Source: Desulfobacteraceae bacterium
GTDB lineage: Bacteria; Desulfobacterota; Desulfobacteria; Desulfobacterales; RPRI01
Direction: 5' to 3'
Length of the DNA stretch: 55,718 bases
NCBI GenBank assembly: GCA_003818505.1
Contig: RPRI01000026.1
Coordinates: 1 to 55,718 of the forward strand
This document shows, piece after piece, positions 1 to 55,718 of this stretch. Made by a program: the position numbers and the translations under genes. The notes under the pieces were generated by a model. It was not told where the DNA came from, did no database searches, and worked only from the letters and a program-made list of their open reading frames with translations. Each line of letters starts with the position of its first letter. The stretch's first letter is position 1.

Positions 1-302
1 GGGCTTTGGGCATATCGCAAGAAATTTTTATGAAACCATAGCAACGCCCCCATATATACGACATGGATCATACAGGCGGAGTCTGTGTAAGGCTTCGTGA
101 CTATTCATCCTTTGGGGCTGTCTATAGCCTGATGGATGCGTATATGCCGCCGTTGGCGAAGGGTTAAGTCGTGTTCTTGCGAATGCCAAAGCTCATTACC
201 CTTTAAGACCCTAATTGAAGATATTCAAAGGTCTCGCATAGTTGCGGGCACAGCACCCATATTCGCTAAGAGCATATTCGTTTCAAAAAGATAGCCGGAA
301 GC
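1..302. other. Gene-free left edge with inverted-repeat element
   Basis: No credible coding region lies before the glycosyltransferase at 303. Bases 1-23 and 174-194 form a long imperfect inverted repeat (left arm GGGCTTTGGGCATATCGCAA..., right arm its complement with two small differences), so at least 1-194 looks like a miniature inverted-repeat element, possibly continuing left of the window. A second signal, CAAAGGTCTC at 226-235, matches the terminal repeat of the element seen complete at 6075 and 35161. I see no convincing promoter for the gene at 303. Confidence 0.5.
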
Positions 303-1598
303 ATGATTTTTAAAAAAGTAAAACAGTATTATTACCGTCTCCTGGCACGTTATCTTGCTGTCAAGATCAGACCTAAAGACAAGGCGGTCGAGATAAATCC
401 TCAGAATGATTATCTATCCCATTACCTAAAATCTCTCCGGAGTATTGCCTATCCTGATGAGGTACGCGCCTTTGAAGAGCTTTCACCGGATTATGTGGTC
501 TTAAACGGAAACTTGCACATTGAGAGGGACATACACTCTTTTTTTACATCTCTGCGCGGTAGGCTGAAGCCGTCTACGCGTCTCATAGTCATATACTACA
601 GCAGCCTCTGGAAACCGTTTTTCATGCTGGCTTCACGATTAGGCATGAGAAACAGGATACCGGAAACGAATTGGATTACCACGGGAGACATGAGCAACTT
701 TCTCGAGTTGGCGGGTTATGAGGTAATTTCAGACGAGGCGCGGGTACTCGTACCCATATATATGCCTTTCTTAAGCAATTTTATGAACCGATGGCTTGCC
801 CCTTTGCCTCTATTCAATATTTTTTGCATGGTTCATCTTATGACGGCAAGACCCCTTAAACCTGTGTTTTCCGAACAAACATCGGTCTCTGTTGTTATTC
901 CTGCGAGGAATGAAGCCGGCAACATTGAAAGCGCCGTAACGCGGATGCCCAAGATGGGCCCGGACGACGAAATCATATTCATAGAGGGCGGCTCGCAGGA
1001 TAATACTTGGGAGACGATCCGTGACGTCCGCAACCGGCACGCGAAAGATAAGCGCATCATCATTGCCAAACAGGAAGGTTCCGGAAAGGCGGATGCTGTC
1101 CGCAAGGGCTATTCCCTCGCCACGAAAGAAATCCTCATGATTTTGGATGCTGATTTGACTGTTCCTCCAGAGATATTACCGCAATTCTATCTAGCCATTA
1201 TCGAAGGCAAGGGGGAATTCATCAATGGGAGCAGACTGGTCTACCCCATGGAGAACCGGTCGATGAAATTTCTCAACATGATCGGGAACAAATTTTTTGC
1301 CGTTGCCTTTACATTCGCCCTGAATCAAACCTTTAAGGATACTTTATGCGGAACAAAGGTGCTCACACGCGAGCATTATCTGCGACTGGCAGCGAACAGG
1401 GAGTATTTCGGCAACTTTGATCCCTTTGGTGATTTCGACCTCATATTCGGCGCCGTGAGGATGGGCCTTAAAGTGCGCGAACTGCCCATTACTTATAGGG
1501 AACGCACCTATGGTGAAACCAATATCAGCCGGTGGCGGCATGGATGGATGCTTATAGAGATGCTGTATTGCGCGATTATCAAAATAAAATTCATATGA
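303..1598 (+). CDS. GT2 glycosyltransferase with N-terminal methyltransferase-like remnant
   Basis: A 431-residue protein. Residues ~195-410 are a family 2 glycosyltransferase (dolichol-phosphate-mannose-synthase-like): SVSVVIPARNEAGNIE opens the domain and DADLTVP at ~281 carries the metal-binding DxD-type acid cluster. Residues ~25-150 resemble the later half of a class I methyltransferase (LRGRLKPSTRLIVIYYSS resembles the strand-4/5 region), but no glycine-rich SAM loop is visible, so that half is probably non-catalytic. It likely transfers a sugar from a nucleotide or polyprenyl donor during surface glycan assembly. The stop codon overlaps the next ATG (ATGA), showing translational coupling to the methyltransferase. 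Family confident, substrate unknown. Confidence 0.8.
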   Translation: MIFKKVKQYYYRLLARYLAVKIRPKDKAVEINPQNDYLSHYLKSLRSIAYPDEVRAFEELSPDYVVLNGNLHIERDIHSFFTSLRGRLKPSTRLIVIYYSSLWKPFFMLASRLGMRNRIPETNWITTGDMSNFLELAGYEVISDEARVLVPIYMPFLSNFMNRWLAPLPLFNIFCMVHLMTARPLKPVFSEQTSVSVVIPARNEAGNIESAVTRMPKMGPDDEIIFIEGGSQDNTWETIRDVRNRHAKDKRIIIAKQEGSGKADAVRKGYSLATKEILMILDADLTVPPEILPQFYLAIIEGKGEFINGSRLVYPMENRSMKFLNMIGNKFFAVAFTFALNQTFKDTLCGTKVLTREHYLRLAANREYFGNFDPFGDFDLIFGAVRMGLKVRELPITYRERTYGETNISRWRHGWMLIEMLYCAIIKIKFI

Positions 1599-2356
1599 AC
1601 CTGGAAGATAACGACCGGAATAGAACAATAGAAAACCGCCGTCGCCTTCTCAAGAACAAAAATTTGCTTTTTTGGTATCGTAGTCTTTATGCCTGCCAAT
1701 TTTCCGGGATAGACCATCTTGGCCATCTTAAAGTGCTCGAGGTGGGTAGCGGTACATCGCCGCTTAAACATTATTATCCTACAGTTTTAACAAGCGATGT
1801 TCTAACCCTGGATTACCTGGATTATAGTTTTGACTGCCATCGGATTGACAAAGTACGGGAAATCCCCAATGAAAGCATTGATATTCTGACCATGACTAAT
1901 GTTCTTCATCATCTAAAGGCTCCTCTGATCTTTCTCAGAAATGCCTCCGCCAAGCTAAAAAAGGGCGGCCGATTGATCATGACCGAACCGTATTTATCAT
2001 GGGGATCAAGATTCATATACCAATATATCCACCATGAATATTATTCCGTCGACATTGAAGAACCCGTCATCACAGACATTGACGGTCCCTTGACTTCGGC
2101 CAATTCGGCGATGCCTTATCTTATATTTTTTTCCGGCAGGAGATGGGATAGAACCCTCAAGGATATTTATACTATTGATTATAGCCATGTTAATCCTTTT
2201 ACATCGCTCTCTTATTTTATGACCGGCGGCATTTCACACCGTTTTCCCATACCACATAGGCTGTATAAGCTTTTTTTTAAACTGGATGAAAGGCTTGCAA
2301 AAAGGGCTCCGGATCTCTTCAGTTCATTCTTTACCCTGAAACTTACTAAAATATAA
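1595..2356 (+). CDS. SAM-dependent class I methyltransferase
   Basis: The start is taken at the ATG overlapping the upstream stop (ATGA), giving 253 residues. An upstream in-frame ATG at 1532 would lie inside the glycosyltransferase gene. VLEVGSGTSPL at ~47 is the SAM-binding motif I, LTLDYLDY follows as the acidic strand-2 motif, and MTNVLHHLKAPLIFL at ~100 matches the motif typical of Methyltransf_11 proteins. KLKKGGRLIMTEPY is the strand-5 region. The protein presumably methylates a sugar or lipid-linked glycan intermediate, given its coupling to a glycosyltransferase. The acceptor cannot be read from the sequence. Confidence 0.82.
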   Translation: MNLEDNDRNRTIENRRRLLKNKNLLFWYRSLYACQFSGIDHLGHLKVLEVGSGTSPLKHYYPTVLTSDVLTLDYLDYSFDCHRIDKVREIPNESIDILTMTNVLHHLKAPLIFLRNASAKLKKGGRLIMTEPYLSWGSRFIYQYIHHEYYSVDIEEPVITDIDGPLTSANSAMPYLIFFSGRRWDRTLKDIYTIDYSHVNPFTSLSYFMTGGISHRFPIPHRLYKLFFKLDERLAKRAPDLFSSFFTLKLTKI

Positions 2357-2375
2357 AGAGGTTATTCAGATATAA

Positions 2376-2597
2376 AAGAAAACAAACAGGCAGTTTCCAT
2401 TAGAGGGTTCTGTAAACAGTATTCGGGACACCTCAGCCCAACCAAGGCCTCCTTTCGCCGGGTCTCACGGGATGGCCATGGTTGCTCATGCGGAAGGCGA
2501 GTGTCATAGATATCGTGATACGGGAAAGCTTTTGGAATACGATTACAGGGACTGGCTGAAGAGAAGCTTTCCGGACGATTTTTTAAACGGCATATAA
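2376..2597 (+). pseudogene. Possible gene remnant (C-terminal fragment)
   Basis: The frame is open from 2376 to the TAA at 2595-2597. From the first ATG at 2472 it encodes only 41 residues ending in YRDWLKRSFPDDFLNGI. Its composition looks protein-like, but no start context or ribosome-binding site is visible and the family is not recognised. It sits directly beside a repeat element, which fits a gene truncated by rearrangement. A chance open frame is the alternative. Confidence 0.22.
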
Positions 2598-2603
2598 TAA
2601 ATA

Positions 2604-2781
2604 GTGTTCATCCGGAAACCAAGCTCAGACACAGTGAAGTTTCCAATTCGGAAATAGGCAATTTTGGGCAAGCTCAAGGAAATCAAGGGATTGAGCGGAG
2701 GCATACGCATAGTATGCCGCACAAGTAATCCTGCAGATTGACACTTAAGATTGCACAAAAGGGCCATTTCCGGATGGAAAC
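2604..2781. repeat. Miniature inverted-repeat element, family C
   Basis: The ends are inverted repeats: 2604-2618 (GTGTTCATCCGGAAA) against 2767-2781 (TTTCCGGATGGAAAC), 13 of 15 bases complementary. A related right end occurs at 35529-35554: CAAAAGGGCCATTT is shared, followed by CGGATGGAAAC in one copy and CGGACGGGAAC in the other. There is no transposase, so this would be a non-autonomous element. Confidence 0.55.
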
Positions 2782-2815
2782 TAAATAAGATTGACGCATT
2801 TAAAATGGCCGACAG

Positions 2816-4030
2816 TTGAAAATTCTCTTTGTTTCTGATGTTTCGATTCAGGATGTCATCGGCGGAGCTGAGCGGGTCCTTTTTGAACAGACAACCCGGC
2901 TGGCTGCAAAGGGACATGATGTTCACATCCTGACACGCAGACTGCCTTCGCACCAGTCGGACTGCGACGTGATTCAGAATGTCAGGGAATGGCGATATAG
3001 TGTAAATCAAAGCAATGCGGTTACTTTTTTTGTATCTACCATGCGGAACTGTAAAAAACTGTTTGAAACACTTGCGAAGACCAATAATTTCGATTGTATC
3101 AACTTCCACCAGCCATTTTCCGCTTTCGCTGTCATGATGTCGGATTCGTGTAAAAAAAACAGTAAGGTCTATACCTGCCTCTCTTTTGCTTTTGAGGAAT
3201 ATGCTTCAAGGAATGCTGAACCTCATTCCTTGATCAAGAAAATTGCGCATTCATTGCATATAGTATCAAGACGCCGGATCGAGCAGAAAGCGCTGAACCA
3301 ATCGGATCGAATTGTGGCCCTGAGTCGATTTACTCGCGATAAACTTTTGAATGTCTATGGATTTCCCGTCGAAGATATCATTATCATCCCAGGAGGGATC
3401 GATCTTGTGCGCTTTCATCCCGCTGATGATAAGCGAGCGGTGAGGGAGCGCCTCCATCTTCCCACGGAGAAGATGATACTGCTGACCGTAAGAAATCTAG
3501 TGCAACGAATGGGGATTGAAAACCTCATAATTGCCATGCGGGAGATTATAAGATTGGTGCCGGATATATATCTCATAATCGGCGGCACCGGGCCCTTGAA
3601 AGAAGATCTGGCCATGATGTGCCGCCGTCTGAATCTTGATCGTTACATTCATTTTACAGGATTTATTCCGGAAGATGCTTTGCCCGAGTATTACCAGGCT
3701 GCGGATATCTTTGTCCTGCCGACAATTGAACTTGAAGGATTCGGACTGGTGACGCTTGAGGCATTAGCATCCGGAACCCCCGTTCTCGGGACTCCGGTGG
3801 GAGGCACTCTGGAGATCCTGAGCAGGTTCGATAGTGGTTTATTATTTGCCGATAAGTCTCATGAGGCAATTTCGCGTTTGGTTATCGAGACGTGTAAGGG
3901 TTACCTGAATCAACCGGATAAATTGCAGCTTGATTCCGAACGCTGCCGGCGTTTTGCCGAAAAATACTATTCCTGGGATAATAATATTACTGCGACTGAA
4001 GCCCTTTTCTTAGAAAGTATCAAATATTAA
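2816..4030 (+). CDS. GT4 family glycosyltransferase
   Basis: A 404-residue GT-B protein starting at TTG; the only nearby ATG runs straight into a stop. The N-terminal Rossmann half begins MKILFVSDVSIQDVIGGAERV with the glycine loop typical of GT4 enzymes. The C-terminal half contains EGFGLVTLE at ~307-315, the EX7E nucleotide-sugar motif, followed by ASGTPVLGTPVGGTLEIL. It is a retaining transferase likely acting on a lipid-linked glycan at the cytoplasmic membrane face. The stop overlaps the start of the asparagine synthase by one base (TAATG), so the two are co-translated. No good ribosome-binding site is visible for the TTG. Confidence 0.83.
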   Translation: MKILFVSDVSIQDVIGGAERVLFEQTTRLAAKGHDVHILTRRLPSHQSDCDVIQNVREWRYSVNQSNAVTFFVSTMRNCKKLFETLAKTNNFDCINFHQPFSAFAVMMSDSCKKNSKVYTCLSFAFEEYASRNAEPHSLIKKIAHSLHIVSRRRIEQKALNQSDRIVALSRFTRDKLLNVYGFPVEDIIIIPGGIDLVRFHPADDKRAVRERLHLPTEKMILLTVRNLVQRMGIENLIIAMREIIRLVPDIYLIIGGTGPLKEDLAMMCRRLNLDRYIHFTGFIPEDALPEYYQAADIFVLPTIELEGFGLVTLEALASGTPVLGTPVGGTLEILSRFDSGLLFADKSHEAISRLVIETCKGYLNQPDKLQLDSERCRRFAEKYYSWDNNITATEALFLESIKY

Positions 4031-5952
4031 TGTGCGGTATATGCGGAAAGCTTGATTGTACCGGTTTGCCGGTTGATGAAAATATCTTAAGGCGGATGAC
4101 CGACATTCTTTCCCACCGGGGGCCTGATGATTCAGGCGTCTACCTGCGCCATAAGGAGAACGTCGGTTGCGGCCTCGGCCACCGGAGGCTGAGCATCATC
4201 GACCTGACGGAGGCCGGCCGGCAACCCATGTCCAACGAGGACAAAACCGTCTGGATGGTCTTTAACGGGGAGATTTACAATTTTGCCGTCTTAAGGGAGG
4301 AACTGGAGAGAAAAGGCCATAGATTTACCTCCAGGACCGACAGCGAAGTTATCCTCCACCTTTTTGAGGAAGAAGGATCGTCCGGCGTTAGCAGGCTTGT
4401 TGGGATGTTCGCCATGGCCCTCTGGTCGGAAAAGAGTCGAACACTTCTTCTGGCTCGCGACCATGTCGGCATTAAACCGCTTGTCTATTACTGGGACGGA
4501 AAAATATTCCTTTTCGCATCGGAGATCAAGTCCCTCTTCTCCGATCCCGCCGTACGGAAGGAGATTGATCCGGAGGCTCTCGATCTATATCTCAGCCTGA
4601 ATTATATCCCCGCTCCCCATACAATCTTCAGGAACATCCGCAAACTAAGCCCCGGCCATATTCTGACGGTTTGCGACGGTGTCCTAAAAAACGAAAGATT
4701 CTGGGATATTCCTCAGGGGATGCCTGCCGGCACACCGGAATCCAGCAATTTTGAAGAGACGAAGGCAACACTGTTCCGCACCGTGGAGGATGCAGTCCGC
4801 AGCCAGATGGTCGCCGATGTTCCAATCGGAGCGTTCCTTAGCGGCGGCATCGACTCGAGCGTAATTGTGGGCATGATGTCGCGCAATGCCTCCCGACCTG
4901 TTAAAAGCTATGCCATCGGTTTCAAAGATATGCCGATGTACGATGAAAGCGCCTACGCACGCGAAGTGGCCGCATTTCACAAAACGGAACACAACGAAAT
5001 CATGCTGAGTTCGAGAGAGATCATCGATACGATTCCCTCAGTCCTTGCCTCTCTCGATGAACCGTTCGGTGATTCCTCAGCTGTGCCCACCTATGTGGTT
5101 GCCCGCGAAACCGCCCGAGACGTTGCTGTTGCCCTCTCCGGCGATGGCGGCGATGAACTATTTGCCGGTTACCGCATATACAGGGGCGAGACATGGCATC
5201 GCCGTTATCGTCTAATTCCCCGATTTATCAGGGCTGGCTTTTTGGAGCCGGTCATCCGTTCTCTTCCGGATTCCCGTGATAACAAGCACGGGGAAAATAT
5301 CCGGAGGATCAAGAAATTCCTCCGCGGGGCAAAAGATAACTTCGCGGAACGGGTCTTTTCCTGGAATGAGCTCTTCAATTCTGAGAGTAAAAAGGCGCTT
5401 CTGACCAGTATTTACGGGACAGACCATCCGCAAGCAGAGGAATTGTTCGCTGTAGCTCTGAACCGTTTGCGGACCGATCCCATCAACCGGATGCTTTACG
5501 CCGATCTCAAGATCTCCCTGCCCGCCGACATGCTCTTTAAGGTGGATACGATGAGCATGTGCCATTCCCTTGAGGTTCGCGTTCCACTGCTCGACCACCG
5601 GGTCTGTGAACTGGCATTTAAAATCGGGGGCGAATGGAAGATCAGGCATGGCCGCAGCAAATACGTCTTCATCGAAACGTTTAAAGAAATACTTCCGCAG
5701 TCCCTGCACAATCGACCCAAGCGGGGTTTTGAGATGCCTATCAGCAGTTGGTTGAAGTCGGATCTGCGCTATCTTATAGAAGAGAATCTATCACAGGCAA
5801 GAATCGTCCGGGAGGGAATTTTCCATTATCCCACAGTCAAAAAACTAATAGACACACTCATGTCAAATCGTTCCGACACTTCCTGGCAAATCTGGAATCT
5901 GATCGTTTTCCAGGTCTGGTTTTCACGCTATATGGAAGGGCGGCCATATTGA
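4030..5952 (+). CDS. asnB: Asparagine synthase (glutamine-hydrolysing), AsnB type
   Basis: A 640-residue protein, normal for the family. The initiator Met is followed by CGICGKLD, placing the nucleophilic Cys2 of the class II glutaminase domain (residues 1-~210; the RRLSIIDL and SRTDSEVILHLF motifs fit). The synthetase domain has the PP-loop SGGIDSSV at ~273 and SGDGGDELFAGY, which binds ATP and aspartate. In polysaccharide loci such enzymes (WbpS/AsnB group) often amidate a sugar acid rather than supply asparagine. That role is inferred from the glycosyltransferases on both sides. Confidence 0.88.
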   Translation: MCGICGKLDCTGLPVDENILRRMTDILSHRGPDDSGVYLRHKENVGCGLGHRRLSIIDLTEAGRQPMSNEDKTVWMVFNGEIYNFAVLREELERKGHRFTSRTDSEVILHLFEEEGSSGVSRLVGMFAMALWSEKSRTLLLARDHVGIKPLVYYWDGKIFLFASEIKSLFSDPAVRKEIDPEALDLYLSLNYIPAPHTIFRNIRKLSPGHILTVCDGVLKNERFWDIPQGMPAGTPESSNFEETKATLFRTVEDAVRSQMVADVPIGAFLSGGIDSSVIVGMMSRNASRPVKSYAIGFKDMPMYDESAYAREVAAFHKTEHNEIMLSSREIIDTIPSVLASLDEPFGDSSAVPTYVVARETARDVAVALSGDGGDELFAGYRIYRGETWHRRYRLIPRFIRAGFLEPVIRSLPDSRDNKHGENIRRIKKFLRGAKDNFAERVFSWNELFNSESKKALLTSIYGTDHPQAEELFAVALNRLRTDPINRMLYADLKISLPADMLFKVDTMSMCHSLEVRVPLLDHRVCELAFKIGGEWKIRHGRSKYVFIETFKEILPQSLHNRPKRGFEMPISSWLKSDLRYLIEENLSQARIVREGIFHYPTVKKLIDTLMSNRSDTSWQIWNLIVFQVWFSRYMEGRPY

Positions 5953-6262
5953 AGGTAATTGCGGCCACCGATCTGCGCTGATCATCACTGATATTTTTTC
6001 TTTAAAACTTCCAAGAATAATATCTGTTATTTCTTTGTATTTAAATCTATTTGTGTTCATCTGTGCGAATCTGCGAGACCTTTGCATAACACCCCCTTTT
6101 GCCCGATTACTGCGTCAGACTCTAATTCCGGCACGAAGTGAAGCATTAGCGCTATCCTCGAAATACTCAATGTATTCCTGTGGTTGAAATTATCGTCTTC
6201 CTTGTACTTGGTCAAAATTGAATGTTCTTCAAAGGTCTCTCTGCGGATAAGTAGTTAATAAA
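5953..6262. other. Gap holding one miniature element
   Basis: This 310-base gap contains no gene. Most of it is the family A inverted-repeat element at 6075-6239; the first 120 bases are AT-rich with no feature I can name. The next ATG at 6263 follows only 24 bases after the element. Confidence 0.55.
6075..6239. repeat. Miniature inverted-repeat element, family A (copy 1)
   Basis: The 165-base element starts GAGACCTTTG and ends CAAAGGTCTC, a perfect 10-base terminal inverted repeat. The interior (CATAACACCCCCTTTTGCCC..., TCCTCGAAATACT, AATGTATTCCTG) is shared with the copy at 35161-35303, which lacks about 20 internal bases. It has no coding capacity, so any movement would need a transposase supplied elsewhere. 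Confidence 0.75.
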
Positions 6263-7471
6263 ATGAAGATCAAAGTTATTCATATCATTACCCGCCTGGA
6301 CAAGGGAGGCTCCGCGGAGAATACCCTCTTGACAGTGGGGGGTCTTGATAAGAAAAGATATGATATTCTTTTGATTAAGGGGCTTTCTATCGAGTCGGGA
6401 ATGGCGGAAGATGAGGCCGCGGCTGTTGAAAAAAACATAAAAGATGCTGAAAGAGAAGGAGTCAGAATTCTGACTGTTCACGGTCTTGTGAGAAGGATAG
6501 CCCCTTTTCATGATATTAAAACCCTTTTTACCCTGATTAAAATACTGCTATATGAACGTCCCCATATCGTCCATACCCACACATCCAAAGCAGGCATCCT
6601 GGGCAGGTGGGCGGCATATTGCTGCCGCGTTCCCATCATTATCCATACACCCCACGGCCACGTATTTTGGGGGTACTTCGGCAGATTGAAGGCATCGTTT
6701 TATATTATTCTTGAAAAAGTTACAGCTTTCATTACTGATAAAATTATTGCGCTGACAGAACAGGAAAAAAATGATCATCTTCGATTCCGCATTGCCCCCG
6801 GGGATAAGTTCTCAGTCGTGCATAGCGGAATCAGGCTGGATAAATTTTTAAATCTCTCGGTTGATCCTGCTGTTATAAAAAGAAAACTGGGGATATTCGA
6901 GGGAGATCCGGTTGTCGGCACAACCGGGAGGCTCGCAACTGTGAAAGGGCACAGGTATTTAATAGAAGCGGCAGTAAAGATTGTGGCTGCGAAGCCGAAT
7001 ACAACCTTTGTCTTTTTAGGTGGCGGCGAGCTTTCGGACGAACTGAAAAACTTGGCCTCAAAATTGGGCGTGAAGGAGAAAGTGAAATTTCTTGGCTGGC
7101 GGCAGGATGTGGCCGAAGTTATGTCTGTATTTGATCTTTTTGTGCTTCCATCTCTTAATGAAGGAATGGGGAGAGTCCTGGTTGAGGCAATGGCGCTGGG
7201 AAAACCGATTGTGGCAAGTGACGTGGGGGGGATTCCCGATCTTGTTGTTCATTGCATAAACGGCTATCTGGTTCCCCCGAAGGATGTCCGGGGGCTCTCT
7301 GCCGCTATAGGTCATCTTATAGAAGATCCTGAAAAAGGGAGAAAAATGGGTGAAAATGGTAAAAAGAGAGCCATCGAATATAGCGCAGAGGAAATGATAC
7401 AAAAGATTGATCGGTTGTACCTGACGATGTTGCAGCAGAAACAGATCACAGAAGGCATAATCGGCCAATGA
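6263..7471 (+). CDS. GT4 family glycosyltransferase
   Basis: A 402-residue GT-B protein. The N-terminal segment KVIHIITRLDKGGSAENTLL has the GGSA acceptor-domain loop. HIVHTHTSKAGILGRWAA and PIIIHTPHGHVFWGYF follow, as in WcaI/capsular GT4 enzymes. EGMGRVLVE at ~300-308 is the EX7E donor-sugar motif, followed by GKPIVASDVGGIPDLV. Its TGA overlaps the next ATG by four bases (ATGA), so it is coupled to the PHP-domain membrane protein. Confidence 0.85.
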   Translation: MKIKVIHIITRLDKGGSAENTLLTVGGLDKKRYDILLIKGLSIESGMAEDEAAAVEKNIKDAEREGVRILTVHGLVRRIAPFHDIKTLFTLIKILLYERPHIVHTHTSKAGILGRWAAYCCRVPIIIHTPHGHVFWGYFGRLKASFYIILEKVTAFITDKIIALTEQEKNDHLRFRIAPGDKFSVVHSGIRLDKFLNLSVDPAVIKRKLGIFEGDPVVGTTGRLATVKGHRYLIEAAVKIVAAKPNTTFVFLGGGELSDELKNLASKLGVKEKVKFLGWRQDVAEVMSVFDLFVLPSLNEGMGRVLVEAMALGKPIVASDVGGIPDLVVHCINGYLVPPKDVRGLSAAIGHLIEDPEKGRKMGENGKKRAIEYSAEEMIQKIDRLYLTMLQQKQITEGIIGQ

Positions 7472-8958
7472 AACCCTTTATAAACAAGATGGCAGGCAGA
7501 GAGTTTTTAATAATCAGATCTTATGCAAAAGTTTCAGGTATTGTCGCCTTCTTGGTATTGATTATTTTATTTTTTTACGTTGCTTCATATGGCGCTGATT
7601 ATCAGCAGGTTGCCGGTCTGATAGATACTCGCAGTGCGCTCAGTGACGGAGCTTATGATATAGAAACCCTTGTAAAGATGGCAAAGGAGAGGGGTTTTGA
7701 AGCTCTTGTTATCAATGACCATGACAGGATGGTCATGGAATACGGCCTTCCGCCTTTCAGAAATATTGTTAAAAAAAAGGTTGAGTTGAATTCGATCAAC
7801 AAGAATGGAGCAGAGGTTTATCTGAATTCAATCAGTAAAGCGCAGAAAAAGTTTCCTGATATGATTTTAATTCCGGGTTCGGAATCCGCACCTTTTTATT
7901 ACTGGACCGGTTCATACTTTAAAAAAAATCTCACCGCTCATAATCATGAAAAAAGAATTTTGACCATAGGCATGGAAAAACCGGAAGATTATGAAAATCT
8001 TCCTATGTTACATAACGGAGCTAATCCGGAATATACCCGCGCCGTTCTTCCAAGCATACTTTTGTTTCTCTGCTCTATAGTGGTTTCCATTTTTCTGATA
8101 AGGTGGAGAGGCTTTTACAGGATAACAGGTGTCATCATTCTGGTTTTAAGCCTGGCGTTTATTGCCGACAGCATCCCATCCAGGAGTTCTCCTTTTGATC
8201 AGTATCATGGCGACCAGGGGATGGCTCCTTATCAGCTTCTCGTGGATTATGTAAATTCGAGGGGAGGCCTGACCTTCTGGAACTATCCTGAAACAAACTC
8301 AGGTATCAGGGATGTGGGGCCAATCCGCGTTGATACTCCTCCTTATCCGGAAGCGCTGGAAGAATCCGAGGATTATACGGGTTTTTCAGCGCTTTACGGA
8401 GATAACATAACCATCACGGAACCTGGGAATGCATGGGACAGAGTTTTAAATGCATATTGTCAGGGGGTAAGAAGCAGGCCGGTCTGGGGAATATCTGCGG
8501 CGGATTTTCATGAGGAAGGAGAAAGCGGAGAGAAACTGGGGAATTTCCCGACGGTTTTTCTGCTTAGGGAAAAGAGCAGGAAAGGTGTGCTGGAGGCTTT
8601 GAAAAATGGGAAAATGTATGCATACCGGGGCAGTTATCCTCAGTCTGTGAGGCTTGATGAGTTTTCTGTTGCCTCACCTGATGGCGCAAACAAGGGGGTT
8701 TCCGGGGATGAAATCATGTTAAAAGAGAGTCCAAGGATCAGGATATCCCTTTCGGCTGCAGAGACTTCAGAAAATAAGATAAAGGTCCGGTTGATAAGGT
8801 CCGGGGAATTGATCCGGACCTTTGAAGGAACATTGCCGATGCAGATCGAGTATGACGATATATCCTTTAATCCAGGCAAGAAGATCTATTACAGGATCGA
8901 CATGAGCGGGTATGGTTTGCTCGTTTCCAATCCTGTGTTTGTGAAGTTTGCGGAGTAA
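7468..8958 (+). CDS. Membrane-anchored PHP-domain protein
   Basis: A 496-residue protein. A transmembrane anchor lies at ~23-42, then a PHP-type metallophosphoesterase-like region: GLIDTRSALSDGAYDIETLV with FEALVINDHD carries the histidine/aspartate signature, GSESAP follows, and SAADFHEEG is a likely late metal-binding motif. Two hydrophobic helices at ~192-232 (LPSILLFLCSIVVSIFLI and the following GVIILVLSLAFIADS) interrupt the fold. The C-terminal ~100 residues look like a beta-rich domain. Phosphatase activity is inferred only from the fold; several canonical PHP histidines are not obvious. Context suggests a role in polysaccharide assembly or export. Confidence 0.6.
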   Translation: MKPFINKMAGREFLIIRSYAKVSGIVAFLVLIILFFYVASYGADYQQVAGLIDTRSALSDGAYDIETLVKMAKERGFEALVINDHDRMVMEYGLPPFRNIVKKKVELNSINKNGAEVYLNSISKAQKKFPDMILIPGSESAPFYYWTGSYFKKNLTAHNHEKRILTIGMEKPEDYENLPMLHNGANPEYTRAVLPSILLFLCSIVVSIFLIRWRGFYRITGVIILVLSLAFIADSIPSRSSPFDQYHGDQGMAPYQLLVDYVNSRGGLTFWNYPETNSGIRDVGPIRVDTPPYPEALEESEDYTGFSALYGDNITITEPGNAWDRVLNAYCQGVRSRPVWGISAADFHEEGESGEKLGNFPTVFLLREKSRKGVLEALKNGKMYAYRGSYPQSVRLDEFSVASPDGANKGVSGDEIMLKESPRIRISLSAAETSENKIKVRLIRSGELIRTFEGTLPMQIEYDDISFNPGKKIYYRIDMSGYGLLVSNPVFVKFAE

Positions 8959-9000
8959 CTGCTCAGGTGGATAGGCTTCTGATGTTCATCATGGTTTTTA

Positions 9001-9223
9001 GACAGGATTAACAGGATGGACAGGATGTTGCCTGCCGGCCGGAAGCCGGACAGTCAATAATCCATCTCCTGCGGCGAAGGAGGCAAGCCGATGGAGAAAG
9101 AAGGCGTAACCCGCAAAGTAATCGATTGAGCTTATCGGCCTCCGATAAGCGAATGATTGTTTCGGGCCGCTCTTCTGGAGCGACCCGATTCAGTTGATCC
9201 GTCAAATCCTGTAGATCCTGTCA
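9001..9223. repeat. Miniature inverted-repeat element, family D
   Basis: The left end (GACAGGATTAACAGGATGGAC, 9001-9020 region) and right end (GTCAAATCCTGTAGATCCTGTC, 9201-9222 region) are imperfect inverted repeats built from the short unit ACAGGAT. Inside, GCTTATCGG (9130-9138) and CCGATAAGC (9142-9150) form a perfect 9-base hairpin with a 3-base loop. No coding capacity. The element fills the gap between the PHP-protein and WbqC-like genes. Confidence 0.6.
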
Positions 9224-9254
9224 GATAATTTTCTGTAGTGAGGAACAATTAAAG

Positions 9255-9938
9255 ATGATAATTTCCGCGCATCAACCTCAGTATCTGCCGTGGCTTGGTT
9301 ATTTCGACAAGATCAGGATGGCGGATATCTTTGTTCTCCTTGATAATGTCCAGTTCAAGAAAAATGAGTGGCAGAACCGAAACAGGATTAAGACCGCAAG
9401 CGGCTTGCAATGGCTGACCGTTCCTGTTATGTATAAATATCCCCAGTTGATTAAAGAGGTTGAAATCAATAACAGGGATAAATGGCAGCACCGTCATAGG
9501 CAGGCAATTATATCGAATTATAAAAAGGCTCCATGCTGGTCTCTGCTTGAAGAATTTTTTGAAGAGATATTTTCACCGAAATGGGAGAACATTTCTCAAC
9601 TAAATATTCATGCGGTCAAGAGACTTGCCGGAATTCTGGGCATTAAGACGTTGATTTATATAGCCTCTGAACTTGGAGAATTTCCTGAAAATCCCGACGA
9701 TAGACTTATTGCGATTACAAAACATTTTAATGGAGATACATATCTGGCTGGAAGCGGGGGAAGGGAATACATGGATATGGCGAAATATGCACAAAATAGC
9801 ATAAAGGTCATTTTCCAGGAGTATAAACATCCTGTTTACAACCAACTTTTTGGTGATTTTGAGCCGTTTATGTCGGTTATTGACCTGCTTTTCAACCATG
9901 GCTATGAGAGTTTGAAAATTCTGGGAGGAGAGAAATGA
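9255..9938 (+). CDS. WbqC-like family protein
   Basis: A 227-residue protein. The opening ISAHQPQYLPWLGYFDKI is the hallmark of the WbqC family, followed by DIFVLLDNVQFKKNEWQNRN and LQWLTVPV. Members sit in O-antigen and exopolysaccharide loci and some are linked to attaching glycine or modifying amino sugars; the reaction here is not established. The gene overlaps the deacetylase start by four bases (ATGA), implying a shared transcript and probably a shared substrate. Confidence 0.82.
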   Translation: MIISAHQPQYLPWLGYFDKIRMADIFVLLDNVQFKKNEWQNRNRIKTASGLQWLTVPVMYKYPQLIKEVEINNRDKWQHRHRQAIISNYKKAPCWSLLEEFFEEIFSPKWENISQLNIHAVKRLAGILGIKTLIYIASELGEFPENPDDRLIAITKHFNGDTYLAGSGGREYMDMAKYAQNSIKVIFQEYKHPVYNQLFGDFEPFMSVIDLLFNHGYESLKILGGEK

Positions 9939-10552
9939 AAATATTGGCCATCGGCGCCCATCCTGATGATATTGAGGCAGGCTGCTCCGGTTCCCTGGCT
10001 AAATACGCAAGAAACGGACATGAAATCTACCTGCTAATCATGACGGAAGGCAGTATGGGCGGGGATGGTGCTATCAGAAAAGAAGAACAGATGAAGTCGG
10101 TAGAAATACTTAAGCCCAGGGAACTGATATGGGGGGGCTACAAGGACACGCTTCTTGCGCCCAATATGAACCGGATGGTGCATGAAATCGAGGTCGTTCT
10201 GAAGAAGATCAACCCCGACTTCATTTTCGTCCATTACGAGGACGACACGCATCAGGATCATCGGTCCCTCTCCAAGGCCACGATTTCTGCCACACGCTAC
10301 GTAAGGAATGTCCTTTTCTATGAAGGGCCTACAACCCAGAATTTTTCCCCTGCCGTTTTCGTTGACATCAGGGAAACTCTCGACGCGAAAATCGCAATGC
10401 TCATGGCACATTATTCACAGGTGCAGAGGACTAATATAGAGGGCGTTTCTATAACGGACATCGTCCGCTCCACGGCAGTCTTTCGCGGAATCCAGGGACG
10501 AGTGCAGTTCGCGGAGGCTTTTGTTCCACTGCGCCTGTTCATCAATATTTGA
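9935..10552 (+). CDS. PIG-L/LmbE family deacetylase
   Basis: A 205-residue protein. AIGAHPDDIEAGCSGSLA near the N-terminus is the AHPDD zinc-binding and catalytic motif, and HQDHRSLSKAT at ~107 gives the further histidine ligands. The family removes N-acetyl groups from sugars such as GlcNAc derivatives, here probably on a nucleotide- or lipid-linked sugar in the polysaccharide pathway. Its TGA stop lies in a 13-base sequence that is repeated at 10701-10713, on the far side of a miniature element. Confidence 0.85.
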   Translation: MKILAIGAHPDDIEAGCSGSLAKYARNGHEIYLLIMTEGSMGGDGAIRKEEQMKSVEILKPRELIWGGYKDTLLAPNMNRMVHEIEVVLKKINPDFIFVHYEDDTHQDHRSLSKATISATRYVRNVLFYEGPTTQNFSPAVFVDIRETLDAKIAMLMAHYSQVQRTNIEGVSITDIVRSTAVFRGIQGRVQFAEAFVPLRLFINI

Positions 10553-10704
10553 CGGCTTCGTAAAAAGTCATTCTGCTTAAGTTACACTTCATCTTTCGTC
10601 ATTGCAGCGTACGAGAATGTACGCTTCATTCCTCAAGATTCGTGTGCCTTGCATAATGAGCTTTTTACTTTGCCGTCTAAAATATGATTTTTTACGAGAG
10701 CATC
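10551..10704. repeat. Miniature inverted-repeat element, family B, with flanking 13-base direct repeat
   Basis: The left end GACGGCTTCGTAAAAAGTC (10551-10569) is complementary with mismatches to two possible right ends: 10660-10677 (GCTTTTTACTTTGCCGTC) and 10686-10704 (GATTTTTTACGAGAGCATC). CATCAATATTTGA occurs identically at 10540-10552 and 10701-10713, like a target-site duplication. The left copy contains the stop of the deacetylase gene, so insertion would have left that protein intact. Related material occurs at 43734-43862 and 52180-52199. Confidence 0.6.
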
Positions 10705-10739
10705 AATATTTGAATGCAAGTAAAGGATGATACTATTTG

Positions 10740-11783
10740 ATGGAAATTATTCCCCATTCCCGTCCCTCCATCGACCAGGAAGAAATAGCAGCGGTTGTCT
10801 CGGTTCTGCAATCCGGGCGGATTGCGCAGGGAGAACAGGTGCTTTCTTTCGAGAAGGCCCTTGCCTCGATGATCGGAGTCGCTGGCGCCGTTGCGGTTAA
10901 TTCCGGTACTGCCGCCCTGCACTTGGCCCTGCTGGCCCTGGGAATCGGTGAAAATGACGAGGTTGTTATACCCAGTTTTGTCTGCCCGGCCCTCCTTAAC
11001 TCTATCCGATATGTCCGGGCCGTACCGGTTCCGGCCGATATCAACCCTGAGACCTTCAACATGGATGTTCCGGATATCCGGAAACGTCTGACGGGAAAAA
11101 CGAAAGCCATCATAATTCCACACATATTCGGTTTGCCGGCAGATATCAGGGAGATTGTTTCTCTGGGGGTTCCGGTCGTAGAGGATTGCGCTCAGTCACT
11201 GGGGAGTAGCTATGATGGGTTGCCGACCGGAAGCTTTGGCGCATTGTCCGTTTTCTCTTTCTATGCAACCAAGGTGATCTGCACAGGAGAAGGGGGGATG
11301 ATCGCTTCAGGTGATTCGCAGTTACTCCAAAAAATCAGGGATTTGCGTGATTACGATGAAAAAGATGACTCGCGCCTGCGCTATAACTACAAGCTGACCG
11401 ATTTACAGGCGGCCATGGGATTGACTCAGCTCCGGAAACTACCGGTCCTGATCGGACGCCGTCGGGCAATTGCCGGGCGATATAATGAATTCTTTCGTGA
11501 ACATCTCTTACCCGTGCCTGTTTCTCCTTCGGACCGTGAGCATATCTATTACCGTTATATCATCAGAACCAGGCACCTTTCGAAGCTGCTCGATGCCGGC
11601 AGGGATGCAGGGATCGCTTACCGGAGACCGGTCTTCAAACCTCTCCATCATTACCTTGGAATGACAGGTTATCCGAAGACCGATGAGGCTTTTCTCGGGA
11701 CCGTTTCCATTCCGATCTATCCATCTCTGCGAGACACAGAGGTTAAAACTGTACTTAATCATCTTCAATCCATTCTGAAATGA
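10740..11783 (+). CDS. DegT/DnrJ/EryC1/StrS aminotransferase
   Basis: A 347-residue PLP enzyme of normal length. EIIPHSRPSIDQEEIAAV is the typical start, VNSGTAALHLALLALGIGENDEVVIPSFVCPA the cofactor-phosphate and substrate region, VVEDCAQSLGSSY the PLP ring-binding aspartate region, and FYATKVICTGEGGMI supplies the Schiff-base lysine at ~178. It transaminates a nucleotide-linked keto-sugar, making an amino sugar that the neighbouring deacetylase and transferases could use. I prefer ATG 10740 over TTG 10737; an AAAGG ribosome-binding site lies about 13 bases upstream. Confidence 0.87.
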   Translation: MEIIPHSRPSIDQEEIAAVVSVLQSGRIAQGEQVLSFEKALASMIGVAGAVAVNSGTAALHLALLALGIGENDEVVIPSFVCPALLNSIRYVRAVPVPADINPETFNMDVPDIRKRLTGKTKAIIIPHIFGLPADIREIVSLGVPVVEDCAQSLGSSYDGLPTGSFGALSVFSFYATKVICTGEGGMIASGDSQLLQKIRDLRDYDEKDDSRLRYNYKLTDLQAAMGLTQLRKLPVLIGRRRAIAGRYNEFFREHLLPVPVSPSDREHIYYRYIIRTRHLSKLLDAGRDAGIAYRRPVFKPLHHYLGMTGYPKTDEAFLGTVSIPIYPSLRDTEVKTVLNHLQSILK

Positions 11784-11793
11784 GGTTACCGGC

Positions 11794-12942
11794 ATGTTCT
11801 CCAGTGAAAGGTCATGGAAGGCTTCGTTCCAGCGGATATTCTGGATATCGGCCCTGATAGTTTTCGTCATGCTCCTTGTTCCTCCCGTCCGTTATATGTT
11901 TTTCGAACATATCGGCCGCTGGCTTTATATCCTGCTTTTTGCTTTTTCCACCTCCGCCATGCTCACGCCTGTCATGATGGCCATTGCCACAAAAGCCGAA
12001 ATCGTCGATATCCCCGGAGGCCGGAAGATCCATTCCGAGGTAACTCCCCTGCTCGGCGGCGTTGCCATTATCATCTCTTTTATCTCCGCTATCCTCTCCA
12101 ACATGATCCTTGATACCCGGATCATCGCCCTGATTGCTGGAGGTGCGGTCGTGGCGATAGTCGGGCTGGTCGACGACTGGAAAAATATCCGGGCCGGCTA
12201 CAAGCTCTTCATCCAGATTCTCGTCGTTATCATCCTGATCCGTTCCGGGATCATCCTCGACCTCTTTCCGATACATACCACCTGGGGCTATCTTTTAAAC
12301 GCAGCTCTTTCCATAATCTGGATCGTGGGTCTGACCAATGCCATGAATTTCATCGACGGCATGGATGGTTTGGCTACTGGCGTCAGCGCGATCATCTCCC
12401 TTTTTCTGGGGCTTGTTGCTTTTCAGACCAATCAGCCGTTCATGGGATGGATCTCCATCGCCATGATGGGAAGCTGCCTCGGTTTCCTTCCATTCAATTT
12501 CAGTCTGAGAAAACGGGCAGCGATTTTCTTAGGCGATGCCGGGAGCACATTCGTCGGGTTTGTCCTTTCATCCCTGGCCATCAAGGCAGACTGGGCCGAC
12601 AACAATCCCATTGTCTCTTTTGCCACCCCGGTTCTAATCTTCTGGGTCCTGATTTATGACATGGCCTATATCAGTATAGAGCGCGTCATCTCCGGCAAGG
12701 TTAAAAGTTTCAAGAACTGGATCGATTATGTGGGTACCGATCATATTCATCACCGCCTTCTTGCCGTCTTCGGCGACAGGAGAAAAACGGTTCTTTTCAT
12801 CTTTTTTCTCTGTGCAACCTTATGCATCAGTGCGATTACACTGAGGAATGCCCGCCTTATAGACGGAATCCTTACGGTTCTGCAGGCATTCCTTATTACC
12901 GTAATTGTTTCTATTCTTGAATATTCAGGCCGCAGAAGGTAA
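11794..12942 (+). CDS. WecA/MraY-type undecaprenyl-phosphate sugar-1-phosphate transferase
   Basis: A 382-residue polytopic membrane protein (about ten or eleven hydrophobic helices). Family motifs appear in order: GLVDDWKNI (the metal-binding DD), NAMNFIDGMDGLATG, GDAGSTFVGFVL and HIHHRLL. The enzyme moves a HexNAc-1-phosphate from UDP to undecaprenyl phosphate, starting glycan assembly at the inner face of the cytoplasmic membrane. GAGGT precedes the ATG. As the likely initiating enzyme of the locus it gives the preceding glycosyltransferases their lipid-linked substrate. Peptidoglycan MraY is less likely because no mur genes are near. Confidence 0.85.
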   Translation: MFSSERSWKASFQRIFWISALIVFVMLLVPPVRYMFFEHIGRWLYILLFAFSTSAMLTPVMMAIATKAEIVDIPGGRKIHSEVTPLLGGVAIIISFISAILSNMILDTRIIALIAGGAVVAIVGLVDDWKNIRAGYKLFIQILVVIILIRSGIILDLFPIHTTWGYLLNAALSIIWIVGLTNAMNFIDGMDGLATGVSAIISLFLGLVAFQTNQPFMGWISIAMMGSCLGFLPFNFSLRKRAAIFLGDAGSTFVGFVLSSLAIKADWADNNPIVSFATPVLIFWVLIYDMAYISIERVISGKVKSFKNWIDYVGTDHIHHRLLAVFGDRRKTVLFIFFLCATLCISAITLRNARLIDGILTVLQAFLITVIVSILEYSGRRR

Positions 12943-13039
12943 AATATTGGAAGAAAGGGGTCAAGGATTCCAGGGTTCAAGTGATCGAGAATGCGATGGC
13001 AACAGCCCATACCCACATTGCTTCAGATCAGGTGTTGTG

Positions 13040-13049
13040 CAAAGGTCTC
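13040..13049. repeat. Solitary family A terminal repeat
   Basis: CAAAGGTCTC is identical to the right terminal repeat of the 6075 and 35161 elements. No matching GAGACCTTTG partner is found to the left, so this is at most a decayed end. It lies just upstream of the ribosome-binding site of the activase gene. Confidence 0.3.
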
Positions 13050-13060
13050 AAAGAGGTGTT

Positions 13061-16000
13061 ATGAAAAGGTCTCGCGCTGAAAAGATAAGATCACTCGGAT
13101 TCTGCCTCGGTGCTTCGACTATTTCAGCTGTCTGGCTTGATGCTGAGCGGTGCCCTGGTACCGGGACATCCTGTTTTTCTCAGAATCCCCGGGTTGCGGG
13201 TTTTTTAACACTTCCCCATGAGGGCGATCCCAGACGCACTCTTCTTTCCGCGTTTAAGCAGGTCGGAAATTCTTTCGACAGGATAGCCGCAACAGGCCGG
13301 AGATTTCATAAGCTTTTAAATTTATCCACTATTCCAGAACCGGAAGCGGTTGAATATGCGTACGGATTTGTAAAATCTCCGGTAATTTCCTCTCCGGCCA
13401 TTGTCTCTGCGGGCGGTGAAACATTCATGGTTTATGTACTGGACGGCTCCGGAAGAATATCGAATGTTTGCACAGGTAACAAGTGCGCTTCCGGCACGGG
13501 CGAGTTTTTTTTACAGCAGCTCCGGAGAATGAATGTTTCTATGGAAGAGGCTGCTACCTGGGCGGTATCGGAAGAGCCTCATAATGTTTCCGGCCGGTGT
13601 TCCGTTTTCTGCAAATCGGATTGCACCCACGCTACGAATAAAGGCGTGCCAAAGTCAAAGGTTGCCTCAGGCCTCTGCAAAATGATGGCAAACAAGATTC
13701 TGGAGCTCTTAAAAAAGGTGAAAAGAGAAAATATCATGATCACCGGCGGGACAACCAAAAACAGGATGATGATAGAATACCTGCAAAGAGAGATTCAGGG
13801 CCTGATCGTTCCAAGAGAGGCCCCTTATTTTGAAGCTCTTGGAGCGGCATTGTGGGCTCTTGAACATGAAACTCTCTTCCTGTCCGGAATGGATGCTTTG
13901 TTTAAAAACGAAGCGATATCCTTTGAAATGCTTTTACCGTTAAAAAAATTTGAAGATATGGTGGAATTCAAAACCATGTCTACAGGCGAAATCAGGGCGG
14001 GTGACGACTGCACCTTTGGTCTTGATGTCGGTTCGACTACGACAAAGGCCGTTCTTTTGCGGAACAGAGATGATGCAATTCTCGAATCGGTTTACCTTCG
14101 GACAAACGGTGATCCGGTGGGAGCTTCAAAAAAGTGCTATGAACATATAATCAAAGAGGTTGAAAAGAAGGCGCCTCTTTCGGAAATATCAATTGAAGGC
14201 TTAGGGGTATGCGGCTCAGGCCGTCAGATCGCGGGCCTTCACGCGCTGACGGACGGTATCATAAATGAAATAATCGCCCATGCGGAGGCTGCTGTATATT
14301 TCGATCCTAAAGTCGATACGATATTTGAAATAGGGGGGCAGGACGCAAAGTACACATACATTACCAATTCAGTGCCTTCGGATTATGCCATGAACGAGGC
14401 ATGTTCAGCCGGCACAGGCTCTTTCCTGGAAGAATCGGCTCATGAAACTCTTGGAATAAAGATGGAAGATATAGCCGGTGTCGCCCTGAGAGGATCGAAG
14501 CCGCCGAACTTCAATGATCAATGCGCAGCCTTCATATCCTCTGATATTAAAAATGCCATTCATGAAGGATTAAAACACGAAGATATTGTTGCTGGGCTCG
14601 TATACTCGATTTGCATGAATTATTCCAACAGGGTCAAGGGAAACAGGCCCGTAGGTGAGAAAGTATTTATGCAGGGAGGGGTATGTTACAACCGGGCTGT
14701 TCCTCTTGCCATGGCGGCTTTAGTCGGGAAGCCTATTGTTGTGCCTCCGGAGCCGGGTCTTATGGGAGCTTTCGGAGCCGCTCTGGTGGTCAAAAAAAGA
14801 ATCGAAACGGGCTTGATGCAAAAAAAGCTTTTTGATCTTAAAGCGCTTGCAGACCGGGAGGTCAGGTACGGCAAGACATTCATATGCAAGGGAGAAAAAA
14901 ATGAATGCGACCGGCGCTGCAATATAGCGATAATAGAACTTGAGAATAAAAAATATCCTTTTGGGGGCGCCTGCAACCGTTACTATAACCTGCGCCATAA
15001 TATAAAAAGCGATGCCGATAAGCTTGACCTTGTCCGAGTCCGGCAGAAGCTTGTTTTTGGAAAATATGCTGCTTCACATTTAACCCCGATAAATGGGATA
15101 AGTAAGTCTATGAGATTCTTTCCTGCCACTCTTTCCAGTACCCCCTTGAGGGATAAAAAAACGCAGGAACGAATCTCTTCCTTACTAAACGGATCAAAGA
15201 AAGGACTGAAGGGCCGGATCGGAATAAACAGAAGCTTTCTTGTCAATACTTACTATCCCTTATATTCAAACTTTTTCCGTGAAATCGGATTTGAACCCGT
15301 AATTCCCATGATTCCTTCGAAAGAGGGAGTAGATCAGAAGAACGCTGCGTTTTGTTATCCGGTTGAGCAGGCGCATGGTTTTTTCTGGTCTCTCATTTCG
15401 GGCAGTGATGTTCCGGAGTTCATCTTTCTACCTCATTTTAAAGCCGTGCCTGTCACAAACGGGTATGGAAGTTCACAGGTCTGTCCTCTCGTTCAGGGGG
15501 AAACATTTTATCTTCAAACCACATTCAGAAAGAAGATTGAAGAGCTAAGGAGAAAAGGCGTAAAAATCCTCGATCCTCTTATTGATCTTACCAAAGGGAT
15601 AGAAGCCGCAAAAGAGCCTCTTCTTAAAACTGCTAAATCGATGGGATTGCCCTTGAGGGATGCTGAAAAAGCATTTCATGCAGCGGCTGATGCCCAGGAG
15701 AACTGCTTTAATGAGATGAGGTCTATAGGTAATGAAACCCTGAAAGAACTTGAAAAAGATCCTGAAAAATTAGGCGTAGTGATTTTTGGCAGGCCATACA
15801 ACGGCTTTGTTGAGGAAGCCCACATGGGAATACCGCGTAAATTTGCATCGAGAGGCATCAGTGTTTTGCCGTTTGATTTTCTCGATTTTGATAATGAAGA
15901 CGGCAAACGCCACATGTACTGGGGAATGGGACAGATGCTGCTTAAAGCCGGAAAAGTTGTACAGCGCCATCCACAGCTTTTCGGCACATATATAACCAAT

Positions 16001-17539
16001 TTTTCCTGCGGTCCTGATTCGTTTATTATAGGGTATTTCAGGGACCTGATGGGAAGAAAACCGTCATTAACCCTTGAGCTCGACAGCCATACCGCCGATG
16101 CCGGGCTGGAAACGAGAATCGAAGCTTTTATTGATATTGTTAATTCATACAGGCAGCTTCTTTCCGAAAAAAAGATTACGGGAATGAAAAGGAGATTTAT
16201 ACCGGCAAGGGTGGCTTTTGAAAACGGGATGCCGGGAGTAATTACATCGTCCGGCAATGTCCTGCCGATGAACGATCCGGGTGTTAAGATTCTGTTGCCT
16301 TCCATGGGCAGACTCGCAACAGAATCGTTTGCGGCGGTATTCGGAGGGAAAGGCTATAATGTTGTGGCGCATCCTCCGGCCGATAAAGCTGTTCTAAAGC
16401 TGGGTCGGGCCAACACCTCCTGCAAGGAGTGCCTGCCCCTGATACTGACCACCGGAACCCTTCTTAATTGCATAAATAACGGAAGATCGAAGGGAGAGGT
16501 TCTGGTTTATTTCATGCCGACCTCTTCCGGCCCATGCAGGTTCGGACAATACCACATTTTTATGGAGGATCTTATTGCAAGGCTCGGTATTCCTGATGTA
16601 GCAATGTTCTCACTTACTTCCGAGAATTCATACGGAGGAATGGGGAACGATTTTCACAAAAAAGGCTGGTGGGGTGTTGTAATATCGGATGTGATGGAAG
16701 ATATACGTTCAATGATTCTGGCAAATGCGCTTGATCGTGATTCAGCTCTGGATCTTTTTGAAAAGGAATGGAGTTTGATTTTGAATGAACTTGGGAATGG
16801 GGACTTTACCAGTTTGAGAAAGAAGTTAAAGGAGAGCTGCGGAAACTTTAAAGCGCTTCCGATGAAACTCCTGCCGGATGAAGTCCCGAGGATATCTCTT
16901 GTCGGGGAGATATTTGTCCGGAGGGATTCCATATCAAGACAGAATCTGACGGAGAAACTTGCGGATATGGGATTTGCAACCGTTTGCTCTCCGATTGCCG
17001 AGTGGCTTCATTATTGCGATTATCTGGTTGATAAAAACCTTGTTGATGCAAAGATGTCGGGTCGTGAAAAACTCTCTTTTGCCTTTAAAAAGAGGATCAT
17101 GAGAAACTATGAGAAAAGCATCAAGAAAATCTTTTCGCTTTCGGGACTGGTGCATGCCGGACATGTAAATGCAGAATCGATTGTAAAAACAGCCATGCCG
17201 TACATATCGGATAATCTTACCGGTGAAGCGGTTTTGACTGTTGGAAGCGCTTTGGCCGAGATTGCTTCTCATGCCTGCGGCGTAATTGCAATAGGACCTT
17301 TCGGATGCATGCCGAACAGGCTGTCGGAAGCGATACTGACCGAGGTAATGAACCGGGAAGGCAAACTTGCAGCCGAGCCGGACAACAGGCGCCTCAGAAA
17401 CGTTCTCTCCGATGTGGATAATCTCCCTTTTCTTGCAATTGAAAGCGACGGATCTCCATTTCCTCAGCTTATAACCGCAAAGCTTGATGCTTTCTCCCTG
17501 CAGGCGAAAAGGCTTCACTCAGCGATGATGAGGAATTAA
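13061..17539 (+). CDS. 2-hydroxyacyl-CoA dehydratase-type activase/dehydratase fusion protein
   Basis: A 1492-residue protein. The start is at ATG 13061, which follows AGAGGT; the frame is open further upstream from 12905 without support. Two ASKHA ATPase (BadF/BcrA/HgdC) modules occur: residues ~9-310, opening with LGFCLGASTISAVWLD and containing NKCASGTGEFFLQQL, and ~319-590, with FGLDVGSTTTKAVLL and GGQDAKYT at ~425. After a cysteine-bearing linker (CNRYYNL at ~636) comes a DUF2229-like block (GINRSFLVNTYYPLY) and an HgdB/HgdA-like region with FGRPYNGFVEEAHMG at ~905 and NTSCKECLPL at ~1118. Relatives use ATP to drive low-potential electron injection into radical dehydratases or reductases; this protein's substrate is unknown. 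No partner gene adjoins it. Confidence 0.8.
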   Translation: MKRSRAEKIRSLGFCLGASTISAVWLDAERCPGTGTSCFSQNPRVAGFLTLPHEGDPRRTLLSAFKQVGNSFDRIAATGRRFHKLLNLSTIPEPEAVEYAYGFVKSPVISSPAIVSAGGETFMVYVLDGSGRISNVCTGNKCASGTGEFFLQQLRRMNVSMEEAATWAVSEEPHNVSGRCSVFCKSDCTHATNKGVPKSKVASGLCKMMANKILELLKKVKRENIMITGGTTKNRMMIEYLQREIQGLIVPREAPYFEALGAALWALEHETLFLSGMDALFKNEAISFEMLLPLKKFEDMVEFKTMSTGEIRAGDDCTFGLDVGSTTTKAVLLRNRDDAILESVYLRTNGDPVGASKKCYEHIIKEVEKKAPLSEISIEGLGVCGSGRQIAGLHALTDGIINEIIAHAEAAVYFDPKVDTIFEIGGQDAKYTYITNSVPSDYAMNEACSAGTGSFLEESAHETLGIKMEDIAGVALRGSKPPNFNDQCAAFISSDIKNAIHEGLKHEDIVAGLVYSICMNYSNRVKGNRPVGEKVFMQGGVCYNRAVPLAMAALVGKPIVVPPEPGLMGAFGAALVVKKRIETGLMQKKLFDLKALADREVRYGKTFICKGEKNECDRRCNIAIIELENKKYPFGGACNRYYNLRHNIKSDADKLDLVRVRQKLVFGKYAASHLTPINGISKSMRFFPATLSSTPLRDKKTQERISSLLNGSKKGLKGRIGINRSFLVNTYYPLYSNFFREIGFEPVIPMIPSKEGVDQKNAAFCYPVEQAHGFFWSLISGSDVPEFIFLPHFKAVPVTNGYGSSQVCPLVQGETFYLQTTFRKKIEELRRKGVKILDPLIDLTKGIEAAKEPLLKTAKSMGLPLRDAEKAFHAAADAQENCFNEMRSIGNETLKELEKDPEKLGVVIFGRPYNGFVEEAHMGIPRKFASRGISVLPFDFLDFDNEDGKRHMYWGMGQMLLKAGKVVQRHPQLFGTYITNFSCGPDSFIIGYFRDLMGRKPSLTLELDSHTADAGLETRIEAFIDIVNSYRQLLSEKKITGMKRRFIPARVAFENGMPGVITSSGNVLPMNDPGVKILLPSMGRLATESFAAVFGGKGYNVVAHPPADKAVLKLGRANTSCKECLPLILTTGTLLNCINNGRSKGEVLVYFMPTSSGPCRFGQYHIFMEDLIARLGIPDVAMFSLTSENSYGGMGNDFHKKGWWGVVISDVMEDIRSMILANALDRDSALDLFEKEWSLILNELGNGDFTSLRKKLKESCGNFKALPMKLLPDEVPRISLVGEIFVRRDSISRQNLTEKLADMGFATVCSPIAEWLHYCDYLVDKNLVDAKMSGREKLSFAFKKRIMRNYEKSIKKIFSLSGLVHAGHVNAESIVKTAMPYISDNLTGEAVLTVGSALAEIASHACGVIAIGPFGCMPNRLSEAILTEVMNREGKLAAEPDNRRLRNVLSDVDNLPFLAIESDGSPFPQLITAKLDAFSLQAKRLHSAMMRN

Positions 17540-17604
17540 GGCATGAGGTACAAGTCGAGAGATGAGAGGCAACAAATTGTATTTAATGGATTAATATAAG
17601 CCTC

Positions 17605-17633
17605 TTGACAATAAAACAGCAACATAATATAGG
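17605..17633 (+). promoter_or_regulatory. Sigma-70 promoter of the 107-residue orphan gene
   Basis: TTGACA (17605-17610), a 17-base spacer and TATAGG (17628-17633). It lies ~120 bases upstream of the start at 17762, leaving a leader of about 120 bases. Confidence 0.65.
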
Positions 17634-17761
17634 AGTCACGTCTTTTTTGTCGTATGTGATGTTAATTTATTTGATGCGGCAAAAAAAATGTACAGGCTGG
17701 GATAATATTAATATTCAGGTTTATACATGAAAAACAGGTAATTTAAACAGGAGGTGCTTGC

Positions 17762-18085
17762 ATGGCGGATTATAATATCAATATTTTTTTGGATGATGAA
17801 AGATTTAAAAAAATTGAAGAGGTTCAGTTGGCCGACAAAGTTAAAATGATCGACGGGAAAAAGGCTATCCAGGTGCCTTTCACAGATAAGGAGCATAAAA
17901 AACTTATCAAAGGTTTTCCGGATCTGGCTTTCGATGCGTCCAATTCCTGTGTTATTCCGGAAAATCCCGATAAAATCCTTTTTGATATTGTTGTCAGCAT
18001 GAAGACCGTAGATGTTATGAAATTTGCAATTATGAAAATTTATAGTCCTCTTGCAGGAAAAGCGCCCCGGGCTGCAAGATACTAG
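17762..18085 (+). CDS. Small conserved-looking protein of unknown function
   Basis: A 107-residue protein, not recognised. An excellent AGGAGG lies seven bases before the ATG, a full sigma-70 promoter lies upstream and a strong terminator follows, so it is a well-expressed monocistronic gene. The protein is soluble and lysine- and aspartate-rich, has a single cysteine in SNSCVIPENPD, no signal peptide and no membrane helix. Predicted strands and helices (YNINIFLDD, KVKMI, AIQVPF, KILFDIVVSM) suggest a compact alpha/beta fold. It stands between the activase and the hydrogenase operon, with no overlap with either. Confidence 0.75.
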   Translation: MADYNINIFLDDERFKKIEEVQLADKVKMIDGKKAIQVPFTDKEHKKLIKGFPDLAFDASNSCVIPENPDKILFDIVVSMKTVDVMKFAIMKIYSPLAGKAPRAARY

Positions 18086-18125
18086 CCTGTTTTCCGGTTT
18101 GTTCCGGAATATACGGTATTTTTTA

Positions 18126-18158
18126 AAAGGGAAAGATCTTTTGATCTTTCCCTTTTTT
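18126..18158 (+). terminator. Rho-independent terminator
   Basis: GGGAAAGATC, a TTTT loop and GATCTTTCCC, followed by a T-run. It sits about 40 bases after the stop of the small gene at 17762. Confidence 0.85.
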
Positions 18159-18325
18159 ATTCCCAAAAACAGATGTAAGATTTTCCATGTTGTAAAAAAA
18201 ACCGACACTCGCAGTCCAAAATCCTGAGAAAGTATCTTTTCCCCGCCGGTTAAAATCGATATAAACACGCCCCTGCACGAATGAAATCAGGCAATTAATA
18301 ATATCACTGATTATTTCAAGTTATC

Positions 18326-18340
18326 TGGCATATTTTTTGT
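18326..18340 (+). promoter_or_regulatory. Candidate sigma-54 promoter of the hydrogenase operon
   Basis: TGGCATATTTTTTGT has the GG-N10-G(C/T) spacing of -24/-12 promoters, with GT in place of the usual GC at -12. It lies 66 bases upstream of the GTG at 18407, and a possible activator-type inverted repeat (18282-18318) is close upstream. The -12 deviation keeps this tentative. Confidence 0.4.
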
Positions 18341-18406
18341 AATACCATATCTGCAACACATGTTTATTTAATAGCTCACCTATGTGCAGAAAAGGAGGTT
18401 CCGGCT

Positions 18407-18916
18407 GTGCTGAAAGAAGCTGAAACAAGCGGGAAACAGACAAGTCATGAGGAGTTCTCCTGTGAGAAACTGGCTGCAGTGGATAATGTAATCGAACACT
18501 ACCGTTCAAGGCCGGGAGCTTTGATTCCTGTTTTGGAAGAAGTACAGGAAATTCTCAGCTACATACCTAAACCCATCCAGAAAAGAATTGCGCTCGGATT
18601 GGGAGTTCCCTTTAGTGAGGTCTGGGGGGTGGTGACCTTCTATTCATTTTTTACCACGACGCCAAGAGGGCGGCACACAATAAGATGTTGTCTGGGTACG
18701 GCCTGCTATGTCAGGGGTAGCAAGAAAAACCTGGAAAAGCTCTCCACTCTTCTTCACGTTGAACCGGGTGAAACAACCGAAGATCGCCGGTTTTCGCTTG
18801 AGACTGTCCGGTGCCTTGGAGCCTGCGCTCTTGCTCCGGTTGTGGCGGCCGACGGGGAAACTTTTGCGCAGGTGAAACCTTTAAAAATACCGGAAATTCT
18901 GGATGCATTCAAGTAA
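18407..18916 (+). CDS. hoxE: NuoE/HoxE-like [2Fe-2S] diaphorase subunit
   Basis: A 169-residue protein with a GTG start eight bases after a strong AAAGGAGGT. It is a thioredoxin-fold NADH dehydrogenase 24-kDa homologue: VIEHYRSRPGALIPVLEEVQEIL and the VWGVVTFYSFF helix precede the four cysteine ligands, two in CCLGTACYVRG (the second and third cysteines of the stretch are the likely pair, spaced as in the family) and two in VRCLGACALAP. It holds one [2Fe-2S] cluster that relays electrons between the flavin subunit and the rest of the complex. First gene of the hydrogenase operon; the next start follows within ~50 bases. Confidence 0.88.
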   Translation: MLKEAETSGKQTSHEEFSCEKLAAVDNVIEHYRSRPGALIPVLEEVQEILSYIPKPIQKRIALGLGVPFSEVWGVVTFYSFFTTTPRGRHTIRCCLGTACYVRGSKKNLEKLSTLLHVEPGETTEDRRFSLETVRCLGACALAPVVAADGETFAQVKPLKIPEILDAFK

Positions 18917-18964
18917 CTCTGATTTTTTGGAATGTATAACAATTTTAAGAGAGGGACAACTCGA

Positions 18965-21900
18965 ATGAGTCGATTAACTCCGGAAAGCTTGAACAGACTT
19001 CGTGATGATATGAGCCGTTTCATGGCCGTCCGTTTTATGGAAGATATCCATGACGGGCAACCGGTTTATCCGTATCACCTGATGTTCTGCGGTGGAACCG
19101 GATGCCGGGCATCCAAAAGCATGGAGATAAAGCATCATCTTATCGATGCCATTGAAAAGCGGCAACTTCAGGACAAAATCGTGCTGATCGAGACCGGTTG
19201 CATCGGCTTCTGCGCCCATGGTCCGGTCATGGTCGTTTATCCGGGAGGCGTTTTTTATCAATATCTGAAGCCTGATGATATGGATGAAATTCTGGATGAG
19301 CATATTCTAAAGGGTTATCCCGTAGATCGCTTACTGTATAAAGATCCTGTCTCGGGCCGTTCTATACCGCGATTAAAAGAGATTCCCTTCTTTTCCATGC
19401 AGCAGGCGCGTGTTTTAAGAAACAAGGGTTTAATAGCTGCTGAACATATTGAAGAATATGTTGGAACCGGCGGCTATCTTGGGGCATGCAAGGCGCTTCT
19501 GGAAATGCAGCCGGAGGAGATAATAAAAGAGATCAAGGTTTCAGGCCTGCGCGGGCGAGGTGGCGCAGGATTTCCGACAGGCCTCAAATGGGAGTTTGCA
19601 AACCGTTCCCAGGGCCCGGTCAAATATATTCTCTGTAATGCCGATGAAGGTGATCCGGGGGCATTTATGGATTGTGCAGTGCTGGAATCTGATCCACACG
19701 CGGTTTTGGAGGGTATGATCATTGCGGCCAAGGCTATCGGGGCTCACCAGGGCCATATTTACTGCAGAGCCGAGTATCCGCTGGCCGTCAAACGGCTAAA
19801 TATTGCAATTGGCCAGGCCCGCGAGCATGGTCTGCTGGGAAAAGATATTCTGGGTTCAGGTTTTGACTTTGATCTTGATATTTATCGCGGAGCCGGAGCA
19901 TTTGTCTGCGGCGAGGAAACAGCGCTTATGACCTCTATCGAGGGCAAGCGGGGTACGCCTCGGCCAAGGCCGCCGTTCCCGGCGGTTTCCGGATTATGGA
20001 AAAAGCCGACTGTTTTGAACAATGTTGAAACCCTGGCCAGTGTAGCCCAAATAATCATTAACGGCGGCAACTGGTACGCCGAACTGGGCACCCTGCGCAG
20101 CAAAGGAACAAAGATATTTTCCGTTACCGGAGATGTAAACAACATTGGATTAGTGGAGGTTCCGGTGGGCGCTGCCCTTGGCGATATTGTTTTTGATATT
20201 GCCGGCGGTATTGCCAAAGGTAAGAAGTTTAAGGCTGTTCAGCTGGGCGGTCCTTCCGGAGGGTGTATTCCGGGGCAGCATCTGAATACGCCTGTTGATT
20301 ATGAGTCGCTTACCATGCTTGGCGCTATCATGGGTTCCGGGGGCATGATCGTCATGGACGAAGACAAGTGCATGGTGGATGTGGCCCGGTTCTTCATGGA
20401 GTTTTGCGCCGATGAGTCATGCGGCAAGTGTACACCGTGCCGGGTTGGCACCCGCAAGATGCTCGAAGTGCTCACCCGGATCTGTGAAGGCAGGGGCAAG
20501 GCCGGAGACATTGAAACACTTGAACGGTGGGCTGACATTATGCGCAATACCTCTTTATGCGGCCTTGGCCAAACGGCTTCAAACCCGGTGCTTTCCACCC
20601 TCCGGTATTTCCGTCATGAATATGAAGCCCATATTTATGAAAAACGATGCCCTGCCGTGGTGTGTTCAGGCCTTTTTGACGCCCCGTGCCGACATGCCTG
20701 CCCGGTCGGGATGGATATACCCGACTATATTGCCCTTATCCGGGAGAACAGACTGGATGATGCGTACAAGGTGCTGCTGAAGACAAATCCGTTTCCAAGC
20801 ATTTGCGGGCGGGTCTGCGAGCACCGATGCGAGATGAAATGCCGGCGTTCCATGATTGATGAACCGGTTAGCATAAAGTACCTTAAACGTTATATAACCG
20901 ATCATGCTGCAAGGCCGCCTGTCAAACCGGCGATAATGGAGCGCACGGAAAAAATCGCGGTTATTGGCGCAGGCCCGTCAGGCCTGACCGCTGCCAAGGA
21001 TCTTGCCTTGCGGGGCTACCGGGTAAGTGTATTCGACCAATTTCCCGAGGCTGGTGGAATGCTGAGATGGGCTATTCCCGCCTACCGGCTTCCCCGTGAT
21101 GTGCTCAGAATGGAAATTCAGGATATCTTCGATCTGGGAGTCGAATTTAAGGGAAACACGCGCATTGGCCGGGATATTTCATGGGATGAGATTGCAGGAC
21201 GGTTTCATGCGGTATATCTGGCTGTCGGCGCCCAGAGGAGTTCCGCCGCTGATATGCAAGAGATCGAAGGGGTCCGGGTGACCGGTGCGGTGGAGTACCT
21301 CCGGGAGTATAATCTTGGCAATAATCCGCATACCGGCCTGAGTGTAGTGGTTGTAGGCGGCGGCAATGCGGCAATCGATGCAGCCAGATGCGCCATAAGG
21401 CTCGGGGCTCAGGATGCGGTTATTCTTTATCGTCGGCAGAAGGAGGACATGCCGGCACAGGCAGAGGAGATTCTGGCGGCAGAACAGGAAGGAGTCCGCA
21501 TATGTGTCATGGGCGCTCCTCTGCGGTTTGAACAAACGCCAAATCCGCTGAAAAAACTCATCTGTCAGCGGATGACCCTTGGTGAATTTGATGCCAGTGC
21601 AAGAAGAAAGCCGGTTCCTGTTCCTGGAGAGCAATTCGAACTTGAAACCGACCATGTCATACTGGCAATAGGACAACAAGTTGATATTACAAATGATATA
21701 CAAACTATCGGTGTCGGGATCAATCGAAAGGGCCTGATCGAAATTATACCGGGTAAAAAGACCGGAACTGCGGGAACGATGATATTTGCCGGCGGAGATG
21801 CGGTAAGGGGCCCGGATACGGTGATCGGCGCTGTTGCTGATGGTCACAGAGCTGCCGAGGAGATAGATGCGGCCATACGTGAAAAAAATGCGGAGCCGTC

Positions 21901-22123
21901 CTATGAGCCGCCTCCGCCGGAAGTGATGGAAATTCCAAAATCAGCTGAAGCGCAAACAGATTCTAAACCGAGGGCATCAATGCCTGAGGCTGATCCGGTT
22001 GAGAGAAAAAAAGATTTTAGAGAGGTGGAACTCGGACTTACTCCTGAGTTTGCCTTTACAGAAGCCTGTCGCTGTCTGCAATGTAATCTTAAGGATGTCG
22101 AATCTGACTCAGGCGGATCATAG
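18965..22123 (+). CDS. hoxF: NuoF/HoxF diaphorase subunit fused to a GltD-like NAD(P)H:flavin module
   Basis: 1052 residues from ATG 18965, which has GAGAGGG nine bases upstream; ATG 18932 lacks a ribosome-binding site. Order: thioredoxin-like [2Fe-2S] domain (CGGTGCRAS at ~42, GCIGFCAHG at ~79); NuoF core with GLRGRGGAGFPTG (~194, NADH), NADEGDPGAF (~224, FMN) and ESCGKCTPCRVG plus TSLCGLGQ (~485-533, [4Fe-4S]). Then a GltD-type extension: CRHACPVGMDIP (~575), CGRVCEHRCEMKC (~613-626), the FAD fold AVIGAGPSGLTAAKDL (~665), a second nucleotide fold VVVVGGGNAAIDAARCA (~794) with LYRRQKEDMPA, and FAGGDAVRGPDTVIGAV (~941). It therefore carries two flavin and two pyridine-nucleotide sites. The RR after LY suggests NADP(H) at the second site. 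The fusion is the notable point. Confidence 0.88.
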   Translation: MSRLTPESLNRLRDDMSRFMAVRFMEDIHDGQPVYPYHLMFCGGTGCRASKSMEIKHHLIDAIEKRQLQDKIVLIETGCIGFCAHGPVMVVYPGGVFYQYLKPDDMDEILDEHILKGYPVDRLLYKDPVSGRSIPRLKEIPFFSMQQARVLRNKGLIAAEHIEEYVGTGGYLGACKALLEMQPEEIIKEIKVSGLRGRGGAGFPTGLKWEFANRSQGPVKYILCNADEGDPGAFMDCAVLESDPHAVLEGMIIAAKAIGAHQGHIYCRAEYPLAVKRLNIAIGQAREHGLLGKDILGSGFDFDLDIYRGAGAFVCGEETALMTSIEGKRGTPRPRPPFPAVSGLWKKPTVLNNVETLASVAQIIINGGNWYAELGTLRSKGTKIFSVTGDVNNIGLVEVPVGAALGDIVFDIAGGIAKGKKFKAVQLGGPSGGCIPGQHLNTPVDYESLTMLGAIMGSGGMIVMDEDKCMVDVARFFMEFCADESCGKCTPCRVGTRKMLEVLTRICEGRGKAGDIETLERWADIMRNTSLCGLGQTASNPVLSTLRYFRHEYEAHIYEKRCPAVVCSGLFDAPCRHACPVGMDIPDYIALIRENRLDDAYKVLLKTNPFPSICGRVCEHRCEMKCRRSMIDEPVSIKYLKRYITDHAARPPVKPAIMERTEKIAVIGAGPSGLTAAKDLALRGYRVSVFDQFPEAGGMLRWAIPAYRLPRDVLRMEIQDIFDLGVEFKGNTRIGRDISWDEIAGRFHAVYLAVGAQRSSAADMQEIEGVRVTGAVEYLREYNLGNNPHTGLSVVVVGGGNAAIDAARCAIRLGAQDAVILYRRQKEDMPAQAEEILAAEQEGVRICVMGAPLRFEQTPNPLKKLICQRMTLGEFDASARRKPVPVPGEQFELETDHVILAIGQQVDITNDIQTIGVGINRKGLIEIIPGKKTGTAGTMIFAGGDAVRGPDTVIGAVADGHRAAEEIDAAIREKNAEPSYEPPPPEVMEIPKSAEAQTDSKPRASMPEADPVERKKDFREVELGLTPEFAFTEACRCLQCNLKDVESDSGGS

Positions 22124-22210
22124 ACGATGGGTTGGTTATGATTCCGGCGGTTCGCAGGCGACGCCATAATCCGGCTTTGCTTTAGATCGGATGTTTCACA
22201 AAGGAGAAAG

Positions 22211-24283
22211 ATGCGCATGGAAAATAGTCCAAAGCAGGTAAATGTGACCATTGACGGTCTCCGGTTATCTGTCCCTGAAGGGATGACAATCCTGGAAGCC
22301 GCCCGGCAAAACAGCATCCGGATTCCTACCCTTTGTCATCATCCTGCGCTGTCGGCATGGGGAGGATGCCGGTTGTGCGTTGTTGAGGTGGATGGCAGCC
22401 CTAAACTGGTCGCCAGTTGTGTTATGCCGGTGCGCGATGGGATGTCGGTCGTTACCAGCAACAGTAACATTATTGCCGCACGGCGGACTATTCTGGAGTT
22501 TCTTTTTGCCGAGCGCAATCACAACTGCATGTTCTGTTCCCAGAGCGGTGATTGTGAACTGCAGGCTCTGGCATACGAACTGCAGATGGACCATCTTACC
22601 GTACCCCAGTCCTACGAGCAGTATCCAGTGGATATTACCAGTGAGTACATGGGAATTGACCATAATCGCTGTGTTCTGTGTGGACGATGCGTTCGTGCGT
22701 GTCATGAGATTGCCGGCGCTTACGTTCTCAACTACCAGGGGCGGGGCATAAAGAACCGGATCTCTTTTGACCTTAATATGAGCCGGGATGAATCCTCGTG
22801 CATGAGTTGCGGCGCATGCATGCAGGTCTGCCCAACAGGAGCCATTTTTAACCGTTACCGGAGCCATCGATCGGTAAAAGGGCATCAGCAGGACAGTCGT
22901 ATCGTAACAGATGCTTTTTGTCCCCGTTGCGGTTTAATGTGCGAAACGCATACAATTGTTGAAGATAACCAACTGCTAAGGATCGAAGGCCACATCAGGC
23001 CCGGAAATATGGGATCGGAACGCGGCCAATTATGTGTCAAAGGTCGTTTTGAGCCTCTGAAAACACCGGGACAGCGCCTGCTTAATCCAATGATCCGCGG
23101 GAGCGACGGAATATGGAAAGAGACCACATGGAAAACGGCCATGGATATGGTTGAAAGCAGGATGAGCGTAAGAAACGGCGGAACATTCGGGCTGGTCTCC
23201 AGCCGCTGCGCCAATGAACACCTCATGATATTCAGAGATCTTATGCTTAAAGGCTGGTCAGCCGATTATCTGGACACAATTGATGGCCGTACCTTGAGGA
23301 CGCTGGCCGGCGCCTGGAAAGAGCTCGGTAAAACCTTTCTGGGTCTGAAAGAAGCGCCATGGCAACGCATACCGGATGCAGATCTTATTATGGCGGCCGG
23401 AGCCAACTCCTTTGAAACACAGCCTCTGATAGAAGGAGTAATAAGACGGGCGATTCTCGAAAAAGGAATTAGCGCAATTGTTATCGGATCCACCGACCCT
23501 GTCAGTCCCTGGAGCGCTGATTATGTGCCTGTAGCTGAGGGGAATGAACCGCTGGTAATGGAGGCTTTCCTGGCGCAGACGCTTAAAATTCATACACTGC
23601 AAAGATCACCGGGTTGGGAGCCTGTCATTTCAGAGATGAAAGAGATAGATGTACAAAGCCGCCTTAATCAGGCCGGCCTTGATAATTCCGCGAAAGAAGC
23701 GTTTATGTCTGCGGTTGATGCCTTTGTAAAGAGCAGGAACCCGATGATCATTGCCGGGAAAGGAATTACTGACCTGCCGCAGGCCGGCAGTTTACGCAAC
23801 CTGATGCTTCTGTCTCTCATTAAAGGTATATTACCGGAAAACGCTGTGCGGGTGGTGATTCTCAAATCAAACGGCAACAGCTCCGGTGCTCTGAAACTTG
23901 GAATATCCACAGGAGCGCCGGAAGGAAAGTACCGGCGTGGTTTGATGCTGCTGGATGAAGAGAATCTGGAAGGTTCTCAGCTCCTGGAACGGCTTGGGAG
24001 TCTTGAATTTCTGGCTGTTATCACACCTTATTTCCCGGAAGCGCTGAAAGATATTGCACATGTCCTTATTCCGAGACCTTCATTGCTTGAGGAGGAGGGC
24101 ACATATACCTCCCTGGATGGTCAGGAGATCCGCACGCTGAACCCGGTGCTGAAAAGGCCGAAAGATGTGAGCGAGTCCTGGCAAACTCTGCTGGCTCTGA
24201 TGCAGCGTACCGAGTTCCATCCCGGTTATGCCCGGTGGAAAGATATCAGGGCCAGAGTTATCAGCGAAATGCAATCGGTGTAA
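22211..24283 (+). CDS. hoxU: NuoG-like iron-sulfur subunit of the hydrogenase complex (HoxU-type, extended)
   Basis: A 690-residue protein, much longer than a typical ~240-residue HoxU. The N-terminus has a [2Fe-2S] ferredoxin domain (CHHPALSAWGGCRLCVVEVD), the His-ligated [4Fe-4S] motif HNCMFCSQSGDC, two ferredoxin clusters (CVLCGRCVRAC and CMSCGACMQVCP) and a further motif CPRCGLMCET...CVKG as in FdhA/NuoG. The remainder is a molybdopterin-oxidoreductase fold without a visible catalytic Cys or Sec, so it is probably structural, as in complex I NuoG. It wires electrons from the flavin subunit to the [NiFe] dimer. AAGGAG precedes two possible starts, 22211 and 22217. Confidence 0.85.
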   Translation: MRMENSPKQVNVTIDGLRLSVPEGMTILEAARQNSIRIPTLCHHPALSAWGGCRLCVVEVDGSPKLVASCVMPVRDGMSVVTSNSNIIAARRTILEFLFAERNHNCMFCSQSGDCELQALAYELQMDHLTVPQSYEQYPVDITSEYMGIDHNRCVLCGRCVRACHEIAGAYVLNYQGRGIKNRISFDLNMSRDESSCMSCGACMQVCPTGAIFNRYRSHRSVKGHQQDSRIVTDAFCPRCGLMCETHTIVEDNQLLRIEGHIRPGNMGSERGQLCVKGRFEPLKTPGQRLLNPMIRGSDGIWKETTWKTAMDMVESRMSVRNGGTFGLVSSRCANEHLMIFRDLMLKGWSADYLDTIDGRTLRTLAGAWKELGKTFLGLKEAPWQRIPDADLIMAAGANSFETQPLIEGVIRRAILEKGISAIVIGSTDPVSPWSADYVPVAEGNEPLVMEAFLAQTLKIHTLQRSPGWEPVISEMKEIDVQSRLNQAGLDNSAKEAFMSAVDAFVKSRNPMIIAGKGITDLPQAGSLRNLMLLSLIKGILPENAVRVVILKSNGNSSGALKLGISTGAPEGKYRRGLMLLDEENLEGSQLLERLGSLEFLAVITPYFPEALKDIAHVLIPRPSLLEEEGTYTSLDGQEIRTLNPVLKRPKDVSESWQTLLALMQRTEFHPGYARWKDIRARVISEMQSV

Positions 24284-24308
24284 CATTGCATTTATTGGAG
24301 GTGAATTA

Positions 24309-24854
24309 ATGTCAAAACCCAAGGTGGCTACTGTATGGTTGGAAGGATGTGCCGGATGCCACATGTCTTTCCTGGATCTGGACGAAAAGCTTTTGGATAT
24401 ATTTGATGCTGTTGATATTACAGTGAGTCCGGTAACGGACTTCAAAAATTTTGATTTTGGTTCTCTGTCCGTCGGCATAATAGAAGGCGGTATCGGCAAT
24501 AAGGAACAGGAGGAGATTGCCATTAATCTCCGGGAGCATTGTAAAATCCTCATTGCGTGGGGCGACTGCGCGGTTTTTGGCGGGATTAATACAATGCGAA
24601 ATGCAATTCCGGTAAAGGAACTGCTCCGTTACGGTTATCAGGAGACTGCCGGCACAACTTCGGGCGTTTTGCCGATTCATGAGGAATTGCCGCTTCTTCT
24701 GGAGCAGGTCCTGCCGGTCAATCGCCTTGTGACCGTGGATGTATATGTTCCCGGATGTCCGCCATCTCCGGAATCGATTGCCTACTGCCTTACGGAAATT
24801 TTAAAGGGACGAATGCCTGTTGTTCTTCCACCGAAGATGATGCACTTTGATTGA
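24309..24854 (+). CDS. hoxY: [NiFe] hydrogenase small subunit, HoxY type
   Basis: 181 residues from ATG 24309, preceded by GGAGGTG. An in-frame ATG at 24228 lies inside the NuoG-like gene and has no ribosome-binding site. WLEGCAGCHMSFLD gives the first proximal-cluster cysteines, WGDCAVFGGI the third and YVPGCPPSPESI the fourth, so only the proximal [4Fe-4S] cluster is present, as in cytosolic group 3 enzymes. There is no Tat signal, placing it in the cytoplasm. The large-subunit gene starts only 13 bases after its stop. Confidence 0.9.
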   Translation: MSKPKVATVWLEGCAGCHMSFLDLDEKLLDIFDAVDITVSPVTDFKNFDFGSLSVGIIEGGIGNKEQEEIAINLREHCKILIAWGDCAVFGGINTMRNAIPVKELLRYGYQETAGTTSGVLPIHEELPLLLEQVLPVNRLVTVDVYVPGCPPSPESIAYCLTEILKGRMPVVLPPKMMHFD

Positions 24855-24867
24855 GGAGGCCGATTAC

Positions 24868-26298
24868 ATGAGCGACAACAGAAAAATAACGATTAATCCG
24901 ATTACCCGCCTTGAAGGCCACGGCAAGGTTGTAATCCACCTGGATTCGGACGGCAATGTGGAAGATGCCAAGTTTCATGTTACCCAGTTCAGGGGATTTG
25001 AGCGGTTTTGCCATGGCCGGCCATTTGAGGAAATGCCGATTATCACTCAGCGAATCTGCGGAATTTGCCCGGTCAGCCATCAACTGGCTTCAGCCAAAGC
25101 GTGCGATGCCATATTGGGTGTAAAAATTCCGGACGCGGCGATAGCGCTGAGACGGCTTCAGCATATGGGACAGTTTATCCAGTCCCATGCGCTCCATTTC
25201 TTCTATCTGGCCAGCCCTGATCTTCTCTTCGGATGGGACTCCGACCCGGGACAGCGCAATATAGTTGGAGTGATAGGCGCTTATCCGGATATAGCCAAAA
25301 AAGGTATAAGGCTGAGAAAGTTCGGCCAGGATATCATAAGGTCTCTCGGGGGTAAAAGTATACATCCGGCCTATGCGATTCCCGGTGGTGTTATTAACAG
25401 CCTGACAGAAAAGGCGCGTGATGATTTGTTGACGGGATTTGAACCAGCCTATGATGCCTGTTACTCCGGCCTGGATTTTATCAAGGAATGGCTTGAAAAG
25501 AACCGGGATGAAATCGAAAGGTTTGCAAATTTTCAGTCCCTTATGACAGGCCTTGTGAATGATGCCGGTTGTCCGGATATGTATGACGGAAAACTGCGGA
25601 TTCAGCACAGCTCCGGAAACATCCGCATGGAATTCGACCCCGGAGATTATCTGAACTTTATCGCAGAGCATGTTGAGGCGTGGTCATACCTGAAATTTCC
25701 TTATTTCAGAGAGCAGGGATTTCCCAACGGTTCTTACAGGGTAGGGCCGCTGGCCAGGGTCAATATAGCCGATGCCATGAGTACATCCAAGGCTCAGTCC
25801 GAGTTGCTGACTTACAGGGAAAAGACCCGCGACGGGTTGAGCGGGTCCACTCTCCTGTTTCATTACGCGCGGTTGATCGAGTTGCTTAACTGTTTAGAAG
25901 TAGCTGAAATATTATTGCAAAGCGAAGTCATCTGCGGTACGGATATCCAAAACCGTGCGTCTGTTTCAAACAATGAAGGCATTGGTGTCATCGAGGCTCC
26001 CCGTGGAACCCTTATTCACCATTACAGAGTGGATAAATACGGCGTTATCGAAGACGTCAATCTGATTGTGGCAACCGGACACAATAATCAGGCCATGAAT
26101 CAATCCGTAGGTATGGTAGCCAGAGAGTATATTCGGGAAGGGCATGTAAGGGAAGGCATATTAAACCGTATCGAGGGCGCAATCCGATGTTACGATCCCT
26201 GTCTTTCATGTTCGACCCACGCTCTGGGTCAAATGCCCCTCAATGTAAAAATTTACAGCAAGGATTTGCAACTGCTGATTCAACTGCAAAGGGACTGA
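24868..26298 (+). CDS. hoxH: [NiFe] hydrogenase large subunit, HoxH type
   Basis: 476 residues from ATG 24868, with GAGGAGG eight bases upstream; the TTG at 24847 is not needed. INPITRLEGHGKV opens the protein. RICGICPVSH at ~62 (L1) and DPCLSCSTHALG at ~442 (L2) supply the four cysteines of the Ni-Fe centre. The ~25 residues after the L2 histidine are the peptide removed by the maturation protease encoded next. The motif form and the absence of export signals fit group 3 cytosolic bidirectional enzymes; the exact subgroup needs phylogeny. Confidence 0.93.
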   Translation: MSDNRKITINPITRLEGHGKVVIHLDSDGNVEDAKFHVTQFRGFERFCHGRPFEEMPIITQRICGICPVSHQLASAKACDAILGVKIPDAAIALRRLQHMGQFIQSHALHFFYLASPDLLFGWDSDPGQRNIVGVIGAYPDIAKKGIRLRKFGQDIIRSLGGKSIHPAYAIPGGVINSLTEKARDDLLTGFEPAYDACYSGLDFIKEWLEKNRDEIERFANFQSLMTGLVNDAGCPDMYDGKLRIQHSSGNIRMEFDPGDYLNFIAEHVEAWSYLKFPYFREQGFPNGSYRVGPLARVNIADAMSTSKAQSELLTYREKTRDGLSGSTLLFHYARLIELLNCLEVAEILLQSEVICGTDIQNRASVSNNEGIGVIEAPRGTLIHHYRVDKYGVIEDVNLIVATGHNNQAMNQSVGMVAREYIREGHVREGILNRIEGAIRCYDPCLSCSTHALGQMPLNVKIYSKDLQLLIQLQRD

Positions 26299-26301
26299 TA
26301 A

Positions 26302-26871
26302 GTGGACGGATTTCAGAACTCTGAAACGGTTAATATATGGATTATTGGTTATGGCAACCGTAATCGCCGGGATGACGGAGTTGGACCACATGTGGCTGAC
26401 CGGCTTAAGCTCCGCTTTGGGGATGCCGGAAGAGTCCGGATGGTGTCGGTTCATCAGCTTGAGCCGGAGATAGCTGAGGCGCTTAGGACCTCAAGCGTGA
26501 TTATTTTCATCGACTCTTCCCGGGAAATGTTGCCAAGGGGGGGGCGGGCATGGAGCCGGATTCGGCCGGTTTTGGATATGCACGGCATTACCCACAGCCT
26601 GAAGGCAGGTACTTTGCTGGGATTGATTCTACTGTTGTATGATCGCTGTCCCGATGCATGGATGGTGTCTGTGCAGGGAAGCGATTATGACTTTGGTGAA
26701 GGACTGAGCAAGTCGACTGAAAGGAGCGCAATCCGGGTAACCGGTGAGGTTGCCCGTTTTATCCAAAGAGGTTTGAAAAGCAACTCCCCGACAAAAGCGA
26801 TAAACGATAATGATCGCATGGAGAATAACAATGAAGGTTTTTACATAAGGAGTAAACCATGGCCGGCTTAA
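26302..26871 (+). CDS. hoxW: Hydrogenase maturation endopeptidase (HoxW/HyaD family)
   Basis: A 189-residue protein with a GTG start. IIGYGNRNRRDDGVGPHVAD contains the G-x-G-N...DDGVG motif with the Ni-sensing aspartate, IIFIDSS follows the family's second acidic position, and GITHSLKAGTLLGLILLLY has the conserved histidine region. It trims the C-terminal peptide of the large subunit after nickel insertion. It starts three bases after the hoxH stop. Its 3' end overlaps the following receiver gene by 13 bases; the C-terminal ~35 residues look unstructured and may be non-essential. Confidence 0.87.
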   Translation: MDGFQNSETVNIWIIGYGNRNRRDDGVGPHVADRLKLRFGDAGRVRMVSVHQLEPEIAEALRTSSVIIFIDSSREMLPRGGRAWSRIRPVLDMHGITHSLKAGTLLGLILLLYDRCPDAWMVSVQGSDYDFGEGLSKSTERSAIRVTGEVARFIQRGLKSNSPTKAINDNDRMENNNEGFYIRSKPWPA

Positions 26872-27272
26872 CCGATATACTTATCATTGATGATGATAAA
26901 GATCTGGTGCAGGCAATGCAGATCATTCTGGAAAGGCATGATTATGGTGTCCGTACGGCCTATAACGGGAAACAAGGCTATGATAAAATACAAACCAGGC
27001 CTCCTGATCTTATCATCCTGGATGTTATGATGGCGACCGATACGGAAGGTTTCGATCTGGCATATAAGCTTAAACAGAGTCCCGAGTACCGGAATATTCC
27101 AATAATAATGGCGACATCCTTTACACGGACAATGGCGGAAGAGGGACCTGAAAGGTTTCAGCACATAATGGGAGAATCATGGCCGGTATCTCACTTAATA
27201 GAGAAACCTATTGATCCTGAAGTATTGGTAGCAGCCATAAAAAAAATACTTGCAGAGTTTAAAAAGGAATAA
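26859..27272 (+). CDS. Stand-alone response regulator receiver
   Basis: A 137-residue CheY-like domain with no output domain. ILIIDDDKD carries the acidic pocket, Asp55 in LIILDVM is the phosphoacceptor, MATSFT the switch threonine/serine region and EKPIDPEVL the conserved lysine-proline. It overlaps the protease gene and is followed 41 bases later by a histidine kinase, so it is probably phosphorylated by that kinase. Cotranscription with the hydrogenase suggests a role in sensing redox state or H2, which is inference. Confidence 0.87.
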   Translation: MAGLTDILIIDDDKDLVQAMQIILERHDYGVRTAYNGKQGYDKIQTRPPDLIILDVMMATDTEGFDLAYKLKQSPEYRNIPIIMATSFTRTMAEEGPERFQHIMGESWPVSHLIEKPIDPEVLVAAIKKILAEFKKE

Positions 27273-27313
27273 TGGATGCATAAAATATAATTCCTTGCGG
27301 AGGAGTCTTGCCG

Positions 27314-29197
27314 ATGCAGCCTGGGTATGAACTAGTAAAAGAACAGTTGTTCTTTCGCAAAGAACTTATCGAAAGGTTGCCCTGGTTGATCCGCCTCCGG
27401 TGGATAATTGTTGCAGCCGGTTTCGCCGGATACGGAGCCTTATGCCTTTTCGGGCAAAACTTGCCGCCGTTTCCCATTGCTATCGTGTTCTCTGCTATCC
27501 TCCTTTACAACCTGCTGTTTCATCTGGTCTGGAAATATATTCCGCCTTTTAAGTTGCAAAGTGTTCGTCAGTCTGATGATGCGCCCCGCCTTTGTGACCG
27601 TGAGATACGGGCATTTACGCTTTTCGCCCATACCCAGATTTCAGCCGACCTTTTGGCCCTTTGTGCTGCTGTTTACTATTCGGGGGGTATTTACAGCCCG
27701 CTTGTGCACTTCTTCATATTCCATATCATACTGACCGGCATCCTGCTGCCGCCGGTCAGTTGCTATCTTTATGGAATCCTTGTATTCCTGGTAATGGGGG
27801 GGCTCCTTTTGTTCCAGCAATGGTCTCTCGTACCTATTTACCCGATATGGTTTCAGGATGCCTTGTTCTCCAATAAATCCGGACTGAATGAGATCATTAT
27901 CCGGTATCTTACACTTATGACGGTTATCCTTGTCACGGCATTTCTGGTGACAACCATAAAGCTGAGTCTGAGAACCAAAGGCAGAGAGCTGCTGCATTTA
28001 TCCAAAGCTCTTGACGAAAGCAACACAAAGCTTACGGCTCTCTACGAGATGGTCAGGGAAATGGGGCTCTGCTCAGAACAAAAAGCCCTGATGGATTCGG
28101 CTACCCGCCATGCTGCAGGGATAATGGGGGTAAAGGCATGTTCCATCAAACTGATTGATGAACAGCAAAAAACACTTCGCTTTGCTTCAGCTTACGGACT
28201 CAGTGAAGATTACACCAAATCCAAAGACTGTATTGATATTACAAAAAGTCCGATAAACAGGAAAATTATCGAAGGTTCTGTCAGTGCCATAGGAAATATT
28301 GAGGAACGGGATTATTTTCAGTATCCCGAAGATATCAGAAAAGAGGGAATTGCATCCATGATCTGTCTTCCCCTCCGCGTTGATAAGATGGTTCTCGGTG
28401 TATTCTGCGTTTACAGCAAAACAGCACACTATTTCGGAGACAGTGATGTCAGGTTTTTTGCTCTGATGGCCGACCTAACTGCGCTGGAAATTGAAAAACT
28501 CAATACTCAACTTAACCGCACCTGGTTTTTACAAAAGGTCGCCCACCAGCTTCGTTCTCCATTGCATGCTGTTGTGGGTCTCCTCAAAATATTGAAAAAC
28601 GGTTATCTTGGCGCCATAAATGCCCGGCAGGAAGAGATTCTTCTGCGCTGTGAAAAACGACTCGAGATGTCTGACAGCCTGGTAAGCGACCTGTTAAGGC
28701 TGAGCATCAGACGTTCAAGTCCGAACCGAGATGATATGCACCAGGTCTATTTACAAAAGGTACTGAGGTCTTTATCGGGTTTTTTTGAGGCTCAGGCCAG
28801 AGAGAAATCCTTATATATTGAATTCCAGATTGATGACACGCTGCCTGCTGTAACGGCAACCGAAAGGATGCTCGACGATCTGTTCTCAAATCTGATTTCC
28901 AATGCCATAAAATATACACCGCCAGAAGGAAGGGTTGCCATCCGTCTGGAGCGTGGAGAGGAAAACCGGATACTCCTGGAAGTAACGGACACCGGGATCG
29001 GTATCCCGGAAGATGCCTTTTCGAAGCTGTTTACCGAATTTTTCAGGGCCGAAAACGCCAAATCCTATACGGAAGCCGGAACAGGACTGGGTTTGGTCAT
29101 CGTTAAAGAAATACTTGACCGGCTGAAAGGTACCGTTTCCGTAAACAGTATCCCCGGAAAGGGTGCCACTTTTACCTGCAGGTTTCACGTCCGGTGA
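27314..29197 (+). CDS. Membrane histidine kinase with GAF domain
   Basis: 627 residues. ATG 27314 sits nine bases after GGAGGAG and is preferred to TTG 27308. An N-terminal block of about six hydrophobic helices (~18-215; WIIVAAGFAGYGALCL to YLTLMTVILVTAFLV) acts as membrane sensor. A short coiled linker leads into a GAF domain (~245-400) with ACSIKLIDEQQ and SMICLPLRVDKMVLGVFCVY. HisKA has VAHQLRSPLHAVVGLL with the phosphoacceptor histidine, and the ATPase domain has LISNAIKYTPP, VTDTGIGIP and GTGLGLVI. Its position at the end of the hydrogenase operon, after the receiver gene, suggests the two form one signalling pair. Confidence 0.88.
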   Translation: MQPGYELVKEQLFFRKELIERLPWLIRLRWIIVAAGFAGYGALCLFGQNLPPFPIAIVFSAILLYNLLFHLVWKYIPPFKLQSVRQSDDAPRLCDREIRAFTLFAHTQISADLLALCAAVYYSGGIYSPLVHFFIFHIILTGILLPPVSCYLYGILVFLVMGGLLLFQQWSLVPIYPIWFQDALFSNKSGLNEIIIRYLTLMTVILVTAFLVTTIKLSLRTKGRELLHLSKALDESNTKLTALYEMVREMGLCSEQKALMDSATRHAAGIMGVKACSIKLIDEQQKTLRFASAYGLSEDYTKSKDCIDITKSPINRKIIEGSVSAIGNIEERDYFQYPEDIRKEGIASMICLPLRVDKMVLGVFCVYSKTAHYFGDSDVRFFALMADLTALEIEKLNTQLNRTWFLQKVAHQLRSPLHAVVGLLKILKNGYLGAINARQEEILLRCEKRLEMSDSLVSDLLRLSIRRSSPNRDDMHQVYLQKVLRSLSGFFEAQAREKSLYIEFQIDDTLPAVTATERMLDDLFSNLISNAIKYTPPEGRVAIRLERGEENRILLEVTDTGIGIPEDAFSKLFTEFFRAENAKSYTEAGTGLGLVIVKEILDRLKGTVSVNSIPGKGATFTCRFHVR

Positions 29198-29225
29198 CCG
29201 GTCTGCTTTCCGCAACCCCTGCCTT

Positions 29226-30161
29226 TTAATTTACTACCCAGACAGCCATCTTTTTAGCCATATGCAGAATTTTCCTGCTTACTCGTCCGATAAAGAACTC
29301 TTCAACCGCTGAAAGTCCGCGCCTTCCGACCACAATGGTTCCGAAGCCTCCCTCTTTTGCCTCAGTGATTATACTGCCGGCTCTGCTTGGCTTTTCGGTA
29401 ATAATCTTCCCTGATATCTTTGGTGCAGCAATACCGGCGGTAACGAGTTTTCTTTTGGCCTCTTCAATAGCAGGTTCGATTTTTTTCCTGTTCATCTCAG
29501 TCCAGTCGGTGCAAATTTCGGCAAAAGATAGTTCGCCTTGCCTGGCCGATCCGAGTGTTCTTATTACATTGCATATCATTATTTCACAATCCGTATTATT
29601 CAGCATTGAGCCCACACTGGAGACACATTTCATGGATCCTTTTGATCCATCGAACGCTATGAGAAATTTTTTGGGATTCGGCTTTCCGCCGACGACAACG
29701 AGGGGAATATCAACCAGATTCCCTATCAGTTTGTTTGCCACGCTTCCTAATACAATATCTTTAAAATTGCTGTTTCCCGTGCGTCCGACAACAACCGCGT
29801 CATAATTACCAGTATCTGCTTCGTTTAAAATATCACGCGCAATCCCTGCTTTTCTTCCCTGCATTTTGACCGATACAGAATCACGCGTAAAGCCGGCGGT
29901 ATAAAGAATTTTACAGGCTTTCCCCACTGAGTCATTGATAATTTTTTTCTGATGGGTGGCCCAGGCTCTGACAGGCGCCAGCTTGGAACGATATTCGGGG
30001 CTTTTTTCCAGATCCCAGAAGGATTCGGGTATTTCCGAATCGACATGAAGAAGAACTATTTTCGTTCCCTCGGGCTTAAGAACGCCTCCCGTATAGCGGA
30101 CGGCAGAAACCGACTGCTCGGATCCGTCAACAGGAATAAGCACTTTTTTTAAGGTTTTCAT
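29226..30161 (-). CDS. Tandem universal stress protein (two UspA domains)
   Basis: 311 residues from the ATG at 30161, which has AAGGAG about eight bases upstream on the minus strand. The longer frame from 30206 lacks such support. Two UspA domains: ~4-150 (VLIPVDGSEQS ... VVVGRTGN with G-x2-G-x9-GS for ATP binding) and ~155-311 (FLIAFDGSKGS ... VVGRRGLSAVEEFFIG). Last gene of the minus-strand stress operon. Its 3' end faces the hydrogenase kinase with only 28 bases between the stops. Confidence 0.87.
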   Translation of the reverse strand: MKTLKKVLIPVDGSEQSVSAVRYTGGVLKPEGTKIVLLHVDSEIPESFWDLEKSPEYRSKLAPVRAWATHQKKIINDSVGKACKILYTAGFTRDSVSVKMQGRKAGIARDILNEADTGNYDAVVVGRTGNSNFKDIVLGSVANKLIGNLVDIPLVVVGGKPNPKKFLIAFDGSKGSMKCVSSVGSMLNNTDCEIMICNVIRTLGSARQGELSFAEICTDWTEMNRKKIEPAIEEAKRKLVTAGIAAPKISGKIITEKPSRAGSIITEAKEGGFGTIVVGRRGLSAVEEFFIGRVSRKILHMAKKMAVWVVN

Positions 30162-30243
30162 AATGACAACTCCTTTTAACATAACGTTTCGATCATCTAA
30201 TGCCATTTTTTGCGATTTCTGAAGAAATCTGTTTCAACCTGAT

Positions 30244-30705
30244 TTACGAATCCGGTAGACAAACCTTATATGGGTTTACCAGCATCACCGGGACAGGCGC
30301 TGTCTTTGAGATTTTTTCGGCAACAGATCCGAATATAACTTTATCGAGACCCTTTCTTCCGTGCGTTCCCATTATAAGAAGGTCAATTTTTTCTTTCTTT
30401 ATGTAATTGAGAATTTCTTCGGCTGCATCGCCTTTCACAACAGTCTTTTTAATCCGGTCCGCATCCGTGAAATATTTCTCGGTGAATTCCTGGAGGCATT
30501 TTTGAGCTCCTTCAAATATTTCATGTTCAAATAAGTCAATTGAAGGATGCGGCACATATATGCTTGTAAAATGTTGAAAGGCGCGGGCGACAAACAGGAT
30601 ATGAACATCCGAATCGAATTTTTCAGCCATAGATGTTACAAACGGAACTATTTTCGGAGATGTTTCCGAAAGGTCAACCGGGAATAATATTTTTTTGAAT
30701 TTCAT
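30244..30705 (-). CDS. Universal stress protein, UspA family
   Basis: 153 residues from ATG 30705; GGAGG lies seven bases upstream, whereas the TTG at 30711 would overlap it. KKILFPVDLSETS opens the fold and MGTHGRKGLDKVIFGSVAEK is the ATP-binding G-x2-G-x9-GS motif. It starts 15 bases after the CBS-domain gene, so both belong to one transcript driven by the sigma-54 promoter near 31983. The partner or target is unknown. Confidence 0.9.
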   Translation of the reverse strand: MKFKKILFPVDLSETSPKIVPFVTSMAEKFDSDVHILFVARAFQHFTSIYVPHPSIDLFEHEIFEGAQKCLQEFTEKYFTDADRIKKTVVKGDAAEEILNYIKKEKIDLLIMGTHGRKGLDKVIFGSVAEKISKTAPVPVMLVNPYKVCLPDS

Positions 30706-30720
30706 GGCCAAACCTCCTTT

Positions 30721-31398
30721 TTAAAAAAGTTCCCTTTTGTTTTCGGTGTGGTCAACATAATACAGCAGTTCGGCCTTATTTTTCAGATCGGACAGCAGGT
30801 TCTTGAATCTTGACCGGTCAACTCCATATGCCCGGATATAAACATTGCGGTATCCGTGCGGCACTTTTTCATAGGAGGTAAGGATGCTTGCCAGGCGTCC
30901 GCCATAACTTCTGATAATATCGGCAACCTCTTTTATTGAACCGGGCAGGTCTTTGATCGTGAAGCCGAAATGGATCCCTTTTTTAGCTATGCCTGTAAGA
31001 GAAATGATGACCTTGAAAATATCAGCCTGTGTTATTACCCCGACAAGCTGTTTGTCATTGTCAACGACCGGCGCTCCCGAAATATCGTTGTCAAGAAGGA
31101 TCGAGGCTGTTTCCTCTATCGTGTAATCGAATGGAACGGTTACGAGTTTTTTGCTCATAATCTCTTTGATCTTGATTTTTGATATAAGATATAAAAGCTC
31201 ATGAACATCAAGGGTTGTAGCATCCGATGCCGATGCTTTTTTAAGATCACGGTCCGATACAATTCCTACAAGTTTTCCTTTTTTTATTACCGGCAGCATG
31301 TTTATTTTATGCTGCTTTATTAAATTTATGGCCTCCTGCATCGAATCATTTTCATCGATTGTTATCACCTTTTTGCTCATCCAGTTTTTGACTAACAT
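30721..31398 (-). CDS. CBS-pair protein with ACT-like C-terminal domain
   Basis: A 225-residue protein preceded by GGGAGG on the minus strand. Two CBS motifs span ~1-135: VKNWMSKKVITIDENDSMQE...IVSDRDL and IKEIMSKKLVTVPFDYTIEETA...VITQADI. Residues ~140-215 (GIHFGFTIKDLPGSIKEVAD) look like an ACT regulatory domain, as in AcuB-like proteins. CBS pairs bind adenine nucleotides, so it could read energy charge. It lies between the STAS-like and UspA genes in the same operon. Confidence 0.83.
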   Translation of the reverse strand: MLVKNWMSKKVITIDENDSMQEAINLIKQHKINMLPVIKKGKLVGIVSDRDLKKASASDATTLDVHELLYLISKIKIKEIMSKKLVTVPFDYTIEETASILLDNDISGAPVVDNDKQLVGVITQADIFKVIISLTGIAKKGIHFGFTIKDLPGSIKEVADIIRSYGGRLASILTSYEKVPHGYRNVYIRAYGVDRSRFKNLLSDLKNKAELLYYVDHTENKRELF

Positions 31399-31518
31399 TT
31401 TTTCCTCCCTTTGTTATCGTTAAAATGCATTATTTAATGAACCGAAACAGCAAGCGAATTTAAAACAGACACTATTTCCTGAGATCGAAGATATCGCGCT
31501 GCTTGCAGAAGGATATCT

Positions 31519-31869
31519 TCAATTTGAATGCATATTTGTGTTAAATATTACGCTCTCTTTTGTTATCCTGCATTCAGGGCGTATGTTATCCGGCCATGAT
31601 TTTATAAGGAACAAGGCATTTTCGCCTGAGAATATGATGCGGTTTGAATATTTAGCTATCAGGCCGACATTGTAACGGAAAACATTGATTCCAAAAGGCT
31701 CGATGTTTCCGAGAAAATCGGTGTTGATAAATATTTTTTTAGAGTCTTTAAGACAGTCGTTCATTAAATAAAGGAGATGAAGCGCTGATGATCCGTCAAA
31801 ATCACCAGCCAGTCTAATCTGAATATTTTCCGTGCTTCTGTCAATAGAAATCATGAAATTTGATGCCAC
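31519..31869 (-). CDS. STAS-like (anti-sigma-antagonist-type) small protein
   Basis: 116 residues from a GTG start with AAGGAGG just upstream. IQIRLAGDFDGSSALHLLYL and KKIFINTDFLGNIEPFGINVFRYNV have the strand-helix order of STAS domains, but the usual phosphorylatable serine motif (DSS/DST) is not clear. It could be a protein-interaction module of a stress-signalling path. First gene behind the sigma-54 promoter at 31976-31990. Family assignment is moderate. Confidence 0.6.
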   Translation of the reverse strand: MASNFMISIDRSTENIQIRLAGDFDGSSALHLLYLMNDCLKDSKKIFINTDFLGNIEPFGINVFRYNVGLIAKYSNRIIFSGENALFLIKSWPDNIRPECRITKESVIFNTNMHSN

Positions 31870-31975
31870 GCCACCTCCTTTTCCTATTCCGTTTCGATAG
31901 GGATACGGATATATAAAATCGAAAAGAGTTGAGACCGGAATTCAAGGCAGGCCATCCGGCCTGACTACTTGCAAA

Positions 31976-31990
31976 GCAAATAGTGTGCCG
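31976..31990 (-). promoter_or_regulatory. Sigma-54 promoter of the STAS-CBS-Usp operon
   Basis: Read on the minus strand: CGGCACACTATTTGC, with the GGCAC (-24) and TTGC (-12) elements and GG-N10-GC spacing intact. It sits about 107 bases ahead of the GTG at 31869. An NtrC-family activator gene ends at 32134, just upstream. Confidence 0.78.
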
Positions 31991-32095
31991 GTGGAAAAGA
32001 ACACAATTGTCAATTGATAACGACTTGAAATATAATAAAATTCAATATCAGAAACTTAAGCGGGTGCAAAGGGGGGCATTACAGGTTTTGTCGGT

Positions 32096-32118
32096 AATTT
32101 TTACATTGTGTAAAAATT
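32096..32118. promoter_or_regulatory. Palindromic presumed enhancer for the NtrC-type regulator
   Basis: AATTTTTACA, TTG, TGTAAAAATT: a perfect 10-base inverted repeat with a 3-base centre. It is centred about 120 bases upstream of the sigma-54 promoter, the usual distance for an upstream activator site. It follows the stop of the regulator gene by only 16 bases, but its low GC makes a terminator role unlikely. Confidence 0.6.
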
Positions 32119-32133
32119 CTACATACGATTACT

Positions 32134-33570
32134 TCACGAGTTATCTTCTTTAACAAGTGTCTCAAATTTAAGGTTGTATTTTTCGATCTTTGAATGAAGT
32201 GTCGGACGTGAGAGCCCTAGAAGTTTAGCCGCCTTTGAGCGATTCCCCTCACAGATACTCAATGCTTCGCCGATTAATTTGCTTGCAATATTATCCATGC
32301 AGGAATCAAAAAGATTTTCATCTCTACGGGATGTCAGTTCTTTCATCAGCCATTGCCGGAGAGCCTGATCGCCGTTTCCTGAATTTGAAGCGCTTTCATG
32401 TACTTTTTCGCTGATGGCCTTGGCAATGTCGTCTGATGAGAGAGGAGCTCCACGATTAAATATAAGGGCTTTCTGGATCGTATTTGCAAGCTCCCTTACA
32501 TTACCATGCCATGAGTGTTTTGATAATACAACTTTTGCTTCTTCGGTTATTCCGGGGTTTTTAATCCCTTTTTCATCGGAAAATTTTGAGAGGAAATAAT
32601 CTGTTAAAAGAGGTATGTCGCTTTCCCTTTCCCTTAAGGGAGGAATCCATATCGTTACTACTTTAAGGCGGTAGTAGAGGTCCTCCCTAAATTTCCCTTC
32701 CAGGATTGCCGATTCGAGGTCCCTGTTTGTGGCCGCAATTATACGAACATCAGCGTTGATGTTTTCACTCCCGCCGAGCCTCTCTATGCTTTTTTCCTGC
32801 AAAAGCCGTAATATTTTTGCCTGAAGATTTAATGGCATGTCTCCGATTTCATCCAGGAAGACAGTCCCCCCGTGAGCCTGCTCAATCTTTCCTACCCTTC
32901 TGTGGGCAGCGCCGGTAAATGCGCCTTTTTCATAACCAAAGAGTTCGCTTTCAAGCAGGGTTTCAGGAATCGCGACACAGTTTATGACAAGAAAAGGTTT
33001 ATCAGCCCTGAGGCTGTGCTGATAGATTGCCCTTACAACCAGCTCTTTACCGGTACCTGATTCTCCGCGGATTAAAGCTGTCGCATCAGTCTGGGAGACT
33101 CTCCCTATAGATTTGTAAACATCCTGCATCTTAGTGCTGCGACCAATGATTGCGTCTCTTGAAGCATTGTCCGGAATTGAGTCCATCTCAACAGGGGATC
33201 TCATAAAAAGACTTGCACGGATAGCCTGTTTTACAAGTGTGAGCATATCCGGAATGTCAAAGGGTTTGAGGATGTAATCAAATGCTCCCAGTTTTGTCGC
33301 TTCAATGGCATTTTCTGTTGAGCCGAATGCAGTCATTATTATTACGGGGAGTTTGGGTTCAATTTTATGTATTGCCCTGAATGTTTCAAGCCCGTTCATG
33401 CCGGGAAGGCGCATATCGAGAATAACAAGATCCGGGATTTCCTTTTTTACAATATTGATCCCTGCTTCACCGGAGGCAGCGCCAAAGGCCATATAACCTT
33501 CTTCGGATAAAAGTTTTATGAAGCTGTTGCGAAGCTGATCATCATCATCAATGATAATAATTGAGTTCAA
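32134..33570 (-). CDS. NtrC-family sigma-54-dependent response regulator
   Basis: A 478-residue protein. The receiver domain has IIIIDDDDQ, Asp52 in VILDMRLPG, and KPFDI. The AAA+ domain has the Walker A GESGTGKE (169-176), the sigma-54 contact loop GAFTGA (216-221) and FLDEIGDMPL. The C-terminal Fis-type helix-turn-helix reads NRSKAAKLLGLSRPTLHSKI. It starts with ATGA overlap on the sensor kinase gene, so the two are a coupled pair. The next operon downstream has a matching sigma-54 promoter and palindrome, making it the most likely target. Confidence 0.93.
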   Translation of the reverse strand: MNSIIIIDDDDQLRNSFIKLLSEEGYMAFGAASGEAGINIVKKEIPDLVILDMRLPGMNGLETFRAIHKIEPKLPVIIMTAFGSTENAIEATKLGAFDYILKPFDIPDMLTLVKQAIRASLFMRSPVEMDSIPDNASRDAIIGRSTKMQDVYKSIGRVSQTDATALIRGESGTGKELVVRAIYQHSLRADKPFLVINCVAIPETLLESELFGYEKGAFTGAAHRRVGKIEQAHGGTVFLDEIGDMPLNLQAKILRLLQEKSIERLGGSENINADVRIIAATNRDLESAILEGKFREDLYYRLKVVTIWIPPLRERESDIPLLTDYFLSKFSDEKGIKNPGITEEAKVVLSKHSWHGNVRELANTIQKALIFNRGAPLSSDDIAKAISEKVHESASNSGNGDQALRQWLMKELTSRRDENLFDSCMDNIASKLIGEALSICEGNRSKAAKLLGLSRPTLHSKIEKYNLKFETLVKEDNS

Positions 33571-35063
33571 TCTGACTCGCCCCTGTTTTTTAAGGGAAGG
33601 GTTATTATGAATTCCGTTCCTTCCCCTTCCTTTGATTTGATATCGATACGACCGCCATGCTCTTCAACGATTCTTGCAACAATGCTGAGTCCAAGTCCCG
33701 TTCCTTCTTCCTTGGTGGTGAAAAAAGGTTCCATAACCTTGCCCATAACAGGCTCTGGAATTCCAGGGCCATTGTCGCTAAGCCTTAAAACTACAGCTCG
33801 TCCGGTCGGTGCGGCATGCTCTTCGTTTTCGTGAATCTCAATAATGCCGCCCCTTACCATCGCTTCACAGGCATTTACCATCAGATTGACGAGGACTTCC
33901 TTTAATTGTTCCGGGTCGGCGTCTATTTCGGGAAGAGGTTCTTTCCGGACAAGATTAATGGTGACATCGTATGATTTAAGACGGTGTTCGAGCAGTTGAA
34001 TAGCCAAGTCTACAACAACTGATGGACTTATTTTCTGCATCTTAAGTCTTGGCGGCCTTGAGAACTCCAGGAAATTCTGTACAATGGTGTCTATATGACG
34101 TATCTCGTCTGATATAACCTTGATATCATCTTTCTGTGTTTCCGTAAGGTTTTGAGATCTGCTGAGCGAAAAAAGACGCATCTTGACGGATGTGAAGGGA
34201 TTTCTTATGCTGTGTGCCATTCCTGCGGCGAGCTTTCCTACAAGCGCCATCTTCTCTGCCTGCTGGAGGTGATCGCGGCTTTTTTCAAGTTCATGATGGG
34301 TTTGGTCTATATCATTTAACAATCCTCTGACACTTTGAGCCAGCACCGTGATTTCATCTTTTTTATCGCCGGAATCTCCGGTTTCACCTGCATTTTCATC
34401 CCGCCCGGCTTCGATTGATAAACGGTAAATAGGTTTAAGTATACTGTTAACCAGGATAAAAAGCATCAATATGACGAGGAATGTAACGACAAGAAGAGCA
34501 GATATATAAAAAAACCTCAAATTGACAGCTTCATTATGGCTTTCTTCTTCTGCCAGAATCATTCTGTTCATGTGAATATTTTTATATTCATTACACAGGT
34601 CAAGGATCCTGAAAAAACGATTGCGCACCTCCCTGTGAAGCTTTACTCCTTCCTCACGGTTTCCATTTTTATAATGATTTATTACGCTGTCCTTTAATTT
34701 TATATAACCATCATATTCGTATTCAATATCGGTTATGATTTTCTTTTGAGGTTCATCGGATGATAAAAGCTTTGCCTCGCCAAGTTTTTCCCTGAATATC
34801 TGCCTGTATTCTCCCAGCTGTCTAAGCCAGTCCGGATCATTATCGAGGAAATAATAGGTTACAAATCCCTTCTGGTTGACAAGTGCGGTTTCGAGAGATT
34901 CAGCAGCCTGAAAGGCGGCAACATCTTTTTCAATAAGAAGTTTTAATACGTTCTCCATCCTGAAAGTATACCAAACCATTGAAATTCCGCCCATCAGTGT
35001 AATAAAAACCAGGGCGGATAAAATCAGATATATTTTCAGGCGAAGATTTATAAGATTTTTCAT
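33567..35063 (-). CDS. Sensor histidine kinase (NtrB/AtoS-like) paired with the NtrC-type regulator
   Basis: A 498-residue protein. One membrane helix at ~12-30 and another at ~183-205 enclose a periplasmic helical sensor region rich in charged residues (a four-helix-bundle-like type). A degraded HAMP/linker and coiled coil lead to HisKA (AAGMAHSIRNPFTSVKMR with the phosphoacceptor His) and HATPase_c (VNLMVNACEAM, LSDNGPGIPEP, GTGLGLSI). No ribosome-binding site precedes the ATG; a TTGCCT-17-TATATT promoter ends eight bases before it, so the transcript may start almost at the start codon. Confidence 0.9.
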   Translation of the reverse strand: MKNLINLRLKIYLILSALVFITLMGGISMVWYTFRMENVLKLLIEKDVAAFQAAESLETALVNQKGFVTYYFLDNDPDWLRQLGEYRQIFREKLGEAKLLSSDEPQKKIITDIEYEYDGYIKLKDSVINHYKNGNREEGVKLHREVRNRFFRILDLCNEYKNIHMNRMILAEEESHNEAVNLRFFYISALLVVTFLVILMLFILVNSILKPIYRLSIEAGRDENAGETGDSGDKKDEITVLAQSVRGLLNDIDQTHHELEKSRDHLQQAEKMALVGKLAAGMAHSIRNPFTSVKMRLFSLSRSQNLTETQKDDIKVISDEIRHIDTIVQNFLEFSRPPRLKMQKISPSVVVDLAIQLLEHRLKSYDVTINLVRKEPLPEIDADPEQLKEVLVNLMVNACEAMVRGGIIEIHENEEHAAPTGRAVVLRLSDNGPGIPEPVMGKVMEPFFTTKEEGTGLGLSIVARIVEEHGGRIDIKSKEGEGTEFIITLPLKNRGESD

Positions 35064-35071
35064 TTTATGAT

Positions 35072-35100
35072 AATATACAACAATTTATTGGATCAGGCAA
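35072..35100 (-). promoter_or_regulatory. Promoter of the sensor kinase gene
   Basis: On the minus strand: TTGCCT, a 17-base spacer, TATATT. The -10 ends eight bases before the kinase ATG, implying a leader of only a base or two. An inverted repeat ACAATTT...AAATTGT (within 35079-35104) overlaps it and could be an operator. Confidence 0.5.
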
Positions 35101-35160
35101 ATTGTTTCAGCAACTATTTGTTATGTTGACAAAAGATGTTGCTGTGCTACGATATAAAAT

Positions 35161-35303
35161 GAGACCTCTGCATAACGCCCCCTTTTGCCCGATTTCGGCG
35201 TCAGGCTCAAATTTAAATCCTCGAAATACTTCAATGTATTCCTGCGGTTAAAATTTTCGCCTTCCTTGAACTTGGACAAAATTGGACGTTCTTCAAAGGT
35301 CTC
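35161..35303. repeat. Miniature inverted-repeat element, family A (copy 2)
   Basis: Starts GAGACCTCTG and ends CAAAGGTCTC, with one mismatch to the 10-base terminal repeats of the copy at 6075. Interior blocks such as CATAACGCCCCCTTTTGCCC and TTCAATGTATTCCTGCGG match that copy apart from a ~20-base deletion. It has no ORF of its own and lies downstream of tRNA-Pro. Confidence 0.75.
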
Positions 35304-35361
35304 ATAAAATATAACAGGGAAATACAAGCCGGAGGGAATAAAGAGTAAGGGAATAATTTTC

Positions 35362-35438
<77 letters not shown>

Positions 35439-35528
35439 ACAACAGAATTTTTCAACCGGTGTCCATTCGAAAAGAGAATAAGGACACATGCAGGTTTTTT
35501 GTCCAGAAAAAGGCAATTTTAGATCTAA

Positions 35529-35554
35529 CAAAAGGGCCATTTGCGGACGGGAAC
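35529..35554. repeat. Partial family C element end
   Basis: Matches the right end of the 2604-2781 element at about 22 of 25 positions. No matching left end is evident, so it is probably a decayed fragment. Confidence 0.4.
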
Positions 35555-35565
35555 CAACTAACACT

Positions 35566-35595
35566 TTGGATATGTCATGTCAATAGATGTATAAT
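35566..35595 (+). promoter_or_regulatory. Promoter of the LD-carboxypeptidase gene, leaderless geometry
   Basis: TTGGAT (35566-35571), an 18-base spacer and a consensus TATAAT (35590-35595). Seven bases after the -10 is the A of the ATG at 35602, and no ribosome-binding site exists, so a leaderless mRNA is likely. Confidence 0.6.
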
Positions 35596-35601
35596 CGGAC
35601 T

Positions 35602-36510
35602 ATGAAAAATAATATTCTGGTGCCTGAAAAACTTGAACGGGGCGACACGATCGGGATAGCCGCTCCTGCGAGCCCTTTTAATTTAAGAAATTTCAACAGG
35701 GGAATTTATATGCTGAAATCCATGGGTTTCAATGTTTATATTCCTGAAGGAATTTTTAACAGAAACGGATATCTGGCCGGAACGGATGATCAAAGAGCTT
35801 CAATACTGAACAATCTCTTTTCCAAAAAAGATATCAAGGCTATTTTATGTGCCAGAGGCGGTTTCGGCTCATTGAAGATACTTTCTTTGCTCGATTATGA
35901 GAACATTTCGGATAATCCAAAAATATTTGTCGGATATAGCGATATTACGGCTATTTTATCCGCTATTTTTAAAAAATGCCGGATGATTTCTTTTCATGGC
36001 CCGATGGCTGCTGAACTTGGCAGTGCCTCTCAAAGAACGATTGATGCAATGTTTTCGGTCATTGCTTCACGTTTCGATTTTGAAATTTACTCAAAAAAGG
36101 GAACGGGTTTAAAACCGGGAATCGGATCCGGTGTTCTTCTGGGAGGCAATTTGTCAACGCTGTGCCATCTCACCGGTACCCCTTATTTTCCGCATGTTAA
36201 AGGCAGTATTCTTTTTATTGAGGAACGTGGAGAGGCGGTATACAGGATAGACAGAATGATTACCCATATGAAGATAGCTGGTTGTTTTAACGGACTATCA
36301 GGCCTGGTGCTCGGTTCATTTACAAACTGCGGATCAGTAAAAGAGATAAATAAACTGGTGAGCCGTCTGTTTGAAGAATTTGACATTCCTATTCTTGCAG
36401 GTTTTGCCGCCGGGCATGGAAAGGAAAACATTACGATCCCGTTTGGTCTTAAAGCAACTCTTGATACAGGCGGCAAACTCCTTTCTTTCAAGTGGCCGGC
36501 AATCGATTGA
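35602..36510 (+). CDS. ldcA: LD-carboxypeptidase (peptidase family S66, LdcA-like)
   Basis: 302 residues from ATG 35602; the in-frame ATG at 35587 overlaps the -10 box. Family features: GDTIGIAAPASPF near the start, ARGGFGSLKILSLLDY, the nucleophile elbow VGYSDIT with Ser113, LLGGNLSTLCHLTGTPY, the EERGEAVYRIDRMI region and GHGKENITIPFG, which fits the catalytic Glu/His positions. It cleaves the L,D bond of recycled murein tetrapeptides in the cytoplasm. Its neighbour is a beta-lactamase-like gene and then the rod-shape cluster, so it sits in a peptidoglycan-themed region. Confidence 0.87.
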   Translation: MKNNILVPEKLERGDTIGIAAPASPFNLRNFNRGIYMLKSMGFNVYIPEGIFNRNGYLAGTDDQRASILNNLFSKKDIKAILCARGGFGSLKILSLLDYENISDNPKIFVGYSDITAILSAIFKKCRMISFHGPMAAELGSASQRTIDAMFSVIASRFDFEIYSKKGTGLKPGIGSGVLLGGNLSTLCHLTGTPYFPHVKGSILFIEERGEAVYRIDRMITHMKIAGCFNGLSGLVLGSFTNCGSVKEINKLVSRLFEEFDIPILAGFAAGHGKENITIPFGLKATLDTGGKLLSFKWPAID

Positions 36511-36527
36511 TCATGGACTGCAGGTGA

Positions 36528-36565
36528 ATTGAAGCTCCCAGCCGCAAGCAGCGGGGAGCTTCAAT
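36528..36565. repeat. Perfect GC-rich hairpin after the LD-carboxypeptidase gene
   Basis: ATTGAAGCTCCC and GGGAGCTTCAAT are perfect 12-base arms around a 14-base loop (AGCCGCAAGCAGCG). It lies 17 bases past the stop. There is no T-run, so it may be a REP-type repeat or transcript-stabilising stem rather than a classic terminator. Confidence 0.65.
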
Positions 36566-36610
36566 AGCTTGCCTTAGCCCATACCCAGTTCCGGTTTTAA
36601 GTGGAGTGTT

Positions 36611-37714
36611 ATGGAAAAAATCAACAGCGCCATGATAGATGCTATCTCGGATAATGTTTTTCCGGGCGCTGTGCTGCTCGTCTCAGTTAAAAACAAAGTT
36701 CTCTTTTTTGATTCATACGGATTGGCCAACAGGTTTTCAGGAAAAAAAATGTCAAGGGATATTGTTTTTGACCTTGCTTCTTTGACAAAACCTTTGGCAA
36801 CAACGCTTGCCGTTATGAAACTTGTTCAGAAAGGAAAGTTGGGAATCGAAGACAAATTGGCATCGATTCTCCCTCTGTTCAGGAATACTGATAAAGAAGG
36901 TATAAGTATAATTAACCTGCTTTCCCATAATTCGGGCATTCCCGATTACCGTCCATATTATTTAAGCCTGTCCGGTCTTCCTCAAAACAAAAGAGAGAAT
37001 GCCTTAAGGGATCTTCTTGTTAAGGAACCGCTGTTATCAATGCCGGGCGAAAATGTTTTATACAGCGACCTCGGATTCATGATATTAAGATGGGTAGTTG
37101 AGACAGTTTCAGAAAGCCGCCTTGACCGGTTTGTTTATGACAATATATACAAGCCCCTTGGTCTTGAGAAATTATTCTTTGTTGATCTTGCCCATGAGGC
37201 GAATAACGGGAAAGAGCGTAACGAATCATTTGCAGCTACGGAAATCTGCCCCTGGCGCAATATCCTTCTTGAGGGGGTGGTGCATGATGAGAATTCATTT
37301 GTAATGGGTGGAATCGAAGGGCATGCCGGCCTTTTCGGTACAGCCGGTGACGCTAACCTTTTGTTATCGGAGATTCTTTTTTCTTTGCATGGAATATCGA
37401 AAAAGGCTGTAATTGACGGGAAACAGGCAAACTGTTTTTTAAGGCGCAGGGAAGGTGCAGTCCGCGCTCTGGGTTTTGATGCCCCATCTTTGACCGGATC
37501 AAGCTCAGGAATCCATTTTTCCCGCAATAGCGTGGGCCATCTCGGTTTCACAGGAACTTCATTCTGGATGGATCTTGATAATTTTGTAATAATTATATTG
37601 TTTACCAATCGTGTTCATCCTTCCAGGGAGAATGTGAAAATAAAAGAGTTCAGACCGGTATTGCATGATATTATAATGGAAACTCTTGCGGGAAAGGGAA
37701 TCATAAAGATTTGA
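36611..37714 (+). CDS. Serine beta-lactamase-like hydrolase (class C/esterase EstB fold)
   Basis: A 367-residue protein with no evident signal peptide. The three active-site motifs are S-L-T-K at residues 57-60, Y-S-D at 151-153 and G-H-L-G at 309-312 (the HxG form of the third motif). Members include D-Ala-D-Ala peptidases, beta-lactamases and esterases; the lack of a signal peptide argues against a secreted antibiotic-degrading role. GGAG precedes the ATG. It may act on murein fragments with the neighbouring LD-carboxypeptidase, which is inference. Confidence 0.82.
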   Translation: MEKINSAMIDAISDNVFPGAVLLVSVKNKVLFFDSYGLANRFSGKKMSRDIVFDLASLTKPLATTLAVMKLVQKGKLGIEDKLASILPLFRNTDKEGISIINLLSHNSGIPDYRPYYLSLSGLPQNKRENALRDLLVKEPLLSMPGENVLYSDLGFMILRWVVETVSESRLDRFVYDNIYKPLGLEKLFFVDLAHEANNGKERNESFAATEICPWRNILLEGVVHDENSFVMGGIEGHAGLFGTAGDANLLLSEILFSLHGISKKAVIDGKQANCFLRRREGAVRALGFDAPSLTGSSSGIHFSRNSVGHLGFTGTSFWMDLDNFVIIILFTNRVHPSRENVKIKEFRPVLHDIIMETLAGKGIIKI

Positions 37715-37923
37715 CAGTTTCGGAAAAATATCGTTTGAGCAGGTTCTGATATTCATTAGGATTGCTGTAATACGGTATATTTCTGACAAAAATATTTATT
37801 TAAACAGATAGATTCCCCTTGTAATGAAAATATATTTCTGGTAGCGGTTCCTCAGGTATTGCTGTATCATTTTTAAGCTTTTTTGAAACTGATAACAAAT
37901 TAATAATTTATGATATATATTGA

Positions 37924-38973
<1,050 letters not shown>

Positions 38974-38977
38974 CCTC

Positions 38978-39814
38978 ATGTTTTCAAGAAAGACAATGAT
39001 GATAGTCGGGGTAATAATCCTTGTGGCTGTCAATGTCATTGTGCTCTCCGTTTCAGGCAGGCATCATTATCCCCCTTATACTCTCGAACGGGTTGCATTG
39101 ACTATAACAGCCCCGTTTCAGGATGCCCTCACACATACGATCCGTTTTACAAAGAGCATATGGAGGCATTATTTTCTTCTTGTATCAACCGCAAGAGAGA
39201 ATGAAAATCTTAAAAAAAACCTCAGTGATGTTATGCAAAGGAACAGGGAATATATTGAGGTTGAGATTTCCAACGACCGGTTGCGCAAATTATTCGATTT
39301 CAGTCAAAACATAGCCGACGAAGTGATTGCTGCTGAAGTTATTGGCATAGATCCATCCGCATGGTACAGGACGATAATCATTGACAAGGGAAGAGCGGAC
39401 GGAGTTAAGAAGGGTCTGCCTGTGATTATTCCTGAAGGTGTTGTAGGCCAGGTCATTAACAGTTCCGAGCATTATTCCAAAGTTTTATTGATTATAGATC
39501 AGAACAGCGCTGTAGACGCGCTTGTACAGAGAAACCGGGCCAGGGGAATCATTAAGGGTATATCCTCGGATCAGTGCATATTTAAATATGTCCTGAGGCG
39601 GCATGACTTGGAGACAGGGGATTCCGTAATTGCTTCAGGACTTGATGGAGTATTTCCCAAGGGATTGCGTATCGGATATGTTGCAGAGAAAACTGATGGG
39701 AATTCGGGCCTGTTCTGGGAAGTAAGAGTTACACCTTTTGTTGATTTTGAAAAGCTCGAGGAAGTTCTTATATTACTAAATCCTTCAATCCGGGTCTTTA
39801 CAGACGATAAATGA
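38978..39814 (+). CDS. mreC: Rod-shape protein MreC
   Basis: A 278-residue protein. A single N-terminal membrane helix (~6-24, MMIVGVIILVAVNVIVLSV) is followed by a coiled coil (~60-105) and the beta-rich periplasmic MreC domain: SAWYRTIIIDKGRADGVKKG, PVIIPEGVVGQVI, LIIDQNSAVDALVQRNRARG and FPKGLRIGYV. It bridges MreB to PBP2 and RodA. It begins five bases after mreB and overlaps mreD by four bases. Confidence 0.93.
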   Translation: MFSRKTMMIVGVIILVAVNVIVLSVSGRHHYPPYTLERVALTITAPFQDALTHTIRFTKSIWRHYFLLVSTARENENLKKNLSDVMQRNREYIEVEISNDRLRKLFDFSQNIADEVIAAEVIGIDPSAWYRTIIIDKGRADGVKKGLPVIIPEGVVGQVINSSEHYSKVLLIIDQNSAVDALVQRNRARGIIKGISSDQCIFKYVLRRHDLETGDSVIASGLDGVFPKGLRIGYVAEKTDGNSGLFWEVRVTPFVDFEKLEEVLILLNPSIRVFTDDK

Positions 39815-40335
39815 CATATTTTTTCTACTTATTCACGTCTTTCGTTTTAATGCTGGTTCAGACTACAATTATGCACTATTTCAGTGTATTAAGCGGATTT
39901 TATGACCTTTTTCTTCTTATTGTAATATTTCTTGGACTTTATCGGAATTTGCGTGAGAGCATTCCGGTAATTCTTTTTCTCGGCATTATAATGGATAATC
40001 TTTGCAACGGACCTTTCGGTTTGTATACAACAGTATATTTGTGGTTTTATGCAATAATCAGATGGAGTTCGGTATATTTCCATATTAGGAACACACTATT
40101 CATGGTTTTTGCTGTTGCATCAGGTGTTCTGTTTGAAAATCTTATTTTCATAGGCTCGTTTGTAATGTTCAATCCGGATTCGCAATTTCCAGGAAATATA
40201 ACGGAAAATGCCTTGGTGCAGATCTTATGGGCTTTTCTTACAGGTCCTTTTTTTCTCATGTTTATTAACCGCGCATATAATATCTGGCGCGGGTTTTTTA
40301 AACCGCATGTTTCCGAGCAAAGCTCGCATGGATGA
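39811..40335 (+). CDS. mreD: Rod-shape protein MreD
   Basis: A 174-residue protein of mostly hydrophobic helices (about five or six). The LRESIPVILFLGIIMDNLCNGPFGLY segment is typical of MreD. It overlaps mreC (ATGA). The gene after it starts about 100 bases further on, a longer gap than elsewhere in the cluster. Confidence 0.88.
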   Translation: MTYFFYLFTSFVLMLVQTTIMHYFSVLSGFYDLFLLIVIFLGLYRNLRESIPVILFLGIIMDNLCNGPFGLYTTVYLWFYAIIRWSSVYFHIRNTLFMVFAVASGVLFENLIFIGSFVMFNPDSQFPGNITENALVQILWAFLTGPFFLMFINRAYNIWRGFFKPHVSEQSSHG

Positions 40336-40436
40336 GACAGCTATGGCATCCGGAAAAGTTGAACCGCAACAGATAACGCATTACTTTTTGCTTGCGGCAT
40401 ATAGCCTTAAAGTCAGTCAGCCGTTTAATTAATACT

Positions 40437-42317
40437 ATGAGTAAGTTTATAAGAAGTGCGGACATTGAGTGGTTCAGGCAACGTTTGTCATGGGTTATGT
40501 ATTTTGTTACCGCCGCATTCGTTGTTATTTTTCTGCGTTTATTTTACCTTCAGGTTATCGAGGGAGAGGAGTTCAGTCGGCTTTCTGAAAATAACTGCAT
40601 ACGCCTGCAGAGCGTGGAATATCCGAGAGGGCTGATTTTCGACCGGAACGGGATTTTGCTTGTTGATAACCGGCCGTCGTTTAATCTCAGCATAGTATTA
40701 AACGATGCCAGACCGGTGGATGCGACAATAGAAAAGCTCTCCCAATATATTAATGTTCCTGCAGAGGAATTGGCATCAAAGGCCAGCGGTATAAAAGGTA
40801 TATCTTCCTATAGGCCGATTTTATTGAAACAGGACATTGGAAGGGATGCTCTCGCTGCTGTTGAAGCCCATAAGTATGACCTCCCGGGGGTTTCGGTTGA
40901 TGTTCAGCCTAAAAGATATTATCCCTATGGGAAGAGCGCTGCCCACCTCATAGGATATTTAAGTGAAATAAATCCCAACGAATTGAAAGATGAAAAATAT
41001 ATCAGAAATAAACAGGGTGATTTTATAGGAAAGTTTGGGATTGAAAAATCGTTTGAAAATTATCTGATGGGAAAACGTGGCGGGCGTCAGGTTGAAGTTA
41101 ATGTTTCGGGTCAGGTAGTCAGGGTTCTGGAAAACATTGATGCTGAAGCAGGAAACAACATTTATCTGTCCATTGATCAGCGCCTTCAAAAAAGGGCTGA
41201 AGAACTTTTGGAAGGAAAAGCAGGAGCTGTTGTGGCAATGGAGCCTTCTTCCGGCCAGATTTTAGCGATGGCCAGTCAACCATCTTTTGACCCTAATGAA
41301 TTTGTGAGCGGCATGACGCATGATGAGTGGAAAAACATTATATCACAGGCTAACAGGCCGATGGAGAATAAAGCCATTAAAGGAGAGTATCCTCCGGCCT
41401 CGACTTATAAGATTGTGACTGCAATTGCTGCTCTGGAAGAAAAGGCTATAGATGTTAACACTTCATTTTACTGCCCCGGTTATATAAAATACGGAAACCG
41501 GGATTTCAGGTGCTGGAAAAAGGGAGGGCATGGCTCGGTTGATGTAGTCAGAGCGCTGGCAGAATCCTGTGATGTTTTCTTTTATCGGGTAGGACAGAGG
41601 CTTGATATAGATAAGCTCGCATGGTATGCTAAAGCCTGTGGATTAGGCTCTTCGACAGGTATCGGATTGGAGCAGGAGGGCACAGGTTTGGTACCGTCGG
41701 CAATATGGAAGAAAAAGCGTTTCGGGACTGCCTGGGGCAGTGGAGAGACGCTTTCCGCAGTTATAGGGCAGGGTTATAATCTGGTTACCCCCCTTCAGAT
41801 GCTTGTATTGATATCCTCTGTTGCGAACGGGGGAAAAAGAATCAGGCCGATTGTTATGAAGAGAATCGAAACGCCTGGAGGTCAGCTTATTACAGAGAGC
41901 AAACCTGAAATACTTGGAACTCTTCCTGTAAGCCGGAATACAATTGATATCGTAAGGAAAGGTTTGTGGGAAGCGGTTAATAAGAATTACGGTACAGCCT
42001 GGATCGCCCGGCCCGGCGGAGGGATTGAAGCGTGCGGTAAAACTGGAACAGCACAGATTGTTGGAAGAAAAGAAGGAGATGATGAAAAAATGAGAGTGCC
42101 TCAGCATTTGAGAACTCATGCATGGTTTGTTTCTTATGCCCCTTCCTCAGACCCTAAAATTGCCATATCTGTAATTATTGAACATGGCGGACACGGAGCT
42201 AGTGCTGCTGCTCCGATAGCAAGGGAGCTTATAAAATGTTATTTGAATCCGGAAAGCGAAAACACTGATCATACAGGTGTAACTGCAGATTACAATATTG
42301 TTTATGATGAACACTGA
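40437..42317 (+). CDS. mrdA: Penicillin-binding protein 2 (elongation transpeptidase)
   Basis: 626 residues from ATG 40437. The TTG at 40392 gives a 15-residue extension without better support; neither has a clear ribosome-binding site. A membrane anchor (~17-38) is followed by the non-catalytic dimerisation domain (EYPRGLIFDRNG, RPSFNLSIVLND). The transpeptidase domain has S-T-Y-K at ~322 (the acylated serine), the ESCDVF form of the SxN motif, and K-T-G-T at ~534. It crosslinks lateral-wall peptidoglycan together with RodA. Confidence 0.93.
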   Translation: MSKFIRSADIEWFRQRLSWVMYFVTAAFVVIFLRLFYLQVIEGEEFSRLSENNCIRLQSVEYPRGLIFDRNGILLVDNRPSFNLSIVLNDARPVDATIEKLSQYINVPAEELASKASGIKGISSYRPILLKQDIGRDALAAVEAHKYDLPGVSVDVQPKRYYPYGKSAAHLIGYLSEINPNELKDEKYIRNKQGDFIGKFGIEKSFENYLMGKRGGRQVEVNVSGQVVRVLENIDAEAGNNIYLSIDQRLQKRAEELLEGKAGAVVAMEPSSGQILAMASQPSFDPNEFVSGMTHDEWKNIISQANRPMENKAIKGEYPPASTYKIVTAIAALEEKAIDVNTSFYCPGYIKYGNRDFRCWKKGGHGSVDVVRALAESCDVFFYRVGQRLDIDKLAWYAKACGLGSSTGIGLEQEGTGLVPSAIWKKKRFGTAWGSGETLSAVIGQGYNLVTPLQMLVLISSVANGGKRIRPIVMKRIETPGGQLITESKPEILGTLPVSRNTIDIVRKGLWEAVNKNYGTAWIARPGGGIEACGKTGTAQIVGRKEGDDEKMRVPQHLRTHAWFVSYAPSSDPKIAISVIIEHGGHGASAAAPIARELIKCYLNPESENTDHTGVTADYNIVYDEH

Positions 42318-42621
42318 TGGCTTTGCTATTTTCAAGATAACTGTCCGGGTGGATTGGCCGCAGAAAAAAGATCCGAGATAGATTAAAGGAAGTGAGTATC
42401 ACATCGGTTAATGAACCGATTCTTACTAAAAACCCTAATGCCGATAAAAGAGACTTATTTCAGTACCCCCTTGAGGGGTATAAGTGCGTTAACAAAATTA
42501 TTTTTTGCCTGAAAAACTCAGAAAATAATTTCTAACTTACTAACAGTCTTCAGCGTACAGCCTAAACAAACTGAGCAGTTACTTTTCAAGATGGAAAAAA
42601 AACAGGAATAATTAATACATA
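42318..42621. other. Gap between mrdA and rodA
   Basis: This 304-base gap has no gene. It contains two small hairpins: ATCGGTT/AACCGAT (42403-42420) and TACCCC/GGGGTA (42464-42480), neither with a T-run. It is unusually long for two partner genes that are normally adjacent. No promoter is convincing. Confidence 0.5.
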
Positions 42622-43725
42622 ATGATCGACCGCAGACTTATACAGAATTTTGACTGGGGATTACTTGGCCTGACATTTGTTCTTTCGCTGATGGGTATCA
42701 TGACTCTTTACAGCGCTGTTACCGCCGGAGAATCAACCGTGCAGGATGCTCTCTACCTGAAGCAGATCGTATGGTACTGTGCAGGCTTCGGAGTTATGAT
42801 CATTTGTTTTTTGTTTAATTACAAAGCGCTGGACAGATGGGCCCTTGTTATATACGGTTTATGCATTTTACTTCTGGTACTGGTCCTGTTTGTCGGGAAA
42901 TATGTCGGAGGGTCAAGGCGCTGGCTTATGGTTGGTCCTTTTTCATTTCAGCCGTCCGAGTTTGCAAAGCTCGCAATTATTATTGTTCTTGCCCGGTATT
43001 ATTCAAAAACGGCGAACATTAAAGGTTTATCGCTTGGCGGCTTGTTGCCTCCTTTTTTATTAAGTATCCTGCCTTTTGCATTGATTATGCTGCAGCCGGA
43101 TCTGGGTACAGCCATGCTGATTTTTCTCATAGCAGCATCAATGTCGGTGTTTATAAAAATACAGAGAAAAGCTTTCATTTATCTTGCATCAACAGGTGTA
43201 ATTATTATTCCGATTGTCTGGTTTTTGCTCAAAGATTACCAGAAGCAAAGGATAATGACATTCTTAAATCCTGAACACGATCCTCTCGGCGCAGGATATC
43301 ATATCATACAGTCAAAAATTGCTATCGGTTCCGGCATGATCTCAGGCAAGGGGTTCCTTCAAGGTACTCAAAGCGCTCTTTCTTTTCTGCCGGAACAGCA
43401 TACGGATTTTATTTTTTCAGTTCTTGCAGAGGAGTGGGGGTTCGTTGGGTCTCTGGTTCTGATACTTGTTTTTTTTATGCTGATTACATGGAGTCTTAAG
43501 ATAACTTACGGGTGCAGGGATCCTTTCGGGACTATCCTGTCTTTCGGCATTTCAGCGATGTTGTCGTGGCAGGTGATTGTCAATACAGGAATGACTATGG
43601 GATTGATGCCTGTTGTGGGAGTGACTCTGCCGTTTGTCAGTTATGGCGGATCTTCAATTATTACAACTCTTGCAAGCATCGGTATCCTGCTGAACATAAG
43701 CATGCGAAGATTCATGTTCGAATGA
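42622..43725 (+). CDS. rodA: Peptidoglycan glycosyltransferase RodA (SEDS family)
   Basis: A 367-residue protein with about ten membrane helices. FQPSEFAKLAIIIVLARYY carries the conserved SEFAK segment, LQPDLGTAML holds the catalytic-region aspartate, and LPEQHTDFIFSVLAEEWGF plus GVTLPFVSYGGSS are SEDS hallmarks. It polymerises lipid II with PBP2. The start is the ATG at 42622, with a weak AGGAA ~14 bases upstream. Confidence 0.93.
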   Translation: MIDRRLIQNFDWGLLGLTFVLSLMGIMTLYSAVTAGESTVQDALYLKQIVWYCAGFGVMIICFLFNYKALDRWALVIYGLCILLLVLVLFVGKYVGGSRRWLMVGPFSFQPSEFAKLAIIIVLARYYSKTANIKGLSLGGLLPPFLLSILPFALIMLQPDLGTAMLIFLIAASMSVFIKIQRKAFIYLASTGVIIIPIVWFLLKDYQKQRIMTFLNPEHDPLGAGYHIIQSKIAIGSGMISGKGFLQGTQSALSFLPEQHTDFIFSVLAEEWGFVGSLVLILVFFMLITWSLKITYGCRDPFGTILSFGISAMLSWQVIVNTGMTMGLMPVVGVTLPFVSYGGSSIITTLASIGILLNISMRRFMFE

Positions 43726-43733
43726 TATTTTAT

Positions 43734-43862
43734 GGTTTTGTAAAAAGCTGAAAATCATGTTACTCCAGTGAAAACGGGAGTAACAGAAGTATCTGAAAAG
43801 ACTGGATTCTCAATTTCATTGAAATGACGAAAAAAGGGAAATCCAGACATTTTATGAGAGCA
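43734..43862. repeat. Miniature inverted-repeat element related to family B
   Basis: Ends: ATGGTTTTGTAAAAAGCT (left) and ATTTTATGAGAGCATC (right), the latter like the outer right end at 10686-10704. Inside are GTTACTCC/GGAGTAAC (43759-43784) and CTGGATT/AATCCAG (43802-43846) stems. It lies between rodA and the ATP synthase promoter, and the stems may end rodA transcription. Confidence 0.55.
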
Positions 43863-43937
43863 TCATATCTGTTCAGTTTAAGGCGCAAAGGCTTAACCAA
43901 TTGTATTTATAAATCATAAAATATTTGCAAAAAACCT

Positions 43938-43967
43938 TTGACAAGTTGTTGAAACTGGTGTTATAGA
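43938..43967 (+). promoter_or_regulatory. Promoter of the ATP synthase operon
   Basis: TTGACA (43938-43943), an 18-base spacer and TATAGA (43962-43967), about 64 bases before the first ATG at 44031. The rest of the 305-base gap 43726-44030 is the element at 43734 and AT-rich DNA. Confidence 0.7.
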
Positions 43968-44030
43968 CCGCCAGATTTTACCCATCATTATTATATTGTT
44001 GCATCTAATTTCTGAGATGGAGGGTGTTAT

Positions 44031-44456
44031 ATGATTAACGTTGATAAATCTGTTTTCATACAGATCATCAATTTTCTCTTCCTTATCTGGGCGATGAATG
44101 TTGTTCTGTACAAACCAATCCGCAAAATTCTTTTACAAAGAAAAGAAAAAATAGCCGGCCTTGAGCAGAGCATTGAAAATTTCGGGAAAAATGCACAGGA
44201 AAAAGAAGATGCTTATGCGTCTGGGATCAAAGAAGCGAGAGCAAAAGGACAGAAGGAAAAGGAAGCTTTGTTGCTGTCCGCCCAGAATGAGGAAAAACAA
44301 TTGATTGAAAAAATTAATAAAAAAGCTCAGGAAGATCTTGTTCAGATGCGCAATAAAATTGCAAAGGATACCGAAAGCGTTAGAAGTTCTCTGCAGAATG
44401 AAGTTGATACGTTTGCCGCAGCCATTGGCCAAAAAATTCTGGGGAGGGTTATTTAA
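44031..44456 (+). CDS. ATP synthase F0 subunit b'
   Basis: A 141-residue protein. One N-terminal membrane helix (INFLFLIWAMNVVLYKPI) is followed by a long charged coiled coil, the b/b' peripheral stalk. The first gene after the promoter, preceded by GGAGGG. Two b-type genes in tandem imply a b/b' heterodimer. Its TAA overlaps the ATG of atpF by one base. Confidence 0.88.
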   Translation: MINVDKSVFIQIINFLFLIWAMNVVLYKPIRKILLQRKEKIAGLEQSIENFGKNAQEKEDAYASGIKEARAKGQKEKEALLLSAQNEEKQLIEKINKKAQEDLVQMRNKIAKDTESVRSSLQNEVDTFAAAIGQKILGRVI

Positions 44457-45064
44457 TGAAGATGCCTTTTGTAAGACTGAAGCGTTGCACAGCTATTATG
44501 ATTTTTGTGGCTGCTCTGCTGCTGTTTTTTGCAGGAGCCGTTTTTTGTTCATCAGGCGGAGAAGGTGGACATGGTGAGGGTGGACACACAGGATGGGTGG
44601 TAACTGATACATACCGGGTCATGAATTTTGTGGTTCTGGCTGTAGGTCTTTTTTTACTCTTGCGAAAACCCGCTTCAGGAGTTCTTGAGGATCGAATCAA
44701 GGGAATAAAAGAGCAGTTGAGCGAACTGGAATCGAAGAGAACAGAAGCTGAAAAAAATCTTGCACAATATAATGAAAAGCTTGCTCTGCTTAATAAAGAT
44801 TCTGAAAAGATTATTGCCGAACAGATAAAGCAGGGAAATGAGGCAAAAGATCGAATAATTGAAGCTGCCGGAGCCGCAGCTTTGAAACTGGAGGAGCAGT
44901 CCCGCCGGAATATTGAGCATGAGTTCAAGCAGGCAAAACTGAAACTTCAGGAAGAGGTGGTCGCAAAAGCCCTTATAAAGGCAGAAGAGATTATAAAGAG
45001 TAAAATAACCGGAAAAGATCAGGAACAACTGGTAAGTGAATATTTAGAGAAGGTGGTGGCATAG
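44456..45064 (+). CDS. atpF: ATP synthase F0 subunit b
   Basis: A 202-residue protein. It has a signal-peptide-like N-terminus (CTAIMIFVAALLLFFAGAVF), then a Gly/His-rich stretch (GGEGGHGEGGHTGW), then the usual membrane helix (VMNFVVLAVGLFLLL) and a ~130-residue coiled coil ending in the delta-binding tail. The extra leader and Gly/His patch are absent from classic b subunits. Overlaps atpH by one base. Confidence 0.88.
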   Translation: MKMPFVRLKRCTAIMIFVAALLLFFAGAVFCSSGGEGGHGEGGHTGWVVTDTYRVMNFVVLAVGLFLLLRKPASGVLEDRIKGIKEQLSELESKRTEAEKNLAQYNEKLALLNKDSEKIIAEQIKQGNEAKDRIIEAAGAAALKLEEQSRRNIEHEFKQAKLKLQEEVVAKALIKAEEIIKSKITGKDQEQLVSEYLEKVVA

Positions 45065-45615
45065 TGAAAAATTTAGCTATATCAAGGCGTTATGCTAAGG
45101 CACTTCTGCTTATCGGTAAAGAGGACGGAAATGCCGAAGTCTACAGGCAGGAACTGGATCGTTTGGCCGGCCTGGTTATGAAAGAGAAAGGCCTTGAACA
45201 GGCACTGACCAACCCGCTTTATAATGCTGCAGCGCGTAAAAAAGTATTGGAGCTGGTAATTGAAAAGTTAAGCCTTTCAAAAGCGACCAGATCTTTTCTC
45301 TTTCTGTTGTTTGATAAGGGTCGAATAGGGTTTCTTGTTACTATCAACGAATTTTATCAGAAGCTGGCCGATGAGTTGAAAAATATTGCAAGAGCCTGTT
45401 TGGTTTCGGCTACGGAACTCAAATCCGAAACCGTTGAAAAGATCCGTGCTACCCTGTCAAAAAAGACAGGTAAAGATATTGTTCTGGATGTAAAAGTTGA
45501 TCCCAGCCTTATCGGGGGAGTCGTTTCCAGAATAGGTGATCTTGTTTTGGATGGTAGCATCAAAACACAATTACTCAATATGAGAGAATCTTTAAAAAGG
45601 GGTGAGAGTGTATAA
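45064..45615 (+). CDS. atpH: ATP synthase F1 subunit delta
   Basis: A 183-residue protein with a GTG start overlapping the atpF stop. [17 protein letters not shown] is the classic N-terminus, and [29 protein letters not shown] the conserved C-terminal motif. It links the peripheral stalk to the alpha subunits. The stop overlaps the atpA ATG. Confidence 0.93.
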
Positions 45616-47132
45616 TGGAATTAAGAGCTGAAGAAATAAGTCAGATAATTAAAGGTCAGATTGCGGATTATGACAAGAAGGTTGAGCTGAGCGAAACAGG
45701 TGTTGTCTTGTCTGTTGGCGATGGTATTGCCAGGGTATATGGACTTGAGAAAGTCATGGCTTTGGAACTTGTTGAATTCCCCGGCGGAATTTTAGGCCTT
45801 GTGCTTAACCTCGAAGAAGACAATGTGGGTATTGCCGTTATGGGCGAAGTTACCCACATAAAAGAGGGTGATGTTGTTAAACGCACAGGACGTATTGCCC
45901 AGGTTCCTGTTGGTGAGGCGGTTTTAGGGCGTGTTGTCTCTGCCGTCGGAGAGCCGATAGACGGAAAAGGTCCGATTGACGCAAAAGAGTTCAGAAGAGT
46001 TGAAATGGTCGCACCCGGCGTTATTGCGAGAAAAAGCGTTCATGAATCGATGCTGACCGGCCTTAAAGCCATCGATGCTATGACTCCGGTGGGCAGGGGC
46101 CAGCGCGAGCTTATCATAGGCGACCGCCAGATAGGGAAGACTGCGATTGCTATAGATTCTATCCTGAGCCAGAAAGGGCAGGGTGTTTATTGCATTTATG
46201 TTGCCTGCGGTCAGAAGAAATCAACAGTTGCCCAGGTTGTTGCCGTTCTCGAAAAATACGGAGCAATGGAATATACTACGGTTGTTGCGGCATGCGCAAG
46301 CGATCCCGCTACACTTCAGTATGTCGCTCCATATGCCGGGTGTGCAATGGGAGAATATTTCCGTGATAAGGGTCAGCATTCTTTAATCATATATGACGAT
46401 CTTTCAAAACAGGCGGCTGCATATCGTCAGGTCTCTCTTCTTTTGAGACGCCCGCCCGGCCGTGAAGCCTATCCTGGTGATATTTTCTATAACCATTCTA
46501 GGCTTCTTGAGCGCTCCGCGAAGCTGAATGATGAACTTGGTGCTGGCTCACTTACTGCTCTTCCGATTATTGAGACTCAGGCAGGTGACGTTTCCGCATA
46601 TATTCCAACAAATGTTATTTCGATTACAGACGGGCAGATTTACCTTGAACCCAGCCTTTTCTTTGCGGGTGTCAGGCCTGCTATCAATGTTGGTCTTTCA
46701 GTTTCCAGGGTTGGCGGAGCGGCTCAGGTTAAAGCCATGAAGCAGGTTGCAGGCAGTCTGCGGCTTGATCTTGCCCAGTATCGCGAACTCGAGGCCTTTG
46801 CGGCTTTCGGAAGCGATCTTGATAAGGCGACTCAGAGACAGCTTACACGCGGTGCCAGGTTAGTTGAAATTTTAAAACAGCCTCAGTATAAACCGTTGTC
46901 CATGGAGAAGCAGGTTACGATTCTATATGCCGGAACAAGAGGTTTTCTCGATAAGTATCCGGTTAATGTTCTTGCTAAATATGAGGCCGGTCTTTTTTCG
47001 TTTATTTCTGAAAAGCATCCACAGATATTCAAAGAACTTGCCGAGAAGAAAACCATCAACGAAGCATTGGACAAGATGATGGCGGATGCCTTGAATGCTT
47101 ATGATGAAGAATTCAAGGATACGATTAAATAA
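45615..47132 (+). CDS. atpA: ATP synthase F1 subunit alpha
   Basis: A 505-residue protein, normal. Walker A GDRQIGKT at ~169, [11 protein letters not shown] (Walker B) and the [21 protein letters not shown] signature region. It provides the non-catalytic nucleotide sites of the F1 head. Confidence 0.96.
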
Positions 47133-47190
47133 TATCGGCCCGGTCTTTTAATAATAATCTGAATCTTGAGATGGATAAGGGTTGAGTTGA

Positions 47191-48081
47191 ATGGCAACGT
47201 TAAAAGATGTCAAAACAAAAATAGGTGCAGTAAAGAAGACCAAGCAGATTACAAAAGCCATGAATATGGTGGCCGCTTCCAAGCTTCGGGGTGCACAGAC
47301 CAATATGATCGGTTTCAGGCCTTACGCAGGCAAATTTGCTGAAGTACTCGGCAGTCTTGCCGAACGGGGCGGAAGCGCGGCAACTCCGTTGCTGACTGTG
47401 CGTGAGAAGATTTCAAAAATAAACATCGTTCTCTGCACTTCAGACAGAGGGCTGTGCGGTGGGTTTAATTCAAACCTTATTTTGAAAGCGGACTCTTTAG
47501 TCAAAGAAAAATCCGGTTCTGATATCAAAATTTCTTTTACAAACTTCGGCAAAAAAGGGCGTGACTGGAGCCGTAAAAATAATTTTGAGATCGTAAGTGA
47601 ATATCTTGGGGTTGTTGGAGGAAGATTCGGGTTTAATGTTTCCGTTAATGCCGGGAAAAAGTTGATAGACGGATTTTTAAATGGAGAATATGATGAAGTT
47701 TATGTGATATATTCCGAATTTAAAAGTACGGCGAAGCAGGTTCCGGTAATTAAGAAGCTTCTTCCGATACCGCCTCTTGAAGCATCCGGAAAGCCTGAAA
47801 ACGCAAAGAAGCAATATCTTCCGGAGCATATATGCGAACCGACACCTGCCGAGCTTCTTGATGACATGCTTCCAAAAAATGTTTACGTACAGATTTACAG
47901 CGCTCTTTTGGAGACATCAACAAGTGAGCATGCTGCGAGAATGGCCGCGATGAATAATGCAACCAAGGCTTGTAATGATATGATTGATAGTCTTACACTG
48001 GCATACAACAAGGCCCGGCAGGCTTCCATCACTGCAGATCTTATGGATATTGTAGGTGGAGCGGAGGCGCTTAAAGGGTAA
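47191..48081 (+). CDS. atpG: ATP synthase F1 subunit gamma
   Basis: A 296-residue protein. KTKIGAVKKTKQITKAMNMVAASKL at the N-terminus and LTLAYNKARQASITADLMDIVGGAEAL at the C-terminus form the central rotor coiled coil; SDRGLCGGFN is the family signature. Separated from atpD by 144 bases containing a long stem-loop. Confidence 0.95.
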   Translation: MATLKDVKTKIGAVKKTKQITKAMNMVAASKLRGAQTNMIGFRPYAGKFAEVLGSLAERGGSAATPLLTVREKISKINIVLCTSDRGLCGGFNSNLILKADSLVKEKSGSDIKISFTNFGKKGRDWSRKNNFEIVSEYLGVVGGRFGFNVSVNAGKKLIDGFLNGEYDEVYVIYSEFKSTAKQVPVIKKLLPIPPLEASGKPENAKKQYLPEHICEPTPAELLDDMLPKNVYVQIYSALLETSTSEHAARMAAMNNATKACNDMIDSLTLAYNKARQASITADLMDIVGGAEALKG

Positions 48082-48129
48082 GCCGTCGTTCAAAAATAAC
48101 CGTAACATTGAAATGCCGCGACCGGCATA

Positions 48130-48182
48130 AGGAGCCGTAACGAAATGGTTGAAAATGTAATGGTTATTTCGTAACGGCTCCT
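48130..48182. repeat. Long stem-loop between atpG and atpD
   Basis: AGGAGCCGTAACGAAAT (48130-48146) and ATTTCGTAACGGCTCCT (48166-48182) are complementary at 16 of 17 positions around a 19-base loop. No T-run follows. It may attenuate or process the transcript inside the ATP synthase operon, or be a mobile repeat. Confidence 0.65.
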
Positions 48183-48225
48183 AAGAATTGAAAATACTGC
48201 ATTCAGTTTGATAGGAGGTTCATAG

Positions 48226-49644
<1,419 letters not shown>

Positions 49645-49661
49645 AAGTGAGGGCATATAAT

Positions 49662-50081
49662 ATGGCCGGAAACATAAAAATTGAAGTTGTTACACCTGAA
49701 AAATCAGTCGTAAGCGAAGATGCGCAGATTGTTATGGCTCCCGGCTCTCTGGGTGAATTTGGAGTTCTCATTGGCCATACACCTTTCTTTACCACACTTA
49801 AAGTGGGGATTATCCGATACAAGGACATTAAGGGAGAGGAAAGGTGCGTATTTGTCAACGGGGGATTTGCTGAAGCGCTTCCCGACAGAGTTACTGTGCT
49901 GGCGGAATCTGCTGAAAGAAGACGTGATATAGACTTGGAAAGGGCAAAGTCCGCTTTAAAACGCGCCCAGGAGCGTTTGGCGAAAGAGAGTGCCGATAAA
50001 GATTTGGATTTCATGAGGGCTAAGGCGGCTTTGGAAAGAGCATTGCACCGTGTGAGGCTTGCTGAAACAAAACGTCACTGA
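49662..50081 (+). CDS. atpC: ATP synthase F1 subunit epsilon
   Basis: 139 residues from ATG 49662; the GTG at 49647 would lie within the ribosome-binding region. IKIEVVTPEKSVVSEDAQIVMAPG and GEFGVLIGHTPFFTTL form the beta-sandwich, and the C-terminal helical hairpin (ERRRDIDLERAKSAL...) is full length, so ATPase inhibition by the epsilon arm is possible. Confidence 0.93.
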   Translation: MAGNIKIEVVTPEKSVVSEDAQIVMAPGSLGEFGVLIGHTPFFTTLKVGIIRYKDIKGEERCVFVNGGFAEALPDRVTVLAESAERRRDIDLERAKSALKRAQERLAKESADKDLDFMRAKAALERALHRVRLAETKRH

Positions 50082-50142
50082 TTACTTAAATATTTGCAGC
50101 AATATATTTACCCATTGCTGGTGGGTAATAATATTTATAAAT

Positions 50143-50176
50143 AGGGCGGCCGTATTGTAAAGGTTGCCCTTTTTTA
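50143..50176 (+). terminator. Terminator of the ATP synthase operon
   Basis: AGGGCGGCC and GGTTGCCCT pair over nine bases (two G-U), followed by a run of T. It is 60 bases past the atpC stop. Confidence 0.85.
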
Positions 50177-50290
50177 TTGACGACTGGCCTTTCTTGTCGC
50201 AAACCCCGCATTTTAAGGTGCGGTCAGAGGGAAGCTCCGTTCTTAAGATAGAGGGATTGCTCTTTGCACTAATCGCTGCTTGGAACAATT

Positions 50291-50319
50291 TTGATATATT
50301 TGATATAAACGCTTATAAT
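50291..50319 (+). promoter_or_regulatory. Promoter of the nucleotidyltransferase gene
   Basis: TTGATA (50291-50296), exactly 17 bases, then consensus TATAAT (50314-50319). The start codon at 50342 follows TGAGG. Confidence 0.75.
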
Positions 50320-50341
50320 CTTTTTTGTGTTTGAGGTTTTT

Positions 50342-51097
50342 ATGACAAGTAAACTCGCTGCTGTGATTCTTGCTGCCGGTTTGGGGAAAAGAATGAAATC
50401 CGACAAAGCAAAGGTATTACATGAGATTAATGGTAAACCGATGGTTATGTATGTTATTGAGACAGCTAAAAAAATTGTCGGAAACAATATTGTAGTTGTT
50501 ATAGGCAATCAGGCTGAAAAAGTCAGTGAAATAGTATCAAAAGAATATGAAGTCATTTTTGCCCTACAACAAGATCAGCTTGGCACAGGGCATGCTGTTA
50601 AGTGCGCTTTGCCTTTTTTGCCTGAATATTCGGAACAGGTTTTAATTCTATGCGGAGATGTGCCACTTCTTTCTTATCATACTTTAAAAAATCTTTATGA
50701 GGAACATATTAAATCAAATCGTGATATCTCGGTTGTGGCGGTTGAAACCGTTAATCCAAAGGGATACGGGAGAATTCTTCTCGATAATGAAAATAATGTA
50801 TCCGGAATAGTTGAGGAGATTGATGCAACAGATCGTCAGAGACAAATAAAAATAATCAATTCGGGTATATATTGTGTAAAAAAGGAATTTCTTCAATATT
50901 CCCTGAATAAAATCAGTTCTAATAATGCTCAAAAAGAATTTTATCTTACAGATATAATTAATATCGGATATAATTACAATAAAAATGTAGGAGCATTTAT
51001 TGGACAGGATAATGAAGAGCTATTAGGAATAAACAGCGTTCAGGATTTAATGGCTATAGAGCACATTATCCGGAAACGGTCGGGTATTATATCTTGA
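50342..51097 (+). CDS. UDP-GlcNAc pyrophosphorylase-like protein, GlmU N-terminal domain only
   Basis: 251 residues from ATG 50342. LAAVILAAGLGKRMKSDKAKVLHEINGKPM is the GlmU uridyltransferase signature, QDQLGTGHAVKCAL and LILCGDVPLL the nucleotide and Mg sites, GYGRILLD and IVEEIDAT follow in order, and LLGINSVQDLMAIEHIIRKR is the linker helix. In ordinary GlmU (~455 residues) a left-handed beta-helix acetyltransferase follows; here a stop comes right after the linker and no such repeats lie downstream. So this is a stand-alone pyrophosphorylase; the acetyltransferase must be elsewhere if UDP-GlcNAc is made by the usual route. Confidence 0.82.
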   Translation: MTSKLAAVILAAGLGKRMKSDKAKVLHEINGKPMVMYVIETAKKIVGNNIVVVIGNQAEKVSEIVSKEYEVIFALQQDQLGTGHAVKCALPFLPEYSEQVLILCGDVPLLSYHTLKNLYEEHIKSNRDISVVAVETVNPKGYGRILLDNENNVSGIVEEIDATDRQRQIKIINSGIYCVKKEFLQYSLNKISSNNAQKEFYLTDIINIGYNYNKNVGAFIGQDNEELLGINSVQDLMAIEHIIRKRSGIIS

Positions 51098-51147
51098 CTT
51101 TGGTGTTAATGGGATATTATAAAAGATTTATAATATGAGGTGGCGAA

Positions 51148-51393
51148 TTGGATAACGAATTGATTCTACGGCAATTTGATGAAATAGAAAATAAACTTGA
51201 AAAAGTGGTTGCAGTTTGCAAATCATACGAGGCTATCAATTTAGAACTGAATAATAAAATAGTGAAATTAGAGGAGGAACTGCAGGGGAAGATTGAGACG
51301 GAAAAGAGCTATTTACTGGAGAGAAATATTATCCGCTCGAAGATAGACAATCTTCTCAGCAAGCTTGATGGTATTACAGACGCTCATAAATAA
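51148..51393 (+). CDS. Small coiled-coil protein, ZapB-like
   Basis: An 81-residue protein with a TTG start behind GAGGTGG. Nearly the whole protein is a predicted coiled coil (RQFDEIENKLEKVVAVC, LNNKIVKLEEELQG). The position directly before zapA and the length are those of ZapB, the division-ring spacer; sequence alone cannot prove this. Confidence 0.65.
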   Translation: MDNELILRQFDEIENKLEKVVAVCKSYEAINLELNNKIVKLEEELQGKIETEKSYLLERNIIRSKIDNLLSKLDGITDAHK

Positions 51394-51429
51394 CAGCCAA
51401 TAAAATTATTTTGAAAGGTAGATATTTAT

Positions 51430-51735
51430 TTGGAACAATATGTAAAAATTGATATTTTTGGGAAGCAATATACTTTTAAAGCCGAGACTGAATTTTCTCA
51501 TGCAAAAGAGGTTGCCGATCTTCTTGTCAAAGAGGTTAGAAGGGTTGAATTGCGTCAGCCGGATTTCCCGGCAAGTAATAACCCACTCGGAATTATGATT
51601 TTGACTGCTTTGAATATTGCAAATGATAATATTGAGATAAAAAAAAATCATTCGGAATTCCTTAATGAAATTTCAGACAAATCGGTAAAATTGCTCAACA
51701 AATTAGATGATTGTTTAATGCAGGTGTTTCCATGA
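51430..51735 (+). CDS. zapA: Cell division protein ZapA
   Basis: A 101-residue protein with a TTG start. YVKIDIFGKQYTFKAE is the beta-hairpin start of ZapA, then ADLLVKEVRRVE and the long helix ALNIANDNIEIKK. It bundles FtsZ filaments. The 6S RNA gene follows, the same arrangement as in many proteobacteria. Confidence 0.87.
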   Translation: MEQYVKIDIFGKQYTFKAETEFSHAKEVADLLVKEVRRVELRQPDFPASNNPLGIMILTALNIANDNIEIKKNHSEFLNEISDKSVKLLNKLDDCLMQVFP

Positions 51736-51895
51736 TTTGTAGATTGAGTAAAAATTGGCGAGAAAGATATTATATTATTTCTACCTTTCGACTTTTTAAT
51801 TTAAACCAGCTTACATTTTTATGAGTCTTTCTGTAATTTCTCCTGTAGAGGGTTTGTCTCTAACCGGGATTTAAGCATCTGAATTTATTTGTTGT

Positions 51896-52077
51896 TAAAA
51901 CCCCTGCCGTGTTCGTGATTGGTATTTGTTCTTTGATCCAACAAAGATAAAATAAGGAGCCTTCCTCGGTTTTGGTGTGCATGTTCTGCTTGTACAGAAA
52001 AGCCTAAAGAAACCATAAGGCACCAACTTTGAACTTTCGGTTCAGAGACTTACCAACACGGCATAGTGCGGGGGTTC
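51896..52077 (+). ncRNA. ssrS: 6S RNA
   Basis: The closing stem CCCC-T-GCCGTGTT (51901-51913) pairs with AACACGGC...GGGG (52055-52073). The central part aligns by eye with E. coli 6S RNA: CCTCGGTTTTGGTGTGCATG against the CGGUUGGUGAGCAUGC region, CAGAAAAGCCTAAAGAAAC against GAGAAGCCUUAAAACUG, and TTGAACTTTCGGTTCAGAG against the CUUGAACCAAGGGUUCAAG stem. It binds sigma-70 RNA polymerase in stationary phase. The ends are approximate to ~10 bases. Confidence 0.88.
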
Positions 52078-52179
52078 ACAAATTATTCAAAAGACCGGAC
52101 AGAGACATCAGCAAAGGGGTCGGTTGATTCCTCACCATTTTCCTCCCATCTATACAGCTGTTTTCACATCAGTAATCTT

Positions 52180-52199
52180 GACGACTCCTTAAAAAGTCG
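52180..52199. repeat. Solitary family B-like terminal repeat
   Basis: GACGACTCCTTAAAAAGTCG resembles the left end at 10551 (GACGGCTTCGTAAAAAGTC). No partner end is found nearby. Confidence 0.35.
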
Positions 52200-52292
52200 C
52201 AAAAGCGGTATATTTTTTAAAACCACTAAGTATTTTCAGGCTATACTTGGCATTTTTAAAACATATAAACAGTCAACAACTGGAGATTAATA

Positions 52293-53852
52293 ATGTATCA
52301 ATATATATTAGTCGGCATTCTCTTATTTTGTTTGGGATATGCCGTTTCCTATTGGGTAAGAGGTAAAATTACTTCCCGAAAAATCAAGGCAGCTGAAAAT
52401 GAAGCTTCCAGAATAATTGATGCTGCAAAAATAAGGTCGGAAGCTGTTGTTAAAGAAGCTCAGGTTGAAGCCAAAGACAGGCTTTTTAGAATGAAAAGTG
52501 AGTTTGATATTGAAACAAAAGAAACAAGAGCTGAGCTGAAGAAACGTGAAAAAAGATTAATCCAAAAAGAGGAAAGCATAGATAACAAGCTTGAGCAGAT
52601 TGAGAGGAGAGACCGGGAAATATCGAGAAAAGAGGCCATACTCCAAAAAAGGGAAGAAAATATTGAGCAAAGCGAAATTAAATATGATGAGTTGATAGAA
52701 GAACAGAAAAAACAACTCGAAAGAATATCCGATCTTACGGCAGAACAAGCCAAGGATCTTCTGGTCAGGGCCATGGAGAATGAAGCAAGGCATGATGCTG
52801 CAAAACTGATAAAAAAGATCGAAAATGAAACGAAAGAAGAGGCCGACAAGAAAGCAAAAAACATTATGGCGACCGCTATACAGAGATATGCGGGGGAATA
52901 TGTTGCCGAGCGTACCGTTTCGGTTGTTCAACTGCCTAATGATGAAATGAAAGGAAGGATTATAGGAAGAGAAGGTCGTAACATCAGGGCACTTGAAGCA
53001 GCAACAGGAATTGATCTTATCATAGACGATACTCCTGAAGCAGTAATTTTATCCGGATTTAATCCTGTAAGAAGGGAAGTTGCGCGTATATCACTTATGC
53101 GACTTATATCTGACGGCCGGATTCATCCGGCCAGGATAGAGGATATTGTGAAAAAAGTCGGACTGGAGGTTGATCAGGTAATTAAGGAGGCAGGAGAGCA
53201 GGCAGCCTTTGATTTGGGTGTACACGGAATTCATAATGAACTTATCAAGTTTATAGGGCGGTTGAAATTCAGAACAAGTTATGCTCAAAATGTTCTGCAG
53301 CATTCAATAGAAGTCGGTTTTTTAAGCGGAATAATGGCCTCGGAATTGGGTCTAAGCTCAAAGCTCGCGAGACGAATGGGTTTATTGCATGATATCGGAA
53401 AAGCTATTGATCATGAAGTTGAAGGGCCGCACGCGGTTATAGGGGCAAATCTTGCAAAGAAATTTGGTGAAGCTCCCAAAGTTGTTCATGCAATTGCCGC
53501 TCATCATGAAGATGTCCAGCCTGCCTCTGTATATGCATATCTCGTACAGGCTGCAGACGGCCTCTCTGGAGCAAGGCCTGGAGCCAGGAAAGAATTGCTG
53601 GAAAATTATATTAAAAGACTTGAAGATTTAGAAAAAATAGCAAATTCATTTAAAGGAGTTTCGAACACCTATGCTATTCAAGCTGGAAGGGAACTTAGAG
53701 TAATCGTGGAAAGCGGAATTATATCGGATGAAGATTCGGTCTTGTTAAGCAGGGATATTGCAAAGAAAATAGAAGAATCGCTTGTCTTTCCGGGGCAGAT
53801 AAAAGTGATAGTGATACGCGAAACGAGGGCAGTTGAGTTTGCAAATAAATGA
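52293..53852 (+). CDS. rny: Ribonuclease Y
   Basis: A 519-residue protein. An N-terminal membrane helix (~5-22) is followed by a long charged coiled coil (~25-195), a KH domain with [19 protein letters not shown] (~215) and an HD phosphohydrolase domain (HSIEVGF at ~335, [12 protein letters not shown] at ~364, AAHHED). It is a membrane endoribonuclease starting mRNA decay. AT-rich leader with TGGAG before the ATG. Confidence 0.95.
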
Positions 53853-53859
53853 GGGTGCA

Positions 53860-55149
53860 ATGGCAAGTTTAATCAATGTTTTTGAAGAAAGAGGTTTTGT
53901 TGAAAAAACAACTCATGACGAGGAGCTTAAAGAGTATATCCGGAATAATAAAGTGACTTGTTATATCGGTTTTGATCCTACCGCGTCGAGTCTGCACGTG
54001 GGAAGTCTTGTTCCGATAATGGCGCTGGCCCATATGCAGAATCATGGTCACAGACCTATAGCGCTTGTAGGGGGCGGAACAGGGCTTGTAGGCGACCCAA
54101 GCGGAAAAACAGAGATGAGGAAGCTATTAACACTTGAAATTGCAGAAGAGAATGCCAGGGGAATAAAGAAACAACTTTCAAGATTTATTGATTTCAGCGA
54201 GGGGAAAGCGCTTCTGGTTAACAATAATGACTGGCTTTGCGAACTGAAATACATTCCGTTTTTAAGGGATATTGGAAGGCATTTTTCAGTCAATAGGATG
54301 ATAAAAGCTGAAAGTTATAAATTGCGACTTGATTCTGAGGAAGGTCTCAGCTTTATTGAATTTAATTACATGCTTTTGCAGGCATATGATTTTCTGGAAC
54401 TATTCGATAAGTACGGGTGCAGGCTACAAATGGGGGGGAGCGACCAGTGGGGAAACATTGTTGCCGGAATAGAACTTATTAGAAAAATCAGGAAAGGAAG
54501 TTCATTCGGTATTACATTCCCTTTAATAAAAACAAGCAACGGCGCAAAGATGGGAAAGACAGCGAAAGGAGCGGTTTGGCTTGATACGAAAAGAACAACT
54601 CCTTATGATTACTATCAATACTGGATAAACACAGATGACAGGGATGTGGAACGTTTTTTGGCACTTTTCACATTTTTGCCAATGGATGAAATACAACAAA
54701 CACGAAATTTATACGGATCTGATTTAAACAGCGCTAAGACTATCCTTGCGTTTGAAACAACATTGCTTGCACACGGGTGTGAAGAAGCTGTTAATGCTTA
54801 CAGGGCGGCGGCAAGTGTTTTCGGAGAACGCTTTGTCCCAAATAGTATCTTACCGTCCAGTTCAGTCCCAAGGGATAATTCGTTAGTAGAAGAGGCTTCA
54901 GTTCCCTGCTCATATATGAATGCGGATATGTTTGATCCTGGTATAGCAGCCTTTAAACTATTTCAGGATGTAAAACTGGCTTCATCGGGCGGAGCATCGA
55001 GAAGACTGATAGAGCAAGGCGGCGCATATATAAACGACAGACGCATTGAAAAGTTCGATGAATTGATTACTTCAAATGATATCAACAATATGGAAATCTT
55101 ATTAAGATCAGGGAAAAAACGTTTCCATAAAATCAAAATAAAAAGGTAA
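53860..55149 (+). CDS. tyrS: Tyrosyl-tRNA synthetase
   Basis: 429 residues from ATG 53860; GAGGG lies just before and the longer frame from 53833 overlaps rny. GFDPTASSLHVGSLV carries the HIGH-type motif (HVGS), FNYMLLQAYDFLEL and QMGGSDQWGNIVAG bind tyrosine, and KMGKT at ~230 is the KMSKS loop. The last ~65 residues are an S4 RNA-binding domain (ASRRLIEQGGAYIND). It charges tRNA-Tyr. Confidence 0.95.
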   Translation: MASLINVFEERGFVEKTTHDEELKEYIRNNKVTCYIGFDPTASSLHVGSLVPIMALAHMQNHGHRPIALVGGGTGLVGDPSGKTEMRKLLTLEIAEENARGIKKQLSRFIDFSEGKALLVNNNDWLCELKYIPFLRDIGRHFSVNRMIKAESYKLRLDSEEGLSFIEFNYMLLQAYDFLELFDKYGCRLQMGGSDQWGNIVAGIELIRKIRKGSSFGITFPLIKTSNGAKMGKTAKGAVWLDTKRTTPYDYYQYWINTDDRDVERFLALFTFLPMDEIQQTRNLYGSDLNSAKTILAFETTLLAHGCEEAVNAYRAAASVFGERFVPNSILPSSSVPRDNSLVEEASVPCSYMNADMFDPGIAAFKLFQDVKLASSGGASRRLIEQGGAYINDRRIEKFDELITSNDINNMEILLRSGKKRFHKIKIKR

Positions 55150-55156
55150 ATAACGC

Positions 55157-55185
55157 TTGACATAATCCATCTCTGAGGATAGATA
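55157..55185 (+). promoter_or_regulatory. rRNA promoter P1
   Basis: TTGACA (55157-55162), a 17-base spacer ending GAGGA, TAGATA (55180-55185). Confidence 0.6.
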
Positions 55186-55266
55186 GCGCTTCTCTTTATT
55201 TATTTTGACCTATGTTTTCTTCAGTAAATAAATAATAGTAATAAATTAAAAAGACTTTTATTTTTG

Positions 55267-55295
55267 TTGACAAACAATATCCACAAGGATAGAAG
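55267..55295 (+). promoter_or_regulatory. rRNA promoter P2
   Basis: TTGACA (55267-55272), a 17-base spacer ending AAGGA, TAGAAG (55290-55295). Confidence 0.6.
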
Positions 55296-55359
55296 AATAT
55301 CTCTTTTTTTAACTGTCCGGTGCGATATAAATAAAAGTCTCGGCGAATAAAAAAATTGC

Positions 55360-55389
55360 TTGACAAAGAAGAATAAAAAGTAGTATTTA
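55360..55389 (+). promoter_or_regulatory. rRNA promoter P3
   Basis: TTGACA (55360-55365), an 18-base spacer, TATTTA (55384-55389). The sequence around the -35, AAAAAATTGCTTGACA, is shared with P4. Confidence 0.55.
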
Positions 55390-55454
55390 ATAATTCTTTC
55401 CAAATCGATTGAACCTTTTGAAAAAGCAGTTTTTATAAATAATTAAAAAATTGC

Positions 55455-55483
55455 TTGACACAAAAGATAACTTAGGATATAAG
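55455..55483 (+). promoter_or_regulatory. rRNA promoter P4
   Basis: TTGACA (55455-55460), a 17-base spacer ending TAGGA, TATAAG (55478-55483). The closest to consensus and nearest to 16S. Confidence 0.75.
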
Positions 55484-55525
55484 TATTCTTTTTTTGCAAT
55501 ATCGGCTGCTGTTTCAGCGGCTACT

Positions 55526-55546
55526 TGATCTTTGAAAACTAAATAG
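55526..55546 (+). promoter_or_regulatory. boxA-like antitermination site in the rRNA leader
   Basis: TGATCTTTGAAAACTAAATA resembles the boxA core TGCTCTTTGAA, and it lies between the last promoter and 16S, where Nus-factor antitermination sites occur. Confidence 0.6.
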
Positions 55547-55602
55547 TGACAGCTTGTGAGTTAGGTCTCACGCATGCATATGCATGCAACAATTTGATAG
55601 TT

Positions 55603-55718
55603 TAATTGGAGAGTTTGATCCTGGCTCAGAATGAACGCTGGCGGCGTGCTTAACACATGCAAGTCGCACGAGAACTCTTTAGCTTGCTAAAGATAGTAAA
55701 GTGGCGCACGGGTGAGTA
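55603..55718 (+). rRNA. 16S ribosomal RNA, 5' part
   Basis: The universal AGAGTTTGATCCTGGCTCAG follows 55610 and is continued by the conserved GAACGCTGGCGGCGTGCTTAACACATGCAAGTCG and GGCGCACGGGTGAGTA. The 5' end is placed by alignment with the E. coli start. The gene runs off the window; about 116 bases are present, including variable region V1, compatible with a Desulfobacterales-like organism. Confidence 0.97.

Follow-up and report, generated by a model that had tools for sequence, protein, structure and literature searches.

The locus studied lies within the window (the whole stretch of 55,718 nucleotides that was analysed) at positions 18407 to 26871, and was extended by two downstream genes to 29197, with all genes on the plus strand (Table 1). 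The genes that the earlier note had called, namely NuoE-like, NuoF-GltD, full-length NuoG-like, and [NiFe] small and large subunits, were found where it had placed them.

Table 1. Genes and sequence features of the hydrogenase locus (positions in the window).
Feature	Position	Strand	Basis
NuoE-like, HydC/BfuC-like subunit, 169 aa	18407..18916	+	Pfam 2Fe-2S_thioredx; best PDB chain 7t2r_C, 144 bits
Likely C1 [2Fe-2S] ligands of the NuoE-like subunit, C95/C100/C136/C140	within 18407..18916	+	Assigned by motif
NuoF+GltD fusion ORF; 1052 aa from the likely start Met at 18965	18932..22123	+	Start aligned with relatives
HydB/BfuB-like half of fusion, residues 1-568	18965..20668	+	Pfam; 7t2r_B 753 bits, ungapped over residues 34-570
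Hinge metal ligands C562, C567 (with H556, C469 and semi-conserved C507)	20648..20665	+	Ungapped alignment to A. mobile
GltD-like module, residues 570-1052 and stop	20672..22123	+	Pfam Fer4_20 and Pyr_redox_2; PDB matches
First GltD cluster cysteines C575, C579	20687..20701	+	In 61/61 fusions
Lys641, aligned with K170 of StnC and with a Glu of NfnB	20885..20887	+	StnC/NfnB alignment; K in 61/61 fusions; role from PMC10482914
NAD(P)-binding GGGN...YRR...MPA segment of GltD module, residues 798-831	21356..21457	+	YRR motif common to most fusions
C-terminal cluster cysteines C1037, C1040 (RCLQC)	22073..22084	+	C in 56/56 rows reaching the position; 5 rows end earlier
NuoG-like, HydA/BfuA-like subunit, 688-690 aa	22211/22217..24283	+	Best PDB chain 7t2r_A, 327 bits over residues 6-648
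HydS-like [NiFe] small subunit, 181 aa	24309..24854	+	Best PDB chain 7t2r_E, 213 bits; 5xf9_C (HoxY), 128
HydL-like [NiFe] large subunit, 476 aa	24868..26298 (likely start ATG 24868)	+	7t2r_D, 582 bits; motifs
Hydrogenase maturation protease	26302..26871	+	NCBIfam TIGR00072 above cut-off
Response regulator	26859..27272	+	Pfam; near the NiFe-type fusion in 19/22 loci
GAF histidine kinase	27308..29197	+	Pfam; matching kinase in 19/22 NiFe-type loci

When the subunits were compared with chains of known structure, the NuoE-like subunit, the NuoF half, the NuoG-like subunit and both [NiFe] subunits all matched the bifurcating NiFe-HydABCSL of Acetomicrobium mobile (7T2R) best, and not HoxEFUYH, which had been taken as the frame of reference before. 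The large subunit, with the motifs RICGICPVSH (L1) and DPCLSCSTH (L2), scored higher against 7t2r_D than against MvhA (5odc_F, 448 bits) or HoxH (5xf9_D, 434 bits). In the NuoG-like subunit, the cysteine ligands fit five Fe-S clusters (A1-A5) and no Fe_hyd (H-cluster) domain was detected by Pfam, so that the features of NiFe-HydABCSL, a HydA lacking the H-cluster together with HydS and a HydL with NiFe motifs, are present. The length of this subunit, previously read as a departure, is normal for the HydA of such enzymes. The maturation protease had no Pfam match, and the response regulator and the histidine kinase are probably regulatory, the former outside the enzyme itself. A conventional HoxEFUYH hydrogenase that reduces NAD, its tail being irrelevant or an artefact, is a reading to which we give almost no credence: HoxE and HoxU are the highest-ranking NCBIfam models for subunits E and G, though under their cut-offs, but every subunit is nearer to HydABCSL than to the Hox chains, the G subunit has 688 aa and the tail is in frame at every fusion locus scanned. 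A HoxEFUYH identity is thus ruled out by the scores of all subunits, the sequence itself contradicting it already.

In the fusion, Pfam domains follow one another contiguously in a single frame in the order 2Fe-2S_thioredx, Complex1_51K, NADH_4Fe-4S, Fer4_20 and Pyr_redox_2. The HydB-like half comprises a Trx-like [2Fe-2S] N-domain, an FMN/NAD domain with its site kept, the B1 [4Fe-4S] cluster with its ligands, and the hinge. The HydB alignment stops at residue 570, directly after the hinge ligands; ferredoxin-type relatives start their B3/B4 domain at that point (tails of L040, L041, L063 and L064), and the first GltD cluster cysteine of the window lies eight residues beyond the hinge. Judged by these alignments, the GltD module occupies the site of the HydB ferredoxin-binding domain and is a replacement, not an addition, a point missed by the earlier reading, which saw an extra module. 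The GltD module matched the PDB chains 9bov_A (358 bits), 9n5u_A (330), 8oh5_C (314), 4ylf_B (284) and NfnB 5jca_L (270). No PDB chain among the matches listed covered both halves, solved HydB-type chains having 584-630 aa, and the fusion is therefore without structural precedent there. The suggested structure prediction of the 1052-residue subunit was obtained with AlphaFold from 18 aligned sequences (mean pLDDT 71.1, pTM 0.58), but its confidence is low at the module junction (pLDDT <50 at residues 571-583), and the 50 matches listed by Foldseek with this model were all to the NuoF/HydB half.

An assembly or frameshift artefact, which the earlier note had named as a possible refutation, was looked for in 100 scanned loci from which three duplicate contigs were removed. 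The fusion was carried by 78 of them, with the NuoF and GltD matches sharing one frame in all 78. Among the 61 loci translated, there were two stops, one at residue 17 of 721 (L095), preceding the protein proper, and the other at residue 1003 of 1014 (L105), at the protein end; none fell between the NuoF and GltD modules, and an artefactual fusion was rejected. Of 395 genomes sampled from the phylum, 102 also matched the junction (E<=1e-85), so the fusion is not peculiar to one genome. NuoF-GltD beside [NiFe] subunits, for which a search had been proposed, was found in 22 loci besides the window, with the order fusion, NuoG, S, L on a single strand; NuoE was matched in 17 of the 22 and the protease in 20, some contigs ending early.

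In various loci, the same fusion adjoins [NiFe] hydrogenase, [FeFe] hydrogenase, formate (FDH) or methylene-tetrahydrofolate reductase (MTHFR) modules, which suggests a general hub for H2, formate and methylene-tetrahydrofolate. As the loci were picked from survey matches for high identity and spread, partner counts are not frequencies. No partner was visible in 20 of the 78 fusion loci, 10 of which had at least 5.5 kb downstream (L096-L098, L105, L110, L112, L134, L135, L136 and L140). Behind the fusion of L110 there is a short NuoG-like gene, and L105, L112 and L136 have FDH-like stretches below the score or strand rule used. Fused and ferredoxin-type subunits were intermixed in a quick tree built from 70 NuoF halves (SH-aLRT only, with weak deep nodes), with 7 label changes for canonical and 5 for NiFe tips; a single origin of the fusion is unsupported by this tree.

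The hinge ligands C562, C567, H556, C469 and C507 correspond to C531, C536, H525, C438 and C476 of A. mobile, and the four apart from position 507 were kept in 61/61 fusions despite the missing ferredoxin domain, which counts in favour of NAD/NADP bifurcation; position 507 is C in 34, T in 26 and S in one. According to PMC7311640, bifurcating beta-subunits are marked by A/E at position 232, M at 234 and F at 367 of the T. maritima protein and by GGPSG at 427-431. All these marks are in the window (A233, M235, F313 and GGPSG at 428-432), their positions being matched by motif, without aligning the T. maritima sequence itself. A233 and M235 were present in 60/60 readable fusions and F313 in 61/61, and S431 of GGPSG is S in 53 of 61, A in seven and L in one. 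Residue 237, adjoining the NAD/FMN loop, counts against bifurcation, as it is Cys in the window and Arg in 56 of 60 readable fusions. Candidate cysteines for the N-domain B5 [2Fe-2S] cluster are C42, C47, C79 and C83; of 37 rows readable at position 42, 24 have Cys and 13 have His or Gly, and of 50 at position 47, 35 have Cys and 15 have Gly. An SLBB domain (IPR019554) gave no match at E<=0.001, with Pfam only, yet the alignment to 7t2r_B is ungapped through this region.

Among the Bfu features given in PMC9304861, the 51K FMN and NADH_4Fe-4S domains of BfuB, the NuoE-like BfuC and the B2/Zn hinge ligands including His are present. The IPR017896 ferredoxin domain of BfuB (B3, B4) is absent, Fer4_20 and Pyr_redox_2 following residue 570. 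This absence counts against bifurcation, as clusters B1-B5 are presented in PMC9304861 as an invariant set of the Bfu enzymes, and the S. wolfei HydB without B3/B4 is non-bifurcating, as cited in PMC11406978. The GltD module might be only a second outlet or inlet, through which H2, NAD(H) and NADP(H) equilibrate along one Fe-S wire, the enzyme acting also as a transhydrogenase without energetic coupling. The GltD FAD of StnC, whose type of Lys is found here, is such a plain non-bifurcating NADPH port (PMC10482914), and, as cited in PMC11406978, a non-bifurcating FeFe-HydABC without B3/B4 still produces H2 with NADH as donor. We regard this uncoupled arrangement as unlikely, though worth serious consideration, given that the hinge and the residue-level bifurcation marks are retained and that NADPH would presumably be wasted if it could short-circuit freely to NADH.

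The earlier claim that the GltD module has its own Fe-S motif, FAD site and nucleotide site stood as to their presence and conservation, but the ligands are those for two [4Fe-4S] clusters. These are of the StnC type, seven Cys and K641, with no exception in readable rows, and the N-terminal segment of NfnB has its counterpart at the C-terminus of the module, as in StnC. The loss of FAD or nucleotide-binding residues anticipated as a counter-finding was not seen. By its YRR motif (21/21 readable NiFe-type loci, 11/11 FeFe and 7/7 FDH), the pyridine-nucleotide site looks NADP-type. The motif is common to most fusions and not NiFe-specific, which was counted against the NAD/NADP reading.

In NfnB-type GltD proteins, electrons pass to ferredoxin from the outer cluster. 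The homologous module of the window could thus accept ferredoxin as NfnB does, which counts against a strictly NAD/NADP enzyme, and ferredoxin docking on the GltD cluster pair would couple all of H2, NAD, NADP and ferredoxin. NfnB does reduce ferredoxin, but here the first GltD cluster ligand is eight residues from the hinge, the NfnB-type N-terminal segment is relocated as in StnC, and in Stn the GltD subunit is the NADPH port, ferredoxin being reduced at the StnB C-terminus (PMC10482914); we consider a four-substrate enzyme improbable. Still less probable is a second bifurcation at the GltD FAD, an idea raised for FeFe relatives by the authors of PMC11406978 and suggested by the bifurcating FAD of homologous NfnB. 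All 61 fusions have the Lys ligand of StnC, in which bifurcation is lost (PMC10482914), and not the Glu of NfnB, and no NfnA-like partner was found among the operon proteins scanned; an NfnB-like bifurcating GltD is disfavoured by K641.

All subunits, the cluster ligands, the hinge and both flavin/nucleotide sites are present in the sequence. The locus is read most economically as encoding a bifurcating or confurcating enzyme. As the most likely reading, we give about even chances to a hydrogenase of the NiFe-HydABCSL type (NiFe-Bfu), with the HydB ferredoxin domain exchanged for a StnC-like GltD module, that would bifurcate electrons from H2 to NAD+ and NADP+, with no part for ferredoxin. H2 would be split at HydL and electrons would travel through S1, A3, A2, A1 and B1 to FMN, where one pair would leave to NAD+ as hydride, as in HydABCSL. 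Single low-potential electrons would pass to the HydC [2Fe-2S] cluster and, by hinge movement, to the two GltD [4Fe-4S] clusters, FAD and NADP+. The net reaction would be 2 H2 + NAD+ + NADP+ <-> NADH + NADPH (+ 2 H+), NADPH taking the role of reduced ferredoxin, and its direction would be reversed at low H2, with H2 produced from NADH and NADPH. With the E' values in Table 1 of PMC9304861 (-280 mV for NAD and -380 mV for NADP), the computed equilibrium is at about 145 Pa H2 for joint NAD/NADP and about 7 kPa for NADPH alone. At H2 <=10 Pa, the uptake direction is computed to be uphill, which was counted against this reading, and a role in H2 uptake therefore requires higher H2. The literature examined yielded no biochemical study of a fused member, which also counts against this reading.

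As to the host, dsrA was above cut-off in the genome of the window, so the anaerobic sulfate reducer proposed earlier, or a sulfite reducer, is plausible. None of 11 RnfC matches was above cut-off in this MAG (98.18% complete, 5.7% contamination), which is suggestive only. It is conceivable, with somewhat less than even probability, that a whole branch of bifurcating enzymes has exchanged ferredoxin for NADP(H). A single HydBC::GltD hub, attached at the former ferredoxin hinge, would then link NAD(H) and NADP(H) with plug-in modules for [NiFe] H2, [FeFe] H2, formate and methylene-/methyl-tetrahydrofolate, allowing ferredoxin-free bifurcation in sulfate reducers and syntrophs. Sulfate reducers and syntrophs could thereby connect H2, or else formate or methyl-tetrahydrofolate, with NADH plus NADPH near 100 Pa H2, and the MTHFR-linked version bears on the electron carriers of methylene-tetrahydrofolate reductase. 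Ferredoxin is one partner of the bifurcating Bfu enzymes characterised according to PMC9304861; an NADP-type port on the ferredoxin branch offers a test of whether bifurcation by the FMN-hinge device needs ferredoxin. A NuoF-GltD-type fusion was already described for [FeFe] hydrogenase in a 2024 paper (PMC11406978). Its pairing with [NiFe] subunits or with MTHFR, both seen in the present loci, was not found in the literature searched, a weak absence as few subscription papers and no preprints were covered.

Compared with known systems, HoxEFUYH (group 3d [NiFe]) shares the general kinds of subunit with the window at lower scores throughout, and differs by its short HoxU and the lack of GltD; clusters B2-B5 are absent from the non-bifurcating Hox enzyme (PMC8880783). 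NfnAB has a Glu-liganded proximal cluster and an NfnA partner, in contrast to K641 and the absence of an NfnA-like gene among the scanned operon proteins. The StnABC/Nfn-Bfu transhydrogenase (8OH5, 9BOV, 9N5U) combines, like the window, a bifurcating HydBC-type core with a GltD port, which has the same segment order and shares the Lys in StnC. Its GltD lies on the donor side, as part of the NuoG-like subunit, and its HydB-type subunit keeps the ferredoxin domain, whereas in the window GltD is in HydB, on the low-potential side, and a hydrogenase is added. The Sub-type I BfuABC [FeFe] hydrogenase (Hydrogenedentota and others, PMC11406978), compared by description only, has the same BfuB design, with B3/B4 replaced by DPD_II (Fer4_20 in the window) and an FAD/NAD(P) domain, but its [FeFe] HydA carries an H-cluster, where the window has a NuoG-type HydA and [NiFe] HydSL. 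NiFe-HydABCSL (NiFe-Bfu, Type 3 Bfu; Acetomicrobium mobile, PDB 7T2R/7T30) has the same five kinds of subunit as the window and shares the ligands for A1-A5, B1, the hinge site, C1, S1 and the NiFe site, with candidate ligands for B5, and its operon likewise includes a histidine kinase gene and genes assumed to serve maturation (PMC8880783). Its HydB has a B3/B4 ferredoxin-like domain, whereas the HydB of the window has the GltD module instead.

The operon that an earlier note had described from the sequence alone was confirmed, and Pfam and NCBIfam placed six genes in it. Intergenic gaps are short, with 48 bases between the NuoE-like gene and the fusion, 93 between the fusion and the NuoG-like gene, 25 before the small subunit, 13 from there to the likely start of the large subunit (an 8-base overlap if the first TTG is used instead) and 3 before the protease. 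The large subunit carries the motifs RICGICPVSH and DPCLSCSTH, and a response regulator followed by a GAF histidine kinase was found downstream of the protease. Directly upstream of the operon lies a small DUF6955 protein (17762-18085), and also upstream a BcrAD/BadFG ATPase plus DUF2229 activase-like protein of up to 1544 aa (12905-17539).

Genes of the operon (forward strand) and the basis of their assignment
Feature	Position	Basis
NuoE-like protein	18407-18916	Pfam/NCBIfam
NuoF-GltD fusion	18965-22123	Pfam/NCBIfam
NuoG-like protein	22217-24283	Pfam/NCBIfam
[NiFe] small subunit S	24309-24854	Pfam/NCBIfam
[NiFe] large subunit L	24868-26298 (likely start)	Pfam/NCBIfam
Protease	26302-26871	NCBIfam (no Pfam hit)

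The genome is a MAG of 4.43 Mb in 352 contigs, one of which is the entire window; hypD and dsrA were detected above the cut-off, and no match above it was obtained for rnfC in this MAG.

When the subunits were compared with PDB sequences by phmmer, using the NuoF half of the fusion as HydB, NiFe-HydABCSL of Acetomicrobium mobile (7t2r) was the top chain for all five: 753 bits for the HydB half, 582 for L (448 for MvhA and 434 for HoxH), 213 for S (128 for HoxY), 327 for the NuoG-like and 144 for the NuoE-like subunit. The HydB half aligned without gaps over residues 34-570 (fusion numbering), where the alignment ends. The five A. mobile B2-site ligands specified in PMC8880783 correspond, with an offset of 31, to C469, C507, H556, C562 and C567. 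The content of this site is contested, as a [2Fe-2S] cluster or as a zinc hinge (PMC8880783 against PMC9499530); judged by the alignment, the hinge ligands are retained in the window fusion whichever holds. Ferredoxin-type relatives have a two-cluster ferredoxin domain right after the hinge (tails of loci L040, L041, L063 and L064), and the first GltD cysteine of the window, C575, is located eight residues past C567. The predicted structure of the fusion is weak at this junction.

The claim that the GltD module has its own Fe-S, FAD and pyridine-nucleotide motifs was borne out by the cluster ligands and the Gly-rich motifs for FAD and NAD(P) found in it. Among solved structures it scored highest with the GltD portions of Nfn-Bfu/Stn enzymes (358 bits for 9bov_A, 330 for 9n5u_A and 314 for 8oh5_C), followed by 4ylf_B (284) and NfnB (5jca_L, 270); it shares with StnC the C-terminal placing of a segment that NfnB has at its N-terminus. 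In an alignment of 61 fusions, the window plus 60 loci, C575, C579, C618, C622 and C626 were invariant, C1037 and C1040 were present in all 56 rows extending that far, and position 641 was Lys in 61/61. These eight candidate ligands would serve two clusters; at the position of K641, StnC (ligand roles in PMC10482914) has K170, whereas NfnB has Glu. An extra cysteine, C614, was present in 58/61. At the ribose-phosphate end of the second Rossmann fold, YRR was found in all 21 readable NiFe-type loci, in 11/11 FeFe and in 7/7 FDH loci, whereas MTHFR-type loci had CLE or CME in 10/17 and YRR in 7/17. By analogy with glutamate synthases, Arg at this position would favour NADP and an acidic residue NAD.

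As a protein, the fusion is already published: PMC11406978 describes, for [FeFe] hydrogenases of Hydrogenedentota and for relatives in several phyla, a 'sub-type I BfuB' with DPD_II and an FAD/NAD(P) domain in place of B3/B4; the authors suggest that FAD could form a second bifurcation centre and call for further study. The domains by which PMC9304861 defines the Bfu family include the ferredoxin domain, so on this one point the window BfuB departs from the definition. In the literature searched, neither [NiFe] HydSL nor MTHFR was found described as a partner of the fused subunit.

With a 320-residue query spanning the junction, matches were obtained in 114/340 class-level (E<=1e-65) and 102/395 phylum-level genomes (E<=1e-85), two draws that overlap. 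Class-survey frames were mostly long (roughly 950-1250 aa) or short (about 640-710 aa; e.g. L118:3700-5650), the latter being GltD preceded by the last NuoF piece only; a few were truncated at contig ends, and the matches in genomes G275 and G231 cover the NuoF end alone. Inspection of 100 loci, with 3 duplicate contigs removed, left 78 fusion loci, and in all 78 NuoF runs into GltD in one frame, as the earlier note had claimed for the window. Partners, counted if encoded within 12 kb on the strand of the fusion, were [NiFe] S and L in 22, MetV, mostly with MetF (methylene-THF reductase, MTHFR), in 17, [FeFe] HydA in 11 (and, together with FDH, in 1 more) and FDH in 7; 20 had none in that range. 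The order fusion-NuoG-S-L was collinear on one strand in all 22 NiFe loci, with NuoE matched in 17, the protease in 20, and a response regulator and a histidine kinase in 19 each. These are fewer than 22 independent lineages, because close pairs (e.g. L085/L086) are included. As fused and unfused beta subunits were mixed together in a quick tree with poorly supported deep nodes, the C-terminal module has probably been swapped more than once.

The usual MTHFR-type order was MetF2, FDH-like, NuoE, fusion, MetV, MetF. L111 is doubtful as a member, since its MetV match is weak (43%) and its FDH strong. The other 16 loci (L052-L058, L104, L106, L108, L109, L113, L115-L117 and L119), with the fusion beside MetV and usually MetF, usually also encode an 890-aa NuoG/FDH-like protein and have CLE/CME in 10/16; they are candidates for a bifurcating MTHFR complex. 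Contig C100 of the window genome encodes a 1400-aa protein (L066:8248-12450) that combines Fer4_20 and ferredoxin domains with two Rossmann flavin regions and is followed by MetV- and MetF-like genes. In L038:8410-18973 and L039:8473-19062 the hydrogenase operon recurs with a formate dehydrogenase gene inside it, and the HydB tail there is a second NADH_4Fe-4S bundle, neither ferredoxin nor GltD. One gene group (L092:20-8400) combines fusion, formate dehydrogenase and [FeFe] hydrogenase, and in L096, L097 and L098 the fusion accompanies NuoE with no catalytic partner recognised by the reference set used; a PAS kinase and a sigma-54 regulator lie downstream of it in L097.

For this enzyme, everything past the sequence level is what we infer. 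Between the NiFe site and FMN, the route is taken from homology with the solved, biochemically bifurcating HydABCSL (PMC8880783), and electrons would travel toward FMN along S1-A3-A2-A1, as in PMC9304861. The residue marks of bifurcating beta subunits listed in PMC7311640 are present. At residue 237 (window 19673-19675), adjoining the NAD/FMN loop, the window fusion has Cys, as have two further rows of the alignment; 56/60 readable fusions have Arg there. The simplest reading is that H2 would be bifurcated to NAD+ and NADP+. With potentials of -280 (NAD), -380 (NADP) and -500 mV (ferredoxin) from Table 1 of PMC9304861, the computed H2 balance was near 145 Pa for NADH plus NADPH (31 to 316 Pa for NADP at -340 to -400 mV), 3 Pa for NADH, 7 kPa for NADPH and 15 kPa for NADH plus ferredoxin. 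From the balance for both donors it follows that an enzyme of this type would evolve H2 from NADH and NADPH under roughly 100-150 Pa and consume it above. Whereas the low-potential branch of HydABCSL ends in B3/B4 and ferredoxin, that of the window enzyme would lead instead through the two clusters of the GltD module to FAD and an NADP-type site.
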